Assembly: GCF_025840185.1 (NCBI RefSeq) | Contig: NZ_JAMPJU010000014.1 | Span: 1-64,000 of the forward strand | Length of the DNA: 64,000 bases | Reading direction: 5' to 3' | Source of the DNA: Brenneria izbisi | GTDB lineage: Bacteria > Pseudomonadota > Gammaproteobacteria > Enterobacterales > Enterobacteriaceae | Part shown: in pieces, positions 1 through 64,000 of the stretch | Layout: each line of letters starts with the position of its first letter | Position numbering within the stretch: the stretch's first letter is position 1 | Made by a program: the position numbers and the translations under genes | Notes under the pieces: model-generated | The model's database searches: none | Seen by the model: the letters and a program-made list of their open reading frames with translations, nothing else | What the model was told of the DNA's origin: nothing

Positions 1-296
1 TCGTTCGAGAGCTTTATCCGCTTATTTTAACTGATTTGGGGCGAGTCCAACTTCGGCCGTTGACATAGGAGCGTCAATGCGGTGGCCGAATCGTTCTTCA
101 GTTCGCTGAAAAAAGAACGCATCAGGAAGAGAATATACAAAACCCGGGATCTGGCCCGAGCGGATATCTTCGATTACATTGAAGTGTTTTACAACCGGGC
201 TCGGCGCCACAGTCATCTCGGCGGCGTCAGCCCGGAGGCCTTTGAACAGGCCTCGTCGTGAGGACAGAATTTGTCTACGGGCGTGGGGGCAGTCCA
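1..296 (+). mobile_element. Right end of an IS3-family insertion sequence (fragment)
   Basis: The stretch holds the last part of an IS3-type OrfB transposase (stop at 259-261) followed by about 35 bp of end sequence that closes with GGGGGCAGTCCA at 285-296, which fits an IS3-family terminal repeat ending in CA. The left part of the element lies outside the window or is lost: in the transposase frame there are stops at 28-30 and 61-63. The element directly abuts the stop codon of the next gene (297-299). Confidence 0.7.
64..261 (+). pseudogene. IS3-family transposase OrfB, C-terminal fragment
   Basis: About 65 codons read as the C-terminal end of an IS3-group DDE transposase: NAVAESFFSSLKKERI followed by a basic stretch, then FDYIEVFYNRARRHSHLGG and SPEAFEQ. 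This is the part of the integrase core that carries the last catalytic Glu (in the AESFF stretch). The two earlier catalytic Asp residues and the whole N-terminal part are missing, because in-frame stops lie just upstream at 61-63 and 28-30. No start codon belongs to it. It cannot make an active transposase by itself. Confidence 0.75.
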
Positions 297-1205
297 TTAT
301 TTTCCCCGCGTCAGCACTATTGCCAACTGAGCACTTATCAGGCGCTTGCAGTCCTGCTGCAAATTTTCAGCGGTTCCCATATCCATGAATCCGTGATCAA
401 CGCCCGGATAGATTTTATGCAGACATTCTATACCGGCCTGATACAGACGTTGGGTAAACACGAAATGCTCAGGCGTAAAAGGACAATGCTCCGCAGAAAT
501 CAGGATTACTGGTGGAAATAGGCTGATGTCCGCAGTCAGACCGACCGAGAGAAAGCGATGAGAATACTGACTATTATCGCCTTGTAGGTAAGCGTCCCTG
601 ATGCAGAGATCAATCAGATCGTTTTTAAGCATGCTTCCAGCTGCTTTGCCGGTGAGCTTATTCTGGTGCGGAATGGTAAAATCCAGCGGTGGGTAAATTA
701 CGGACAAGGCAGAAACCGGGAATGCTTTTCGTTCGTCAGCCAGGATACAGAGAGCCATAGCAATATTGGCACCGGCACTGTTGCCGCCCAGAATAATTTT
801 TTCAGGATCTATACCGTAGTGGTCAGCACAGGCTATGACATGAAGAATGACTTCAAAGGCTTCTTCTATTGCTGACGGGAAGGGATACTTCGGAGCCAGC
901 CCGTAATCAATTGAAAATACGGTGCAGCCTGCATCATTTACTATTCGCCGGGCCATAGGCTCATCATCCCGGTAACTGCTCATACAAAAGGCCCCGCCGT
1001 GTAGATAAAACATGGCTGCGGTTTTTTCGGTGCTCGATGGAGAATAGATTCTTACCGGCGTGGCGCGAAATGTCGTATCAACCATGATGTCACGTACCGA
1101 GCCGACGGGCACGTCCATACCATCCGAAAGGGGCGGCATCTGGCTGAGAAATTTCTGCATCTCCTCAATTTTTGATGCTGTGTCTTCAGTTCTGTTATTT
1201 CTCAT
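297..1205 (-). CDS. Alpha/beta hydrolase, hormone-sensitive-lipase (HSL) type esterase
   Basis: A 302-residue alpha/beta hydrolase of the HSL/acetyl-hydrolase family, predicted to hydrolyse small esters in the cytoplasm. The oxyanion-hole motif HGGAF is near residue 70, the nucleophile elbow GGNSAGA near 142, and the C-terminal catalytic His lies in VDHGFMD near 272. The ATG is preceded by a good GAGGA ribosome site. The stop codon lies exactly at the edge of the IS element, so the natural C-terminus may have been changed by the insertion. Just upstream on the same strand is the tail of an MFS transporter whose stop overlaps this ribosome site, so the two once formed an operon. The natural substrate is unknown. 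Confidence 0.75.
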   Translation of the reverse strand: MRNNRTEDTASKIEEMQKFLSQMPPLSDGMDVPVGSVRDIMVDTTFRATPVRIYSPSSTEKTAAMFYLHGGAFCMSSYRDDEPMARRIVNDAGCTVFSIDYGLAPKYPFPSAIEEAFEVILHVIACADHYGIDPEKIILGGNSAGANIAMALCILADERKAFPVSALSVIYPPLDFTIPHQNKLTGKAAGSMLKNDLIDLCIRDAYLQGDNSQYSHRFLSVGLTADISLFPPVILISAEHCPFTPEHFVFTQRLYQAGIECLHKIYPGVDHGFMDMGTAENLQQDCKRLISAQLAIVLTRGK

Positions 1206-1216
1206 ACAGTTTATCC

Positions 1217-1385
1217 TCAGGTTAATGTTTCGCTTAAAGATAGACGATATTTAAGATTTGTAACCGCTTGGGGTAAGAGCATTTGCCGGCGCAGGCTTTG
1301 CCAGAAAAAGCACACAAGCATAAAGCAGATTTCATAAATATCCCGGTAGGCCAGTACATAAGCCTCTCGCTGAACCTGGCTACTT
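1217..1385 (-). pseudogene. C-terminal remnant of an MFS (EmrB/DHA2-like) transporter
   Basis: About 55 codons on the minus strand read SSQVQREAYVLAYRD followed by a hydrophobic segment (ICFMLVCFFW) and a basic tail ending at TGA 1217-1219. The QVQREAYVLAYRD pattern before the last membrane helix is typical of 14-helix DHA2 drug-efflux carriers of the EmrB type. Everything upstream is missing: the similarity stops near 1385, where unrelated sequence begins. The stop sits in the ribosome site of the hydrolase gene, as expected for a former transporter-hydrolase operon. Confidence 0.5.
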
Positions 1386-1590
1386 AAAGACCTTTTACTC
1401 TATTAAAAATAATGAGTGTATAATTCAGGAGATCGCTGAGGCGCTGGATGTAGAACCTTATGTATTTTCAAGAAATTACGTTGAAAAATTGAATATCGCC
1501 CGTTCCGCCACTTATTGCATCGGCCTTGAGTTTGGACTCTGGGCTTTTCTGCATTTGAATAGCAGCCTGTTTTATATTTTATCTGCTTAA
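1386..1590 (+). pseudogene. Possible remnant of an unknown gene
   Basis: A frame open to TAA at 1588-1590 contains a protein-like stretch (IIQEIAEALDVEPYVFSRNY), vaguely like a helix-turn-helix, followed by a low-quality hydrophobic tail. There is no start codon with a ribosome site, and the AT-rich base composition differs from the flanking conserved genes. I do not recognise the family. It may be decayed DNA left by the same rearrangement that cut the MFS gene. Confidence 0.2.
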
Positions 1591-1692
1591 CGTCAGTCAC
1601 ACATTGAAAGACGGTAATAAAATCCCTATAACAGAAGAGTACCTCTGCTCCAGTTGTTGCATTGGCGTTATAAAATTTATAGCAGGCGAGGC

Positions 1693-2478
1693 GTGCGAAA
1701 AAAAACCTATTCGATGAGATATGTTGCAGGACAACCGGCAGAACGTATCTTTCCAACTCGGCAAATGTTTCCTCTGGAACAAGTGCTGCCTACCGGTCCC
1801 TTGCTGCTAAAGCAGGATGTTTTGCGTGTGATGGTGTGGAACATCTTTAAGCAGCAAAGAATGAACTGGCTTTCTGTTTTGCAGAACTTTGGCAAAGATA
1901 CCCAGTTGGTTCTGTTGCAGGAAGCTCAGAGCACGCCTGAGCTTATTCGCTTTGCAACTTCCAACTATCTTTCTACCGATCAAGTTCCCGCGGTTGTTTT
2001 GCCGCAACATCCTTCTGGCGTGATGACGTTGTCGGCCGCTCAGCCAATGTATTGTTGCCCGCTACGGGAAAGGGAGCCACTGCTGCGTTTATCCAAGTCT
2101 GCCTTAGTAACCGTGTATTCGTTGCATGATGGCCGACAACTGATGGTTATCAACATTCATGCGGTAAATTTCAGTTTCGGTGTGGAAGTATACAGTAAGC
2201 AGCTTGAATCTATTGGTGAGCAACTTAGTCTTCACCGTGGCCCGGCAATTATGGCGGGTGACTTTAATGCCTGGAGCCAGCCCCGTATTAATGCGCTTTA
2301 TCGCTTTGCTACACGTATGGCGCTAAAAGAGGTCGGTTTTATTGATGATCATCGTCGCAAAGCGTTTGGGCGTCCGCTGGACTTTGTGTTCTATCGTGAA
2401 CTGGCTGTTGTCCAATCTTCAATACTGGTGACGCAGGCATCGGATCACAATCCCTTGCTGGTCGAATTCCAGCTTTGA
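1693..2478 (+). CDS. yafD: YafD, endonuclease/exonuclease/phosphatase-family protein (UPF0294)
   Basis: A 261-residue member of the EEP (DNase I-like) superfamily, close to E. coli YafD along its whole length. Visible motifs are the N-terminal metal-site region VWNIFKQQ, the Glu of LLQEAQ, the MAGDFNAW motif near residue 200, and C-terminal SDHNPLL; these fit a divalent-metal phosphodiesterase fold. I chose the GTG start at 1693 because the next residues ([18 protein letters not shown]) match the E. coli N-terminus and a GAGGC-like ribosome site precedes it. The precise substrate of YafD is not established. The gene ends at a strong terminator shared with mltD. Confidence 0.9.
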
Positions 2479-2493
2479 CGATAGTCGCCTGGC

Positions 2494-2526
2494 AAAAAAA
2501 ACCGCCTTAATTTCAGGCGGTTTTTT
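2494..2526. terminator. Bidirectional Rho-independent terminator between yafD and mltD
   Basis: A-tract, ACCGCC stem, short loop, GGCGGT stem and T-tract: symmetrical, so it can serve yafD on the plus strand and mltD on the minus strand. Confidence 0.9.
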
Positions 2527-2537
2527 ATGTCTATGAA

Positions 2538-3914
2538 CTAAGAGTCTGGCTGGGCGCTATTACTGACATAAAGCGTCAGTCTGTCACCGGGCTGGATATT
2601 GGCTTTCTTGTTGATCACCGTATTCCAGCGCATAACATCCGCAATATTTACGCCATGACGCCTGGCGATGCTGGCAAGCGAATCACCTTTACGAACTTGA
2701 TAGGTGATTGAACCGCCTTTACTGTCGCTGTTAGCTACCCTGGCAATTTGCAACGTCTGTCCAGCTTTGAGCGCGTTCGCACTACGCAGATTGTTCCAGC
2801 TTTGCAAATCTTTGGCGCTAACATTCAGCCGCGCGGCAATTGCAGATAACGTATCGCCAGAGCGAACGCTATACTGCGATTCGGTCGTTGACTGCGCCAG
2901 TCTGGTCGGCTGGATCGCAGCGATGTCACCATCTGCCAGCGAATCCTTCAACTGCTCGACATGCGCTTTCGGAACCATAATGTAATGCGGACCATTTGGC
3001 GCGGTTACACCGCGTTTGTAGCCCGGATTGTAGTTCTTCAGCATGGTCAATGACAGACCGGCCATCTCCGCAGCTTGCGTCAATTGCATTTGCTGTCCAA
3101 CGTCTACTCTGGCCAATGCACGGCTTTCGTTTGGCGTGGGCAGCTTAACGCCGTATTTTCTGCTATTCTTAAGAATATCGCTCAAAGCCAGCATTTTCGG
3201 AACATAGATTGACGTTTCACGTGGTAACGCCAATGCCCAGAAATTGGTTGCTTTACCCTTTGCTCTATTCGCTTTAATAGCTTTCATGACGCGACCTTCA
3301 CCACTGTTGTAGGCGGCGATGGTCAATAGCCAGTCACCGTCGAACATGGTGTTAAGACGCTGCATTATATCCAGAGCAGCGGTCGTCGACGCGACTACGT
3401 CACGACGCCCGTCATACCATTGGTTTTGTTTCAAACCATAATTTCGTCCTGTGCCAGGGATTATCTGCCATAGCCCTGCGGCATTGGCGGATGATGTGGC
3501 GTGAGGATCAAAAGCGCTCTCCACTATGGGTAGCAGTACCAGTTCCATCGGCATGTTACGTTGCTTAATCTGCTCGACAATCCAGTACATGTACGGCTCT
3601 GCCCGTAATGTTACATCGTGGAGATAGCTCTTGTTTTTTAAATAACGCTTTTTTTGCTCGCGGATCCGGGCGTTTTCCGGAACCTCCATCTTCAGCTCGT
3701 CGCTAATGAAGTTCCACAGATCTCGTTGCGCGAGGCTGTCATCATCCAGCCATCGCGCGGAGGTCTCTCGACCATCTGCGTACTTTCCTGCTTCACTTTG
3801 ACTTGCCGAAGACAAACTCTGTGCATGCTGTTTGGGTTGTGAGGTGTCGTTGGGCGGCACCTGGCAACCGACTAGCAAGACCGAGGCGATAAACATCATC
3901 GCTTTAGCCTTCAT
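2538..3914 (-). CDS. mltD: Membrane-bound lytic murein transglycosylase D
   Basis: A 458-residue lipoprotein that cleaves the beta-1,4 link between MurNAc and GlcNAc in peptidoglycan, forming 1,6-anhydro ends. Residues 1-17 are a lipoprotein signal with lipobox LVGC (Cys17 lipidated). The SLT catalytic domain follows, with the catalytic Glu132 in PIVESAFDP and the conserved AAGLWQIIP and AAYNSGEG motifs. Two LysM peptidoglycan-binding repeats are clear at about 348-391 and 403-447. It is the E. coli size (452 residues) and lies in the E. coli gene context, except that yafE is absent. It should act at the inner face of the outer membrane. Confidence 0.96.
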   Translation of the reverse strand: MKAKAMMFIASVLLVGCQVPPNDTSQPKQHAQSLSSASQSEAGKYADGRETSARWLDDDSLAQRDLWNFISDELKMEVPENARIREQKKRYLKNKSYLHDVTLRAEPYMYWIVEQIKQRNMPMELVLLPIVESAFDPHATSSANAAGLWQIIPGTGRNYGLKQNQWYDGRRDVVASTTAALDIMQRLNTMFDGDWLLTIAAYNSGEGRVMKAIKANRAKGKATNFWALALPRETSIYVPKMLALSDILKNSRKYGVKLPTPNESRALARVDVGQQMQLTQAAEMAGLSLTMLKNYNPGYKRGVTAPNGPHYIMVPKAHVEQLKDSLADGDIAAIQPTRLAQSTTESQYSVRSGDTLSAIAARLNVSAKDLQSWNNLRSANALKAGQTLQIARVANSDSKGGSITYQVRKGDSLASIARRHGVNIADVMRWNTVINKKANIQPGDRLTLYVSNSAQPDS

Positions 3915-3984
3915 ATGTGTGTCAATAGTTGCTTAAAAGACGAGCAATAATACGTTGATTAGGGAGTCAGTACAACCTATACCT

Positions 3985-4740
3985 TTAGAAATGGTCTTTC
4001 TTACTGCGTAGTTGCTCAAAAATCTGCCAATCCGCCATGCTTTCAGGTTCTTTTGATATTTTTCTTTTTAAATCAATATCATGGCATCTAAGAAATAGAT
4101 TGATTTTACGCTCTAATCCTAATGTTGTAGGCAAGCTAGATTGTGATTTTTTGCGTATCTGGCTGATTTTATAAAGATAAGCCTCAATAGTGGGTTCTTC
4201 TGGCCATATTTCATTAGAAAACATTAAGTTTGCTTGCGTGTATTCATGTGCACAGCAAATGAGCGTGTCATCAGGGAGCGTTGATATTTTTTTAATTGAT
4301 TCAAACATTTGTTTTGGCGTGCCTTCAAAAATTCGTCCGCATCCGCCGGAGAAAAGTGTATCGCCGCAGAATAAAAAGGGGGCAATATAATAAGCAATAT
4401 GACCGGATGTGTGGCCTGGAACATCGATTACGGAAAATTCTGAATCTAATAATTCGATGACTTTTCCGCCACTCACGATGGTCGTTGTACCGCAATTAGC
4501 GGTTTCCTGTGGACCAAAAACAGGCAGATTCGCATAGTGACCCACGATACCGGCAACCCCGCCGACATGATCGTTGTGATGGTGGGTAAGTAGAATCGCC
4601 TTGGGAGAAAGCCGGTGTTGGTCAAGCGCATCCAGCACCGGTTGCGCCTCGCCTGGATCGACGATCACACAATGCTTTTCTTTGTTACTCAATAACCAAA
4701 TGTAGTTGTCCTGGAGGGCGGGAATACTGATAAGATTCAT
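3985..4740 (-). CDS. gloB: Hydroxyacylglutathione hydrolase (glyoxalase II)
   Basis: A 251-residue metallo-beta-lactamase-fold enzyme that hydrolyses S-lactoylglutathione to lactate and glutathione, the second step of methylglyoxal detoxification. The binuclear metal motif THHHNDH is at residues 52-58; further metal ligands lie in [18 protein letters not shown] and CAHEYT. The length equals the E. coli enzyme. It is divergent from yafS, with 44 bp between the start codons, so their promoters overlap. Its base composition is somewhat AT-richer than the neighbours, but nothing appears broken. Confidence 0.96.
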
Positions 4741-4784
4741 TGATTACCTCGTTTTGCTATCAGCCTGAGGAAAGAGAATAAAAC

Positions 4785-5495
4785 ATGCAGCCAGCGCATA
4801 CCCCTCAGACACTTGTTGCCCCTGCTTCATGGGATGATATCACCTGTGGTCAATACTATCGCGAATCACTTGAACAGGCATTACTCCCCTGGTGGCCGAA
4901 GTTGTTTGGTTTCCATCTGCTCAAAATAGGCCCGTTGAGCGCTGAGATTAGCGTGCGTGAGTGTTCGATTTCACATCAGGTTAATGTCGCCCCTTGTGGT
5001 AACAATCTGCAGATTATTGCTGATCCGCATCAGTTACCCTTTTCTGAAAAGTCGGTTGATGCATGTTTACTGGCGCAAACACTGTCTTATTCATCAGATC
5101 CACATCGGATGCTGCGTGAAGTTGACCGAGTGCTGGTTGATGATGGCTGGCTGATATTGAGCGGATTTAATCCAATCAGTTTTGTTGGATTGGCCAAACT
5201 TATTCCCAGATTAAACAAACGACAACCTTATTGTAGTCGAATGTTTACGCAAATGCGGTTGATGGACTGGCTGAGTTTGTTGAACTACGAAGTGGTGCAC
5301 CATGCCAGTTTTCATGTCACGCCGTGGCGAAGGAATAAAGGAAAGTTGAATAAACACATCCCGGTCTTTGGTTGCATGACATTACTTGTTGCGCGTAAAA
5401 GGACGATTCCGCTGATACCCACGCCGATGCGGGCCAAATTGCGCAAGGCGCCGTTGCGCCGCACGGTCGGCGCAACGAAAATCTATCGACGTTAA
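4785..5495 (+). CDS. yafS: YafS, SAM-dependent methyltransferase-like protein
   Basis: A 236-residue class I methyltransferase-fold protein orthologous to E. coli YafS by sequence and position between gloB and rnhA. The region DPHQLPFSEKSVDACLLAQT (about 80-100) corresponds to the post-I/motif II part of Methyltransf_11 proteins, and LREVDRVLVDDGWLILSGF is the typical motif III. The classical glycine-rich SAM loop (GxGxG) is not obvious in the N-terminal part, so cofactor binding is likely but not certain. The C-terminus is strongly basic. No substrate is known. Confidence 0.85.
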   Translation: MQPAHTPQTLVAPASWDDITCGQYYRESLEQALLPWWPKLFGFHLLKIGPLSAEISVRECSISHQVNVAPCGNNLQIIADPHQLPFSEKSVDACLLAQTLSYSSDPHRMLREVDRVLVDDGWLILSGFNPISFVGLAKLIPRLNKRQPYCSRMFTQMRLMDWLSLLNYEVVHHASFHVTPWRRNKGKLNKHIPVFGCMTLLVARKRTIPLIPTPMRAKLRKAPLRRTVGATKIYRR

Positions 5496-5504
5496 GGTGT
5501 CGCC

Positions 5505-5969
5505 TTACTCTGGATGATAACCGACGTCATCTAGCGTCGGCGCGTTGGCCGCTTGACGCGCAAGCTCATCACAGCGTTCATTTTCCGGGTGTCCGGCGTG
5601 GCCTTTTACCCATTCCCAGCGCAGGGTATGGCGTTGGATCGCTACATCAAGGCGTTGCCAGAGATCAACATTTTTTACCGGCTTTTTATCTGCGGTTTTC
5701 CAGCCCCGTTTTTTCCAGTTATGAATCCAACGGGTGATCCCCTGGCGGACATACTGGCTGTCGGTGCTTAACACCACTTCGCACGGAGAGGTTAGTGTTT
5801 CAAGCGCCGCGATAGCCGCCATCAGTTCCATCCGGTTATTGGTGGTTAATCGGTAACCGGCACTTAGGGTTTTTTCATGCTGCTTGTAACGCAGCAAGGC
5901 GCCGTAACCGCCAGGGCCAGGATTTCCCAGGCAAGATCCGTCGGTGAAAACTTCTACCTGTTTAAGCAT
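5505..5969 (-). CDS. rnhA: Ribonuclease HI
   Basis: A 154-residue endonuclease that degrades the RNA strand of RNA-DNA hybrids, removing primers and R-loops. The catalytic carboxylates are at the exact E. coli positions: Asp10 (FTDGS), Glu48 (MELMAA), Asp70 (STDSQY) and Asp134. I chose the ATG at 5969 because the protein then begins [12 protein letters not shown], equal in length to family members; an upstream in-frame extension would overlap the dnaQ promoter region. It is divergent from dnaQ, as in E. coli, with a 55-bp shared promoter region. Confidence 0.97.
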
Positions 5970-6024
5970 CTCTGGTAGACTCTCCCTTATGGTGAAAACG
6001 GCAAGTCTGACATAAACGAAAACG

Positions 6025-6762
6025 ATGAGCACTGAAATTACGCGACAAGTCGTCCTGGATACAGAAACCACCGGTATGAATAAACTGGGGGTTCACTACG
6101 AAGGACATAAAATTATCGAAATTGGTGGCGTAGAGGTGATCAACCGTCGTCTTACCGGTCGTCACTTTCACGTTTATATCAAACCTGATCGTTTAGTCGA
6201 TCCCGAAGCCTATAACATTCATGGCATCAGCGATGAGTTTCTGGCGGATAAGCCGACTTATGCCGATATTGCCGATGATTTTCTCGATTTTATCCGCGGG
6301 GCCGAACTTGTTATCCATAATGCCATGTTTGATATCGGCTTTATGGATTATGAGTTCCGCATGCTGAATCGGGATATCCCGAAGACGGAAACATTCTGTC
6401 AGATCACCGATAGCCTGTTAATGGCGCGTAAGATTTTCCCCGGCAAACGCAACAATTTGGATGCGCTTTGTGATCGTTACCAGATAGATAACAGTAAGCG
6501 AACGTTGCACGGCGCTTTGCTGGATGCCGAAATTCTGGCGGAAGTCTATCTGGCCATGACTGGCGGCCAGACGTCGTTGGCATTTTCAATGGAAGGTGAA
6601 ATGCAGCGACAGGAAAATGAGAGCGAAACAATTCAGCGCATTACGCGTCCGGCTTCGGCGTTGAAGGTGCTTTACGCCAATGAAGAAGAATTATTTGCAC
6701 ATGAACAGCGTTTGGATCTGATCGCCAAGAAAGGCGGCAGTTGCCTGTGGCGTAATGAGTAA
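6025..6762 (+). CDS. dnaQ: DNA polymerase III epsilon subunit (3'-5' proofreading exonuclease)
   Basis: A 245-residue DnaQ that forms the polymerase III core with DnaE and HolE and supplies proofreading. The DEDDh active-site residues are all in place: Asp12 and Glu14 (LDTETTG), Asp103 (FDIGFMDY), His162 and Asp167 (LHGALLDAE). A Q-linker-like segment (about 185-205) leads to the C-terminal segment that contacts DnaE. A clamp-binding pentapeptide like that of E. coli (QTSLAF region, about 182-187) is visible. It is followed by tRNA-Asp, as in E. coli. Confidence 0.97.
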
Positions 6763-6834
6763 AACACCATCGGCGAGAGAATCGCCGTTAAGATGAAATT
6801 ATAAGCAAACAGAATCGGTTAGTTATAAAAACCA

Positions 6835-6863
6835 TTGACGTAATAGTACCATCATCTTAGTAT
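6835..6863 (+). promoter_or_regulatory. Sigma-70 promoter of tRNA-Asp
   Basis: TTGACG at 6835-6840, a 17-bp spacer, then TAGTAT at 6858-6863, placing the start about 20 bp before the mature tRNA. The GC-rich discriminator (CCCGC) after the -10 box is the kind seen at stringently controlled stable-RNA promoters. Confidence 0.7.
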
Positions 6864-6888
6864 TCATCCCGCTCAATGAGCGTAGAGT

Positions 6889-6965
6889 GGAGCGGTAGTT
6901 CAGTTGGTTAGAATACCTGCCTGTCACGCAGGGGGTCGCGGGTTCGAGTCCCGTCCGTTCCGCCA
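6889..6965 (+). tRNA. aspV: tRNA-Asp (GTC)
   Basis: A 77-nt tRNA with encoded CCA. The acceptor arm GGAGCGG pairs with CCGTTCC, and the anticodon loop CTGTCAC carries GTC. It is nearly identical to E. coli tRNA-Asp and sits after dnaQ like aspV. Its 3' end is the attachment site of the small island that follows. Confidence 0.97.
6952..6963 (+). repeat. Left attachment-like repeat (tRNA-Asp 3' end)
   Basis: The 12 bp CGTCCGTTCCGC in the T-arm and acceptor strand of tRNA-Asp recur at 8727-8738, with further partial similarity downstream of both copies. Tyrosine integrases of the P4 type commonly use tRNA 3' ends as attachment sites, and a remnant of one starts at 7293. Confidence 0.55.
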
Positions 6966-7006
6966 CTTATCTATTCCGGGATGTTCCTATACATCTCTGG
7001 ATGAAT

Positions 7007-7044
7007 AAAAACCGTATCGCTGTCAAAGGCATACGGTTTTTTTT
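7007..7044 (+). terminator. Rho-independent terminator of tRNA-Asp
   Basis: AAAACCGTAT stem, 13-nt loop, ATACGGTTTT stem and a run of T residues, 40 bp after the tRNA. Confidence 0.85.
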
Positions 7045-7084
7045 CGTCTCTATGATACCCCCGGTATAGCGGGGTATCCGGCTC

Positions 7085-7206
7085 AAAATGGCCTACGTGT
7101 CGGAAAGAGAAATTTCGTAGGCCATTTTTATGGCTCGCTATCCCTGCGAGCCACCCTGACGGGCCGTCGCTATCACGACGTTAAAAATTTCTCCTGGAAA
7201 TTTTTT
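7085..7206. repeat. Cluster of three palindromes (dispersed-repeat-like DNA)
   Basis: Three successive hairpins fill the space before the integrase remnant: a 13-bp stem (AAAATGGCCTACG / CGTAGGCCATTTT, 7085-7129), a 7-bp stem (GGCTCGC / GCGAGCC, about 7132-7152), and a 9-bp stem (AAAAATTTC / GAAATTTTT, 7183-7205). The last part (7161-7208) resembles sequence inside the permease gene at 15430-15474. No gene is visible between tRNA-Asp and 7293. Confidence 0.5.
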
Positions 7207-7292
7207 GGTTTTGTGGCTGAGAAAGGGTCGCGGATACAGGACATTACACCATTCCCGTTGTTTGGTTTTTAACGACAACCAAGGAGTGAACG

Positions 7293-7698
7293 ATGACCGC
7301 AATACCCCGCCTGCTTTCTGCTGTCACAGTACGAAAAGCAAAACTCGCCGCTAAAGATTATGAACTGTCTGATGGGCATGGCCTGACACTTTCCATCAGG
7401 ACTACCGGTAAGAAAATCTGGCGTTTTCGTTACCAGCGACCCAATTCCTCAGCACGTACCAATATCACGCTGGGCCATTATCCTGCCATGACGCTGGCTG
7501 CCGCACGTACCCTTCACGATGAATATATCGCGCTGTTGATTAAAGGTATCGATCTCAAAAACAGGAGCAGGACAAGGCTGAGCAGGAAAAAAGAGCCAAA
7601 GACAGCCTGTTCGTTAATGTGGCAACGAGGTGGTTCGCCATTAAAAAAACCAGCGGTATTCCCGACGTTCATGCCGGTGATATCTGGCGTTCACTGGA
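7293..7698 (+). pseudogene. P4-type tyrosine integrase, N-terminal fragment with frameshift
   Basis: The frame from ATG 7293 encodes the N-terminal DUF4102 arm-binding domain of P4-like integrases (DYELSDGHGLTLSIRTTGKK, then WRFRYQRPNS, ITLGHYPAMTLAAAR). Near 7554 one base is missing. The continuation (QEQDKAEQEKRAKDSLF, then VATRWFAIKKTSG and DIWRSLE) lies in the next frame and stops matching near 7698, where unrelated sequence begins. The whole catalytic domain with its R-H-R-Y residues is gone. The position right after a tRNA gene is typical of P4-family islands. It is dead and only marks a past integration. Confidence 0.8.
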
Positions 7699-8140
7699 GG
7701 GGGCGGTGAGCCGCTGGCGATTGAACTACGGGGCAGCAGACAGGCAGGGCGTCATGATGAGACGGGTAATGTCGAATGGCGCGACAGACCTTCGCTGGAT
7801 ATCAACAGCAGCCAGGTTGCGCTAACCACGGCGACGGGCAAGGCCAATTACTTTGTCATGAGTAGTGGGACTAAGACACCTGGATGTAATAAGACTCAGG
7901 GGACAGGGGCTGGCAAGATTGCTGATATTATGGGGAAAATACGGAGAGGTCGTAATGGATGGACCATGGAGAAAATGAGCGAAGTTGATCCTGACTTTCT
8001 AAAAAAGATAGATGCTATCCGTGATGCCTCTAAAGATAACAAGGTTGCTTATATGCACGCACAAGTTTTTTTTTGATTCAAAGGGCGCGCTCAGTCAATT
8101 GGCTGGCAATGGAACGGGTATTCAGTTAAATACGTGGTAG
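7699..8140 (+). pseudogene. Orphan toxin-like C-terminal module, no start, nine-T frameshift
   Basis: A frame open from the integrase breakpoint reads GGEPLAIELRGSRQAG, then NVEWRDRPSLDINSSQ, ALTTATGKANYFVMSSGTK and, after a Lys-rich stretch, VDPDFLKKIDAIRD. It reaches a stop at 8074-8076 inside a run of nine T (8066-8074). With eight T the frame would continue for about 20 more residues (FDSKGALSQLAG, GIQLNTW) to TAG at 8138-8140, 12 bp before the next ATG. No plausible start lies upstream; an ATG at 7858 would give only 72 residues. The architecture (headless C-terminal domain tightly followed by a small gene) suggests a displaced polymorphic-toxin tip. I do not recognise the toxin family, and toxicity is an inference. 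Confidence 0.4.
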
Positions 8141-8152
8141 TAAGGACAAAAT

Positions 8153-8686
8153 ATGGCGAAAATTCAAAGTCGATTGGATAAAGTATTGCCCCAAGTGCCA
8201 AGCTGGGCTAGCGACGCGTGGCCTATAAACGGGAACCGCTTACAGCGGTATGTTTCTGGGGAAGGTAGCGTGGGTCATGCATGTACAGATCTGTTTGATT
8301 ATGGGATGCAGGCAATCAGATTCAGTTTGCTTGCCGCCCGTGAATACAATTCAAAAGATGCTATTAAGCAAATGACTTTTGGGGTTGCGCGGAATTTGTT
8401 TTCAGAAATTGTCGATCTAAGGATTTTAACATCCCCAGAGCAAATGTTTATCGGTACGTTGGATGATTGTACACATACGATGCTGGGAGTATTGGCGCTT
8501 GGGAAATCGGAACTGGTTTTCCCTTATTACCAAACAGTATTTGATTGTATTGAGAAGGGCTATGGTTTAGGTGACGGTCATAATCCACCTCTTGGAACTA
8601 CACTTCGCTACGCCGCTTTCGGTCTGACTATTATCGGCGACTGGTTAGGAAAACCACTGGATCTGAGCAGTGGCGCTGGATGTTGA
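8153..8686 (+). CDS. Putative immunity protein paired with the toxin-like module
   Basis: A 177-residue soluble protein with no signal peptide, start ATG 8153 behind TAAGGA. It is AT-richer than the housekeeping neighbours. I do not recognise a family with confidence; the mainly helical, acidic character and position immediately after an orphan toxin-like C-terminus suggest an immunity protein. The C-terminus (PLDLSSGAGC) looks abrupt. An alternative frame continues with a Trp-rich segment, so a late frameshift is possible. It lies just inside the repeat at 8727-8738, the proposed end of the island. Confidence 0.45.
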   Translation: MAKIQSRLDKVLPQVPSWASDAWPINGNRLQRYVSGEGSVGHACTDLFDYGMQAIRFSLLAAREYNSKDAIKQMTFGVARNLFSEIVDLRILTSPEQMFIGTLDDCTHTMLGVLALGKSELVFPYYQTVFDCIEKGYGLGDGHNPPLGTTLRYAAFGLTIIGDWLGKPLDLSSGAGC

Positions 8687-8726
8687 ACTTTATTTTTTCA
8701 ATGAGTTACGGTGGAAAATTGCATGG

Positions 8727-8738
8727 CGTCCGTTCCGC
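8727..8738 (+). repeat. Right attachment-like repeat of the tRNA-Asp island
   Basis: An exact 12-bp copy (CGTCCGTTCCGC) of the tRNA-Asp 3' region, 1775 bp after the tRNA copy and in the same orientation. The following bases (AACTACTCT versus CACTTATCT) are also similar. It lies between the putative immunity gene and nrdF, where a right attachment site would be expected. Confidence 0.5.
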
Positions 8739-8751
8739 AACTACTCTAAAA

Positions 8752-8779
8752 CCCCTGAATTGGCGATGATTCAGGGGGG
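8752..8779. terminator. Hairpin downstream of nrdF and the immunity gene
   Basis: CCCCTGAAT / ATTCAGGGG 9-bp perfect stem with an 8-nt loop. It lies between the convergent ends of the island and the nrdHIEF operon. The T-tract is short on both strands, so termination strength is uncertain. Confidence 0.5.
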
Positions 8780-8801
8780 TATCATTTCAGCGCCTGCTAC
8801 G

Positions 8802-9788
<987 letters not shown>

Positions 9789-11939
9789 TTATAGCGCGCA
9801 GGACACACAGCCCTGAACTTCTGTGCCTTCCAGCGCCATCTGTCGTATACGAATGTAATAGATGGTTTTGATCCCCTTGGTCCAGGCATAGATTTGCGCT
9901 TTATTGATATCCCGCGTGGTGGCGGTATCACGGAAGAACAGGGTCAGCGACAATCCCTGATCGACGTGCTGAGTCGCGGCGGCATAGGTATCAATAATCT
10001 TCTGCGGACCAATTTCGTAGGCATCCTGGTAATACTCCAGGTTGTCGTTGGTCATATAAGGGGCGGGGTAGTAAACCCGTCCGATTTTGCCTTCTTTGCG
10101 AATCTCAATACGCGACACAATCGGGTGGATGCTGGATGTGGAATGATTGATGTAAGAAATCGAGCCTGTCGGCGGTACGGCCTGTAAATTCTGGTTATAA
10201 ATGCCATAGGTCATGACCGATTCGCGCAAGTCCGCCCAATCCTGCTGATTAGGAAGCGTGATCCCGGCCTGAGAAAATAGCGCCTGTACCCGTTCTGTGG
10301 CGGGCAGCCAACTTTGCTCAATGTATTTGTTAAAATATTCGCCGGAAGCATACTTCGAGTTTTCAAAGCCTTTGAAGCGCTGACCGCGCTCTATCGCCAA
10401 CTGGTTCGATGCCCGCAGCGCGTGGTAGGCCACGGTATAAAAATAGATATTGGTGAAATCAATGCCTTCCTCAGAACCGTAAAAAATACGTTCCTTTGCC
10501 AGATAGCCGTGCAGATTCATCTGGCCGAGGCCAATGGCATGAGATTCGTCATTGCCTTTCTCGATTGAAGGTACGGAACGGATGTGACTCATATCGGAAA
10601 CGGCGGTCAGCGCGCGAATAGCCATTTCCACCGTTAACCCGAAGTCAGGCGATGACATCGACTTGGCGATATTCAGCGAGCCGAGATTGCAGGAGATATC
10701 CTTGCCGACATGACGATAGCCAAGATCCTCGTCGTACACGCTGGCGTCATTAACCTGCAAAATTTCAGAACACAGATTGCTCATATTGATGCGTCCCTGA
10801 ATCGGGTTCGCCCGGTTTACCGTATCCTCAAACATCATGTAGGGATAGCCGGATTCAAACTGGATCTCGGCAAGGATCTGAAAGAATTCTCTCGCTTTGA
10901 TGTGTGACTTGTGGATGCGCTTGTCATTCACCATCTCATGGTACTTTTCACTAATGCTGATTTCCGACAATGGAACGCCGTACACCTGTTCGACATCATA
11001 GGGTGAAAACAGGTACATCACCTGATTCTCTTTCGCCAGTTGGAATGTGATATCGGGTATGACCACGCCCAGCGACAGCGTTTTAATACGGATTTTTTCA
11101 TCGGCATTTTCGCGTTTGGTATCCAGAAAACGCAGAATATCGGGGTGATGCGCATTGAGATAAACCGCGCCGGCGCCCTGACGCGCGCCCAACTGGTTGG
11201 CATAGGAGAAGGCATCTTCCAGCATTTTCATCACCGGAATAATACCGGACGACTGATTTTCGATACGTTTGATCGGCGCGCCAGTTTCACGGATATTGGT
11301 GAGCATGAAAGCGACGCCGCCTCCACGTTTGGAAAGCTGAAGCGCTGAGTTAATCGCGCGACCAATGGATTCCATATTGTCTTCGATGCGTAGCAGAAAG
11401 CAGGAAACCAGTTCGCCGCGTTGCTTTTTGCCGCAATTCAGAAACGTGGGCGTGGCGGGCTGGAACCGACCGCTGATAATTTCGTCTACCAGGGCGCTGG
11501 CAAGTGCGGCGTCACCCGCGGCCAGGGTCAGCGCGACCATGCAGACGCGATCTTCATAGCGTTCCAGATAACGTTTGCCGTCAAAGGTTTTAAGGGTGTA
11601 ACCGGTGTAATATTTAAAAGCGCCCAGGAACGTTTGAAAGCGAAACTTATGGCGGTATGCCTGCTGGAAAAGACTTTTAATAAAACTGAAGGCATATTGA
11701 TCCAGAATTTCCGCTTCGTAATAGCCTTCCTCAACCAGATAGCGCAGTTTTTCTTCCAGATTATGGAAGAACACCGTGTTTTGATTCACATGTTGCAGGA
11801 AATAACGCCGAGCGGCCAGTTTGTCCTGTTCGAACTGGATGCGCCCCTCTGCGTCGTAGAGGTTCAGCATGGCGTTGAGAGAATGGTAGTCCAGCTCCGT
11901 GTTGGCTGGTTTTGTGATCACGGATTCTGTTGTTGCCAA
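9789..11939 (-). CDS. nrdE: Class Ib ribonucleotide reductase, alpha (catalytic) subunit
   Basis: A 716-residue catalytic subunit converting NDPs to dNDPs. An active-site Cys is in [15 protein letters not shown] (about 178), the central N-x-C-x-E site is in NLCSEILQ (near residue 385), and the C-terminal redox pair CVSC lies four residues from the end, to be reduced by NrdH. It lacks the N-terminal ATP-cone of class Ia NrdA, as normal for NrdE, so dATP inhibition is not expected through that domain. The start overlaps the end of nrdI by 22 bp, suggesting translational coupling. Confidence 0.97.
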
Positions 11940-12325
11940 AATTTAGTTACTCCCTTACGCACATTTGCAACGTCTTCCGCGGTGCCAAGTAGCTCGAAGC
12001 GATACAGGTAAGGCACCTGACACTTCTGCGCGATAATGTCACCCGCGAGGCAGTACGCTGCGCCGAAGTTCATATTGCCTGCGGCAATGACGCCTCGCAG
12101 GTAATCACGATTTTGCCGTTCGTTCAGAAAATGGATCACCTGGCGGGGTACGGCGCCTTTGCTGCTGCCGCCACCGTAGCTGGGAACCACCAGAATATAA
12201 GGCTGCTCCACTTTCAGGGGGGGAAGCCCGGTAGCGATGGGGATTCGCAGGGCGGGTAATCCAACCCTGCTAATGAAGCGATGGGTATTTTCCGACTGGC
12301 TGGAAAAATAGACCAGTGGGTTCAT
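11918..12325 (-). CDS. nrdI: NrdI, flavodoxin-like activator of NrdF
   Basis: A 135-residue flavodoxin-fold protein that supplies an oxidant (superoxide or peroxide) for assembling the manganese-tyrosyl cofactor of NrdF. The FMN phosphate-binding loop [12 protein letters not shown] is at the N-terminus, and the [13 protein letters not shown] and [11 protein letters not shown] segments correspond to the flavin-contacting loops. It lies between nrdH (9-bp gap) and nrdE (overlap), the standard order. Confidence 0.96.
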
Positions 12326-12334
12326 CGCGCCCCC

Positions 12335-12574
12335 TTATTGCAACCGCTGCGAGGCATGAAGCGTGCTGATTTTGTCCGGGCGGAAGCCGCTCCAGTGATC
12401 ATCCGCCGTCATGACAACCGGTACTTGCTGATAACCTAATGCCCTGACCTGCTGTAACGCCTGCGCATCTTCCGTTAAGTCCACCAGTTGATAGTCAATT
12501 CCCTGTTTATCCAGCGCACGGCATGTCGCATTGCATTGAACACAATCTGGTTTGGTGAAAATAGTAATACGCAT
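12335..12574 (-). CDS. nrdH: NrdH, glutaredoxin-like electron donor
   Basis: A 79-residue redoxin that reduces NrdE. The CVQC active site is at residues 11-14 as in E. coli, preceded by the beta strand ITIFTKPD. The C-terminal WSGFRPDKI motif is the NrdH hallmark that distinguishes it from glutaredoxins and lets thioredoxin reductase reduce it. It is the first gene of the operon, and two NrdR boxes lie about 120-160 bp upstream. Confidence 0.97.
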   Translation of the reverse strand: MRITIFTKPDCVQCNATCRALDKQGIDYQLVDLTEDAQALQQVRALGYQQVPVVMTADDHWSGFRPDKISTLHASQRLQ

Positions 12575-12690
12575 GATTCGTATTTACCCTTTGGCGTGAA
12601 AGAAGTTTATCGGAGCGGCTGGCTTGGCGGGTATGTGTTCCCGGACCGATCCACGAAGCAACCATCATTAGTGATGAGGCTACGCTCTGA

Positions 12691-12706
12691 ATACTAGATG
12701 TAGTTG
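12691..12706 (-). promoter_or_regulatory. NrdR box, promoter-proximal copy
   Basis: ATACTAGATGTAGTTG matches the NrdR consensus core CwAtATaTwG at most conserved positions. Its centre is exactly 31 bp from the second box at 12722-12737, the spacing that places two NrdR octamer contacts on one DNA face. It lies upstream of nrdHIEF. Confidence 0.7.
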
Positions 12707-12721
12707 TTTTGAAATTCAACC

Positions 12722-12737
12722 ATACAATATATAGGAT
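12722..12737 (-). promoter_or_regulatory. NrdR box, distal copy
   Basis: ATACAATATATAGGAT fits the NrdR box (acaCwAtATaTwGtgt) at all core positions. NrdR is the (d)ATP-sensing zinc-finger/ATP-cone repressor of ribonucleotide reductase operons. Confidence 0.75.
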
Positions 12738-12843
12738 TTATGTGTAAGCTTATACAACAGGTCGCCAACCCGGATGGCGCAAGGCGAAAAGGTAAAAAAC
12801 CGTCATTTTAAAGAAAGTGTGGCGAGGGTAACCTCTTAAGGAT

Positions 12844-12868
12844 AAAAAAGGGAGCCTCGGCTCCCTTC
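12844..12868 (-). terminator. Rho-independent terminator of speED
   Basis: AAGGGAGC stem, three-base loop, GCTCCCTT stem and a T-run on the minus strand, starting 10 bp after the speD stop. Confidence 0.9.
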
Positions 12869-12877
12869 AACATGACA

Positions 12878-13672
12878 TCACATTTTCGGCAGGTTCCTGC
12901 CGTAATAGATCTCCTGCATTTCATGATACAGCAGGTCAGTAATTCTCTTGCGTTCCGCATTGCTCAACGCGTCGGGCCTGACATTGAACAGGTAATGTTG
13001 CAGATCGAAATCTTTCAATAACATCTTGGTATGAAAAATATTTTCCTGATAAACATTAACATCCATCATGTGATAAAGCGATTTCATGTCTTCTGACATG
13101 AAGTTCTGAATCGAATTAATCTGGTGGTCGATAAAATGTTTCACGCCGTTGATATCACGGGTAAAGCCCCGCACACGATAATCAATGGTCACAATATCGG
13201 ATTCTAGCTGGTGAATAAGATAGTTAAGCGCTTTTAAAGGGGAGATGACGCCACAGGTTGACACTTCAATGTCAGCGCGAAAAGTACATAATCCGCCTTC
13301 GGGGTGGCTTTCCGGGTAGGTATGCACGCAAATATGGCTTTTGTCCAGATGCGCGACCACGGCGTTCGGCAAAGGTCCCGGATGTTCGGAATTATCGACA
13401 TCCCGTGGATCCATCGGTTCTTCGCTGACCAGAATGGTCACGCTGGCGCCTTGCGGTTCATAGTCCTGACGGGCGATGTTAAGAATATTGGCCCCGATGA
13501 TCGAGCAGGTTTCGGTCAGGATTTCGGTTAAGCGATTGGCGTTATACTGTTCATCAATGTAGGCGATATAACCCGCGCGGTCATCGGCTGTTTTGGCGTA
13601 ACAGATATCGTAGATACAAAAACTCAGGCTTTTGGTCAGATTGTTAAAGCCGTGTAGTTTCAGCTTGTGCAA
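12878..13672 (-). CDS. speD: S-adenosylmethionine decarboxylase proenzyme
   Basis: A 264-residue bacterial class 1A AdoMet decarboxylase that provides decarboxylated SAM, the aminopropyl donor for spermidine. The self-cleavage site is Lys111-Ser112 in [13 protein letters not shown], where Ser112 becomes the pyruvoyl cofactor; the catalytic [13 protein letters not shown] segment follows. It is downstream of speE in the speE-speD operon (40-bp gap), as in E. coli. Confidence 0.97.
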
Positions 13673-13712
13673 TTTAAGTCACCCCCTTGTTGATTGGTTG
13701 CTGTGAGAATTG

Positions 13713-14573
13713 TCATGAACCGGATAATGCATTTAATAAATACTGCGGCAGCGCGAAGCTTCCCACATGCACGTCTGGATTGTAATAGCGACAGTCAATG
13801 CCGGAAGCCGCGAAGCGTTGACGTAACGTTTCAGCGCTAAGCTGGCGCAACGCCTTATGGTGACTGGCCCAGGCGAAGGTCATAATGCCGCCATAGTAGG
13901 TCGGTATCGCCGCCTGATAAAAACTGACGTCACTGAAATAATGGCTCAGTTTTCGGTGGCTATTGACGGCTTCATCCTGCTGTAGAAAACAGACGCCGTT
14001 CTGGGCGACAAAAATCCCGCCGTCATTCAGGCAACGCGCGCACCCCTGATAAAAATCCGAGGTAAACAGGCTTTCACCCGGCCCGATGGGGTCGGTGCAG
14101 TCGGAAATGATGACATCAAATTTCTCGGTGCATTGACTAACGTAGTTTACGCCATCATCAATGACCAGATGGAAACGGGGATCGTCATAAGCGCCGGCAT
14201 GATGATTGGGCAAATATTGCCGACAGAAGGCGACGACGCCAGCGTCGATTTCCACCATGGTAATATGTTCGACGCCGCGGTGCCGACTAACTTCACGCAG
14301 CATCCCGCCGTCGCCGCCGCCGATGATCAGCACACGTTTGGCGTTGCCATGAGCCAGCAACGGAACATGCGTCAGCATTTCGTGGTAAATGAATTCATCA
14401 CGCTCGGTGGTCTGCACCACGCCATCAAGCGCCATGACGCGGCCCAATGACGCATTTTCAAAAATGATCAGATCCTGATGAGCGGTTTTTTGGTGATACA
14501 GCACCCGGTCGATGGAAAAATACTGACCAAAGTTGGCATGTAAGGTTTCATACCAAGTTTCTTTCTGGGACAT
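13713..14573 (-). CDS. speE: Spermidine synthase
   Basis: A 286-residue aminopropyltransferase that makes spermidine from putrescine and decarboxylated SAM. The nucleotide loop [13 protein letters not shown] is at about 80-92, the catalytic Asp lies in [16 protein letters not shown] (about 155-170), and the N-terminal beta-hairpin domain contains [14 protein letters not shown]. Length and motifs equal the E. coli enzyme (288 residues). A 108-bp gap separates it from yacC on the same strand. Confidence 0.97.
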
Positions 14574-14681
14574 GTTAGGGCTTCCTCCGCGATAACAGCC
14601 ATGAAAATTGGCGCGCCATCATAGCTAACTCTTGCGCCGCTTGCACGGTCGAATTTCAGTCAGCGCGGAGGATGGGGGGAA

Positions 14682-15029
14682 TTATTGCGCGTAGGCAAGC
14701 AATCCGAGTGAATTACGCGCCAGCGATTGGCATTTTTTAGGTGTCGCGATCGCAATATTACTCAGGTCGCGGTAGCTGTCTTCACCCAGGGCCGTCATGT
14801 TGTAGGTATTGTAATTGCTGAGATCCCAGCGATTTTGCTGCGCAAATGCCACCAGCGTCCGACGAATCTGCTCATTGGGCAGATCCTGATAGCCGCAGTT
14901 GTTCTTCAGATAAACGAAAATCGCGGTCAGATCCGCAAGATCTTCCGCCTCAAATTCGTTTAATGCTTTGCTGGCGGAGGAGAAGCTCATCAGACTTAGC
15001 AGGAGCATCGCCAGCGCGGAGTTTTTCAT
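14682..15029 (-). CDS. yacC: YacC family small exported protein
   Basis: A 115-residue protein matching E. coli YacC in length and sequence (EFEAEDLADLTAIFVYLKNN, then CGYQDLPN, IRRTLVAFAQQNRWDLSNY and LGEDSYRDLS). Residues 1-22 form a Sec signal peptide (ALAMLLLSLMSFSSASKA) with probable cleavage near Ala22, so it is periplasmic or secreted. Two Cys remain in the mature part. It belongs to the PilS/OutS pilotin-like family and may help a secretion apparatus, but its function here is not established. It sits upstream of speE as in E. coli. Confidence 0.88.
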   Translation of the reverse strand: MKNSALAMLLLSLMSFSSASKALNEFEAEDLADLTAIFVYLKNNCGYQDLPNEQIRRTLVAFAQQNRWDLSNYNTYNMTALGEDSYRDLSNIAIATPKKCQSLARNSLGLLAYAQ

Positions 15030-15311
15030 GGTTAAACCTGTTCCTGATATCGTCAGATGACGTTATCACAGATGTTGCCTCTGGTTCCAAGCTTTCTTGT
15101 CGCGCACGCAAGGCGGCATGCGTAAAAAAACCAGACAATATCAGGCGGAAAGAGGACTGAAAAGCGAACGATACCGGCGTTGGGGGGCAGGCAAGCGCTT
15201 TCTTCAGGTTAATCGTGCGATTACAGGCTATTTATCGTTGATTGACACCATGACGTCGGCATCAGGCTCTGTTATTAATAATAATGGTCTAACTAATATA
15301 GTTTGTACTTT

Positions 15312-16964
15312 ATGATCTCCGGTTTCTGGCGCGTCAGTAGTTGGTTGTTGGCGGGACTGTTGCTGTTTCCTTTAGCAACGGTTTTCGTTCAGGCTTTTTT
15401 TATGACGGGCGTCCTGTCCGACACTCAGTGGGCCGTCGCAAGCGACGTTGAAAATTTCTCCCGAAAATTGTTTGCCGAGGATCGCGGATTCGCCCAGCTA
15501 TGGCGGAGCGGATTACCGGTATATCTGCTCAATTCGGCGGCGCTGGTGACGGGTACGGTGCTGCTCAGTTTGTTGATCGGCTTGCCAGCGGCCTGGTTGA
15601 TGGCGATGTACCGTTTTCCCGGCCAGCGTATCCTGGGTTGGGCGCTATGTTTGCCATTAGCGATGCCCGCTTTCCTGCTTGCCTACCTTTATGCCGATAT
15701 CGCCGCGCCTTTGCAGACGCTGACTGGCGCGCCCAGTGCCGTGGCCGTGCTGTGCGGCGCATGCGTTATCCTGGCGTTGGTGTTGTACCCTTATATTTAT
15801 CTGTTGGTGCGCCACGCTTTGGCAACACAACCGGCCAGCCTGATTCATTCAGCCCGCATGCTTAAGCTTTCCCATGCGCAAGTAATAAGGCGGGTTTGTC
15901 TGCCCATCGCCCGACCAGCGATGGTGACGGGCGCGATATTGGTGGCGGTTGACGCCTTCGGCGACTACGGCGCGGCATCTTATCTGGCGCTCCCCACACT
16001 GACGACCGCTGTGCTGGATATCTGGCAGCAGCAGGGCGATCTGGGCGCGGCGGCACGTATTGCGGTAATCATCCTGCCTTTTATTTTCTTATTGATGTAT
16101 CTGGCGCATGTGTGGCGGCGGAAAAACCAGATCTACCAGGCGCGTTTGCAGGCGGAACCGCTTGTCCCGCCCAACCTGCGCGGCTGGCGCAGCGGATTGG
16201 CGCAGTTCTACTGTTGGAGCCTGGTCTGTCTGGCATTCCTTTTTCCACTCTTGCGGCTGACGTGGGGGGCGATGGCGCAGGCGATGCCGGGCTGGGATCA
16301 GGCGTTTCTGCTTGCTATCGGTAACAGCGTGTTGATTTCTACCGTGGCCACCGCGTTGATTATGCTTATGGCGATATCATTTGTGTTTTATACCCGCACA
16401 GTGGGCCCATCGGCGAATCAACTTCCTGTACGGCTGATAGGCCTGAGCCTTGCGATCCCCGGCGCAGTGTTGGCGTTGGGATGGTTTATCCCGCTGGTCT
16501 GGATTGGTCATGGTCTTGGACAACTGGCGCAGCGTATGTCGTTATACGTGCCTGAAGTGTGGGTATCAGGATCGTTATTTATTCTGATGCTGGTATACAG
16601 CGCCAAATTTGCCCGCCTGATGCTGGATGGTCTGGAATACCGGATGGCGAAGATCCCGCTATCGCTGGATCGCGCCTGTCTGGTGCTGAAATGCTCTGCC
16701 CGCGAGCGCTGGTCGCGGGTGCATCTTCCTTTACTAAGGCGGGCTCTGCTGGTTGGCGCGTTGCTGGTTTTCACCGAAAGTATGAAAGAACTGAATGTTT
16801 CTTTGCTGTTGCGTCCACTGCATCTTGAAACACTGGCAACCTATGTTTTCCGGTTGACGTCAGGGGAGCCAGCGACATCGCTGGCTTTGCCAGCATTGGC
16901 CCTGGTGCTGGTGGGAATGGTTCCGGTGGTTGGCTTGATCCGGGTTTTAAACATCAAAGGATAA
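15312..16964 (+). CDS. ABC transporter permease, fused two-domain ferric/AEP-thiamine type
   Basis: A membrane protein of about 550 residues made of two binding-protein-dependent permease domains fused in one chain, as in SfuB/FbpB/AfuB ferric importers and relatives. About twelve hydrophobic segments are visible; the first EAA-like loop is near 185-205 (SARMLKLSHAQVIRRVCLPI) and the second near 455-475 (ACLVLKCSARERWSRVHLPL). I prefer ATG 15312 to the in-frame TTG three codons earlier; neither has a strong ribosome site. Its partner ATPase follows after 4 bp, but no periplasmic binding protein gene is adjacent. The substrate could be iron(III), phosphonate or a similar small ligand. Codons 40-54 resemble a dispersed palindromic repeat (see 15430-15474). 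Confidence 0.8.
   Translation: MISGFWRVSSWLLAGLLLFPLATVFVQAFFMTGVLSDTQWAVASDVENFSRKLFAEDRGFAQLWRSGLPVYLLNSAALVTGTVLLSLLIGLPAAWLMAMYRFPGQRILGWALCLPLAMPAFLLAYLYADIAAPLQTLTGAPSAVAVLCGACVILALVLYPYIYLLVRHALATQPASLIHSARMLKLSHAQVIRRVCLPIARPAMVTGAILVAVDAFGDYGAASYLALPTLTTAVLDIWQQQGDLGAAARIAVIILPFIFLLMYLAHVWRRKNQIYQARLQAEPLVPPNLRGWRSGLAQFYCWSLVCLAFLFPLLRLTWGAMAQAMPGWDQAFLLAIGNSVLISTVATALIMLMAISFVFYTRTVGPSANQLPVRLIGLSLAIPGAVLALGWFIPLVWIGHGLGQLAQRMSLYVPEVWVSGSLFILMLVYSAKFARLMLDGLEYRMAKIPLSLDRACLVLKCSARERWSRVHLPLLRRALLVGALLVFTESMKELNVSLLLRPLHLETLATYVFRLTSGEPATSLALPALALVLVGMVPVVGLIRVLNIKG
15430..15474 (+). repeat. Repeat-like segment inside the permease gene
   Basis: GGGCCGTCGC, a short variable loop, CGACGTT and an AAAATTTCTCC-GAAAATT stretch match the intergenic sequence at 7161-7208 in the same order. 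Here the element is read in frame as part of the permease (QWAVASDVENFSRK). Confidence 0.4.
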
Positions 16965-16968
16965 TAAA

Positions 16969-18015
16969 ATGGTAACGTCGGTGGATATGCTCAGTGTGAA
17001 GTCATTACGCTGCGGCTTGAGTCTGGAAAACGTGACGTTTGCTGTCCGGGCTGATGAAACCATCTGCTTGCTGGGCAGAAATGGCAGCGGTAAAACGACG
17101 CTGCTCCACGCTATCGCCGGCTTGTTGCCGATCGAACAAGGCGAGATTCTATTTGACGGACACCCCATCAGTACCCCCCAGCAGATGTTGCCGCCGGAGC
17201 AACGTCAGATTGGCATGCTTTTTCAGGATTATGCCTTGTTTCCTCATTTGACTGTCGAAGGCAATGTGACGTTTGGTTTATATGGTCAGGCGGCCAGCGA
17301 CGTGGCGCGCATCGGCGGGGAGATGCTGACGCTGTTGAAGCTTGATGAGGTGGCGTCCCGCTATCCGCATGAATTGTCAAACGAACAGCAGCAGCGTTTG
17401 TCTCTGGCGCGGGCGCTGGCTTGCGACCCCAAATTGCTATTGCTGGATGAACCTTTCCCCGGACTGGATAGCCAGTGCCGTTATCGGCTGATAACCGAGT
17501 TGCGGCAGATATTGAAACAGCGGCACATCGCGGCTATTTTTGCGACGCATAGCCGGGAAGAGGCGTTTGCCTGCGCCGATCATCTCATCTTGCTGGAGGA
17601 GGGGAAAATTGTTCAGCAAGGTTATCCGTATGAACTTTATCACCGCCCCGTCAGTCGGTTTGTCGCGGATTTTCTGGGGAATACGAATTATCTGCCGGTG
17701 AAGATCCAAAGCGATCATCAATGGCAGAGTGCGTTAGGCGATCATCATGCCAATCATCGGCTGAATCAACCGATTGATTCGCAATGCGACTGGATGGTGC
17801 GTCCTCTGGACGTCGCGCTGGCGCTGGACCCGGACGGCAGCGCGCAAATTGAGGATCGGCTTTTTACCGGTACATCCAATCTCTATAAGGTGAGTCTGGG
17901 GGAACTGATAATTCTGGTGCAGACCAGCAACTGGTTTGAGCCGGGGCAGAATGTGCGTTTGAGCATTAAGACCGAGCAACCGGTGCTCTTTCCGGCGCTT
18001 GCGGCAGCGGAGTGA
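16969..18015 (+). CDS. ABC transporter ATP-binding protein, ferric (FbpC/AfuC) type
   Basis: A 348-residue ATPase that energises the preceding permease. Walker A is GRNGSGKTT (about 36-44), the Q-loop is in LFQDYALFPHL, Walker B LLLLDEPFPGLD, and the H-loop FATHSREEA. The signature motif reads LSNEQQQR rather than the usual LSGGQQQR, so both glycines are replaced; this is unusual and could weaken ATP sandwich formation. The C-terminal 110 residues form a TOBE-like regulatory domain. The ATG follows a good AAGGATAA ribosome site. The ATPase is convergent with the acetyltransferase gene. Confidence 0.88.
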   Translation: MVTSVDMLSVKSLRCGLSLENVTFAVRADETICLLGRNGSGKTTLLHAIAGLLPIEQGEILFDGHPISTPQQMLPPEQRQIGMLFQDYALFPHLTVEGNVTFGLYGQAASDVARIGGEMLTLLKLDEVASRYPHELSNEQQQRLSLARALACDPKLLLLDEPFPGLDSQCRYRLITELRQILKQRHIAAIFATHSREEAFACADHLILLEEGKIVQQGYPYELYHRPVSRFVADFLGNTNYLPVKIQSDHQWQSALGDHHANHRLNQPIDSQCDWMVRPLDVALALDPDGSAQIEDRLFTGTSNLYKVSLGELIILVQTSNWFEPGQNVRLSIKTEQPVLFPALAAAE

Positions 18016-18022
18016 CGCAGGT

Positions 18023-18439
18023 TCACGCGCCGGGGAAAACCCAGGCGCTGGGATGTTTTTCGAAGCCCAGTCTGGGGTAGTAATCAACCGCCTGAGGCGC
18101 GGCCAGCAGGATAAGTTTGCATTTCGGCGTTAACTGTTGTCTGGTCATGGTTATCAGCGTTTTCCCGATCCCTGCATGTTGCCAGTGCTCTGATACCGCC
18201 AGATCGGACAGGTAGCAACAAAAATGAAAGTCAGTCACGCTACGTGCAATCCCCACCAGCGTTGCGCCATGCCAGGCTGAAATCAGCACATCAGCATGTT
18301 CCAGCATGCCGTCAATAGCTTCTCTGTCTGCCAGCGGGCGGCGCGGCCCTAGCGACGTTTTCGCCAGTAGATCGATAAATTGCTGGCTGGACAGCGGGGC
18401 ATTCACTTGATAACTGATTTCGTGATCTGGCGTGTTCAT
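18023..18439 (-). CDS. GNAT-family N-acetyltransferase
   Basis: A 138-residue GNAT protein. The acetyl-CoA pyrophosphate-binding motif is LAVSEHWQHAGIGKTLI (about 79-95; Q/R-x-x-G-x-G/A form HAGIGK), and the C-terminal YPRLGFEKHPSAW matches the conserved YxxxGF end of the domain. The substrate is unknown; small-molecule amine acetylation is likely. It stands alone, convergent with the ABC ATPase (7-bp gap) and divergent from hpt. Confidence 0.85.
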   Translation of the reverse strand: MNTPDHEISYQVNAPLSSQQFIDLLAKTSLGPRRPLADREAIDGMLEHADVLISAWHGATLVGIARSVTDFHFCCYLSDLAVSEHWQHAGIGKTLITMTRQQLTPKCKLILLAAPQAVDYYPRLGFEKHPSAWVFPGA

Positions 18440-18599
18440 CAGGGCTCCTTTAACCGGAAGGATGGGGCTGGCCGGTGGTTTCTGGTATACTTCGCGCCCT
18501 TGGGCGCAATCTGCCTGCTCAGGCGACCGTTCAGCATAAGGGGCATCATCGTCTTTGCCGATGATACTGAATTCTTTTATTCAACGAGTTATGAGTATG

Positions 18600-19133
18600 A
18601 TGAAACATACCGTAGAAGTCATGATTCCTGAACAGGAAGTGATGGATCGAGTTAACGAGTTAGGCCGACAAATCAGCGATCACTATCGTGGTAGCGGCAG
18701 TGATATGGTATTGGTCGGCTTGCTGCGTGGTTCATTTATCTTTATGGCGGATCTGTGCCGGGCTATTGATGTTGCGCACGAAGTCGATTTCATGACGGCA
18801 TCCAGCTATGGCAGCGGTATGAATACCACCCGTGATGTGAAAATCCTCAAGGATCTGGACGAAGATATTCGCGGTAAGGACGTATTGATCGTCGAAGATA
18901 TTATCGATTCCGGCAATACGTTGAGCAGAGTGCGTGAAATTCTGCAATTGCGTGAACCTAAATCGCTGGCGATATGTACCCTGCTGGATAAACCGGAGCG
19001 TCGGGAAGTGGAGGTGAACGTCGAGTGGGTCGGGTTCGCTATTCCTGATGAGTTCGTGGTGGGATATGGCATCGACTACGCCCAGCACTATCGCCATTTA
19101 CCCTATATCGGCAAAGTGATTGCTCAGCCATGA
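18600..19133 (+). CDS. hpt: Hypoxanthine phosphoribosyltransferase
   Basis: A 177-residue purine-salvage enzyme joining hypoxanthine (and guanine) to PRPP to give IMP or GMP. The PRPP-binding motif [14 protein letters not shown] is at about 99-112, and the flexible-loop region contains [16 protein letters not shown] chose ATG 18600 because [11 protein letters not shown] matches the E. coli start; an in-frame ATG one codon earlier is possible. It is followed by the convergent carbonic anhydrase gene, as in E. coli. Confidence 0.96.
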
Positions 19134-19180
19134 GCGGGGCGCGGGGTGAGATGACGCCTGTTGCAAGGCGTCGATAGGCA

Positions 19181-19822
19181 TCAGGGCAGGGAAGAAATAG
19201 CGCGACGGTAGCGTTGTTCCAGCGTCTCCCTGTTGGTGGCGGTGACTTCCAGATCGCGCAGTCGACCATCCTGAATACCGTAAACCCAGCCGTGGATCAT
19301 GATTTTTTGTCCGCGTTTCCAGGCTGACTGCATCACAGTGGAGTGACCGAGGTTATAAACCTGTTCGACGACATTGATCTCGCACAGCGTATTCAACCGC
19401 TGTTCGGGAGGCAGTTCTCCCAGCAGCGAACTATGCTTGTACCACAGATCGCGAATATGCAGCAGCCAGTTGTTGATTAAGCCCAGTTCCGGGTTTTCAA
19501 CCGCCGCCTGCACGCCGCCACAACCGTAATGACCGCAAATAATGATGTGTTCGACTTCCAGCACTTCGACCGCGTATTGTACGACAGACAGGCAGTTGAG
19601 GTCTGTGTGAATAACCAGATTGGCGACGTTACGGTGAACAAACAGTTCGCCTGGCGCGAGGCTGGTCAGGCTTTCCGCAGGTACGCGACTATCCGAGCAT
19701 CCAATCCACAAAAAACGAGGTCGTTGTGCCTGCGCCAGCCGTTCAAAATAACCAGGATCTTCTTCCACCATCGTTTTCGACCAGCGTTGGTTATTCGCGA
19801 TGAGTGTTTCAATTTCTTTCAT
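19181..19822 (-). CDS. can: Beta-class carbonic anhydrase
   Basis: A 213-residue zinc enzyme interconverting CO2 and bicarbonate, needed for growth in air. The zinc ligands lie at the E. coli positions: Cys42 and Asp44 (GCSDSRVP), His98 and Cys101 (CGHYGCGGV). It is about seven residues shorter than E. coli Can (220), at the C-terminus. It is divergent from yadG, with 127 bp between the starts. Confidence 0.96.
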
Positions 19823-19949
19823 GAAAGTAAATGACCTGTAACAGACAAGAAGCAGTAGAGGTAATATAAGGCAACATTCGTCGTTTGAAAAACGATAGTT
19901 TTAAAATCGAAACTGTAGAACTCACTAATAATAAGGCAATCCATTTCTT

Positions 19950-20873
19950 ATGACATATGCACTGGAACTGGCGCAATTAACCAAAACCTACGCAGGGGGC
20001 GTCAAAGCATTGCGCGGCATCGACCTACAGGTTGAAGCAGGCGATTTTTATGCTCTGCTGGGGCCGAATGGCGCGGGCAAATCCACCACTATCGGGATTA
20101 TTAGCTCATTAGTGAATAAAACCGCCGGCAAAGTACAGGTGTTTGGTTATGATCTGGATCGGGACGTGGTTAACGCCAAGCGTCAACTGGGGTTAGTGCC
20201 GCAGGAATTCAACTTCAACCAGTTTGAAACCGTATTGCAGATAGTGGTGAGTCAGGCGGGCTATTACGGCGTAAAACGTGGTGAAGCGATGCTGAGGGCG
20301 GAGAAATACCTCAGGCAATTGGATTTATGGGACAAGCGTAATGAAAAGTCCCGCATGCTTTCCGGCGGGATGAAACGCCGTCTGATGATCGCTCGCGCAT
20401 TGATGCATGAGCCTAAGCTGCTGATTCTGGATGAACCCACCGCCGGTGTGGATATTGAACTGCGTCGTTCCATGTGGGGTTTTCTCAAAGAGCTCAATGC
20501 GCAGGGCACCACGATCATTCTGACCACCCATTATCTGGAAGAAGCCGAAATGCTGTGCCGCAACATCGGCATTATCCAGCATGGCGAACTGGTGGAAAAC
20601 ACCTCGATGCGTCATCTGCTCTCCAAACTGAAATCTGAAACATTTATTTTTGATCTGGCCGCCAAAAGCCCGTTACCTCAGCTTGATGGTTATCCGTTCC
20701 GGCTGGTGGATACCTCGACGCTTGAGGTGGAGGTGATGCGTGAACAAGGCATGAATGGGCTGTTCAGTCAGTTGAGCGCGCAGGGGATACAGGTATTGAG
20801 TATGCGTAACAAAGCGAACCGGCTGGAGGAGTTGTTTGTCTCGCTGGTTAACGGTAATGGAGAACAAGCATGA
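19950..20873 (+). CDS. yadG: YadG, ABC-2 type transporter ATP-binding protein
   Basis: A 307-residue ATPase of the ABC-2 (drug/polysaccharide/lipid export) class, partner of YadH. Walker A is GPNGAGKST, signature LSGGMKRR, Walker B LLILDEPTAGVD, and the H-loop LTTHYLEEAE. The C-terminal domain (about 220-300) is the accessory domain of this export family. Its stop overlaps the YadH start by 4 bp (ATGA). The substrate is unknown. Confidence 0.94.
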   Translation: MTYALELAQLTKTYAGGVKALRGIDLQVEAGDFYALLGPNGAGKSTTIGIISSLVNKTAGKVQVFGYDLDRDVVNAKRQLGLVPQEFNFNQFETVLQIVVSQAGYYGVKRGEAMLRAEKYLRQLDLWDKRNEKSRMLSGGMKRRLMIARALMHEPKLLILDEPTAGVDIELRRSMWGFLKELNAQGTTIILTTHYLEEAEMLCRNIGIIQHGELVENTSMRHLLSKLKSETFIFDLAAKSPLPQLDGYPFRLVDTSTLEVEVMREQGMNGLFSQLSAQGIQVLSMRNKANRLEELFVSLVNGNGEQA

Positions 20874-21640
20874 TGCAGTTGTATTGGGTGGCGTTACAGA
20901 GCATCTGGGTTAAAGAAGTCCACCGTTTTAGCCGTATCTGGATACAGACGCTGGTGCCGCCGGTTATCACCATGACGCTGTATTTTATTATTTTCGGCAA
21001 TCTGATTGGCTCGCGTATTGGTGAGATGCATGGTTTTGATTATATGCAGTTCATCGTACCCGGCCTGATCATGATGTCGGTGATCACCAATTCCTACGCC
21101 AATGTCGCTTCTTCATTTTTTAGTGCGAAGTTTCAACGCAATATCGAGGAGCTGCTGGTCGCGCCGGTGCCGACCCATGTGGTTATCGCCGGCTATGTCG
21201 GCGGCGGCGTGGCGCGCGGCGTATGTGTCGGTATATTAGTGACCGTAGTATCGCTGTTTTTTGTTCCGCTTCAGGTTCATGCCTGGTGGATCATTGTGCT
21301 GACGCTATTACTGACGGCGGTGCTATTCTCGCTGGCCGGACTGCTGAATGCGGTATTTGCCACCACCTTTGATGATATCAGCCTGATCCCGACTTTTGTG
21401 CTGACGCCGCTGACCTATCTTGGCGGGGTATTTTATTCCCTGACGCTGTTGCCACCCTTCTGGCAGGCGGTGTCGAAGCTTAATCCGGTCGTGTATATGA
21501 TTAGCGGGTTCCGCTATGGCTTCCTGGGGATCCATGATGTCCCGCTGCTCTTTACCATGACGGTGCTGGTCGGCTTTATCCTGGCGTTTTATCTGCTGGC
21601 GTGGTGGTTGATCGAGCGTGGGCGCGGGTTACGTACTTGA
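20870..21640 (+). CDS. yadH: YadH, ABC-2 type transporter permease
   Basis: A 256-residue inner-membrane protein with about six hydrophobic segments and the ABC-2 permease signature in the second half (LNPVVYMISGFRYGFLG). It pairs with YadG to form an exporter of unknown substrate. Translation is likely coupled through the ATGA overlap. A strong terminator follows. Confidence 0.94.
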   Translation: MMQLYWVALQSIWVKEVHRFSRIWIQTLVPPVITMTLYFIIFGNLIGSRIGEMHGFDYMQFIVPGLIMMSVITNSYANVASSFFSAKFQRNIEELLVAPVPTHVVIAGYVGGGVARGVCVGILVTVVSLFFVPLQVHAWWIIVLTLLLTAVLFSLAGLLNAVFATTFDDISLIPTFVLTPLTYLGGVFYSLTLLPPFWQAVSKLNPVVYMISGFRYGFLGIHDVPLLFTMTVLVGFILAFYLLAWWLIERGRGLRT

Positions 21641-21654
21641 TACATGATGGTGGT

Positions 21655-21679
21655 AAGGCGGTGATCGCACCGCCTTTTT
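21655..21679 (+). terminator. Rho-independent terminator after yadH
   Basis: AAGGCGGTG / CACCGCCTT stem, four-base loop, five T on the plus strand. It lies between the convergent yadH and panD genes. Confidence 0.85.
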
Positions 21680-21684
21680 CACCT

Positions 21685-22065
21685 TCAGGCAACCTGAACC
21701 GGAATGGCTTTTGCCTGACGTTGCAGTTCATTATCGCCAGTGAAATAGGCGACGTTGGGGCGATGTTCTCGTGCTTGCTCATCGGACATCTGCACATAAG
21801 AGCAGATGATCAGTTTGTCGCCCACGCAGGCGCAGCGTGCCGCCGCGCCATTGACGGAAATAATGCGCGAACCTCTCTCGCCCGCGATGGCGTAGGTCGA
21901 AAAGCGCTGACCATTGTCCACGTTATAGATATCAATCGCTTCATATTCCAGAATGCCCGCGGCATCCATAAAATCCTGATCGATGGCGCAAGAGCCTTCA
22001 TAGTGCAAATCTGCCTGGGTGACTTTCACCCGGTGCAGTTTGCCTTGCAGCATGGTACGTATCAT
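21685..22065 (-). CDS. panD: Aspartate 1-decarboxylase proenzyme
   Basis: A 126-residue pyruvoyl enzyme making beta-alanine from aspartate for pantothenate. The self-cleavage site is Gly24-Ser25 in HYEGSCAID, and Tyr58 lies within [19 protein letters not shown]. The length equals E. coli PanD (126). It is the last gene of panB-panC-panD; the neighbouring panC supplies the condensing step, so all three act in one pathway. Confidence 0.97.
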
Positions 22066-22082
22066 CGCTTTGTTACCTCAGT

Positions 22083-22937
22083 TCACACAGTCAAATCAAC
22101 TTGCTGGTTATCAATCAATCGCGCTTTGCCTAACCAGGCGGCCATCAGAACAACCGCGCGAGCGCTGGCCGCTGTCAATGGCTGTAATGTATCGGCATCG
22201 CGAATAAACAGTTCATCAGGGGTAAAACCGGCCAGTCGAAGCTGTTCTTCGGCCTGACTCAGCAGCGTATCAATCTGCCGTTCGCCCTGCGACAACTGTT
22301 CAACCACGTCAGCCATCACCTTAGGCAAGCGCGGAGCGATTTTGCGTTCTTCCGGGCTGAGATAGCCGTTACGCGAACTCAGCGCCAGTCCGTCTTTCGC
22401 CCGCACAATCGGTACGCCGACAATGGCGATGTCATAGCCCATATCACGGACTAACTGACGGATCAGCAACAATTGCTGATAATCTTTTTCGCCAAAGCAG
22501 GCTACATCCGGTTGCGCCATATTGAACAGTTTGCTGACGATGGTGGCGACGCCGCGAAAATGACCGGGACGGCTGGCGCCTTCCAACATGGCGGACAGCC
22601 CCGGCACTTCGACGAATGTTTGCGTTTCCAACCCGTTCGGATATATCACGTCCGGGCTGGGAGCGAAAACCAGATCGACGCCTTTACGATTCAGTTTCTC
22701 GCAATCTTCCTGCAATGTACGGGGATAACGCGCCAGATCATCCTGTCGTTCAAACTGCATGGGATTGACGAAAATACTGACGATCACGATATCGGCCCGC
22801 GCTCTGGCTTCATCCACCAGTGTCAGATGCCCGTCGTGCAAATTCCCCATGGTGGACACCAGCGCAATACGTTTCCCCTCTTGACGCCAGCGACGAATCT
22901 CGCGGCGCAGCAGCAGAGGCGTTTCAATAATCAACAC
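22083..22937 (-). CDS. panC: Pantothenate synthetase
   Basis: A 284-residue enzyme joining pantoate and beta-alanine with ATP. The nucleotide-binding motif MGNLHDGH (HxGH form, about 30-37) and the KMSKS-like SSRNGYLS segment (about 187-194) are present, with [15 protein letters not shown] before it. The size is that of E. coli PanC. It lies 30 bp after panB and 17 bp before panD. Confidence 0.97.
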
Positions 22938-22967
22938 ACCTACACTCCTTAATGAGAACAGCCGGTG

Positions 22968-23762
22968 TTAATGGAAAGAATGTTCTTCAGCCGGATAAAT
23001 CCCTTGTTCCACCTCTTGCACATAGAGGCGTGCGGCAGCGCGTATATCGCCGCTTTGCGCCAGGAAGTCTTTGGCGAATTTAGGGGTCTTCTCACCAGTA
23101 ATGCCCAAGGCGTCATGCATCACCAGAACCTGTCCATCGGTGACGTTGCCGGCGCCGATGCCGATAACCGGAATCGCAAGGGCTTCGGTGATGCGTTGCG
23201 CCAGCGCGACCGGCACACACTCCAGCACCAGTAGCTGGGCGCCGGCCTGTTCCAGCGCGAGCGCATCCTCCAGGAGTTGATTGGCCGTCGCTTGGTCGCG
23301 ACCCTGAATTTTGTAACCGCCGAAAATATTAACGGACTGCGGCGTCAGACCAAGGTGTCCGCATACGGGAACAGCACGTTCGGTCAGCATTTTCACGGTT
23401 GGCGCCAGCCAGCTTCCGCCTTCCAGTTTGACCATATTGGCGCCGGCGCGCATCAATTCCGCGGCCTGGCTAAAGGCTTGTTCCGGCGTGGCGTAACTCA
23501 TGAACGGTAGGTCTGACAGCACCAGCGCCAAAGGCGCGCCACGGCGAACGCAATGCGTGTGATAGACGATATCGCTAACGGTAACGGGTAACGTGGAATC
23601 GTGTCCCTGTAATGCCATGCCCAGGGAGTCGCCAATCAGCATCACCTTGATCCCCTGTTCAAAGAACAGGCGAGAGAAGCTGGCGTCGTAAGCGGTGATT
23701 GAAGCGAATTTCCGCTTTTCTTGTTTCCACTGGCGCAAATGGGAGATGGTCGTCGGTTTCAT
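22968..23762 (-). CDS. panB: 3-methyl-2-oxobutanoate hydroxymethyltransferase
   Basis: A 264-residue (beta-alpha)8 enzyme that adds a hydroxymethyl group from methylene-tetrahydrofolate to ketoisovalerate, giving ketopantoate. Conserved segments are [18 protein letters not shown] (metal ligand Asp45), and VKLEGG with the catalytic Glu later in LECVP. It is the first gene of panBCD; a 150-bp gap separates it from folK upstream on the same strand. Confidence 0.97.
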
Positions 23763-23912
23763 GACTGCCTTCCTAAGTCAATAGGGCGAAGAATGAAAGG
23801 CGATCATTCTAATGGAAGCGGACGTACAGGGATATACCCATATCCCGCAAGTTTCTGTCGTCAATTGAAACCAACCGCTCATCGGGGCTGTGCTGAGTCG
23901 GGGCGAATTATT

Positions 23913-24410
23913 TTATTGGTGGTTATCGTCATGCCAGTGCGTCAGACCGTTGCGATCGACGCGCACCAGACGATGAGCAAGCGATTCACCATCCGGGAAC
24001 ACCAGATCAGGCGCGATCTCGGCCAGCGGATACAACATGAATTCGCGATTTTTCATATCGTAATGAGGAACCGTCAGGCGGGCCGTGTCAATCACCGCGT
24101 CGCCAAACAGCAGAATATCCAGATCCAGCGTGCGCGGACCCCAACGGTGCGCCTTGCGCTCCCGCCCCTGCTCAAGCTCAATCGCCTGCGTATGGTCAAG
24201 CAACTGTTCGGCGCTTAGATCGGTTTCCAGCGCCACGACCGCATTGAGATAATCTGGCTGATCCTGTGGACCAAGCGGACGACTGCGGTAAAATGAGGAA
24301 CATTTGCTTATGTGGGTGAGTGGCACATTATCCAGCGCGGTCAACGCGGCGCGCACTTGTTGTAACGGCTGGGCCAGATTGCTGCCCAGCGCCACAAAAA
24401 CGCGGGTCAT
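23913..24410 (-). CDS. folK: 6-hydroxymethyl-7,8-dihydropterin pyrophosphokinase
   Basis: A 165-residue folate-pathway enzyme transferring pyrophosphate from ATP to hydroxymethyldihydropterin. It begins [12 protein letters not shown] and contains the catalytic [16 protein letters not shown] motif (two Asp for magnesium) and [17 protein letters not shown]. Its start overlaps the pcnB stop (ATGA), so translation is probably coupled. Confidence 0.97.
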
Positions 24411-25825
24411 CCGGCGTTTTCCCTGCGCATTGCCGTTGGCTTTCGGGGGCGGCGAGGGCGCGAGCGACGGTGCGGCGTCGGGCCGTCATCCAGTGATTTC
24501 AGCATATTTTGCTGTAGCGGCGGCGCGGCAACCTGAAACTCGCCCCACCATGCGGCCAGACGCAGCAATTCCTGATGGTTTTCTATTTCAGCGCGCAGGC
24601 AAAGCAGATCATAAGCCGCACGGAATTTCGGATGTTCCATCAGCTTATACGCCCGTTTCCCCTGGCGGCGCGACAGGCGCAACTGTAATTGCCAGATATC
24701 GCGCACTAAAGAGGTAATACGTTTAGGAATAGCCAGAGAACGGCACTGTTCATCCAGCACATCGTTCATTGCCAGCGAGAAGGCATCGAAATAAGCCAGT
24801 CCGCTTTCCTGCGCCAGCTTTTGCGCATGTTCGATCAGCGGATACCACAACATGGCGGCGAACAGAAACGCCGGGTTAACGCGCATATTGTTTTGCAGAC
24901 GCTGGTCGGTATTTTTCAGAACCTGCTCCACCATCCGCTCCAGCGTGGTATCGCCCGCTTCGGTAAAGTGGCGGCTAATCAGCGGGAACAGCGGTTGGAA
25001 TAACTGATATTCGCACAGCATTTTGTAGGTTGGGTAGCCGTAACCGGTTTGCAGCAGTTTCAGCGACTCTTCGAACATACGGGCGGCGGGAATATCATGC
25101 AACAAGGCCGCCAGACGCGGGATCGGTTGGGCGGTCTCCGGGCTGATGGTCATATTCAGTTTGGCGGCAAAACGCACGGCGCGCAGCATTCGCACCGGAT
25201 CTTCACGGTAGCGGGTTTCCGGGTCGCCAATCATGCGAATGATCCCCTGACGCAGATCATTCAACCCATTGGTGTAGTCCCGAACGGTGAAGTCGGAAAT
25301 CGTGTAATACAGGCTATTGATGGAGAAATCACGACGCTGGGCATCTTCCTCAATCGAGCCAAAAATATTGTCGCGCAACAGCATGCCGCTCTGTGCTTGC
25401 TGGGCGGAATTCTTGATTTCCTGCTGTTCCTGATGCTGGTCGTGATGACCACGGAACGTCGCGACCTCAATCACTTCAGGTCCGAACATCACATGGGCCA
25501 GACGGAAACGGCGACCGACCAAACGGCAGTTGCGAAATAGCTTACGCACCTGTTCGGGGGTCGCATTGGTGGTGATATCAAAATCTTTCGGCTTTTTGCC
25601 CAGCAGCAGGTCGCGAACGCCGCCGCCGACCAGATAAGCCTCGTAACCCGCTTTGTTCAAACGATAAAGTACTTTCAGCGCGTTATCGCTGATATCACTG
25701 CGTGAAATATTATGCTGGTCACGCGGGATTACCGTCAGATGCTGACGCGGTTCCTGGTGCTCGACCGTTTCGTTCTCACGATTCAGTACCTTACGGCAAA
25801 AATTAGCGACTCGGGTAAAGATAAT
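24407..25825 (-). CDS. pcnB: Poly(A) polymerase I, probable AUU (or AUC) start
   Basis: A nucleotidyltransferase of about 472 residues that adds 3' poly(A) tails and promotes RNA decay and plasmid copy-number control. The head motif [19 protein letters not shown] contains the catalytic Asp pair; the [11 protein letters not shown] and [14 protein letters not shown] motifs follow, and the C-terminus is Arg-rich. The first ATG (25660) would delete the N-terminus. The frame continues upstream with [16 protein letters not shown], which matches E. coli PcnB after its known AUU start. GAGGTG lies just before ATT 25825 and ATC 25822. A non-AUG start that limits PcnB seems conserved here. Confidence 0.9.
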
Positions 25826-25908
25826 ACACCTCGATAGTGATGGATAAATAAAGGCACAACCGAAAAATAGCGGCTAATCATAGCTCACCAGGCCCTCTTT
25901 GAGAATAA

Positions 25909-26802
25909 TCATGTGACTGTCAACCGGTTTATTGCCGCCTTGGTCGGAATTTTATCCAGCGACCAGTGCGCGATCGACCACTCAAGCAGCGCCGCAAGTG
26001 TTAAGTCTCGCCAGCTTTCCGGCAATGGCTGGTGCAGAAATTGCAGCGCTGCAACAATAATCGGCCGAGGATCGCTTGCCGGCAGCGTGGGGGCATGGTT
26101 TTGTTTGGAGAGCTTTTGTCCTGCATGATTCAGCACCAACGGCAGGTGAATGTAATCCGGCGCCTGATAACCCAAATAATGGTAGAGCGCGATTTGTCGT
26201 ACCGTCGGTTCAATCAGATCGGCGCCGCGCACGATTTCCGTGATCCCTTGCTGATGATCATCGACGACTACCGCCAGATTATAAGCAAACAGCCCGTCAC
26301 GACGGTGGATAATAAAATCCTCTTCCGCCAGGGCGCGATCGGCATGAATCTCACCACGCAGGCGGTCATGAAAATGGAGAACCGGGGTGGTTTGCCGTAA
26401 GCGCAGCGCGGCCTGCGGCGGCGGGCGGCGGCCAAGATCACGGCAATGGCCATCATAGCGCCCGCCCAATTGCTGGATGCGACGGCGGGGACAGGCGCAA
26501 TAGTAGCTCAATCCGTTCTGATGAAGTTGATGAAGCGCAGCAAGGTAGAGCGCATGGCGTTGTGATTGATAGACAACGTCACCGTCCCAATACAGGCCGT
26601 AATGTTCGAGTTGGGAGAGAATACGGGATGAAGCGCCAGGAACTTCACGTGGTGGATCGATATCTTCAATACGCACCAGCCAGCGTCCGCGTTGAGCGCG
26701 AGCCTGAAGATAACTGCCTAGCGCGGCAATCAGCGAACCAAAATGCAGGTTGCCGGAAGGCGAGGGGGCAAAGCGCCCAACGTAATGTGTTGTTGCAGAC
26801 AT
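25909..26802 (-). CDS. gluQ: Glutamyl-Q tRNA(Asp) synthetase
   Basis: A 297-residue GltX paralogue lacking the anticodon-binding domain; it charges queuosine in the anticodon of tRNA-Asp with glutamate. The class I HIGH-like motif is [12 protein letters not shown], the zinc site uses Cys residues in YYCACPRR and Cys of GHCRD, and the KMSKS-like motif is KLSKQNHA. It follows dksA, as in E. coli, separated by a hairpin. Confidence 0.95.
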
Positions 26803-26820
26803 AAGGACACAAATGATAAA

Positions 26821-26860
26821 GCCTGCCCCTGCGCGGAATTATATCGCAGGGCAGGCATTT
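26821..26860 (-). terminator. Hairpin between dksA and gluQ
   Basis: GCCTGCCCCTGCG pairs with CGCAGGGCAGGC (one bulged base) around an 11-nt loop. On the minus strand it is followed by a short T-rich stretch. It probably attenuates rather than fully separates dksA and gluQ transcription. Confidence 0.55.
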
Positions 26861-26874
26861 TGCATGGCGGATGG

Positions 26875-27330
26875 TTATCCGGCCATTTGCTTTTCGCGTA
26901 TTTCCGCCAGTGTTTTGCAGTCAATACACAGATCAGCTGTTGGACGCGCTTCCAGACGGCGGATACCGATTTCCACCCCACAGGACTCACAGAAACCAAA
27001 ATCTTCATCTTCGATTTTTTGCAATGTTTTGGCGATCTTCTTGATGAGCTTACGCTCACGGTCGCGATTGCGCAGTTCGAGGCTGAATTCTTCTTCCTGT
27101 GCCGCACGGTCAACGGGATCAGGGAAATTCGCGGCTTCATCACGCATATGCGATACCGTACGATCCACTTCATCCCTGAGTTGGTTGCGCCATGCTTCAA
27201 GAATACGCTTGAAATGAGCGAGTTGAACATCGTTCATATACTCTTCGCCCGGCTTCTCCTGATACGGCTCTACTCCGGCAATTGCGAGAATGCTCAGAGA
27301 AGATGTCTTACGGTTTTGCCCTTCTTGCAT
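26875..27330 (-). CDS. dksA: RNA polymerase-binding transcription factor DksA
   Basis: A 151-residue factor that enters the RNA polymerase secondary channel and works with ppGpp in stringent control. The coiled-coil tip carries Asp71 and Asp74 in DPVDRA, and the zinc finger has Cys114, Cys117, Cys135 and Cys138, the E. coli numbers. I chose ATG 27330 ([14 protein letters not shown]) as in E. coli. The stable-RNA promoters in this window have GC-rich discriminators of the kind it regulates. Confidence 0.98.
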
Positions 27331-27669
27331 GTTGCTTCTCCTACATAACACGACACGCACTATACCCTGCTTAGTTGAAGTTAATGCGTTGCCGGTCACT
27401 ATAAAGGGTTGGCTTCTTTAACTTACCTGAATCACTTACTTTGATAAGTTATTCAGAATGCCTTCATTTGTTGCCTGGCCGTCACTTCAATCACTCTGGG
27501 TATATCGATCCCCTAAGGGGAAAAAACAGGCCGCTATAAATAGCAGATGGAGATTAGGTTGGCAATGATTCCTGACACCGGCCTGATAAAGTGTGAGGAA
27601 CAACCAATTATCATCAGATGATAAACAACGTGTTAGCGTGTTATCGCCATGATCACTTTATTTATCTAC
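27331..27669. other. Intergenic region between sfsA and dksA
   Basis: No gene is visible in about 340 bp. It should contain the dksA promoter(s) on the minus strand. The only marked structure is the palindrome CCCCTAAGGGG at about 27510-27520 flanked by A-rich DNA. The region is AT-rich. Confidence 0.5.
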
Positions 27670-28371
27670 TTATAATAACGGCAACTTGTGCGTAATCCTG
27701 ATGCCATCAGGAGATAACGTGGAGGCATAACATAGAATTTCAACCCCTTGCTGTTGTGCTGCCATTAATAATTCCGCATAACGCGGGTCAATATGCCGTG
27801 CGGGAGAAACCTGCGCGATCCCGGAGTGCAGCACGGCAAAAAACAGAACGGCGCGTTCACCGTGAGTCACGACCTGTTGCAGTTCACGCAGATGCTTCTG
27901 CCCCCGCAGGGTGACCGCATCAGGAAAGTAACCCCATCCATGTTGCAATAATGTAACGGACTTAACCTCAATATAGCAGTTAATCTTGTCTGCCGCCTGT
28001 AACAGCAGATCAATACGGCTATTTTCCGCACCATATTTTACTTCGGTCTTTACGGTGGTGTAGCCCGCCAGTTCAACGATCCGATTTTCCGTCAGGGCTT
28101 CATGCAATAACGTGTTGGCGCGCAATGTATTGACACAAATCCATTCGTTCTGTTGCGTTTGCGTTAGTTCCCAACTGTGAGGATATTTGCGTTTCGGATT
28201 CGCGGATGTCGAATACCAGACGGTGTCGCCCGGCGTCGCGCACCCCGTCATCGCTCCGGTGTTGGCGCAGTGCAGTGTGAATGTTTCGCCCTGCGGCGTG
28301 ACCACATCGGCGAGAAAGCGTTTGTAGCGTTTAATCAGTCTGGCTGGTTGCAAGCGAGGCGTAAATTGCAT
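27670..28371 (-). CDS. sfsA: SfsA, sugar fermentation stimulation protein
   Basis: A 233-residue protein equal in size to E. coli SfsA (234). Conserved parts are [32 protein letters not shown] and [10 protein letters not shown] (a PD-(D/E)xK-like nuclease core: Asp of RIDLLL, ExK of IEVKS). The E. coli protein was named for stimulating maltose metabolism and binds DNA without clear specificity. It precedes dksA on the same strand and follows thpR by 7 bp, so thpR-sfsA are probably co-transcribed. Confidence 0.94.
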
Positions 28372-28378
28372 GGGTATC

Positions 28379-28921
28379 CTATTGTGAGCGTGGTTTGGTC
28401 AGCGGCCAGCTAGCCAATGTCTGATAACGGGTTCTGCCGTTCTCAAACAGCGATTGATAAAGCGAGAAATGATCCATATTTACCGACCAACTGAAATCAG
28501 CCTGCGGTAAGCTCACCGCTCTGGTCGCGCCGCGCAGCAGGGTAATATGAGGATGGAAGGGCTGAGATGTCTGATGGCAACCATTACGGGCCGCCTGCGA
28601 GCGTAGCAATCCGGCCAGTTGCAGCAGACCGCGCGGCGCCTGTCGACATCCGATCCAGACCACGCCGGAGCGCGGCCATTGTCCGGCGTCATTCAGGTTG
28701 ATGGTAAATTCAGGCTGGGTGATGCGTCCCGCCAGCGTGCGCAGCGCCTGTTCTTTCTGTTCGCTCACCTCGCCCAGAAAAGCCAACGTCAGGTGAAGGT
28801 TGGCCGCGGCTACTGGACGACCGGCTTCAGGCGGGAAATGTTCAGCGCGCCAGCGGATAATATCCTGCCGGATTTCTTCGGGTAGCGTTAAGGCAAAAAA
28901 CAACCGGCGGGCGATGTGCAT
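28379..28921 (-). CDS. thpR: RNA 2',3'-cyclic phosphodiesterase (ThpR/LigT)
   Basis: A 180-residue 2H phosphoesterase that opens 2',3'-cyclic phosphates and can ligate tRNA halves in vitro. The two catalytic HxTx motifs are HLTLAF (about 43-48) and HPHITLL (about 126-132). I chose ATG 28921 ([17 protein letters not shown]) by match with E. coli; an in-frame ATG 12 codons upstream (28957) is possible but would overlap the hrpB promoter. It is divergent from hrpB. Confidence 0.92.
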
Positions 28922-28994
28922 CTCTATCTCTCTGATCTCATCCGATGCGACTTTCATTCGATGCTACAATGCCCGCCGCTGAAAGTTAACCTTT

Positions 28995-31466
28995 ATGGAG
29001 ATTTCTGTGATTTTACCGCCCGTCAGCGCCGTATTAAATGATGTCGTCTCGGCGTTGCATACTTCGCCTCAGGTGTTGCTCAATGCGCCTACCGGCGCCG
29101 GGAAATCCACCTGGCTACCGCTGCAACTGCTGCAACAGGGTAATCTGCGCGGACGAATCATCATGCTTGAACCCCGCCGATTGGCGGCGAAAAGCGTGGC
29201 CTGGCGGCTGGCGCAGCAATTGGGTGAAGAGCCGGGGCGAACGGTAGGTTACCGGATGCGGGCGGAAAGCCGGGTTAGCGCCGCGACGCGTCTGGAGGTG
29301 GTCACCGAAGGGATATTGACGCGTCTATTGCAGCAGGATGCCGAGTTGCAGGATGTCGCGCTGGTGATCCTGGATGAGTTTCACGAGCGTAGTCTGCAAG
29401 CTGATCTGGCGCTGGCGTTATTGTTGGATGTGCAGCAAGGGCTGCGTGAGGATTTGAAACTGCTGATCATGTCCGCCACGCTGGATAATACGCGGCTTTC
29501 CGCCTTGTTGCCGTCATCGGTTTGTATTGTATCCGCGGGGCGCGGTTATCCGGTCGAACGTCATTATATGCCGCTGAACAGTCAGGAGCGGCTGGAAGAG
29601 GGCGTTGCCCGTCAGGTCAGGCGTCTTATGGCGGAGCAGGCCGGTTCGCTGCTGCTGTTTTTACCCGGCGTGGCCGAAATTAAACGCGTGCAGGCGCTGC
29701 TGGAAAACAGCATAACGGATGATGTGGATTTGTGTCCGTTGTACGGCGCGCTGACGTTGGCGGAACAGCAAAAAGCGATCCTGCCGGCGGCGGCGGGGCG
29801 CCGTAAAGTGGTGCTGGCGACCAATATTGCGGAAACCAGCCTGACCATCGAAGGTATTCGTTTGGTCATTGATTGCGGTCTGGAGCGGGTGGCGCGTTTC
29901 GACGTGAAAAGCGGCTTAACCCGATTGGTCACGCAGCGTATCAGCCAGGCATCGATGGTTCAGCGCGCCGGACGCGCCGGGCGACTAAGTCCGGGTATTT
30001 GCTGGCATCTCTGTTCACGCGAGCAAGCCGAGCGCGCGGCGGCGCAAAGCGATGCCGAAATACTTAACAGCGATCTGAGCAGTTTCTGGCTGGATTTATT
30101 GCAGTGGGGTTGTACGGATGCGGCGCAGCTTACCTGGCTGGATACGCCGCCGCCTGCCGCCTTGCAATCAGCCCGGAATTTGCTGGGCCAGTTGAAAATT
30201 ACCGATCAGCAGGATCGACTGACTGCCGCAGGACGCAAGATCGCCGCGCTTGGTTGCGATGTCCGGCTGGCAACCATGCTGTTCGCCGCCGCCGAACATC
30301 GCATTGATGTACAAAGCGACGATGTGCTGACGACTGCGGGGTGTCTGGCGGCGATCCTTGAAGAGCCGCCGCGTGGCGGATCGATTAATCTGCTGGACTG
30401 GCTGCATCGGCCATTGCCGCACTGGGTTCGGCGCGGACAGCAACTAACGCGCCGTCTGGCGCCGGTAGCCGGTCGTATCAATAGCGCGTGGGCCGCCTGG
30501 TTGCTGGCGCAGGCTTTTGCCGATCGCATTGCCCGGCGGCGCAGTCAGGATGGCCGCTATCAATTGGCTGGCGGCATCGGGGCGATGATGGCGGACGATG
30601 ATGCGCTGTCTGGCGCGGATTGGCTGTTGGCGCCCGCGCTATTGCACAACAGTCATTCAGCGGATGCGCGTATCCTGCTGGCGTTACCCCTGGAGATCGA
30701 CCAACTGGCGCGGCAGTTGCCGATGTTGGTCAGCGAGCATAACGTCGTGCGGTGGGACGAGGAAAAAGGCACGTTGCGCGCCAGCAAACGCAGTCAGATT
30801 GGTCACCTGATATTACAGACGCGTCCATTGACGAAACCGTCTGATGAAGAGCTGCATCAGGCGATGCTGGGCTGGTTGCGGGAACAAGGGCTGGCGGCGT
30901 TGAACTGGCAACCCGCGGCGGCGCAGTTGCGCGCCCGCTTGCAATGCGCCCGACAATGGCTGCCGGAAGTTGACTGGCCGCGGGTGGATGAGGAGACATT
31001 GCTGGCTACGCTGGAATCCTGGTTGCTGCCATCTTTAGCCGGTGTGCGTGATTTGCGCGGGTTACGGCAGGTGGATCTGAGCGACGCGTTGCTGCGGTTG
31101 CTGGACTGGCCTTTGCGTCAGCGGCTGGATAGTGCGCTGCCGAGCCATTACACTGTGCCCGGCGGCAGCCGTTTACCCATCGCCTATGATGAAGATAAAC
31201 CGCCGGTGCTGTCGGTACGGCTACAGGAAATGTTTGGCGAGCGGCAAAGCCCGCGGCTGGCGGAAGGACGGGTAGCGCTGGTGTTGGCGCTCTTATCGCC
31301 GGCCCAACGTCCATTGCAGATTACGCGTGATTTGGCGGCCTTCTGGCAAGGCGCTTACCGTGACGTGCAAAAAGAGATGAAAGGCCGTTATCCCAAACAT
31401 GTCTGGCCCGACGATCCGGCAAATACGGCGCCGACCAGACGCACCAGGAAATATCAGAATCACTAA
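28995..31466 (+). CDS. hrpB: ATP-dependent RNA helicase-like protein HrpB
   Basis: An 823-residue DEAH-family helicase. Walker A is LNAPTGAGKSTWLP, motif II is the variant DEFH (LDEFHERSLQAD), motif III SAT, motif V ATNIAETSLTI and motif VI QRAGRAGR. The HA2 and C-terminal HrpB domains follow, ending KGRYPKHVWPDDPANTAP as in E. coli. Its cellular role in E. coli is unclear. It is upstream of mrcB as in E. coli. Confidence 0.95.
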   Translation: MEISVILPPVSAVLNDVVSALHTSPQVLLNAPTGAGKSTWLPLQLLQQGNLRGRIIMLEPRRLAAKSVAWRLAQQLGEEPGRTVGYRMRAESRVSAATRLEVVTEGILTRLLQQDAELQDVALVILDEFHERSLQADLALALLLDVQQGLREDLKLLIMSATLDNTRLSALLPSSVCIVSAGRGYPVERHYMPLNSQERLEEGVARQVRRLMAEQAGSLLLFLPGVAEIKRVQALLENSITDDVDLCPLYGALTLAEQQKAILPAAAGRRKVVLATNIAETSLTIEGIRLVIDCGLERVARFDVKSGLTRLVTQRISQASMVQRAGRAGRLSPGICWHLCSREQAERAAAQSDAEILNSDLSSFWLDLLQWGCTDAAQLTWLDTPPPAALQSARNLLGQLKITDQQDRLTAAGRKIAALGCDVRLATMLFAAAEHRIDVQSDDVLTTAGCLAAILEEPPRGGSINLLDWLHRPLPHWVRRGQQLTRRLAPVAGRINSAWAAWLLAQAFADRIARRRSQDGRYQLAGGIGAMMADDDALSGADWLLAPALLHNSHSADARILLALPLEIDQLARQLPMLVSEHNVVRWDEEKGTLRASKRSQIGHLILQTRPLTKPSDEELHQAMLGWLREQGLAALNWQPAAAQLRARLQCARQWLPEVDWPRVDEETLLATLESWLLPSLAGVRDLRGLRQVDLSDALLRLLDWPLRQRLDSALPSHYTVPGGSRLPIAYDEDKPPVLSVRLQEMFGERQSPRLAEGRVALVLALLSPAQRPLQITRDLAAFWQGAYRDVQKEMKGRYPKHVWPDDPANTAPTRRTRKYQNH

Positions 31467-31568
31467 TTTCAGACGTTTCCGCTTCCTTGATGTGTACGGC
31501 GGAAACAGAGTAGACGGCTTGAGCGCAGAGCAGGTGGCCGTTAACAACCTGATGGAGAAGCAACAGTA

Positions 31569-34043
31569 ATGTCTCGGGATGATCGCGAACCTATCGGGCG
31601 CAAAGGAAGGGCGTCAGGACGTAAACCTACACGCAGGCAGGCAATACGACGTCACAGGGACGATGACTACAATGATGATTATGAAGATGATCAGGGCGAT
31701 TTTGATGATGATGACGGCGATGACGATGAGGACTCGATGACGCAGAAACCGCGTAAGAAACGAAGCTGGCTGGGACTGTTTATCAAACTGTCTCTGGTCT
31801 TTGCGGTCGTGTTGGCGATTTATGGCGTGTACCTCGACAGCCAGATCCGTAGCCGTATTGAAGGCAAGGTATGGCAACTGCCCGCGGCGGTATATGGTCG
31901 GATGGTTAACCTTGAACCGGGCATGTCTTACAACCAGAAAGAGATGATGAGTCTGCTGGAAGGTATGCAGTATCGTCAGGTCAGCCGCATCACCAGACCG
32001 GGGGAGTTCAGCGTTCGCGGCAACAGTATTGAAATGTTGCGGCGTCCGTTTGATTTCCCGGACAGTAAAGAAGGGCAGATCCGCGCGCGTCTGACGTTTA
32101 ACAATGATCGTCTGGCGCAGATCCAGAATCTGGATAACCAGCGTAATTTCGGTTTCTTCCGCCTCGATCCGAAGCTGATCACCATGATGCAGTCGCCGAA
32201 TGGCGAGCAACGTCTGTTTGTGCCGCGTTCTGGTTTCCCCGATCTGCTGGTTGATACGCTCATCGCGACCGAAGACCGCCACTTCTACGAACATGATGGG
32301 ATCAGTTTGTATTCGATTGGGCGGGCGTTTCTGGCGAATATTACCGCTGGTCGCGCGGTACAGGGGGGAAGCACCCTGACGCAGCAGTTGGTGAAAAACC
32401 TGTTCCTGACCAATGAGCGTTCTTTGTGGCGTAAAGCCAACGAAGCGTATATGGCGTTGATCATGGATTATCGCTACAGCAAAGATCGCATTCTGGAACT
32501 GTATCTGAATGAAGTGTATCTCGGTCAGAGCGGCAGCGACCAGATCCGCGGTTTTCCATTGGCCAGCCTTTATTACTTTGGTCGCCCGGTTAATGAACTG
32601 AGTCTGGATCAACAGGCGTTGCTGGTGGGCATGGTTAAAGGCGCGTCGCTGTATAATCCGTGGCGTAATCCCAAGATCACGCTGGAACGACGCAATCTGG
32701 TATTGCGTTTGTTGCAAAATCAACAAGTTATTGATGCCGACCTCTACAATATGTTGAGCGCCCGCCCGCTGGGTGTGCAACCCAAAGGGGGCGTTATCAG
32801 CCCGCAGCCTGCTTTTATGCAAGTCGTGCGGCAGGAGTTGCAGCAACGGTTGGGCGATAAGGTTAACGATCTGTCGGGCGTAAAAATCTTTACCACGCTT
32901 GATCCCGTCTCACAGGATGCGGCGGAAAAAGCGGTGGAAGAGGGGGTCCCCGCGTTGAGGGCCGCGAGGGGGGTGAATGATCTGGAATCGGCAATGGTGA
33001 TTGTCGACCGCTTCAGTGGTGAGATCCGCGCCATGGTCGGCGGTTCGCAGACGCAATATGCCGGATTCAACCGTGCATTGCAGGCGCGGCGACCTGTCGG
33101 TTCTCTGGCGAAGCCGCCAACCTACCTCACAGCGTTAAGCCAGCCCGATGTCTATCGTCTGAACACCTGGCTGGCGGATGAACCGTTATCGCTCAGACAA
33201 CCCAACGGGCAATTGTGGCAGCCGAAAAACTATGATCGTGAATTTCGGGGCCGCGTGATGCTGGTTGATGCGCTGGCAAACTCCCTGAACGTGCCGACGG
33301 TGAATCTGGGCATGGCCGTTGGTCTGGATCAGGTTACCGCGACGCTGAAACGGTTGGGTATCCCTGATAATGTCATTCAGCCTGTGCCGGCCATGTTGCT
33401 CGGAGCAATCAGTCTGACGCCAATGGAAGTGGCGCAGGAATATCAGACGATTGCCAGCGGCGGCAATCGTGCGCCGTTGTCGGCGTTGCGTTCGGTGATT
33501 GCGGAGGATGGCGCGGTGTTGTATCAGAGCTTCCCGCAGGCGGAACGCGCGGTTCCGGCGCAAGCGGCTTATCTGACGCTGTACGGTATGCAGCAGGTGG
33601 TGGCGCGCGGCACATCCCGTTCGCTGGCGGTGAAATTCCCCAATTATCATCTGGCGGCGAAAACCGGTACGACCAACGATCTGCGTGATAGCTGGTTTGC
33701 CGGGATAGACGGTAAGGAAGTGGCGATCAGTTGGGTGGGGCGCGATAACAATGGTCCGGCAAAACTGACGGGCGCCAACGGCGCGCTGACCATTTATCGC
33801 CGCTATCTGGAAAATCAAACGCCGCTACCGCTGATGCTGACGCCGCCGGAAGGGATCGCGACCATGACGGTTGATGCCAGCGGCAATTTTGTCTGCAACG
33901 GCAGCAGCGCCGGACGAGCGCTGCCGGTCTGGACGGATAATCCGCAATCGTTGTGTCAGGCCGCTCAGCAACAAACTCCGCAGCAAGAGCAGCAGAGCGG
34001 CGAGGGCGTTGCCGACTGGATCAGGGAAATGTTTGGTCAGTAA
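31569..34043 (+). CDS. mrcB: Penicillin-binding protein 1B
   Basis: An 824-residue bifunctional peptidoglycan synthase. A cytoplasmic Asp-rich tail (30-56) precedes the membrane anchor (about 67-88), the UB2H domain that binds LpoB (about 110-200), the GT51 transglycosylase (catalytic Glu235 in TEDRHFYEH) and the transpeptidase with Ser512 (SLAK), SLN at 572-574 and KTG at 698-700. A second ATG at residue 57 (31737) has a GAGG ribosome site five bases before it and would give a short form like PBP1b-gamma of E. coli. The fhuA gene that follows mrcB in E. coli is absent. Confidence 0.97.
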
Positions 34044-34413
34044 TACGTTATTTCCCCCGATATGCCTGCTTTTGCCCCAACGGAGGGAGAGGGATGAGGC
34101 GACAGCTTCTCTCCCTTTGGCAAAGGAACCACGCAGCGCCGCCTTTGCCAGAAGCCCACGGATGGGCCGAGTGGCGGGCGCAGCCAACGCGCCTGCAATG
34201 GAAAGTATGACGGATATATACCGTTATCAGTAAAACTTGTGGTTAAGTGACAGGGAATTCCCCTACGCACGCTTCAATCCCCTTGCGGTAAATATCTTGC
34301 GGAGACGATTCCGTTAAGCCTATTATGCAATCTTTATCATAATCATTATCGTTTTCCTTTGGCCTGATAGCGGTTAATCATTCCCCTTGATTTTCATTGA
34401 AAACCAAAACGTT
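34044..34413. other. Intergenic region between mrcB and fhuC
   Basis: No gene in 370 bp. The first half contains purine- and pyrimidine-rich stretches (GGAGGGAGAGGGATGAG and CTTCTCTCCCTTTGG) that look like decayed repetitive DNA; the second half holds the Fur-type site and fhuC promoter. fhuA lies at this place in E. coli, but no fhuA remnant is recognisable. Confidence 0.6.
34332..34350. promoter_or_regulatory. Fur box upstream of fhuCDB
   Basis: CTTTATCATAATCATTATC matches 15 of 19 positions of the Fur consensus GATAATGATAATCATTATC, including the whole right half. It lies 64 bp before the fhuC start, so iron repression of fhuCDB is likely. Confidence 0.8.
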
Positions 34414-35211
34414 ATGCAAAATCGTAATAGATTGCCCGATGCCACATTCACTCTGAATGCGGTAAGTTTTTCCATCACAGGCCGTACATTGCTGCATCCC
34501 TTGTCGCTGACATTTCCGGTCGGTAAAGTCTGTGGTTTGATTGGACACAATGGCTCAGGGAAATCCACGCTGTTGAAAATTCTTGGTCGCCACCAGTCCG
34601 CCAGCGGCGGCAATGTGCTGCTGGGTGAACAATCAGCGGCAAACTGGGACAGCAAATCCTTTGCCCGACAGGTAGCCTATCTGCCCCAGCAGTTGCCGGC
34701 GGCGGAAGGGATGACGGTGCGTGAACTGGTCGCGATAGGCCGTTATCCCTGGCATGGCGCGCTGGGGCGTTTCGGGCGTGTCGATCGGGAAAAAGTGGAC
34801 GAAGCAATCATGCTGGTGGGACTGAATGCATTCGCCAATCGGCTGGTGGACAGCTTATCAGGCGGCGAGCGCCAACGCGCTTGGCTGGCGATGACGGTGG
34901 CGCAGGATAGCCGCTGCCTGTTGTTGGATGAACCCACTTCTGCGCTGGATATCGCCCATCAGGTCGAAGTATTGGCGCTCATTCAACGCATGAGCCGGGA
35001 ACGCGGACTGACGGTGATTGCCGTTTTACATGATATTAATATGGCGGCTCGCTACTGTGATTATCTGGTGGCGTTGCGCCGTGGGGAAATGATTGCGCAA
35101 GGTGAACCGGCTGCGTTGATGCAAAGCGACGTACTGGAGAATATCTATGGCATCCCGATGGGAATATTGCCTCATCCCGGCGGCGGCGCGCCGGTAAGTT
35201 ATGTTTGCTGA
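34414..35211 (+). CDS. fhuC: Ferric hydroxamate importer, ATP-binding protein
   Basis: A 265-residue ATPase that drives uptake of ferrichrome-type siderophores through FhuB. Walker A is GHNGSGKST, signature LSGGERQR, Walker B LLLDEPTSALD. I chose ATG 34414 because the length then equals E. coli FhuC (265) and the N-terminus aligns; an ATG 27 bp upstream is less likely. First gene of fhuCDB under the Fur-type site. Confidence 0.95.
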   Translation: MQNRNRLPDATFTLNAVSFSITGRTLLHPLSLTFPVGKVCGLIGHNGSGKSTLLKILGRHQSASGGNVLLGEQSAANWDSKSFARQVAYLPQQLPAAEGMTVRELVAIGRYPWHGALGRFGRVDREKVDEAIMLVGLNAFANRLVDSLSGGERQRAWLAMTVAQDSRCLLLDEPTSALDIAHQVEVLALIQRMSRERGLTVIAVLHDINMAARYCDYLVALRRGEMIAQGEPAALMQSDVLENIYGIPMGILPHPGGGAPVSYVC

Positions 35212-35213
35212 CA

Positions 35214-36125
35214 ATGTCTGAATTATTCCTTCCCGCAGCGTTGCCGGATCACCGGCGACGCCGTCTATTGACTGCCTTGCTGCTGTCTCCCCTGATGTAT
35301 TCCTCAACCAGTTATGGCGCCACGTATCCTGATCTTGAACGGATAGTCGCGCTCGAATGGCTGCCGGCAGAGTTACTGATGGCGCTGGGGATCACGCCGC
35401 TGGCGATAGCCGATAAACCGAACTATCGCTTGTGGGTGAGTGAACCGGCCCTCCCGGAGCGGGTGATTGACGTCGGGTTGCGTACTGAACCCAATCTTGA
35501 ACAACTAACTTTACTGAAACCCTCGCTCATTCTGTATTCAGAAGGCTATGGCCCTTCGGTCCAAAAGATGACCCGTATCTCACCCATTCTGGGGTTCGGG
35601 TTTAGTGACAATAATGGCAAACCGCTGACGGTCGCCAGGACATCGCTGGCGAAACTGGCGCTGGCGCTGGGTATTCCTGACGCGGCGGAACAACATTTAG
35701 CGCGACTTTCACAATTTATGCGCCAGTCGGCCATCAGGCTGCAACCTTATACCCAACGCCCGCTATTACTGTTATCGCTGTTGGATGCGCGTCATGTACT
35801 GGTTATGGGTAAAAACAGTTTGTTTCAGGAAGTGATGGATGACATTGGCATCGAAAACGCCTGGCAGGGCGAAACCAATTTCTGGGGCAGCGCGGTGGTG
35901 GGTATTGAACGTCTGGCGGAAATTGATAATGCGCATGCGCTCTGTTTCGATCATGGCAATAGCGAGTTGATCGCACAGGTGGCTCGTAGTCCGCTGTGGC
36001 AGGCGATGCCATTTATCCGCGAACAGCGTTGGCAGCGTGTGCCTGCGGTCTGGTTGTATGGCGGCACGCTGTCGGCCATGCGGTTTGCTGAGGTTCTGGC
36101 GCAGGCGCTGGAGGAACGGGGGTGA
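35214..36125 (+). CDS. fhuD: Ferric hydroxamate-binding periplasmic protein
   Basis: A 303-residue binding protein that delivers ferric hydroxamates to FhuB. The N-terminus has a run of four Arg followed by LLTALLLSP, a twin-arginine-type signal like the E. coli FhuD signal (RRRLLTAMAL). Conserved parts are ALEWLPAELLMALGI, NYRLWVSEPALP, DVGLRTEPNLE and NAWQGETNFWGS. I chose ATG 35214, just after the fhuC stop. The gene overlaps the fhuB start by 3 bp. Confidence 0.95.
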   Translation: MSELFLPAALPDHRRRRLLTALLLSPLMYSSTSYGATYPDLERIVALEWLPAELLMALGITPLAIADKPNYRLWVSEPALPERVIDVGLRTEPNLEQLTLLKPSLILYSEGYGPSVQKMTRISPILGFGFSDNNGKPLTVARTSLAKLALALGIPDAAEQHLARLSQFMRQSAIRLQPYTQRPLLLLSLLDARHVLVMGKNSLFQEVMDDIGIENAWQGETNFWGSAVVGIERLAEIDNAHALCFDHGNSELIAQVARSPLWQAMPFIREQRWQRVPAVWLYGGTLSAMRFAEVLAQALEERG

Positions 36126-38113
36126 TCGCGGTTAAAAAACAGACGTTGCCCATTCTGCTGATCGGTTTGTTGTCGGCGATCGCGCTGAGTCTGGGCGCGT
36201 ACAATTTACAGCGTCAGTTGCCTGTGGCGCTATGGCTGCAAGGGTTCTGGCAGCCGGATACTGACGATATTCGTCAATTACTGTTTCACTATAGTTTGCT
36301 GCCGCGCATGGCGCTTGCCTTGCTGGTCGGCGCCGGTCTGGGGTTATGCGGCGTCTTATTCCAGCAGGTGTTGCGTAACCCGCTGGCGGAACCGTCGACG
36401 CTGGGGATTGCGTCCGGGGCGCAACTGGGCATTACGGTGGTGACGCTCTGGTCGGTGCCGGGGGGAATGGCGATTCAGCAGATCGCGGCGATGATCGGCG
36501 CATTAACGGTGGGCGGGCTGGTGTTTGGCGTCGCCTGGGGAAAACGGCTCTCGCCGGTTACCCTGATCCTGGCCGGGTTGGTGCTGAGTTTTTATTGCGG
36601 GGCGGTGAACCAGTTATTCGCGCTGTTTCACCATGAACAACTGCAAAATTTGTTTCTGTGGAGCAGCGGTGCGTTGAATCAGCAGGACTGGCGCAATGTT
36701 CAGTTTGTACTGCCGCGCCTGCTGATCTGCTTTTGTCTGACGTTATTATTGCTGCGGCCTCTGACCCTGCTTGGGCTGGATGACGGCGTAGCGCGTAATC
36801 TGGGGCTTGGGCTGTCGCTGGCGCGGTTGAGCGCGCTGGGGGTGGCGATTTTCCTGAGCGCGCAATTAGTGAATGCGGTGGGGATTATCGGTTTCATCGG
36901 CCTGTTCGCGCCGCTGTTGGCTAAAATGCTGGGAGCCAGACGTCTGTGGCACCGCCTCTGGCTGGCGCCGTTACTGGGCGCGTTGCTGTTGGCCGTCGCC
37001 GATCAGGTGGTGATCTGGCTGACGTATGTCTGGCGCGAGGTGCCGACGGGCGCGGCCACCGCATTGCTGGGCGCGCCGTTATTACTGTGGCTGCTGCCTC
37101 GCTTACGCAGCAATGGCTCTCCTGCGCTGATGGATCATGCCGGGGCGCCAGTCATCGAACGTCGCCAGTGGGGAGGGTGGCTGGCGTTAGGCGGTATATT
37201 GCTGGCGGCGATAACGCTGGTCGCCTTGCTGCTGGGGAAAAATGCGCAGGGGTGGCACTGGAGCAGCGGCGAACTGTTGACGGAACTGTTGCCGTGGCGC
37301 TGGCCGCGTATTCTGGCGGCATTGGCGGCGGGGATGATGCTGGCGGTGGCGGGGACATTGATACAGAAACTGACGGGTAATCCAATGGGCAGCCCGGAAG
37401 TGCTGGGGATCAGTTCGGGCGCGTCATTTGGCGTGATTATCCTGCTGTTTTTTGTCCCCGGTAACGCCTTTGTCTGGTTGCTTCCGGCAGGCAGCGCGGG
37501 TGCGGCGTTAACGCTATTGATCATGGTGGCGGTGGCCGGACAAGGCGGGTTTTCCACACAGCGCATGCTGCTGGCCGGGATAGCCCTGAGCATGGCTTTC
37601 ACCACGGTGATCTCGCTGCTGCTGGCCAGTGGCGATCCTCGCATGGGAAACGTACTGACCTGGTTATCGGGTTCGACCTATGCGGTGGAAGCGGCTGATG
37701 CGCTGAGGACCGCCGCGATTGCCGGCGTGTTGTTGCTGGTGGTGCCGCTGTGCCAGCGCTGGTTGCGTATTCTGCCGTTGGGGACGACGACGGCACGCGC
37801 GTTGGGCGTGGCCGTCACCCCGGTTCGTCTGTTGGTGCTGTTGCTGGCCGCGATCCTCACCGCAATGTCAACGCTGCTGGTGGGGCCAATGAGCTTCGTC
37901 GGCCTGATGGCACCGCACCTGGCGCGCATGTTGGGATTTAGTCGCGTCATGCCGCAGCTTTGTTGCTCCGCGTTACTGGGCGGCGGATTGATGGTCATGG
38001 CCGACTGGTGCGGCAGAATGGCGATGTTCCCGTATCAAATTCCGGCTGGTTTGCTGGCGACGTTTATTGGCGCGCCTTACTTTGTTTATCTGCTGCGTAA
38101 GCAGGCAAAATAA
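36122..38113 (+). CDS. fhuB: Ferric hydroxamate importer, permease
   Basis: A 663-residue permease made of two fused FecCD-type halves, about 10 helices each, as in E. coli FhuB (660). The two ATPase-contact loops lie in NPLAEPSTLGIASGA (about 87-101) and NPMGSPEVLGISSGA (about 420-434). It starts with GTG at 36122, overlapping the fhuD stop. Confidence 0.95.
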   Translation: MIAVKKQTLPILLIGLLSAIALSLGAYNLQRQLPVALWLQGFWQPDTDDIRQLLFHYSLLPRMALALLVGAGLGLCGVLFQQVLRNPLAEPSTLGIASGAQLGITVVTLWSVPGGMAIQQIAAMIGALTVGGLVFGVAWGKRLSPVTLILAGLVLSFYCGAVNQLFALFHHEQLQNLFLWSSGALNQQDWRNVQFVLPRLLICFCLTLLLLRPLTLLGLDDGVARNLGLGLSLARLSALGVAIFLSAQLVNAVGIIGFIGLFAPLLAKMLGARRLWHRLWLAPLLGALLLAVADQVVIWLTYVWREVPTGAATALLGAPLLLWLLPRLRSNGSPALMDHAGAPVIERRQWGGWLALGGILLAAITLVALLLGKNAQGWHWSSGELLTELLPWRWPRILAALAAGMMLAVAGTLIQKLTGNPMGSPEVLGISSGASFGVIILLFFVPGNAFVWLLPAGSAGAALTLLIMVAVAGQGGFSTQRMLLAGIALSMAFTTVISLLLASGDPRMGNVLTWLSGSTYAVEAADALRTAAIAGVLLLVVPLCQRWLRILPLGTTTARALGVAVTPVRLLVLLLAAILTAMSTLLVGPMSFVGLMAPHLARMLGFSRVMPQLCCSALLGGGLMVMADWCGRMAMFPYQIPAGLLATFIGAPYFVYLLRKQAK

Positions 38114-38114
38114 G

Positions 38115-38705
38115 TTATGGCGCGAGATTGATCGCTTCCACCAGCATCCAGAGGGCGGTGATCACCAGCGATAATCCCATAACGCCGTTGAACAACCGCA
38201 GTTTTCTGGGATCCTGAAGGTGCTTGCCGATGCGATCGCCAAGCGCCGCCCACAGCAGAATGCATGGCAGATTCAGCGCCATAAAGCCGATCATGACTGT
38301 TAAAACACCGCTGTTGGCCGCATAGAGCAGCGCCACGTTGCTGGACATGAGCCAGGCTTTGGGGTTGACTGCCTGGAATAACGCGCCCTGAAGCAGGGTG
38401 AGCGGCTTACTTTTTCCATTCAGTTCCGGCGCGGACGCACGCGCAATTTTCCACGACAGCCACAGCAGATAGGCACACCCCACCACGGTGAGCGGTACTC
38501 TTACCGCGCTCATTCCGCTAAGCAACAGATCCAGCGCCATCCCCATCAGCGCCGTTTGCAACGCGCAGCCGATCAGAACGCCCAATAACATTGGCAATGT
38601 ACGCCGTATGCCAAAATTGACCCCGGAGGTCGCCAGCAACAGATTGTTGGGACCGGGGGTAATCGACATAACCGTGACATAGCTGAAGAAAGAGGGATCG
38701 AGCAT
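38115..38705 (-). CDS. LysE/RhtB-family exporter
   Basis: A 196-residue inner-membrane exporter with about six hydrophobic segments. The family motif is TPGPNNLLLATSG (about 15-27), and NPKAWLMS lies in the middle. Members export amino acids or their derivatives. I chose ATG 38705 because AAGGAA lies before it and the protein then begins MLDPSFFSYV. It is divergent from a MocR-type regulator, which probably controls it. The substrate is unknown. Confidence 0.88.
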   Translation of the reverse strand: MLDPSFFSYVTVMSITPGPNNLLLATSGVNFGIRRTLPMLLGVLIGCALQTALMGMALDLLLSGMSAVRVPLTVVGCAYLLWLSWKIARASAPELNGKSKPLTLLQGALFQAVNPKAWLMSSNVALLYAANSGVLTVMIGFMALNLPCILLWAALGDRIGKHLQDPRKLRLFNGVMGLSLVITALWMLVEAINLAP

Positions 38706-38790
38706 GGTGCGTTCCTTTTTACACTGAGTGAGAACACCATCATAAGAGAGAAAAAGGAGATGGTAACAGATACACAAAAAGATTATTGTA

Positions 38791-38827
38791 ATGAGTACAG
38801 ATGCTTTGAATGATTAACTGTACTCAT
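38791..38827. promoter_or_regulatory. Palindromic operator in the LysE/MocR intergenic region
   Basis: A perfect 10-bp inverted repeat (ATGAGTACAG / CTGTACTCAT, 17-bp spacer) occupies 38791-38800 and 38818-38827, 17 bp before the regulator start. Its symmetry and place suit a binding site of the dimeric MocR regulator. Confidence 0.65.
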
Positions 38828-38844
38828 CGGTTGGCGAGGTAATT

Positions 38845-40305
38845 GTGTCCATTATCGATCCGCAGGAAAACACGCTTTATCAACAGTTGGCGGAAACCTT
38901 CGCCACAGCGATTCATCAGGGAACCTGGCCGCCGGGAAGTCGTTTACCGGCTATCCGTCGCGTAGCGGGATCGCATCAGGTGAGTGTCAATACCGTGCTT
39001 AATGCCTGGCGTATTCTTGAGGATCGCGGTTTGATCGAGGCGCGTCCGCAATCCGGCTATTTTGTACGCGGGCGGTTGCCACCGTTGACGAAATCTCCGC
39101 GGCATCGTGCTCAGGTCATCATTCCCGGCAGTGAAAAACTGGATCTGATCGATACGGTTTTTGCCGCGCAGAATCATCCCGATTACCTTAATATTTCTCT
39201 TGCCTGCCCACAAAACAGCGATTTTTATCCCAGCGCGAAGATCAGCCGCATTACTGCTTCGCTTCTGCGTCGTTATCCTGACATCATTGGCCGCTACGCC
39301 TTACCGCCGGGCAGCGAGCGGCTGCGCCGTGAAGTGGCGCGGCGGGCGATGGACTCAGGCATCGCGTTGGGCGGCGATGATATCACTGTCACCCACGGCT
39401 GCATGGAGGCGATGCAGTTGGCATTACGGGCAGTGACCCAACCGGGCGACTGCGTGGGGCTGGAAACGCCGACCTATTTTTATCTGTTTCCATTGCTGGC
39501 CAGTCTGGGACTGAAAACAGTGGAAATTCCGACCGATCCGCAGCGCGGACTATCCCTGGATGCGCTAGAGATGTTGCTTTCGGAACGACGGCTTCAGGCG
39601 ATCATCGCCATGCCCAATGTACAAAATCCGCTGGGGTGCAGCATGACGCTGGCAGACAAAAAGCGACTGGCGAAATTGGTGAACGACTATCAGGTTCCGC
39701 TGATAGAAGACGGTTTGTATAGCGAGCTACAGTTTAACTGGCCGCTTTCCCCGGCGGTCAAGGCGTTCGATCGCGACGGCTGGGTGATTTACTGTTCCAG
39801 CTTCACCAAGACGCTGGCCCCCGATTTTCGTATCGGCTGGATGGCGGCGGGCCGTTTCAGTGCGAAGATTGCGCGGCTGAAAGCCGTGTCGTCAATGGCG
39901 GAGTCCGCGCTGTTGTCGGAGACGCTGGCGCAATTTCTGGAATCCGGCGGATACGATCACCATCTGCGCACGTTGCGCCGTCGCTATGCCGCCCAGTTGG
40001 ATGAAGCCCGTGGGCTGATTGTCCGCCATTTTCCGCAAGGCACGCGCGCCACCCAGCCGCAAGGCGGTTTTGTCTTCTGGCTGGAAATGCCTGGCGAGGT
40101 GGATGGCGTGGCGCTGTTTCATCGTCTGTTGCAGGAAAAGATCTGCGTGACGCCCGGCGCGCTTTACACCTTAAGCGACCGCTGCCGACACGCCATTCGT
40201 CTGTCCTGTTGTTATCCTTTTGATGAACGTTATCAGTATGCGCTTAAACGGGCGGGGGCGCTGGCCTGCGAAATGAGCGGCATTGCGCCCCCGGATGAAG
40301 TTTAA
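38845..40305 (+). CDS. MocR/PdxR-type regulator (GntR HTH fused to aminotransferase domain)
   Basis: A 486-residue MocR-family protein close in organisation to E. coli YdcR. Residues 1-75 are a GntR winged helix (YQQLAETFATAIHQGTWPPG, then VSVNTVLNAWRILEDRGLIEARPQSGYF). The rest is a fold type I aminotransferase domain; the PLP-binding lysine lies in CSSFTKTLAPDFRIGW (about 319). It may sense an amino compound via PLP and control the divergent exporter. The GTG start at 38845 follows GCGAGGT. It lies between fhuB and hemL, where E. coli has no gene. Confidence 0.9.
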   Translation: MSIIDPQENTLYQQLAETFATAIHQGTWPPGSRLPAIRRVAGSHQVSVNTVLNAWRILEDRGLIEARPQSGYFVRGRLPPLTKSPRHRAQVIIPGSEKLDLIDTVFAAQNHPDYLNISLACPQNSDFYPSAKISRITASLLRRYPDIIGRYALPPGSERLRREVARRAMDSGIALGGDDITVTHGCMEAMQLALRAVTQPGDCVGLETPTYFYLFPLLASLGLKTVEIPTDPQRGLSLDALEMLLSERRLQAIIAMPNVQNPLGCSMTLADKKRLAKLVNDYQVPLIEDGLYSELQFNWPLSPAVKAFDRDGWVIYCSSFTKTLAPDFRIGWMAAGRFSAKIARLKAVSSMAESALLSETLAQFLESGGYDHHLRTLRRRYAAQLDEARGLIVRHFPQGTRATQPQGGFVFWLEMPGEVDGVALFHRLLQEKICVTPGALYTLSDRCRHAIRLSCCYPFDERYQYALKRAGALACEMSGIAPPDEV

Positions 40306-40319
40306 TTTCGCGCCTTACC

Positions 40320-41600
40320 TTACAAACGCGCAAAGCAACGTTGCGCTGCTTCTATTGTGCGTTCAATATCCTGTTGACTGTGAGCCAGCGACATAAATCC
40401 GGCTTCGAAGGCGGAAGGCGCCAGATAGACGCCTTGTTCCAGCATCATATGGAAGAAGCGCTTGAAGCGTTCCACGTCGCACCGCATCACATCCTGATAG
40501 CAGGTCACGCGGTCGGCGTCGGTAAAGAACAGACCGAACATGCCGCCCGCCTGATTGACCACCAGCGGGATATGTTCCGCTTTGGCGGCGGACAGCAGCC
40601 CTGCGGCAAGCTGTTGCGTCAGTTCCGTCAGTTTCTGATGGACGCCGGGTTTGGCCACTTCCGTCAGGCAGGCGAAACCCGCCGCCATCGCAATCGGGTT
40701 GCCGGAGAGCGTACCGGCCTGATACACCGGGCCGACCGGCGCCAGCGCCTGCATCACTTCGCGTTTGCCGCCGAACGCGCCAACCGGCATGCCGCCGCCG
40801 ATAATTTTGCCCAGACAGGTTAAATCGGGCTGAACGCCATAGTGAGCTTGCGCGCCCGCCAGCGCCACGCGAAAACCGGTCATCACTTCATCAATGATGA
40901 ACAGCGCGCCGAATTCGTCGCACAGCGCGCGCAACCCCGGCAGGAATTCCGGCAATGGCGGCACGCAGTTCATATTGCCGGCCACCGGTTCGACAATAAT
41001 CGCGGCGATGTCTTGCGGGTATTGCTCAAACGCGGCGCGCACCGAGGATAAGTCATTATAGGTACAGGTCAGTGTGTGGCGGGCGACGTCGGCGGGTACG
41101 CCGGGCGAGTTGGGCTGTCCCAGCGTCAAGGCGCCGGAACCGGCTTTGACCAGCAGACAATCGGCATGACCGTGATAGCATCCTTCAAACTTGATGATTT
41201 TATCGCGCCCGGTATAGCCGCGGGCCAGACGAATGGCGCTCATGGTGGCTTCCGTCCCGGAGTTCACCATGCGCACCATATCCATGCCGGGCATCAGCGA
41301 TGTCACCAGCCGAGCCATTTGCACTTCGATTTCCGTTGGCGCGCCAAAGCTTAATCCGTGCTCCGCCGCCGCGATCACCGCCTGACGAATGGCCGGGTGG
41401 TTATGTCCCAGCACCATCGGCCCCCAGGAACCGACGTAATCGATATAGCATTGACCATCTGCGTCATAAAGGTAGGCGCCGTCCGCCCGTTCGATAAACA
41501 GCGGCACGCCGCCGACGCCGTTGAACGCGCGTACCGGCGAGTTGACGCCGCCCGGAATAAGTTGCTGTGCCGCGGCATACAGACTTTCAGATTTGTTCAT
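40320..41600 (-). CDS. hemL: Glutamate-1-semialdehyde 2,1-aminomutase
   Basis: A 426-residue PLP enzyme converting glutamate-1-semialdehyde to 5-aminolevulinate, the tetrapyrrole precursor. The PLP lysine is Lys265 in [16 protein letters not shown], as in E. coli, and [15 protein letters not shown] and [10 protein letters not shown] are conserved. It is convergent with the MocR gene (14-bp gap). The clcA gene that follows hemL in E. coli is missing. Confidence 0.97.
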
Positions 41601-41869
41601 TAAGTGATCCTGACATTGTGATTATCATGGAAAGTAAGGCCATTCTAATCAACTGCCCACGGTTATGAAATCGTTGTACTGGCCCGTGGTTAAAAACATA
41701 ACGTGCCATCGCCAATGAGATCACTGGCTGTGCCGCAGGCGGCGTTGCATAATATGGCGATTAATTCAGCGGCCAGTGTCAAATCTTGAACGTTTTCGCT
41801 TACTGCCGGATAATAAGTCTATGAGTGTGGGCGTATCACCTGATAAGCCCTGAGTTGGGAGTAAAAAAG

Positions 41870-42214
41870 ATGAGCGACGATATAGCATTGCCACTGCAAT
41901 TTACCGATGCGGCAGCCATCAAGGTGAAGAACCTGATTGCTGATGAAGAGAATCCTGATCTGAAACTTCGGGTTTATATTACGGGTGGCGGTTGCAGCGG
42001 CTTCCAATACGGTTTTACCTTTGATGATCAAATCAACGAAGGCGACATGACCATTGAAAAGCAAGGCGTTGCTCTGGTGGTCGATCCGATGAGCCTGCAA
42101 TATCTGGTGGGGGGGGCGGTGGACTACACGGAAGGGTTGGAAGGTTCGCGTTTTATCGTCACCAACCCGAATGCCAAAACCACTTGCGGTTGTGGTTCCT
42201 CTTTCAGTATCTGA
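41870..42214 (+). CDS. erpA: Iron-sulfur cluster insertion protein ErpA
   Basis: A 114-residue A-type carrier that delivers Fe-S clusters, for example to the isoprenoid enzymes IspG and IspH. The cluster ligands are Cys42 (GGGCSGF), Cys106 and Cys108 (CGCGSSFSI). ATG 41870 gives the exact E. coli length; the ribosome site is GGGAG. A terminator follows. Confidence 0.97.
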
Positions 42215-42233
42215 TAAGTCATTGCGCCGGTTG

Positions 42234-42271
42234 AAAAACCCGTGCGGCCATCATCGGCGCACGGGTTTTTT
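42234..42271. terminator. Bidirectional terminator between erpA and btuF
   Basis: AAACCCGTGCG / CGCACGGGTTT stem with flanking A and T tracts, 11-nt loop; it can serve both convergent genes. Confidence 0.88.
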
Positions 42272-42284
42272 ATGCGCGGGATGG

Positions 42285-43100
42285 CTAATCGCGCGATAAC
42301 TGCCGGCAGATCTGTTGGGCCGCCAGCAGTAAACGCGGCCCGCTGCGATTAAACCAATCCTCATTCACCGCGATCACCGGAACATCGAGTTGAGGTTTCC
42401 AGAACGCCTGCGTATTGGCAATGGCAGAGGTTGTACCGCTGATGATAATCGCCTGCGGCGCACGCCTTAAGACCTGTTCCCGACTGACCTGCGGCCAGGG
42501 TGCCGGGCTGTCGTTAAAAATATTCCGCGCGCCGCACAGTGACACGATCTGACTTTGCAGGGTGTCTTTCGACGAGGTAAAAAGCGGTTGCGAGCCAAAC
42601 TGTATAAAGACGCGCAACGGCGGGCGAGTTTTGCCGACATCGCGTTGCCGTAAATCCGTTATTTGCCGACGAAACGCGGCAGCGGCGTCTTCTGCCTGCT
42701 CAGGATGGCTGCTGTAAGTCGCCAACTGTTGCAGCGCGGCGGGAATGGCGTCCAGCGTTTTGGGATCAAGATAAACGATGGGAATGCCGAAATTGGCCAG
42801 TTGTTCCAGCGGCCTTTGCGCGTTGCCTTCGCGCCAGGCCAGAATGAGATCAGGCTTGAGCGCCAGGATCCGCTCCAGATTGATCCCCTGCCAGGACGCC
42901 ACCTGCTCCAGCTTTTTCGCCTCTGGCGGATAGTCCGACCAGGCGCTGACTGCGATCAATTGCTCGCCCATGCCCGCCGCATAAGCGAGTTCTGTAGCAT
43001 GGGGCGCCAGACTGATTACGCGTTCGGGCGCGGCGTTTGCCGTCGCCAGCAGTGAAAAAAGCAGACCACCCAGCAGGCGGCGCGTCCATGACTTCATCAT
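42285..43100 (-). CDS. btuF: Vitamin B12-binding periplasmic protein
   Basis: A 271-residue cobalamin-binding protein for the BtuCD importer. Residues 1-23 are a Sec signal ([15 protein letters not shown]). The cleft motifs [28 protein letters not shown] and [13 protein letters not shown] match BtuF. It follows mtnN directly (2-bp gap), as in E. coli. The btuC and btuD genes are not in the window. The yadS gene that follows btuF in E. coli is absent. Confidence 0.95.
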
Positions 43101-43102
43101 GA

Positions 43103-43801
43103 TTAATGCCTGGCCAGCGCCTGCAACATGGTTTCCACCATCCGGGTGGATTGCTCGGCGGCCACAGCCAGGAATGCGTCGAAACTGAGGTGCGATTCCT
43201 GATCGGCCACGTCGGAAATGGCGCGCACGATAACAAAAGGAACACCAAACTGATGGCAGACATGCGCCACCGCAGTGGCTTCCATTTCTACCGCGATAGC
43301 CTGAGGGAAAGTGTTGCGGATACGCGCCAGCGGTTCGGCGCCGTTGATGAAGGCATCGCCGCTGACCACCAGACCACGTACGGCATTGAGTTGCAGCCGG
43401 GCAATCGCATCCTGCGCCAGCGTAATTAAACGCTCATCGGCGATGAACGCCGCCGGACAGCCCGCCATCTGACCGGGTTCATAGCCAAACGCGGTCACAT
43501 CGGCATCGTGATAGCGCACCTCATCGGAAACCACAATATCGCCGACGTTCAGGGTGGACGCGAGTCCGCCGGCGGAACCGGTATTAATCACCACATCCGG
43601 CTGGCAATGCTCCAGCAGCAAGGTGGTGCCCAACGCGGCGGACACTTTGCCAATCCCGGATTTCAGTAATGCGACATCCACACCGTTTAACTGTCCGCTG
43701 TAGATTTCACACCCGGCGCGCTGCAAGATCTGCCGATTTTCGATGCGATCGCGCAGCAGCGTCACTTCTTGTTCCATAGCGCCGATAATGCCGACTTTCA
43801 T
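43103..43801 (-). CDS. mtnN: 5'-methylthioadenosine/S-adenosylhomocysteine nucleosidase
   Basis: A 232-residue nucleosidase that cleaves MTA and SAH, recycling the products of polyamine synthesis and methylation and feeding AI-2 synthesis. Glu12 lies in MEQEVTLL, and the catalytic Asp is in [12 protein letters not shown] is the by-product of SpeE, also encoded in this window. I chose ATG 43801 ([13 protein letters not shown]) as in E. coli. It is divergent from dgt. Confidence 0.97.
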
Positions 43802-43920
43802 AAAGATCCCCACAAATTTTGTTATAAATAGCATGAGTATAGTGTCAGCTAGTCTATCATGGCTGACAAGAGTAAATGGAGCGTGTGAACTGACGTTAGC
43901 GGTGTTACATGGAGAATCGT

Positions 43921-45429
43921 ATGTCTGATATCGATTTTACGAAGAAGATAAGCTTCCAGCGGCCCTTTAGCGCCGAGATTACAACCGAGGATGAATATGC
44001 CGTCGTTCGTCAGTTTGAAAGCGATCGCGGACGCATCATCAATTCCGCGGCGATCCGCCGCCTTCAGCAAAAAACGCAGGTCTTTCCGCTGGAGCGCAAT
44101 TCCGCGGTGCGCTCACGTCTGACTCACTCTATGGAAGTGCAACAGGTAGGACGTTATATCGTTAAAGAGATCCTTCATCGCTTGAAAGAAGCAGACCGAC
44201 TCAAGGAACTGGGACTGGAAAACCGGCAGACCCCGTTTGAAAGCATGGTGGAAATGGCGTGTCTGATGCATGACATCGGCAATCCGCCATTCGGTCATTT
44301 TGGCGAATCCGCGATCAATAACTGGTTCTGCCGGTTAATGGACATTGACTCTCTTAGCGATAAAGCAAACCATGAAGACCGCTGCCGGGTCGATTTCCTG
44401 CGGATGCAGGATGACGGGTTGAATGAGTTGCGCGGCAGAATTCGTCAGGATTTAAGTCATTTTGAAGGCAATGCCCAGGCTATCCGCTTGGTGCATACCT
44501 TGCTCAAACTGAATCTGACCTACGGTCAGGTCGGCTGCATCCTGAAATATACCCGTCCCGCCTACTGGTGCGAAAAAATCCCCGCTGAATACGATTATCT
44601 GATGAAAAAGCCGGGTTATTATCTGGCGGAGGAAACGTTCGTCATCCGTTTGCGCAACGAGTTATCAATGGGCGAATTTCATCGTTATCCGCTGACTTAC
44701 ATCATGGAAGCGGCGGACGATATCTCTTACTGCATTGCCGATTTAGAAGACGCGGTTGAAAAAGATATTCTCACTATTGAACAACTCCACAATCATCTGC
44801 GCGACGCCTGGGGCGAAGTGAAGAGCGGCGATCTGTTTGCCAAAACCGTCGGCAGGGCGTATGAGGGCCGTGAACGTCAACCGTGGCGCAGCGTGAACGA
44901 TCAGTTTTTTATGAACCTGCGCGTCAATACCGTCGCCAAAATGGTGCCGCATGCTTCACAACGCTTTATCGATAATTTACCGGCGATTTATGCCGGGTCG
45001 TTTAATCATGCGTTGTTGGAAGATGACAGCCCGCAGAATCGCCTGCTGAAAGTATTCAAACATGTTGCACTGAAGCATGTGTTTAATCACTATGAAGTGG
45101 AGCAGCTTGAACTACAGGGATATCGGGTTATCCGTGGGCTGCTGGATATTTATAGCCCGTTGCTTGAGATGTCATACCGGGATTTCAGCCAGTTGGTGAA
45201 AGAAGATAGTCATAAACACTATCCTATTGAAACCCGGCTATACCATAAATTATCCCGTAAGCACTGCCTGGCTTACCGTGAAGCGGTGGAGAAGTTGCAA
45301 GGCCTGTCCGTCAAAGAGCGTGAGATCCGCGAATATTATTATCGCGCCCGTTTGATTCAGGACTACATCAGCGGTATGACCGATTTATATGCTTACGATG
45401 AGTATCGGAAATTGATGGCGGCGGAATAA
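43921..45429 (+). CDS. dgt: Deoxyguanosinetriphosphate triphosphohydrolase
   Basis: A 502-residue HD-domain enzyme that removes triphosphate from dGTP and so limits its pool. HD motif residues lie in [14 protein letters not shown] (His) and [14 protein letters not shown] (His-Asp). The C-terminus [19 protein letters not shown] is the conserved end of Dgt. The ATG at 43921 gives E. coli-like length (505). In the middle it is more diverged from E. coli than most genes here. Confidence 0.95.
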
Positions 45430-45483
45430 GATTTTTTGTAAAGCGGGTCAATACTTTCTTACGCTTCAGCCTCTTCCCAATCT

Positions 45484-45510
45484 GAACTTTATTGGTCCAT
45501 ATTTATCTCA
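45484..45510 (+). promoter_or_regulatory. Candidate sigma-E promoter of degP
   Basis: GAACTT at 45484-45489, 16-bp spacer, TCTCA at 45506-45510 resembles the RpoE pattern (GGAACTT / TCTGA-TCTAA). E. coli degP is controlled by RpoE and CpxR; the -10 match here is imperfect. Confidence 0.4.
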
Positions 45511-45574
45511 TACAGCACGACCATAGCGTGTGGGCCGTAAGACTTGCCTGTTGATAAATATGAGACCTATCCCT

Positions 45575-47017
45575 ATGAAAAGAAAATCATTGGTTCTAAG
45601 CGCGCTGACCTTAGCTCTGGCGATGGCCATCGTGCCTGTCGCGGCGAATGCGGCTGAGTCAGTCTCCTCCTCTTCCTTGCCTGCCAGCGGACAACTGCCC
45701 AGCCTGGCGCCGATGTTGGAAAAAGTGATGCCTTCCGTCGTCAGTATCGTTGTGGAAGGGCATACCAATGTCGATCAAGCGCGTATTCCGTCACAGCTTC
45801 AGCCTTTCTTTGGCAAGGATTCACCGTTCTGTCAGGAAGGTTCGCCATTCCAGCAATCCCCCATGTGTCAGGGGGACGACGGCGATGAAGGGCAACCCTC
45901 CAGACAGCAGAATTTTCAGGCGCTGGGCGCCGGGGTGGTGATCAATGCGGAAAAAGGCTATGTGGTCACCAATAACCATGTCGTTGACGATGCTGATAAA
46001 ATTCAGGTCAGGCTCAGCGATGGACGTAAATATGATGCCAAGGTCATCGGCAAAGATCCGCGTGCGGATATTGCGTTGGTGCAGCTAAAAGATTTTAAAA
46101 ACCTGACCGCCATCAAACTGGCCGATTCAGATCAGTTACGCGTCGGGGATTATACCGTGGCGATCGGCAACCCTTATGGATTGGGGGAAACGGCAACTTC
46201 CGGCATTGTGTCTGCGTTGGGGCGCAGTGGACTGAATATTGAAAATTATGAAAACTTTATTCAGACCGATGCGGCGATCAACCGTGGGAATTCCGGCGGC
46301 GCGCTGGTGAATCTCAACGGTGAGTTGATTGGCCTGAATACGGCGATCCTGGCGCCGGACGGCGGCAACATCGGGATCGGTTTTGCCATTCCCAGCAATA
46401 TGGTGAAAAGTCTGGTCGGGCAGATCGTCGAATTCGGTGAGGTAAGACGAGGCGAGTTGGGGATCACCGGAACGGAATTGAACTCGGAACTGGCGCAGGC
46501 CATGAAAGTGGATGCGCAGCGCGGCGCATTTGTCAGTCAGGTTCAACCAAAGTCCGCGGCGGCGGCGGCGGGTATAAAAGCAGGCGACGTGATTGTTTCG
46601 TTAAACGGCAAAGCAATCAGCAGCTTTGCGGCGTTGCGCGCTCAGGTCGGCTCATTACCGGTCGGCAGCAAGATTGCGCTGGGGCTGTTGCGCGACGGAA
46701 AACCGTTGACGATCAATGTGACGCTTCAGCAAAGCAGCCAGACTCAGGTGGCGTCAGGTAACCTCTATACGGGGATTGAAGGCGCTGAATTGAGCAACAC
46801 GGAGTTGGATGGTGAGAAGGGCGTCAAGGTTGATAATGTCAAGGCTGGCTCGGCTGCTGAGAAAATTGGTCTGAAAAAGGACGACATTATCTTTGGCGTC
46901 AATCAGCAGCCGGTACGGAATATTGGCGAGTTGCGTAAAATTCTCGACAGCAAGCCTGCGGTGTTGGCGCTGAATATTCGGCGTGGCGATAGCAATATCT
47001 ATTTGTTAACTCAGTAA
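45575..47017 (+). CDS. degP: Periplasmic serine endoprotease/chaperone DegP
   Basis: A 480-residue HtrA protein that degrades or refolds misfolded envelope proteins. A Sec signal ends near ANAAES (residue 27). The catalytic triad in precursor numbering is His135 (TNNHVVDDA), Asp165 (PRADIALV) and Ser240 (RGNSGGAL). Two PDZ domains follow (about 265-355 and 375-475). The LA loop has two Cys (FCQEGSPF, SPMCQ) as in E. coli DegP. I chose ATG 45575 for the signal peptide match. Confidence 0.96.
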   Translation: MKRKSLVLSALTLALAMAIVPVAANAAESVSSSSLPASGQLPSLAPMLEKVMPSVVSIVVEGHTNVDQARIPSQLQPFFGKDSPFCQEGSPFQQSPMCQGDDGDEGQPSRQQNFQALGAGVVINAEKGYVVTNNHVVDDADKIQVRLSDGRKYDAKVIGKDPRADIALVQLKDFKNLTAIKLADSDQLRVGDYTVAIGNPYGLGETATSGIVSALGRSGLNIENYENFIQTDAAINRGNSGGALVNLNGELIGLNTAILAPDGGNIGIGFAIPSNMVKSLVGQIVEFGEVRRGELGITGTELNSELAQAMKVDAQRGAFVSQVQPKSAAAAAGIKAGDVIVSLNGKAISSFAALRAQVGSLPVGSKIALGLLRDGKPLTINVTLQQSSQTQVASGNLYTGIEGAELSNTELDGEKGVKVDNVKAGSAAEKIGLKKDDIIFGVNQQPVRNIGELRKILDSKPAVLALNIRRGDSNIYLLTQ

Positions 47018-47029
47018 TTTTTTATCTAA

Positions 47030-47053
47030 AGCCGGGTGCGAACGCACCCGGCT
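47030..47053 (+). terminator. Hairpin after degP
   Basis: AGCCGGGTGCG / CGCACCCGGCT 11-bp perfect stem with a two-base loop, 13 bp after the stop. There is no good T-run downstream, so part of the transcript may read into cdaR. Confidence 0.55.
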
Positions 47054-47192
47054 GACGCCGTTTCCCGCCATATTTTGTGAGTTCTTCCACAGTTTCAAAC
47101 GAATTCCCAGTTCTTTGTTAATTTGCACAATGTGCAGCGCCGCACGTAACGTTATGCTGGTGCAATTGTCAGTGTTGCTGTCCGAGGTGGAA

Positions 47193-48356
47193 ATGGCGTC
47201 GTATCATCTTAATGCTAGGATGGCGCAGGATATCGTTGCGCGGACCATGCAGATCATTGATAGCAATATCAATGTGATGGATGATCGCGGCAAAATTATC
47301 GGCAGCGGCGATCAGGAGCGGTTAGGTGAATTGCACGAGGGAGCGCTGCTGGCGTTATCTCAGGGACGGGTCGTCGATATTGATGATGCGGTGGCGCGTC
47401 ATTTACACGGCGTGCGTCCCGGCATCAATCTGCCGCTGCGTATTGATGGCGAAATTGTGGGCGTTATCGGTCTGACCGGGAATCCCACCCAGTTGCGGCA
47501 ATATGGCGAACTGGTCTGCATGACGGCTGAAATGATGTTGGAACAGGCCAGGCTGCTGCATATGCTGGCGCAGGATAGCCGTCTGCGCGAAGAGCTGGTT
47601 TTGAACCTGATTCGTACCGATGAGTTATCGCCTGCGTTGATGGAGTGGGCGCAGCGTTTGGGTATCGACCTGAATAAGCCGCGGGTTGTGGCTGTGCTGG
47701 AGGTTGATAGCGGGCAACTCGGCGTAGACAGCGCGATGGCGGAGTTGCAGCAGCTACAGACGCTACTGACCACGCCTGAGCGCGACAACTTGATCGCCAT
47801 TGTGTCTTTGACCGAAATGGTGGTGCTGAAGCCCGCCTTGAACAGTCATGGGCGCTGGGATGCGGAAGAACATCGCCGTCGGGTTGACCATTTGCTGTCC
47901 CGTATGGCGGAAAGCAGCCGTCTGCGGATCCGTCTGGCGCTAGGGAACTATTTTCCCGGTGCGGGCAGTATCGCCCGCTCTTATCGTACCGCTCGAACCA
48001 CCATGAGCGTCGGCAAGCAGCGTATGCCGTCACAGCGTTGTTATTTCTATCAGGATCTGATGCTGCCGGTATTGCTGGATAGTTTGCGCGGCGGCTGGCA
48101 GGCGAATGAACTGATTCGTCCTCTGACCAAACTGAAGGCGATGGATGGCAACGGATTGTTGCGCCGGACGCTGGGGGCCTGGTTTCGCAATAATGTTCAG
48201 CCCGGCGCGACCGCCAAGACGCTGTTTATCCATCGTAATACGTTGGAGTACCGCCTTAATCGCATTTCTGAACTCACCGGCCTGGATCTGGGTAATTTCG
48301 ATGATCGTCTGTTGTTGTATGTTGCCCTGCAACTCGATGAAGAAGACTCAGTCTGA
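47193..48356 (+). CDS. cdaR: Sugar diacid utilisation regulator CdaR
   Basis: A 387-residue activator of glucarate, galactarate and glycerate genes in E. coli. The N-terminal sugar-diacid recognition domain (MAQDIVARTMQIIDSNINVM, then GDQERLGELHEGAL and GIIL-like GEIVGVIGLTG) is followed by the PucR-type C-terminal helix-turn-helix (TLFIHRNTLEYRLNRISELT). ATG 47193 matches the E. coli start and has GAGGTGG upstream. The E. coli order dgt-degP-cdaR is kept. Confidence 0.95.
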   Translation: MASYHLNARMAQDIVARTMQIIDSNINVMDDRGKIIGSGDQERLGELHEGALLALSQGRVVDIDDAVARHLHGVRPGINLPLRIDGEIVGVIGLTGNPTQLRQYGELVCMTAEMMLEQARLLHMLAQDSRLREELVLNLIRTDELSPALMEWAQRLGIDLNKPRVVAVLEVDSGQLGVDSAMAELQQLQTLLTTPERDNLIAIVSLTEMVVLKPALNSHGRWDAEEHRRRVDHLLSRMAESSRLRIRLALGNYFPGAGSIARSYRTARTTMSVGKQRMPSQRCYFYQDLMLPVLLDSLRGGWQANELIRPLTKLKAMDGNGLLRRTLGAWFRNNVQPGATAKTLFIHRNTLEYRLNRISELTGLDLGNFDDRLLLYVALQLDEEDSV

Positions 48357-48695
48357 GAGGATTCAATACGCGGAGAATGACGCCGTCGGTTGCGCTCCTT
48401 TAATAAGGGAAGCCGCAGCGTTCTGTCTGAATGATGATTTACTTAGATTGAAAACTATTACATAACCATTAACAATATAACGCGATAGCATAAATTATCG
48501 CGAAACAGTATTTTTGCCACTTTCCCATATCCTCTATTGTCACTTCCATATTGTCAGTCTGATAGCCGCGTTGGTTAAGCGCGTAAATCAGCCTTGCTCG
48601 TCGTTATTTATACGCTTACCTGATTCGCTATGTAACGAATAACCCGCTGCGTCGGGCAGGTTGATAAAGCTTGCAAATTCTAGGGAGTGATAACC
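48357..48695. other. Intergenic region upstream of cysP
   Basis: About 340 bp without a gene. It contains a 7-bp perfect inverted repeat (CGCGATA / TATCGCG, 48481-48502) and AT-rich DNA suited to a CysB-activated promoter. CysB sites are too degenerate to call by eye. Confidence 0.4.
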
Positions 48696-49706
48696 ATGTC
48701 AATACGTCGTTTGGGGCTGTCTGTTGCTGCGGCAGCGCTGTTGTTTTCCGGCGTGGCGTCCGCCGCGACGGAATTATTGAATGTTTCCTACGATCCCACG
48801 CGAGAGCTTTATCAACAATATAACGCGGCTTTTAGCAAGCATTGGAAAGCGACGACAGGTGAAGATATCTCCATCAGGAATTCCCACGGCGGGTCGGGTA
48901 AACAGGCGCGTTCTGTTATCGACGGCCTACAGGCGGATGTGGTGACGCTGGCGCTGGCGGGCGATATTGATGCGCTCAATCTGAATCAGCAACTCATTGA
49001 TCCCAACTGGCAGGCGCGCCTGCCAGATAACAGCACGCCTTATACTTCCACCATTGTTTTTCTGGTGAGAAAGGGCAATCCGAAACAGATTAAGGACTGG
49101 GACGATCTGGTGAAGCCAGGCGTTGAAGTTATTACGCCAAACCCGAAAACCTCCGGCGGGGCGCGCTGGAATTTCCTTGCGGCCTGGGCTTATGCCAAAG
49201 CGCAACCCGGCGGCAACGATGACAGCGCGTTGAAGTTCGTGACGGAGTTGTATCGTCATGCGCCGGTTCTGGATACCGGCGCCCGTGGTTCGACCATCAG
49301 CTTTGTTCAGCGTCAATTGGGCGACGTGCTGCTGGCGTGGGAAAACGAAGCCTATCTCTCTTTGCAGGAACAGGGTGGCGATCAGCTTGAGATAGTGACG
49401 CCGTCCCTGTCCATTCTGGCCGAGCCGCCGGTTGCGGTGGTGGACAAAGTGGTTGAGCGCAAAGGGACGCGCAAACAGGCGGAAGCCTATCTGCAATATC
49501 TGTACAGCGATGAAGCGCAGCGCATTATCGGTAAAAACTTTTACCGTCCGCGCAACGCGCAAATTGCTGAAGAATTTAAAGATCAGTTTGCGCCGGTGAA
49601 ACTGGTGACCATCGATAAGGATTTCGGCGGCTGGAAAGCAGCACAGGACACTTTTTTTAAAGACGGCGGCGTATTCGACAAAATTTTCCAGGAAATTAAT
49701 AAGTAA
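48696..49706 (+). CDS. cysP: Thiosulfate/sulfate-binding periplasmic protein
   Basis: A 336-residue binding protein of the CysPTWA importer. Residues 1-24 are a Sec signal ([18 protein letters not shown]). The family motifs [35 protein letters not shown] and [16 protein letters not shown] fit CysP/Sbp. ATG 48696 has a well-spaced AGGGAG site; an in-frame GTG three codons earlier is less likely. Confidence 0.94.
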
Positions 49707-49807
49707 TGGATTTCCGCTGTTGGCGAGCCGCTGTATAGGGCAGCGGCTTTGGTTTGTCGGCAGTTTGATTTGCCAGAATCATTGAGTATGACTATTGAAG
49801 GCAGCGT

Positions 49808-50620
49808 ATGTCACACCGTAGCTCCCCGGTAATTCCCGGTTTCGGATTAACTTTGGGCTTCAGCCTGAGTTATTTAGGATTGATTGTACTTATTCCATTG
49901 GCGGGAATGTTTCTTTACGCCAGCCAATTGACGTTGGCCCAGTTTTGGGATCTGATCACCAGCCGACAGGTGCTTTTCTCCTTGCGACTCTCCTTTGGCA
50001 CCGCGCTGGCGGCGGCCTTTATCAATGGCATCTTAGGGACGCTGCTGGCATGGGTATTGGTTCGTTATACTTTTCCGGGGCGAAAAATCATCGATGCGAT
50101 GATCGATATGCCGTTTGCATTGCCCACGGCGGTCGCCGGGATCGCACTGACGGCGTTGTATGCCCCGAACGGGCTGATTGGTTCGCTGTTTCCTTTCAAG
50201 ATCGCCTATACCGGCATCGGGATTACGCTGGCGCTGATTTTTGTCACCTTGCCTTTTGTGGTGCGCACGCTGCAACCGGTTCTGGCGGATATTCCGCAAG
50301 AAGTTGAAGAAGCGGCGGCCTGTCTTGGCGCTCGGCCAATACAGGTGTTTCGCCACGTTCTGCTTCCCTCGCTGTTGCCAGCCTGGTTGACCGGCTTTGC
50401 GCTGGCGTTTGCGCGCGGGGTGGGGGAATACGGTTCGGTGGTGTTTATCGCGGGCAATATTCCGTTCAAAACCGAAATTCTTCCGCTGTTGATCGTCTCC
50501 AAACTCGATCAGTATGACTATAAAGGCGCAACCGGGATTGGCGTATTTATGCTGCTGGTTTCTTTCATTATGTTGCTGCTGATTAATTTATTGCAGCGCC
50601 GTATTCAACCGAAGTTGTAA
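49808..50620 (+). CDS. cysT: Sulfate/thiosulfate ABC transporter permease CysT
   Basis: A 270-residue permease with about six helices and the EAA loop [20 protein letters not shown] (about 162-181). It pairs with CysW in the membrane. The gap to cysP is 101 bp, to cysW 11 bp. Also called cysU in E. coli. Confidence 0.95.
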
Positions 50621-50631
50621 GGCGGACTGTC

Positions 50632-51513
50632 ATGGAACAGGTTATTTCTTCTCAGGGCCGCTTACAGCAAGCCAAAAAAAAACCGGCGACGTATTACATC
50701 CTGGTCGCGTTGGCATGGGGCGTGTTTTTCCTGGTTCTGGTGTTACCGCTGCTGATGGTGGTGACGCAAGGTCTGGATAACGGCATCGGGGCATTCTGGG
50801 ACGCCATTTCTGAACCTGATGCGGTTTCAGCACTGAAGCTGACCTTGCTGGCTACGGCGATTTCCGTGCCGTTGAACGTGGTTTTCGGGCTGGCGACCGC
50901 ATGGTGTGTGACCAAATTTGCATTCCGCGGCAAGAGTCTGCTGCTGGCGCTGATCGACTTGCCGTTCTCTGTTTCACCCGTGGTGGCCGGGCTGGTCTAT
51001 GTGCTGCTATTCGGGGCGCAAAGCAAGCTCTATCCCTTTCTGACGGCACATAATCTGGAAGTTGTGTATGCGGTGCCGGGCATTGTGCTGGCGACCATTT
51101 TCGTCACACTGCCTTATGTGGCGCGTGAACTGATCCCGTTGATGGAACAGCAAGGTTCGCAGGAAGAGGAAGCGGCGCGATTGCTGGGCGCCAACGGTTG
51201 GCAGATGTTCTGGCACATTACGCTGCCGAATGTGAAGTGGGCGCTTATTTACGGCGTGGTGCTGTGCACCGCCAGAGCGATGGGGGAGTTTGGCGCGGTC
51301 TCCGTTATCTCCGGTCATATTCGCGGGCTGACCAATACGCTGCCGCTGCATATCGAGATCCTTTATAACGAATATAACATTGTCGCGGCGTTCAGCGTCG
51401 CCATCCTGCTGCTGGCAATGTCGCTGGTGGTGCTGTTGCTGCGCCAGTGGAGCGAAAGCAGGTTGACGAAGCAATTACAGAAACAACAGGAGTTGACCAA
51501 AAATGAGCATTGA
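50632..51513 (+). CDS. cysW: Sulfate/thiosulfate ABC transporter permease CysW
   Basis: A 293-residue permease with six main helices and the EAA loop [20 protein letters not shown] (about 182-201). It overlaps cysA by 11 bp. The length is close to E. coli CysW (291). Confidence 0.95.
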
Positions 51514-52495
51514 GATCCGCAATATTAATAAACAATTTGGTCAGTTTCGGGCGCTGAACGACATCAATCTGTCGATCCAGAGCGGTGAACTGGTGGCGCT
51601 GCTGGGGCCTTCGGGGTGTGGTAAGACCACGTTATTGCGCATTATCGCCGGTCTGGAGCAGCCTGACAGCGGCAGCATCATTTTCCACGGTGAAGACGTC
51701 TCGATTCATGATGTCCGCAAACGTAATGTCGGGTTCGTGTTTCAGCATTATGCGCTGTTCCGGCATATGACGGTATTCGACAACGTAGCGTTCGGCCTGC
51801 GCATGAAGCCGAAAAATATTCGGCCCGCAAAGCGTGAAATCGAACAAAAAGTTCACGAATTACTGAATCTGGTTCAGTTGGACTGGCTGGCGGATCGGTA
51901 TCCCGAACAGCTTTCCGGCGGACAGCGCCAGCGGATCGCGCTGGCGCGCGCGTTGATTGTCGAGCCCAGTATATTGTTGCTGGACGAACCTTTTGGCGCG
52001 CTGGATGCCAAGGTGCGTAAAGAGTTGCGTCGCTGGTTGTCTCAGTTGCATGAAAATATCAATCTGACATCGGTGTTTGTCACCCATGATCAGGAAGAAG
52101 CGATGGAAGTCGCCGATCGTATTGTACTGATGAACAAAGGCGTTATTGAACAGATTGGCACCCCGGATGAAGTTTACAATCGTCCGGCCAGCGAGTTCGT
52201 TTATCACTTTCTGGGTGACAGTAACCGGCTGAAGATCGCGCAGACCGATGAAACCATCCTGTTCCGTCCGCATGAAGTGGCGTTGTCTGCTCAGGCGCAG
52301 GAAGGCTACCAGCCGGTGGTCGTCAGGGATATCCGACCGCTGGGCGCATTGACGCGCTTATCGCTGAAACTTGCCGATGAACAAGAACTTATCGAAGCGG
52401 AAGTGGCGAAAGATGATCTCAGCCTGAATGGTTTGCAAAAAGGGGATGTGATTCAGTTCAAGCCCAAACGTTATAACCATGATTGGGAGATTTAA
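51503..52495 (+). CDS. cysA: Sulfate/thiosulfate ABC transporter ATP-binding protein
   Basis: A 330-residue ATPase. Walker A is GPSGCGKTT, signature LSGGQRQR, Walker [13 protein letters not shown]-loop VTHDQEEA; a C-terminal TOBE-like domain follows. It is somewhat shorter than E. coli CysA (365). The cysM gene that follows cysA in E. coli is absent; the nitrile cluster starts next in the opposite direction. Confidence 0.95.
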
Positions 52496-52562
52496 ATTCC
52501 CGCCTTAACGCCAACAGTATCGCTGTTGACCTTCTCTTCAACTCAGCATATCGGAACAATGA

Positions 52563-52596
52563 TCGCCGGTTCCCGTCAAATCATGGGAACCGGCGA
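52563..52596. terminator. Long hairpin between cysA and the nitrile operon
   Basis: A perfect 12-bp stem (TCGCCGGTTCCC / GGGAACCGGCGA, 10-nt loop) lies between two convergent operons. The T-runs are weak, but a bidirectional terminator is the best reading. Confidence 0.65.
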
Positions 52597-52610
52597 ACTT
52601 TCTGCGTTCT

Positions 52611-53288
52611 TTATGCGGATTGATAAAGCCGTTTCTCAACCAGCGCGCTGCCTTGCAGACGATTTGCCGCTTTCGCAACCGACAGCACGGCCAGATCCAC
52701 CAGCGGTTCGACGATGATGACCATCATATAAGCGCCGCCAAACGATAGCACGGATGAGATATTCCCAGCGGTAAAGCCCTGACCGTAAAACGCCCAGAAC
52801 GCAACCCAGGTCACGATACCGGCCTGATAAGTGCTCGAAAGCGCCAGCGCCTGACGATAGGTCAGTTCGACATACGGGGTATCTGGCCGGATGATGCGTT
52901 TAGCCAGCGCGGAGAGCGCAAACAGCGGCGCCAGCAGCGTGGTGACGTTCATGCCGTATTGCGGCAGATCGAAAGGGGAGAAGAACAGGCCTTGAGTCAA
53001 CAGTCCCAACGCCAGACCGATGGCCGCAGGCGCGGCGCCGAACAGCAGGAACAGCGTCGAACCGAGAATGAGGTGTACTTCGGAAACGCCGACCGGATGG
53101 TGCGGCAAAACCTGAAAGAAACTGAAAACCAGCAGCGTGCAGGCAAGGGAGCGCGACGCCAACGACAGCAGGCCACGTTCACGCGTCGCCGACAGCGCCT
53201 GCTTGAGGGTATAGGTTCCGATGCCCGCCGCCGAGAGATAACTCAGCCAGATTTTACCGTTTTCAACAACGCCTGGTTCAATATGCAT
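52611..53288 (-). CDS. CbiM-type cobalt permease (energy-coupling-factor family)
   Basis: A 225-residue membrane protein with about six hydrophobic segments and the CbiM hallmark N-terminus MHIEPG, in which His2 helps bind cobalt or nickel. Other CbiM-like parts are VSEVHLILGSTLFLLFG and FFSPFDLPQYGMN. No CbiN, CbiQ or CbiO partner is adjacent, so it may use components from elsewhere or work alone. It is the last gene of the aldoxime-nitrile operon, after a strong AAAGGAG ribosome site. The nitrile hydratase here is of the cobalt type, so supplying Co(II) is its probable job. Known nitrile hydratase clusters more often use a NiCoT protein (NhlF). Confidence 0.78.
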   Translation of the reverse strand: MHIEPGVVENGKIWLSYLSAAGIGTYTLKQALSATRERGLLSLASRSLACTLLVFSFFQVLPHHPVGVSEVHLILGSTLFLLFGAAPAAIGLALGLLTQGLFFSPFDLPQYGMNVTTLLAPLFALSALAKRIIRPDTPYVELTYRQALALSSTYQAGIVTWVAFWAFYGQGFTAGNISSVLSFGGAYMMVIIVEPLVDLAVLSVAKAANRLQGSALVEKRLYQSA

Positions 53289-53337
53289 TGATAACTCCTT
53301 TGCCGTCCTGATTGACGGCGTTGAATGGAATTGCTGT

Positions 53338-53362
53338 GCCAGACGTTCAGAAGACGTCTGGC
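53338..53362. repeat. Hairpin sharing the CCAGACGT core with 60343-60373
   Basis: GCCAGACGT / ACGTCTGGC 9-bp stem with a 7-nt loop, between the accessory-protein and cobalt-permease genes. The same core arm recurs at 60343-60373. Confidence 0.5.
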
Positions 53363-53396
53363 GCTGCGCTTTTTAGCCGCGGAATGCGTGCGCTTT

Positions 53397-53834
53397 TCAA
53401 CCGCTAAACGCCGGACTGACAGCCACCGGCGCCCGCTGCGGCGAGTGGTGGTGATCATGGGGGTGGGCTGGCGGACAGTCGGCGTGCGCCAGCAGCACGG
53501 GTTGACCATGCGGGGTATTGAGATAAGCCTGTCGCCATGCCTGCGCCCGCTGCGAGATGTCATCTTCGCCGGTAAATCCGAGAGAAGCCATCATCTTTTC
53601 CATCGCGGCGGCCCACTGACGGTAGTAGGCGTCATTCACGCTTTCCTCCGGCATGGCTGGCGCCGCCTTGATCTCTTCGCTGAATGCCTGCACCCACTCG
53701 CGCCAGGTGAAACATCCCGCCTGATGCAGATGAACCGTCAGTGAGAAAATCTGCGCCTGCCACGGCTTGTCGAACACCGGGCCTTCTTCGTCCCGCGGCA
53801 AGTCAATTGCCTCATAATGGTGTTGCGTCGCCAT
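53397..53834 (-). CDS. Nitrile hydratase accessory (activator) protein
   Basis: A 145-residue protein of the nitrile hydratase accessory family, related to the beta-subunit N-terminus (RDEEGPVFDKPWQAQIFSLTV, then FTWREWVQAFSEEI and YYRQWAAAMEKMM). Such proteins insert or exchange metal-loaded alpha subunits (self-subunit swapping). The C-terminus is unusually His-rich (PPAHPHDHHHSP), suggesting a metal-binding tail for cobalt delivery. It starts 2 bp after the beta-subunit stop with GGAGG upstream. Confidence 0.88.
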   Translation of the reverse strand: MATQHHYEAIDLPRDEEGPVFDKPWQAQIFSLTVHLHQAGCFTWREWVQAFSEEIKAAPAMPEESVNDAYYRQWAAAMEKMMASLGFTGEDDISQRAQAWRQAYLNTPHGQPVLLAHADCPPAHPHDHHHSPQRAPVAVSPAFSG

Positions 53835-53836
53835 GT

Positions 53837-54490
53837 TTATGCCTCCTCCAGATAGTCATCCCACAGATCGATATAGACTTTGTCCGCGCGCGTTTCGCCC
53901 CACAGTTCCTGAGCGGTGAAGCTCACGCTGTAGACATGCTGCGGATGTTCGCCCAGACCATGCGCCATGGTGTCCGGCGTGGCGAAAACGCCGTGATCGA
54001 ACTCGATCGTACCGACTTTGCCGCGCACGTAGCGCGGCAGACGGGTGTGGGTGGTCGGATTGATGTTCTTCGTGCGAACCTGATCGCCCGCCTTAAAATG
54101 GGCGGCTACGTCGTGGGCGACGCGGGCGGAGGCGCCGGTTTTAACCACCAGCGGCACCATGTCATTGGTTAGCACCGATGGGGCGGGCATTGCGGCAACC
54201 GTTTCAACCGCGCCCTGAAGTTCGGCGGCGGAGATCACGCCTTTTTCGCACAACAGCATCTCGATCGCATGCAACCAGTGCTCGTAATAGCTGGAGAGCA
54301 GGTAATTGGCGGGATCCATACGCTCCATGGCATGGCGGAACTCATCCACATTGAAATGCCCGCCAGCGAAGAGCGCCGGGAACAGTGAGAACATCCTGCG
54401 CTCCCAGTCATGGTGGAAGTAAGGTTCATTCTCTTCGGCGAGGATCGGGCCGTGGCCGTGCATGCCGCCAAGATCGTGTATTCCGTTCAT
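53837..54490 (-). CDS. nthB: Nitrile hydratase, beta subunit
   Basis: A 217-residue beta subunit that forms the alpha-beta dimer and frames the active site. It begins MNGIHDLGGMHGHGPI, the conserved start, and the C-terminal SH3-like barrel contains THTRLPRYVRGKVGTIEFD and YSVSFTAQELWGE. The Arg residues expected to contact the oxidised Cys of the alpha subunit lie in LPRYVRGK and near the N-terminal half (HAMERM). It follows nthA by 17 bp with GAGGAG upstream. Confidence 0.96.
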   Translation of the reverse strand: MNGIHDLGGMHGHGPILAEENEPYFHHDWERRMFSLFPALFAGGHFNVDEFRHAMERMDPANYLLSSYYEHWLHAIEMLLCEKGVISAAELQGAVETVAAMPAPSVLTNDMVPLVVKTGASARVAHDVAAHFKAGDQVRTKNINPTTHTRLPRYVRGKVGTIEFDHGVFATPDTMAHGLGEHPQHVYSVSFTAQELWGETRADKVYIDLWDDYLEEA

Positions 54491-54507
54491 GCGTTGCTCC
54501 TCATGCG

Positions 54508-55122
54508 TTATGACGCGGTAGTTGGGGCGAGGGGAAGGCCGGTTCCAATCATGGCGTCCCTGGTGACGAGTTCGGCCAGTTGTTCCTCGTTCCAGCCATC
54601 GGTTCCCGCTGGTCGTTCCGGCAGCACCAGATAACGCAACTCGGCGCTGCTGTCCCAGACGCGGATCTCTTTGTCCGCGGGGATTTCCAGCCCGAATTCC
54701 GCCAGCACGCTGCGCGGTTCGATCACGATGCGCGACCGGTAAGGCGCGGATTTATACCAGGCTGGCGGCAGTCCCAGCGTCGGCCAGGGGTAGCAGGAAC
54801 ATAATGTACAAACGGTCACGTTATGTACCTGAGGCGTATTTTCCACCACCAGCATGTCTTCTCCCTGAACGCCGGAGAAACCCAGTTCGGCAATGGCTGT
54901 CGTGGCGTTTTCCAGCAGTCGCCGTTTGTAGTGCGCATCGGTCCATGCTTTGGCGACGACTTGCGCGCCATTGCGCGGCCCGATTTTGTTTTCGTAAGTA
55001 TCTATCAATGTATCGAGGGCGGCAGGGTCGATCAGCCCTTTCTCACGCAGCAGCGATTCCAGCGCCTTGACGCGCAGTTCGATATCCGCGGGCGGTTCAG
55101 TGTGATCGTGCTTATGGCTCAT
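54508..55122 (-). CDS. nthA: Nitrile hydratase, alpha subunit, cobalt type
   Basis: A 204-residue catalytic subunit hydrating nitriles to amides. The metal-claw motif is Cys105-Thr-Leu-Cys108-Ser109-Cys110 ([11 protein letters not shown]). Thr in the second place marks the cobalt class; iron enzymes have Ser. Cys108 and Cys110 should be oxidised to sulfinic and sulfenic acid. The following [12 protein letters not shown] and [17 protein letters not shown] are conserved. A His-rich start (MSHKHDH) is noted. AAGGAG precedes the ATG. The alpha-before-beta order is the order of iron-type and some cobalt-type clusters. Confidence 0.97.
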
Positions 55123-55149
55123 ATCAAGCTCCTTACTGTGTCGGGGGCG

Positions 55150-56664
55150 TTAGCATTTTTGCCAGTCATAATCCGCTTCGAGTGCGGCGGCGGCCTGGTA
55201 AATGGTGCTTTCGGCATAATGACGGCCAACCAGCATCAGTCCTACCGGCAGACCATCAACCCGCCCGCAGGGAACGGACATGGCCGGGTGGCCGGTAATA
55301 TCCAGCGGCGCGGTGTTGCCGATCATCTCAAATGCACGCGTGATGTACTCGGTGATGGAGCAGCCTGGCTCCGGTAATGGCTGGGCGGTGATCGGCACGG
55401 TGGGCATGACCAGCAGATCGTAGCGGGACAGGGCATCATCATAGCCAGCGCGCGCCTTGCGCGCCAGATTCTGGGCTTTGGCATAGTAGCGGCCCTGATA
55501 GTGTTCCAGCCCGTACTGACCGACGAACATACACACCTTGAGCGAGGCGGCTAGGGCATCGGCGTGGTTCCGCCAGTCGGCGTGCTTATCCAGTAAGGCG
55601 ACATCGTATTGGCCTTTCCAGCTAAAGCCCATACCGTTGCCGTGCATCATCTGCGCGGTCAACCCTTCGCAGCCGATGGGCGACCAGATCGCGCCCGCCA
55701 GCGTATGCGCAGGAACGGAAACCTCTTCGATCACTGCGCCCAGACTTTCCAGACGCGCAATGGCTTCACGTACCTTGTCGCTGACTCTGGGGTCCTGATT
55801 GCCCAGTTGGAAGCCTTCAGTCAGGATGCCGATTTTCAGCCCTTTGACGCCGCGGCTCAGCGCATCGCTGTAGGTCTCGACCGGTGGCGCATACTGGCGC
55901 GGATCCAGACCGTCCGCTCCGGCCAGAACTTCCAGCATCAGGGCGTTGTCGCGCACATTGCGGGTGATGGGGCCAACGTGGTCGATGGTGGCTTCAATCG
56001 GCATGACGCCGGTGTAAGGCACCAGACCGTGAGTCGGTTTCAAACCGTAGGTGCCGCAGAAGGCGGAAGGAATGCGGATGGAACCGCCCTGATCAGCGCC
56101 AATCGCCATGTCCACTTCCCCGGCGGCGACCAGTGCGGCGCTGCCGGAGGATGAACCGCCTGCCGCATAGCCGTGGCGATGCGGGTTATGCACGGGCGCG
56201 GGATCGGAAGTGTGGCTGCCACCAGAGAGGCAGAAATGTTCGCAGGTCGCTTTACCGAGAATGGTGGCGCCGGCGTCCAGCAGGCGAGTGACCACGGTGG
56301 CGTCGAAAGTCGGAACAAACCCTTCGAGCGTTGATGTACCGTTCATCATCGGCACGTTGGCCAGAGAGACATTGTCCTTGAGAACCACGGTGCGCCCGGC
56401 CAGTTTTCCCTCCGCCGCGCCTTTCACCTCGGCCTTATAGTACCAGGCGTTATAACGGTTTTCGTCGCCGGTTGGCCGGTAGCCCGCCGTGCGCGGATAA
56501 CGTACCTGCGGCATGTCATCGGGCAGTGAGTCGATCAGGTCGTAGGCGTCGAAGTTGGGTTGCATCAAGGCCAGATATTCGCTGGCTTGTTCCGGCGTCA
56601 GACTCATGTGCAGACGGCTGGCGATAGCCAGAAGTTGTTCAATATTAGGACGAGTGATTGCCAT
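55150..56664 (-). CDS. Amidase, amidase-signature family
   Basis: A 504-residue AS-family amidohydrolase that should convert amide to carboxylate and ammonia. The catalytic triad can be read as Lys96 (VVLKDNVS), cis-Ser171 ([10 protein letters not shown]) and Ser195 ([10 protein letters not shown]), with the normal 24-residue Ser-Ser distance. The family is the one that accompanies nitrile hydratases in Rhodococcus and Pseudomonas clusters. It lies between the outer-membrane protein gene and nthA, so the amide made by NthAB would be its substrate. Substrate range (aliphatic or aryl) cannot be read. AGGAGA precedes the ATG. Confidence 0.94.
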
Positions 56665-56739
56665 AAGTTCTCCTGTTCTTGTTTTGCGCCGGACTAACCG
56701 CCCGGTTAGAAAAATATAGGGTTCCCGCTTCCCCCCTGC

Positions 56740-56777
56740 TTGGTTGGGAAGGACAGCCCTTTGGTTGGGAAGGACAG
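56740..56777. repeat. Two tandem 17-bp direct repeats upstream of the amidase
   Basis: TTGGTTGGGAAGGACAG occurs at 56740-56756 and 56761-56777, identical, with a 21-bp period (two helical turns). It lies in the 146-bp gap between the outer-membrane protein gene and the amidase gene. Confidence 0.85.
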
Positions 56778-56810
56778 TTCCTTCACATCCTGAACGGCGG
56801 GCAGACGGCG

Positions 56811-57677
56811 TCAGAAAACTCTGGCGTAACGCAGGTTCATGCGAAAGTCTTCTTTGGCGCCGTTCTCCACCGACAGATCCCGCCCCAGTTGTATCTGCAC
56901 CTGATCTTTGGGTGTGACGAACTTGGCGGCGGTGAGACGGATATTGGTGGTGTTCTGCTTGTTGTCCTGATCGACGCCGTCGATGGTGGTTTCGCCGCCC
57001 CAGTTATGACCAAAGCCAATGCCGAAGGAGGTGGTTGTATCCGGCATATAGCGCCCCATGATCTGAGCGGTGTAGGAAATATCCTGCTCCAGACGGACTG
57101 AATTGGCGCTAAAGTCGTTGTTATCGCCGTACCAGATGGCATCGCCGACCAGATCGATGGCCCACTTGTCCGAGAAGTGCTTGACGTAGGCGGCCTGGAG
57201 GTCGATTTTCCAGCGGTTCTCCCCCAGATTAAGCGCATCATCCTTGTGGTAACGGCCAGTGGGGACATAGAGATAAGGCGTGAAACTGAGCGTATCGCTG
57301 GCGCTGTTGAGGCGTAGTTTGACTGGCGCTGCCAGGATGAGATCGCCCGTGCCGCTGGCATCCCCCAGCGCGGAGGCGTCAGCGCTGCCCGATAAGCGAC
57401 CGAAAGGCAACAGGAACTGCGGATCGATGGTGACGGTATCGCTGAGCGCGTAAACATGCAGTAAACGGAGCATGCCGATGTCTGACTTCAGGTTAAAATC
57501 CGAACTGGTCTGGCGGCCCTGAGCGTAAAGGGAGTCGGTGGTGGCGTGTTGATAATAGAGCAAACCCAATGTCGTACCCACAGGCAATTGCTCATAGTCG
57601 CCGGGCGTCACTTCGACGGCCTGAGTATGGAATGCCGGCAACAGCGCGGCGAGAAAAAGATAACGTGACTTGCTCAT
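56811..57677 (-). CDS. Outer-membrane beta-barrel protein (SphA/phenol-MetA-degradation family)
   Basis: A 288-residue exported protein. Residues 1-20 are a Sec signal ([15 protein letters not shown]). The mature part is a series of amphipathic strands ending in Phe (LRYARVF), the usual beta-barrel C-terminus, and resembles the SphA/PF13557 family found in clusters for aromatic-compound and nitrile degradation. A likely role is to let the hydrophobic aldoxime or nitrile cross the outer membrane. I chose ATG 57677 because of the signal peptide and a strong AGGAG site. It lies between oxd and the amidase gene. Confidence 0.8.
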
Positions 57678-57699
57678 CGTGATGCTCCTGTGGAAAGGG

Positions 57700-58758
57700 T
57701 TAGCCCTGGTTCGATTGCGCATCGCGCAACATACCGGTTTGCGGGTGGCAGTTGATGTATTCGAATACCTGACTTTGTTCGTTCGATACCGATACCTCGT
57801 GGTACAGACGCAGGTTGGTCAGGCCGGCGGCCACGCGGAAAAAGGTGGTGAAGATCCGTAAGTGGGTCGGGTGGGACTCCGCCCAGCGCTCAAGCTTTTC
57901 CACCGAGCGCCAGTGGCCGATGTTATAGCTCAGATCGAGCAGATTTCCTTGCAGATCGATATTGCGTACAAAGCGGTTGCTGTAGCATCCCACCGTCTGA
58001 CCGTTGTCGGTGAGGAAATCCATCCCGGCCTGCAAGGTCGGCAGGATCTCGTCGAGATACAATGCGCGCTCATCCGCTTCGGCATTCACCCAATCCTGGC
58101 CGGAACGGATGAGGGCGATGTTGTCATGGCCTTGAACCACCACGCGCCCCCCTTTCGCCGGGTCGCCAGCGATCACCCGCAACACGCCGGATGGTTGCAT
58201 CCAGTCCGTCTGGGAGACGGGGAAGCGGTCGCGCATCGAACCCCAGTAGCCATGTTCTTCAATTTCGTCGCTGATGCCGTCCATAACGGCGCCGACGCCG
58301 GGCAGGTTGTCGCGAAAGGCGTACAACGTCTCAAACTGTTCAGCGCACGGCGCCACGATCTCGCGGAAGTAGCCCAGACCTTCGTTCAGGCGTTCGTCAG
58401 CCGCCCACCACCCGGTTACTGCCGGCGAGCGCAGCCAGCGGCAGTGGGAGGCGGGATCTTTCCAGTAACCGGCGATCATCAGATTCCCGTAACCCTGATT
58501 ATCGATATGCTGGGTCAGATCATAATGTTGCGGGCCGTCAGGCAGATCGAAGCTGGCAACGATGCGACGCATGGCTTCCAGCGCGGCGGGGCGTTGCTCC
58601 TCGTCGCGGAACTGCACGCCGAAATAAGCCATTACCACCTGTTGCAGGCGCTCGTCGGCCCGTCCCACCCACATGGGGAAGGGGGGCTGATAGTCGTCGG
58701 GGACGCGGCGGGATAACGTCCGGGGGCACTTGAGGTGCTTGTCGATGGCGGATTCCAT
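57700..58758 (-). CDS. oxd: Aldoxime dehydratase, heme-containing
   Basis: A 352-residue heme enzyme that dehydrates aldoximes (R-CH=N-OH) to nitriles. All key residues known from the Rhodococcus enzyme OxdRE occur at the same numbers: proximal heme ligand His299 (PTHLRIF), catalytic His320 (LRLYHEVSV), Arg178 (RDRFP) and Ser219 (IRSGQDW). The length also equals the family. It is the first gene of the operon, with AGGAG before the ATG, and is divergent from the AraC-type regulator. Phenylacetaldoxime dehydratase is the usual family name, but the substrate range is broad in known members. Confidence 0.95.
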   Translation of the reverse strand: MESAIDKHLKCPRTLSRRVPDDYQPPFPMWVGRADERLQQVVMAYFGVQFRDEEQRPAALEAMRRIVASFDLPDGPQHYDLTQHIDNQGYGNLMIAGYWKDPASHCRWLRSPAVTGWWAADERLNEGLGYFREIVAPCAEQFETLYAFRDNLPGVGAVMDGISDEIEEHGYWGSMRDRFPVSQTDWMQPSGVLRVIAGDPAKGGRVVVQGHDNIALIRSGQDWVNAEADERALYLDEILPTLQAGMDFLTDNGQTVGCYSNRFVRNIDLQGNLLDLSYNIGHWRSVEKLERWAESHPTHLRIFTTFFRVAAGLTNLRLYHEVSVSNEQSQVFEYINCHPQTGMLRDAQSNQG

Positions 58759-59196
58759 GAGGGCTCCTGTTCTGGTTTATCAAGATCGGATTTGCCGATG
58801 ACGGTTTCACATCAGGTTCGGCGCGTTTTCTGATGAAATCTTGCCGGTTCTGCTTGCTTTGATCGGGAGACTGAAACCCCGATAAGCCAGAGGTTACTGC
58901 TTGTATCCGGTGACTTGCTTGTCTCAGAAAGACAGTCGTTTGGCTGACAGCGACATCCGGCGGAGACTCAGTCGGGTAAGGAGAAAAGGAAGGGGGGCGG
59001 ATGAGTGTCGTTGGTGCGTGATTGATCCATTTTGGGGCGGTTGAGCGCCGGAACAGGTGACTGGCGTTTGAACCACCTGGCGGCCAGGCCAGCGTTTCTC
59101 TGGCTGTCAGGCGTGCGAGGAGGCTCTGGCACGGTATTTGCGTCAGTTAAGGGACTGTTTACTGTTCTTCGGTGATCTGTTAACGCGAGGCAGTTC
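58759..59196. promoter_or_regulatory. Divergent regulatory region between oxd and the AraC-type gene
   Basis: 438 bp without a gene. It must hold the promoters of the nitrile operon (minus) and of the regulator (plus). No palindrome stands out; a GTCTCAGAAAGAC mini-hairpin at about 58920-58932 and repeated CTTGCTT motifs are visible, but nothing decides an operator. Confidence 0.5.
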
Positions 59197-60126
59197 ATGA
59201 GTAATACTCAATATTCGACTATCGCGGTTGCTGCGCCACAGCGCTTCGAATACTGGAAGGAAGTGGTGTTGCGCCATTGTATTCCCGCTGCCAGTAAGCC
59301 TTTATCTCACTGTGATTTCGACGGTCAGCTTAAGGTTCATGGGGTGGGGCTATTGGATATTTGCACGTTGTCCGCGCCGTTGCATTACTGGGAGCGAACG
59401 CCGCGTCATTTGCGTACCGGCCCCAACGATGACCTGTGGCTTGGTTTTACCCGCCACGGTCATGGACAACTGGAGCAGGGAGGACGCCGGGCGGCGCTGG
59501 CGGCGAATAGCCTGGTGCTCTACGATGCTTCCCAGACTTTTCGCTTTAGCCTTGGCGGTACTGATAATCATCTGGTTCGCATTCCTCGTCACCTGCTGAG
59601 TACCCGATTGCCTGGCGTCGAGAATCTCACCGCCGTGGTGCTGGACGATCGTCGTCCGGGGGTGGTGCCGCTGCGCGAAATGCTCTATCAGGTTGCGGTT
59701 GAACCGATAGGATTACACGATGACGATATATCCGGGCGTTTCTCCCAGACATTGCTGGATCTGCTGGTATTGAGTCTTGAGCTTCAGGATTTGGCGAAAA
59801 ATAGCATAGAGCGCGATCTGTATGCGCGGATGATGAACTATATCCGCCGTCATTTGACCGAACCGGATTTGAACATCGAACGCATCGCCGGCGCGCATCA
59901 TGTCTCCAGCCGAACGGTTACCAGAGCCTTTGCGCGTCATCAGAAAACGCCGATGTCGGTTATCTGGCATGAACGTTTACAGGCTAGCCGGGATGCGATT
60001 GAACGCGGCAATGTACGCAGCATTTCTCAGGCCGCGCTGGACTTTGGCTTCTCCGATTTTTCGCATTTCAGCCATGCTTTCCGCAAGGCTTTCGGCGTGA
60101 CGCCGCATTCCCTGCTGAAACGATGA
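59197..60126 (+). CDS. AraC-family transcriptional regulator of the aldoxime-nitrile operon
   Basis: A 309-residue regulator. The N-terminal part (about 1-195) is the AraC_binding_2 sensing domain (FEYWKEVVLRH, FTRHGHGQLEQGGR). The C-terminus carries two helix-turn-helices (NIERIAGAHHVSSRTVTRAF and ISQAALDFGFSDFSHFSHAF, then FGVTPHSLLKR). AraC-type activators of the same type sit next to oxd genes in Rhodococcus and Pseudomonas. It is divergent from oxd, and therefore likely activates the operon in response to an aldoxime or nitrile. Confidence 0.88.
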   Translation: MSNTQYSTIAVAAPQRFEYWKEVVLRHCIPAASKPLSHCDFDGQLKVHGVGLLDICTLSAPLHYWERTPRHLRTGPNDDLWLGFTRHGHGQLEQGGRRAALAANSLVLYDASQTFRFSLGGTDNHLVRIPRHLLSTRLPGVENLTAVVLDDRRPGVVPLREMLYQVAVEPIGLHDDDISGRFSQTLLDLLVLSLELQDLAKNSIERDLYARMMNYIRRHLTEPDLNIERIAGAHHVSSRTVTRAFARHQKTPMSVIWHERLQASRDAIERGNVRSISQAALDFGFSDFSHFSHAFRKAFGVTPHSLLKR

Positions 60127-60300
60127 GAGCAGCGTTGCGTTATGGTGTTAGGTCATCAGTCAGGGCGGCTTTAAACGAAAGTGACGGGGGGGGAATAACG
60201 TGATGACGCTGCATTCAACATGGGCCGATAGAATTTCTACTCTCAGCGGTGTCGGCCATTTGCTCTGGTTTTTACGCTATGAGGAATGACGCATACAGAC

Positions 60301-60340
60301 GAAAAAAACCGTATTACCGTCAACAGTGATACGGTTTTTT
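60301..60340. terminator. Terminator after the AraC-type gene
   Basis: AAAAAACCGTAT / ATACGGTTTTTT stem, 14-nt loop, A and T tracts on both sides. Confidence 0.85.
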
Positions 60341-60342
60341 AT

Positions 60343-60373
60343 TTCCCCAGACGTCGACAAGACGTCTGGGGAA
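60343..60373. repeat. Perfect 13-bp hairpin (TTCCCCAGACGTC arms)
   Basis: TTCCCCAGACGTC pairs fully with GACGTCTGGGGAA around a 5-nt loop. The CCAGACGTC core also forms the hairpin at 53338-53362 in the nitrile operon. Confidence 0.8.
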
Positions 60374-60380
60374 GGGATAG

Positions 60381-60398
60381 TGGTGGGTCGTGCAGGAT
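60381..60398 (-). repeat. 18-bp duplicate of the tRNA-Lys 3' end
   Basis: The 18 bp TGGTGGGTCGTGCAGGAT equal the 3' end (with CCA) of the tRNA-Lys gene at 60627-60644, in the same orientation and 246 bp apart. It could be an attachment-site duplication from an integrated element or the stub of a second tRNA-Lys gene. Confidence 0.75.
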
Positions 60399-60534
60399 GA
60401 CTCGGCCTCTGCTGGTGTCGCCCCTTCGGGGTCAACGCCGACGCGTTGTTATCTCGCTACGCTTGGCGCGAACCTGAACGCAGGTTATTCGTCTCATTCT
60501 GTGACTCACTCACAGGGCCAACGCAAACGTTGTT

Positions 60535-60557
60535 CAAAACCATTTTCAATGGTTTTG
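60535..60557 (-). terminator. Hairpin downstream of the tRNA-Lys/Val operon
   Basis: AAAACCATT / AATGGTTTT stem with a 3-nt loop, about 70 bp after tRNA-Lys on the minus strand. It is a possible terminator of the tRNA operon. Confidence 0.45.
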
Positions 60558-60626
60558 TCTTACCTGCACAACAGCACAAGATATTATTTAAGGCGATTGA
60601 TTTTAGAAAGGAATACTTTGCGGAAT

Positions 60627-60702
60627 TGGTGGGTCGTGCAGGATTCGAACCTGCGACCAATTGATTAAAAGTCAACTGCTCTACCAACTGAGCTAACGAC
60701 CC
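60627..60702 (-). tRNA. lysV: tRNA-Lys (TTT)
   Basis: 76 nt with encoded CCA; acceptor GGGTCGT pairs with ACGACCC, and the anticodon loop CTTTTAA carries TTT. It is identical or nearly so to E. coli tRNA-Lys. It is last in the valUXY-lysV-like cluster next to gltX. Confidence 0.97.
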
Positions 60703-60709
60703 GCAGAAG

Positions 60710-60785
60710 TGGTGGGTGATGACGGGATCGAACCGCCGACCCCCTCCTTGTAAGGGAGGTGCTCTCCCAGCTGAGCTAATCACCC
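60710..60785 (-). tRNA. tRNA-Val (TAC), copy 3
   Basis: 76 nt with CCA; acceptor GGGTGAT, anticodon loop CTTACAA carrying TAC. It is identical to the other two copies and lies 7 bp upstream of tRNA-Lys in the same transcript. Confidence 0.97.
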
Positions 60786-60827
60786 ACATCTGTACTCCAT
60801 TAAACAAGAAGACAGCTGGTATGAGAT

Positions 60828-60903
60828 TGGTGGGTGATGACGGGATCGAACCGCCGACCCCCTCCTTGTAAGGGAGGTGCTCTCCCAGCTGAGCTAATCA
60901 CCC
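60828..60903 (-). tRNA. tRNA-Val (TAC), copy 2
   Basis: Identical to the copies at 60710 and 60971; 42-bp spacer to copy 3. Confidence 0.97.
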
Positions 60904-60970
60904 AATCTCAAATCTTCTTGCTTCACACAACGTATTTCACTTTTCACGACATATCATCGTGCTAAAAGTG

Positions 60971-61046
60971 TGGTGGGTGATGACGGGATCGAACCGCCGA
61001 CCCCCTCCTTGTAAGGGAGGTGCTCTCCCAGCTGAGCTAATCACCC
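60971..61046 (-). tRNA. tRNA-Val (TAC), copy 1
   Basis: First gene of the tRNA operon, 76 nt with CCA, identical to the other two; 67-bp spacer to copy 2. Confidence 0.97.
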
Positions 61047-61063
61047 TCGCTGTGTGGAGTCGC

Positions 61064-61091
61064 ATTATAGGGATAGTTGAAAGTGAGTCAA
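61064..61091 (-). promoter_or_regulatory. Sigma-70 promoter of the tRNA-Val/Lys operon
   Basis: On the minus strand TTGACT (61086-61091), a 16-bp spacer and a perfect TATAAT (61064-61069), with a GC-containing discriminator (GCGACTCC) before tRNA-Val copy 1. Strong stable-RNA promoter. Confidence 0.85.
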
Positions 61092-61337
61092 CGCTTTTTA
61101 AAACTAAAAGGCGTGTTCGTTGTAAAATTAGTCAGGGCGCTTTATTTCTCGCCGCGGATGTCGCATCTTTGGGCAATTCGGCGGGTAATCAACAGATTCT
61201 GCCAGTAATAAACGTGGGTGTGAGGCGTTACAGCGTTGAGGAATCGAGGCAGAGTGATAGAATATCGGCCACTTTCGTTATCTGAACTCATGTCGGTATA
61301 CGCCGACAGCCGTCGCGTAATAAGGCTTTAATCCCAA

Positions 61338-62753
61338 ATGAAAATCAAAACCCGTTTCGCCCCCAGTCCAACTGGCTACCTGCATGTCGGTGGCGCCCGT
61401 ACCGCACTCTATTCCTGGTTATTCGCCCGTCATCAGGGCGGCGAGTTTGTTCTGCGTATTGAAGATACTGACCTGGAACGCTCCACACAGGACGCCATCG
61501 ATGCCATTATGGATGGTATGAACTGGCTGAATCTGGATTGGGATGAAGGTCCATATTTCCAGACCAAGCGTTTTGATCGTTATAACGCGGTTATCGATCA
61601 GATGTTGGAAAACGATACGGCTTATAAATGCTATTGTTCGAAAGAACGGCTGGAAGCGCTGCGTGAAACGCAGATGGCAAACGGCGATAAACCGCGTTAT
61701 GACGGTCACTGCCGTGATTCTCATGAACATCATGCCGATAATGAACCGCATGTGGTGCGTTTTCGTAACCCGCAGGACGGTTCTGTTATTTTTAACGACC
61801 GGATTCGCGGGCCGATTGAGTTCAGCAATCAGGAACTGGATGATTTGATCATTCGTCGTACCGATGGTTCGCCGACCTATAACTTCTGTGTGGTGATAGA
61901 TGACTGGGATATGGAAATCACCCATGTGATCCGTGGTGAAGACCACATCAACAATACACCGCGCCAAATCAATATCTTGAAAGCGTTGCATGCGCCGGTT
62001 CCGGAATATGCGCATGTTTCCATGATCCTGGGTGACGATGGCAAGAAACTATCCAAGCGCCACGGTGCGGTCGGTGTCATGCAGTATCGTGATGATGGTT
62101 ACCTGCCGGAAGCCTTACTCAACTATCTGGTGCGTTTGGGCTGGTCGTGCGGCGATCAGGAAATTTTCTCTGTTGAAGAGATGAAAAACCTGTTTTCTCT
62201 GGATGCGGTCAGCAAATCAGCCAGCGCGTTTAATACGGAAAAGCTGCAATGGCTTAATCACCACTATATTAATCATCTGCCGGCGGAATACGTGGCGACG
62301 CATCTTTCATGGCACATTGAACAAGCTGGTATTGATACCCGCAATGGCCCGCAATTAAGCGAACTGGTGACGCTGTTGGGCGAGCGTTGCAAGACGCTGA
62401 AGGAAATCGCTGCTTCCTGCCGTTATTTCTATGAAGATTTTGAGCAGTTTGATGCCGATGCTGCGAAGAAACACCTGCGTCCGGTCGCGCGTCAGCCGCT
62501 GGAACTGGTACGCGCAAAGCTGGCCGCCATCACTGACTGGACAGCGGAAAATATTCATCATGCCATTCAGGGAACGGCTGATGAACTGGGACAAGGCATG
62601 GGCAAAGTCGGGATGCCGCTGCGTGTGGCGGTGACGGGCGCCGGACAGTCTCCTGGCGTTGACGTAACGGTAAAAGCGATAGGTCAGCAGCGTGCGCTGG
62701 CGCGTATTGACAAAGCGTTAGCATTTATTGCCGAGCGTGAAGCACAGCAATAA
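61338..62753 (+). CDS. gltX: Glutamyl-tRNA synthetase
   Basis: A 471-residue class I synthetase charging tRNA-Glu; glutamyl-tRNA also feeds HemL's pathway. The HIGH-like motif is [11 protein letters not shown], the KMSKS-like motif KLSKRHG (about 237-243), and a Cys-x-Cys region ([11 protein letters not shown] with [10 protein letters not shown]) is the zinc site. The C-terminal anticodon-binding domain is complete. It is divergent from the tRNA operon, as in E. coli. Confidence 0.97.
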
Positions 62754-62779
62754 CAATAATCGATGCAACAGATAAAACG

Positions 62780-62803
62780 AACCCGGCCTGCGCCGGGTTT
62801 TTT
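62780..62803 (+). terminator. Rho-independent terminator of gltX
   Basis: ACCCGGC / GCCGGGT stem followed by six T, 27 bp after the stop. Confidence 0.9.
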
Positions 62804-62813
62804 ATGGCGTGCA

Positions 62814-63734
62814 TTATTGCCCCGCGATGATCACTGCTTTTTCCATTGCATCAGGAATAACGCTGCTGTGGTCTTTGCCAGGAAACAGAATGAATTCGGT
62901 ATGGGTTCCCTGCGCTTTCAATTGTGTAGCCAGCGCGCTCGCTCTCGCTACCATTTTTTTCTGGGTTTGCCGCGCCGCGTATTCCGTATCAGGGGGAGGG
63001 CCGGCCTCGGCCTTTTTTGACTTATCTTCATCTTCGCCAACACTTAGCGTGACGGACTGGGGCAGGGTGCTAAGCAAAGGTGTCCTTGTCGGGATAACGA
63101 TGCCATCACCCCACCAGATGGAGGGACTGGCCGCCACATAGCGCTGAAAAGATTCAGTATGATTGAACAGCGTATACAGCGTAAACAATCCGCCGAAGGA
63201 GTGTCCGGCGAGCGTCTGTTTTCGACTATCAACCGGATAACGCGTTTCGATCCAGGGCTTCACCTGATTTTGCAGGAACTGATAAAACGTTTCGGCTTCC
63301 CCGCCTGCCGCAAAATCGGGGTCGCGAATTGGCGTGGGCGGTGTGTAGTCTCGTGTCCTGGCCAGCACATCGTAGGGTTGGGTTATCTGATAGCCGATGG
63401 CGACGATCAACGGCGCAGGACCGTTTTCTTCTTTATAGCTATTCACGGCCAACGGAAACTGGGCATTACCGTCCAACATATAGAGAACCGGATAACCCTG
63501 TTCGTTAGCCGCACGACGCGGCTTGGCGATAAAAAGACGGTAGTCATGCCGCTTATCGCTTTGCATATCAAACTGTAGGATCTCGAAATGGCGTCGAGCC
63601 TGTTCGCTTATCGTCGGAACGTCGGGCTGTGCCCGGGCGGGAAGCTGGCCGGACGCCAATAGTGTAAACGTAATCATAGAAAAGTAGCCATGTATTGGCT
63701 TATCTGGATGTGTGGGTCGATGATAAGAAATCAT
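62814..63734 (-). CDS. Exported alpha/beta hydrolase, siderophore-esterase (IroE/Fes-like) family
   Basis: A putative esterase of about 306 residues (PF00756 type). The nucleophile elbow is LAGHSFGGLFTLY, the acid lies in SVGEDEDKS, and the catalytic His is in FPGKDHSSVI. Close relatives such as IroE and BesA cleave trilactone siderophores in the periplasm. A signal-like segment (MITFTLLASGQLPARA) lies near the N-terminus. The start is uncertain: ATG 63734 has a weak ribosome site, and further in-frame starts lie up to 63800. No siderophore genes are adjacent, so the substrate is an inference. Confidence 0.75.
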   Translation of the reverse strand: MISYHRPTHPDKPIHGYFSMITFTLLASGQLPARAQPDVPTISEQARRHFEILQFDMQSDKRHDYRLFIAKPRRAANEQGYPVLYMLDGNAQFPLAVNSYKEENGPAPLIVAIGYQITQPYDVLARTRDYTPPTPIRDPDFAAGGEAETFYQFLQNQVKPWIETRYPVDSRKQTLAGHSFGGLFTLYTLFNHTESFQRYVAASPSIWWGDGIVIPTRTPLLSTLPQSVTLSVGEDEDKSKKAEAGPPPDTEYAARQTQKKMVARASALATQLKAQGTHTEFILFPGKDHSSVIPDAMEKAVIIAGQ

Positions 63735-63880
63735 CTTACCATTAACAGCTTTTTTATCAGCCATCATCAGGGACATTGATATTTCAATACGCTGTCGCAA
63801 AACAGCAGCGCTGTTTTTGTCTCACTCAATGGGCGTTTGGCGGCTTTTTCAGCGGTTGACGGCATAAAAAGATTTAGCCG

Positions 63881-63909
63881 TTGACACTGTTAAGCGGGTT
63901 TCATATTAT
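63881..63909 (+). promoter_or_regulatory. Sigma-70 promoter of tRNA-Ala
   Basis: Perfect TTGACA at 63881-63886, 17-bp spacer, TATTAT at 63904-63909, then the GC-rich discriminator GCGACCCG. The start of the tRNA lies 36 bp downstream. Confidence 0.88.
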
Positions 63910-63944
63910 GCGACCCGTTCGCACAGATACTCTCTGTTGGAAAC

Positions 63945-64000
<56 letters not shown>

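Follow-up and report, generated by a model that had tools for sequence, protein, structure and literature searches.

Eight intact genes lie between positions 52611 and 60126 of the window, by which we mean the whole 64,000-nucleotide stretch of Brenneria izbisi DNA analysed here: seven are on the minus strand and one, for a regulator, is divergent on the plus strand (Table 1). All eight encoded proteins score above their Pfam cut-offs, ruling out a chance array of open reading frames, and the families (CbiM; NHase_beta_N for both P14K and NthB; NHase_alpha; Amidase; Phenol_MetA_deg; Dehydratase_hem, PF13816; and HTH_18 with AraC_binding_2) match every assigned name. P14K, NthB, NthA, the amidase and Oxd also exceed the cut-offs of NCBIfam equivalog or subfamily models; no NCBIfam model was passed by the CbiM-like permease, the outer-membrane protein or the AraC-type regulator.

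The original prediction had named these genes in this order, with near-perfect AGGAG-type ribosome sites, and on both points it was accurate, AGGAG preceding the ATG by 5-8 nt in all seven minus-strand genes. It had also described the gaps as short. From oxd to cbiM they measure 22, 146, 27, 17, 2 and 108 nt, so that the description fits four of them but not those of 146 and 108 nt, the former of which contains a predicted operator. These values take 57677 as the start of the outer-membrane protein gene, not the listed 57722, on the basis of its ribosome site and the signal-like N-terminus.

Table 1. Genes and predicted regulatory features of the nitrile cluster (window coordinates)
Feature	Position	Strand	Evidence
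CbiM-like permease, 225 aa, solitary cobalt/nickel S-component-like	52611..53288	-	PF01891 64 bits, cut-off 23.1
P14K nitrile hydratase activator, His-rich C-tail	53397..53834	-	TIGR03889 99.6 bits, cut-off 46
NthB, nitrile hydratase beta subunit	53837..54490	-	TIGR03888 282 bits, cut-off 152
NthA, nitrile hydratase alpha subunit, CTLCSC	54508..55122	-	TIGR01323 315 bits, cut-off 250
Amidase, PF01425 family	55150..56664	-	NF005565 855 bits, cut-off 545
-10-like hexamer TATATT, predicted ami promoter	56713..56718	-	5/6 to TATAAT
Predicted AraC operator 2, upstream of amidase gene	56738..56776	-	exact pattern match
Outer-membrane protein, Phenol_MetA_deg family	56811..57677	-	PF13557 128.6 bits, cut-off 22
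Oxd, aliphatic aldoxime dehydratase	57700..58758	-	NF050090 680 bits, cut-off 600
Predicted AraC operator 1, two direct half-sites, 21-bp period, upstream of oxd	58917..58955	-	7-region alignment
AraC/XylS-type regulator, FeaR-like	59197..60126	+	PF12833 60.7 bits, cut-off 33.6; PF14525 54.2 bits

A predicted aldoxime-to-acid pathway

Oxd, nitrile hydratase (NHase) and amidase are encoded together, as in known aldoxime-nitrile pathway clusters. Oxd passes the OxdA-type equivalog and matches solved OxdA over its full length (3w08 and 3a15 over residues 1-347 and 1-348), the best PDB match of NthA is a Co-type NHase (3qxe), and that of the amidase is the amidase 3a1k. The metal motif of NthA is CTLCSC, not CSLCSC, and on this ground an Fe-type NHase was rejected; together with a P14K-type activator, whose last 45 residues hold seven histidines, it marks the enzyme as a predicted Co-type NHase (the meaning of the motif is taken from a passage of PMC2667541). 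The same motif was present in 9/9 related loci scanned for it.

Curated family models and closely related solved structures support the predicted route from aldoxime through nitrile and amide to acid. Oxd would dehydrate an aliphatic or arylaliphatic aldoxime to the nitrile, Co-type NthAB, matured by P14K, would hydrate the nitrile to the amide, and the amidase would yield the carboxylic acid and ammonia. The outer-membrane protein probably aids the passage of a hydrophobic substrate or product across the outer membrane.

Such genes might instead make indole-3-acetic acid from plant indole-3-acetaldoxime and have no part in nitrogen or carbon catabolism, a role proposed in passages of PMC3137637 for the cluster of Pantoea vagans C9-1 and of PMC3596284 for Pseudomonas UW4. 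We consider this improbable for Brenneria, as Oxd is a member of the aliphatic OxdA equivalog. Poplars belong to the willow family. Under herbivory they make 2- and 3-methylbutyronitrile and benzyl cyanide, according to PMC6196558, which fits the aliphatic reading. In the data excerpted from PMC8955678, an enzyme that shares 90% identity with 3w08 of B23, OxdK, shows a relative activity of 1% on indole-3-acetaldoxime versus 100% on isovaleraldoxime. Judged by its sequence, this mobile-looking gene set of a plant-associated Brenneria should convert plant aldoximes to nitriles, amides and acids. With this pathway, a plant-associated bacterium could use or disarm plant aldoximes and nitriles; Oxd-NHase pairs also serve in biocatalysis.

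The regulator and a predicted, repeated operator

The regulator carries a C-terminal AraC-type helix-turn-helix, as expected of the AraC/XylS family, and falls short of the FeaR equivalog (118.6 bits, cut-off 199). A direct repeat, TGTC-N9-CAA occurring twice with a 21-bp period, was found upstream of oxd and, independently, upstream of the amidase gene. Operator 1 is conserved in seven aligned divergent regions, and the search pattern derived from the alignment around it matches operator 2 exactly, with no match in 100 shuffles. Only two exact copies occur in the 3.9-Mb host genome, both in the nitrile cluster. Two other genomes (G004 and G005) have two each in the same places, whole-genome scans of five more (G001, G002, G003, G006 and G007) found none, and the pattern read backwards, used as a control, gave no match in any of nine genomes. 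With up to two mismatches allowed, 9 of 14 oxd-bearing clusters have both sites, 2 have the oxd site only and 3 have neither; at this threshold no site lies at the expected places in the clusters of Rhizobium (L145), A. vitis (L149) and G301 (L115). The chance background of two-mismatch matches is roughly one per 83 kb (15 counted over 1.25 Mb), and the mean over window shuffles was 0.34.

The hexamer TATATT starts 21 nt after operator 2, the best of 16 offsets tried; the -10 of the oxd promoter is weak (3/6). Across sites, a -10-like hexamer (at least 4/6) starts 19-21 nt after the repeat in 15 of 21 cases, a raw count at the best of 16 offsets and without shuffle control. A sigma-70 scan predicted 2 promoters in the stretch, versus a shuffle mean of 3.7, and none of them within the two intergenic regions; dependence of the promoters on an activator could be the reason, and we do not count it as support.

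These features bear on the original prediction of a single seven-gene operon. Transcription of all seven genes from one promoter upstream of oxd, with the repeat at operator 2 a relic or a chance match, would suit their uniform orientation, the ribosome sites and the mostly short gaps, and there may be read-through from oxd-omp into ami. That arrangement is nevertheless unlikely, since the second site is exact, is accompanied by TATATT at much the same spacing, and recurs before the amidase gene in other Brenneria, Halotalea, Pseudomonas, Pantoea, Klebsiella and Citrobacter (2 mismatches). Because the only two exact copies of the repeat in the genome precede oxd and the amidase gene, transcription as two co-activated units is more probable than as a single operon. 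On this two-transcript model the divergent AraC-type protein would bind both repeats, its effector probably being an aldoxime, a nitrile or an amide, and, as we infer, activate rather than repress oxd-omp and ami-nthA-nthB-P14K-cbiM.

In another Brenneria (G008), a lone cbiM gene follows three half-sites in tandem, the last of which ends 214 nt before the gene starts. The operator would thereby tie a cbiM elsewhere in a genome to the nitrile regulon; it also opens that regulon to direct testing.

The CbiM-like permease and the cobalt-importer slot

The name CbiM-type permease, used in the original prediction, holds at the level of Pfam, but the assignment is remote: the best score against the NCBIfam CbiM equivalogs is 23.6 bits, far under the cut-off of 173. 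A phmmer search against the PDB found no match and a profile search gave a best E of 0.049. The AlphaFold model (mean pLDDT 83.8) is closest in the PDB to 4m58 and to chain m of 5x3x (probability 1.00; TM 0.65 and 0.59), with weak E-values of 0.04-0.15, the best being 0.043. M1, H2 and H72 are invariant in 25 aligned homologues, and in a profile alignment (E 0.06) H72 falls, by manual count, on histidine 67 of 4m58. The Pfam score, the modelled S-component fold with its weak E-values, and an N-terminal Met-His plus an internal histidine would place the protein among CbiM/NikM S-components. Model confidence is lowest over residues 1-10 (pLDDT 57) and 61-70 (56), near the presumed metal site.

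The family's commonest neighbours include B12-biosynthesis genes, and its upstream regions divide according to linkage with NHase. Rfam places a cobalamin riboswitch directly ahead of the gene in 6 of the 8 scanned loci that lack NHase (the exceptions being L031 and L110) versus 0 of 6 NHase-linked loci, and a B12-box word occurs within 350 nt upstream in 39/69 versus 0/9 (Fisher p = 0.002; background, 184/7526 windows). An Rfam scan of positions 52000-61400 returned four tRNAs, RtT and one sub-threshold plastid match, which rules out a known riboswitch on the cbiM of the nitrile cluster.

Alternatively, the permease might carry nickel or some other metal, or might supply cobalt to B12 synthesis only, its place beside the NHase genes being incidental. 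Proteins of the CbiM/NikM fold deal with cobalt as well as nickel, the closest structure, 4m58, bears the title of a transition metal transporter, and only the Pfam cut-off, not the NCBIfam one, is passed. We regard this as very improbable, given that members of the family accompany NHase genes in several lineages and elsewhere often follow cobalamin riboswitches, and that CbtBA fills the importer slot in other clusters. The suggestion that the module has its own metal supply is supported by the Co motif of the NHase and by the family's riboswitches, and we take cobalt to be the probable substrate: the CbiM-like permease would take up Co(II) for NthA and do so without CbiQ, its usual partner.

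The host genome contains B12 genes, and the CbiM of the cluster is its only CbiM match; searches of this genome found no NicO and no CbiQ (PF02361), the latter turning up in 10 of the 14 genomes used as controls. We rejected the view that CbiQ loss is proven to compensate for the gain of cbiM (CbiQ absent from 3/3 genomes with a window-type operon versus 2/6 others; Fisher two-sided p = 0.17). It is improbable that the solitary CbiM has taken over as the chief specific importer of cobalt in these Brenneria, in place of the cbiMNQO genes found between cbiL and cbiP in other Brenneria; if true, B12 synthesis would either rely on a permease induced by aldoximes or have to compete with it.

Taken together, the locus is probably a complete aldoxime-nitrile-amide-acid catabolic module with CbiM-like Co(II) supply, an AraC-type activator and two transcripts. 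The cobalt-importer slot is exchangeable among clusters, being occupied by CbiM, CbtBA or an ABC importer. This suggests that Co-type NHase is held back by cobalt supply in its natural hosts, and that cells overcome the limit by acquiring importers of the kinds familiar from B12 regulons. The novelty lies mainly in a cobalt supply that is swapped between relatives and wired to a shared switch, the pathway itself being known from other bacteria.

Comparison with known systems

Our searches of a library of open-access papers found nothing on Brenneria with nitrile hydratase, nor on an Oxd-NHase-amidase cluster joined with a cobalt transporter; five papers there mention nitrile hydratase together with CbiM, and two mention it with CbtA. 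The combination had seemed unusual in the original prediction, a view that did not survive the search for the same gene order. The full eight-gene order recurs in Halotalea, three Pseudomonas and two other Brenneria, and plasmids of Pantoea and Rahnella carry Oxd, outer-membrane protein, amidase and NHase genes in otherwise the same order, the importer slot being filled by CbtBA. There is thus nothing unusual in either the enterobacterial host or the outer-membrane gene.

The Pantoea cluster, that of P. vagans C9-1 on plasmid pPag2, was already described in 2011 (passages of PMC3137637; record NC_014563.1). Like Brenneria, it belongs to the Enterobacterales and has a divergent helix-turn-helix regulator, Oxd, an outer-membrane 'transporter', amidase, NthA, NthB and accessory protein in the same order, with two-mismatch operator copies before oxd and amidase. 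It differs in its plasmid location and in having CbtB-CbtA and a histidine phosphatase instead of CbiM; the proteins are 59-83% identical.

Pseudomonas GM50, NFACC02 and RIT288 and Halotalea alkalilenta DSM 17697 share all eight genes in order and orientation and both operators, exact or with one mismatch before the amidase gene (GM50, RIT288). Unlike the Brenneria cluster, theirs are not at the cysA-gltX site (no gltX match there), and protein identity is 63-86%. Pseudomonas sp. UW4 appears alike by gene numbering (PputUW4_03348 to 03352: Oxd, one gene between, amidase, two NHase genes), whereas its cbtAB is elsewhere in the genome (passages of PMC3596284).

In P. chlororaphis B23 and Rhodococcus N-771 the genes for Oxd, amidase and both NHase subunits are likewise clustered, but the NHase is Fe-type with a P47K activator, as given in parts of PMC8955678. 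Among transporters, in the passages of PMC7689651, NhlF of Rhodococcus rhodochrous is also a cobalt permease, with such genes near cobalt NHase genes, but belongs to the NiCoT family. The CbiMNQO ECF cobalt transporter (same passages; cbi operon in G002 and G008) shares the S-component fold and the Met-His seen in NikM/CbiM; the permease of B. izbisi is only remotely similar to it, and the B. izbisi genome has no CbiQ match.

Gene content and genomic site

All gene names of the original prediction were borne out: the interval carries eight intact genes, each above its Pfam cut-off, and the aldoxime dehydratase (Oxd), amidase, NthA, NthB (nitrile hydratase, NHase, alpha and beta subunits) and P14K (NHase activator) are additionally above NCBIfam cut-offs. 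Seven genes lie on the minus strand and are transcribed in the order Oxd, outer-membrane protein, amidase, NthA, NthB, P14K and CbiM-like permease, while an AraC-type regulator diverges from them on the plus strand. The nearest solved relatives are the aldoxime dehydratases 3w08 and 3a15 for Oxd, the Co-type NHase 3qxe for the NHase and 3a1k for the amidase; NthA contains CTLCSC, a Co-type NHase motif (PMC2667541). The inference of an aldoxime-nitrile-amide-acid pathway is sound, though not new. A 12-pair hairpin in the P14K-cbiM gap, with a terminator score for plus-strand transcription only, may shape cbiM expression.

Coordinates of the features discussed
Feature	Record	Position	Remark
Cluster under study	window	52611-60126	seven genes minus, AraC plus
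Outer-membrane protein ORF	window	57677	correct start
Hairpin	window	53336-53364	P14K-cbiM gap
Highest-GC 7.5-kb window	window	52500	start
B12 operon	L119 (own genome, C25)	5772-8008	
Lone cbiM	L110 (G008)	8560-9509	three tandem operator half-sites; adjoins type-I-secretion genes (by eye)
NthA match	L011 (B. salicis DSM 30166)	8193-8802	two overlapping pieces, different frames
NthB	L109 (G001)	7680-8338	split across two frames
Truncated haemoglobin gene	L146 (Klebsiella michiganensis plasmid)	6372-6854	between outer-membrane protein and amidase genes

The cluster lies in a genome of 3.9 Mb (66 contigs) between cysPTWA and a tRNA-Lys/Val-gltX block (cys and glt names by eye), and its nearest named match is Brenneria salicis (CbiM 98%, Oxd 95%). 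Two other Brenneria genomes, G004 and G005, carry the identical cluster type at the identical site. Six Brenneria genomes lack this operon; in them cysA and the tRNA side are separated by 0.14 kb (G002), 0.2 kb (G003), 0.9 kb with small ORFs only (G001), 2 kb (G006) or 7 to 7.5 kb filled with other genes (G007 and G008). GC content is 59% in the seven minus-strand genes versus 53% window-wide, and among 7.5-kb windows GC peaks in the one that begins at 52500. The simplest reading is that the cluster was acquired into an insertion hotspot. The cysA-gltX gap of G007 and G008 (L107 and L108) holds, by eye, a MacAB/TolC-type export set and a family of proteins of ~270 aa without a name, which G006 has as well.

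A predicted two-operator regulon

In an alignment of the AraC-oxd intergenic region from seven clusters, the half-site TGTC-N9-CAA appears twice as a direct repeat with a period of 21 bp. The window has two exact copies of this two-site pattern (0 in 100 shuffles): one in the AraC-oxd region and, unexpectedly, one in the gap that separates the outer-membrane protein gene from the amidase gene. Of nine Brenneria genomes scanned, only the three with the window-type operon (two copies each, same places) and G008 contain it. In G008, two overlapping exact matches precede a lone cbiM on a different contig from the G008 Oxd cluster; the oxd of that cluster is itself preceded by a one-mismatch site. 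Among 14 oxd-bearing clusters, including the distant Oxd-nitrilase cluster of the enterobacterial genome G301, nine have both sites at up to two mismatches, two the first only and three neither. The NHase cluster of G001, which lacks Oxd and has an AraC of 46% identity, contains no exact site, and allowing two mismatches gave no match before its nthA. A scan of 1.25 Mb from 70 further loci gave 15 matches at two mismatches and none at zero or one; the sites of Pantoea and Rahnella, which have two mismatches, therefore rest mainly on position. A -10-like hexamer (at least 4/6) begins 19-21 nt after 15 of the 21 sites examined (taking the best of 16 offsets, with no control); of the two hexamers in the window, the one ahead of the amidase gene is good and the one ahead of oxd weak. 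We read AraC as an activator at two promoters, inferring both its binding and the direction of control.

The CbiM-like permease and a probable cobalt supply

M1, H2, E70 and H72 are invariant in an alignment of 25 CbiM sequences. The AlphaFold model has a mean pLDDT of 83.8, falling to 57 over residues 1-10 and 56 over 61-70; its best PDB folds are 4m58 and the CbiM of 5x3x, at weak E-values of 0.043 and 0.15, with thiamin S-components taking ranks 3-8, and no PDB fold had an E-value at or under 0.001.

This CbiM family is B12-linked. A cobalamin riboswitch lies directly upstream of the CbiM gene in 6/8 loci without NHase (the exceptions being L031 and L110, the lone Brenneria copy) versus 0/6 NHase-linked loci. 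A B12-box word within 350 nt upstream was found in 39/69 loci without an NHase link versus 0/9 NHase-linked loci (background 2.4%; two loci excluded for short upstream DNA, L084 not counted as NHase-linked). The commonest neighbours include CobB- (11/82), CobA- (10/82), CobL- (8/82), CobW- (5/82) and CobN-like (5/82) genes, named by eye. Mapping the NHase label onto a tree of 83 CbiM proteins takes six changes, at least five of them forced by well-supported branches (L084, with NthA 6.5 kb away, counted as NHase-linked; L017 left out as a copy of L110).

The window copy is the single CbiM match in its own genome, where searches for CbiQ and NicO found none, although cbi genes are present (some by eye). 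Its B12 operon is without cbiMNQO, and cbiL and cbiP overlap; G002 and G008 differ in having cbiMNQO-like genes between the two (CbiQ by Pfam, the rest by eye). CbiC occurs in 9/9 Brenneria genomes and CbiQ in 4/9; CbiQ is absent from 3/3 genomes with the window-type operon versus 2/6 others, a difference that is not significant.

The gene 3' of P14K varies among clusters. Halotalea, Pseudomonas, Citrobacter freundii and a Rhizobium have a CbiM-like gene there, as the window does; two Pantoea, Rahnella, Klebsiella michiganensis and two Agrobacterium have CbtB-CbtA together with a histidine phosphatase. The G008 Oxd cluster, a second type whose NthA likewise has CTLCSC, carries an ABC importer (ATPase, permease and binding protein, by eye) between NthB and amidase; a 33% match to CysA backs the assignment of the ATPase. 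CbtAB and the BtuF-like CbtJKL have been described as B12-linked cobalt systems (PMC2667541, PMC7689651).

Role, distribution and known clusters

The likeliest role of the cluster is the use or detoxification of plant compounds like methylbutyronitrile and benzyl cyanide, because B. salicis lives in willow, which belongs to the same plant family as poplar. Poplar, when eaten, produces methylbutyronitriles and benzyl cyanide (PMC6196558). Indole-3-acetic acid synthesis is a possible alternative. The preferred substrate of OxdK, which shares 90% identity with the B23 enzyme, is isovaleraldoxime, and indole-3-acetaldoxime is hardly accepted (PMC8955678).

PF13816 scored above cut-off in 2/394 Enterobacterales genomes (our own and G301), with a third, weak match under cut-off in G410; among relatives Oxd occurs in 4/59 (own counted), all four Brenneria. 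The G301 cluster (L115) is different, with an Oxd 34% identical and nitrilase-like and TonB-receptor-like genes (by eye). Among 80 loci retained by CbiM similarity, out of 457 relatives found, the complete eight-gene order occurs in five: B. salicis, Halotalea and three Pseudomonas. NthA, intact in the window, matches in two frames in the B. salicis DSM 30166 record and is therefore frame-broken there. The AraC-NthA-NthB-P14K-CbiM cluster of G001 shows no Oxd within the stretch.

Parts of the cluster match 228 plasmid records, of which we read eight stretches (two Pantoea, Rahnella, K. michiganensis, C. freundii, Rhizobium and two Agrobacterium). The gene order is kept as far as P14K on the plasmids of Pantoea vagans, Pantoea At-9b and Rahnella. 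The outer-membrane gene belongs to the cluster as a rule (7/8 stretches, 38-67% identity), placed between amidase and NthA in Rhizobium and both Agrobacterium and lacking only in Citrobacter. Oxd is not annotated within the K. michiganensis stretch. The P. vagans cluster was published in 2011 (PMC3137637), and the gene numbering of Pseudomonas UW4 matches the cluster (PMC3596284); with the recurring gene orders, this makes the headline combination a known one. Beyond the known pathway, the analysis adds the predicted two-operator regulon, the exchangeable slot for a cobalt importer and the absence of cbiMNQO.
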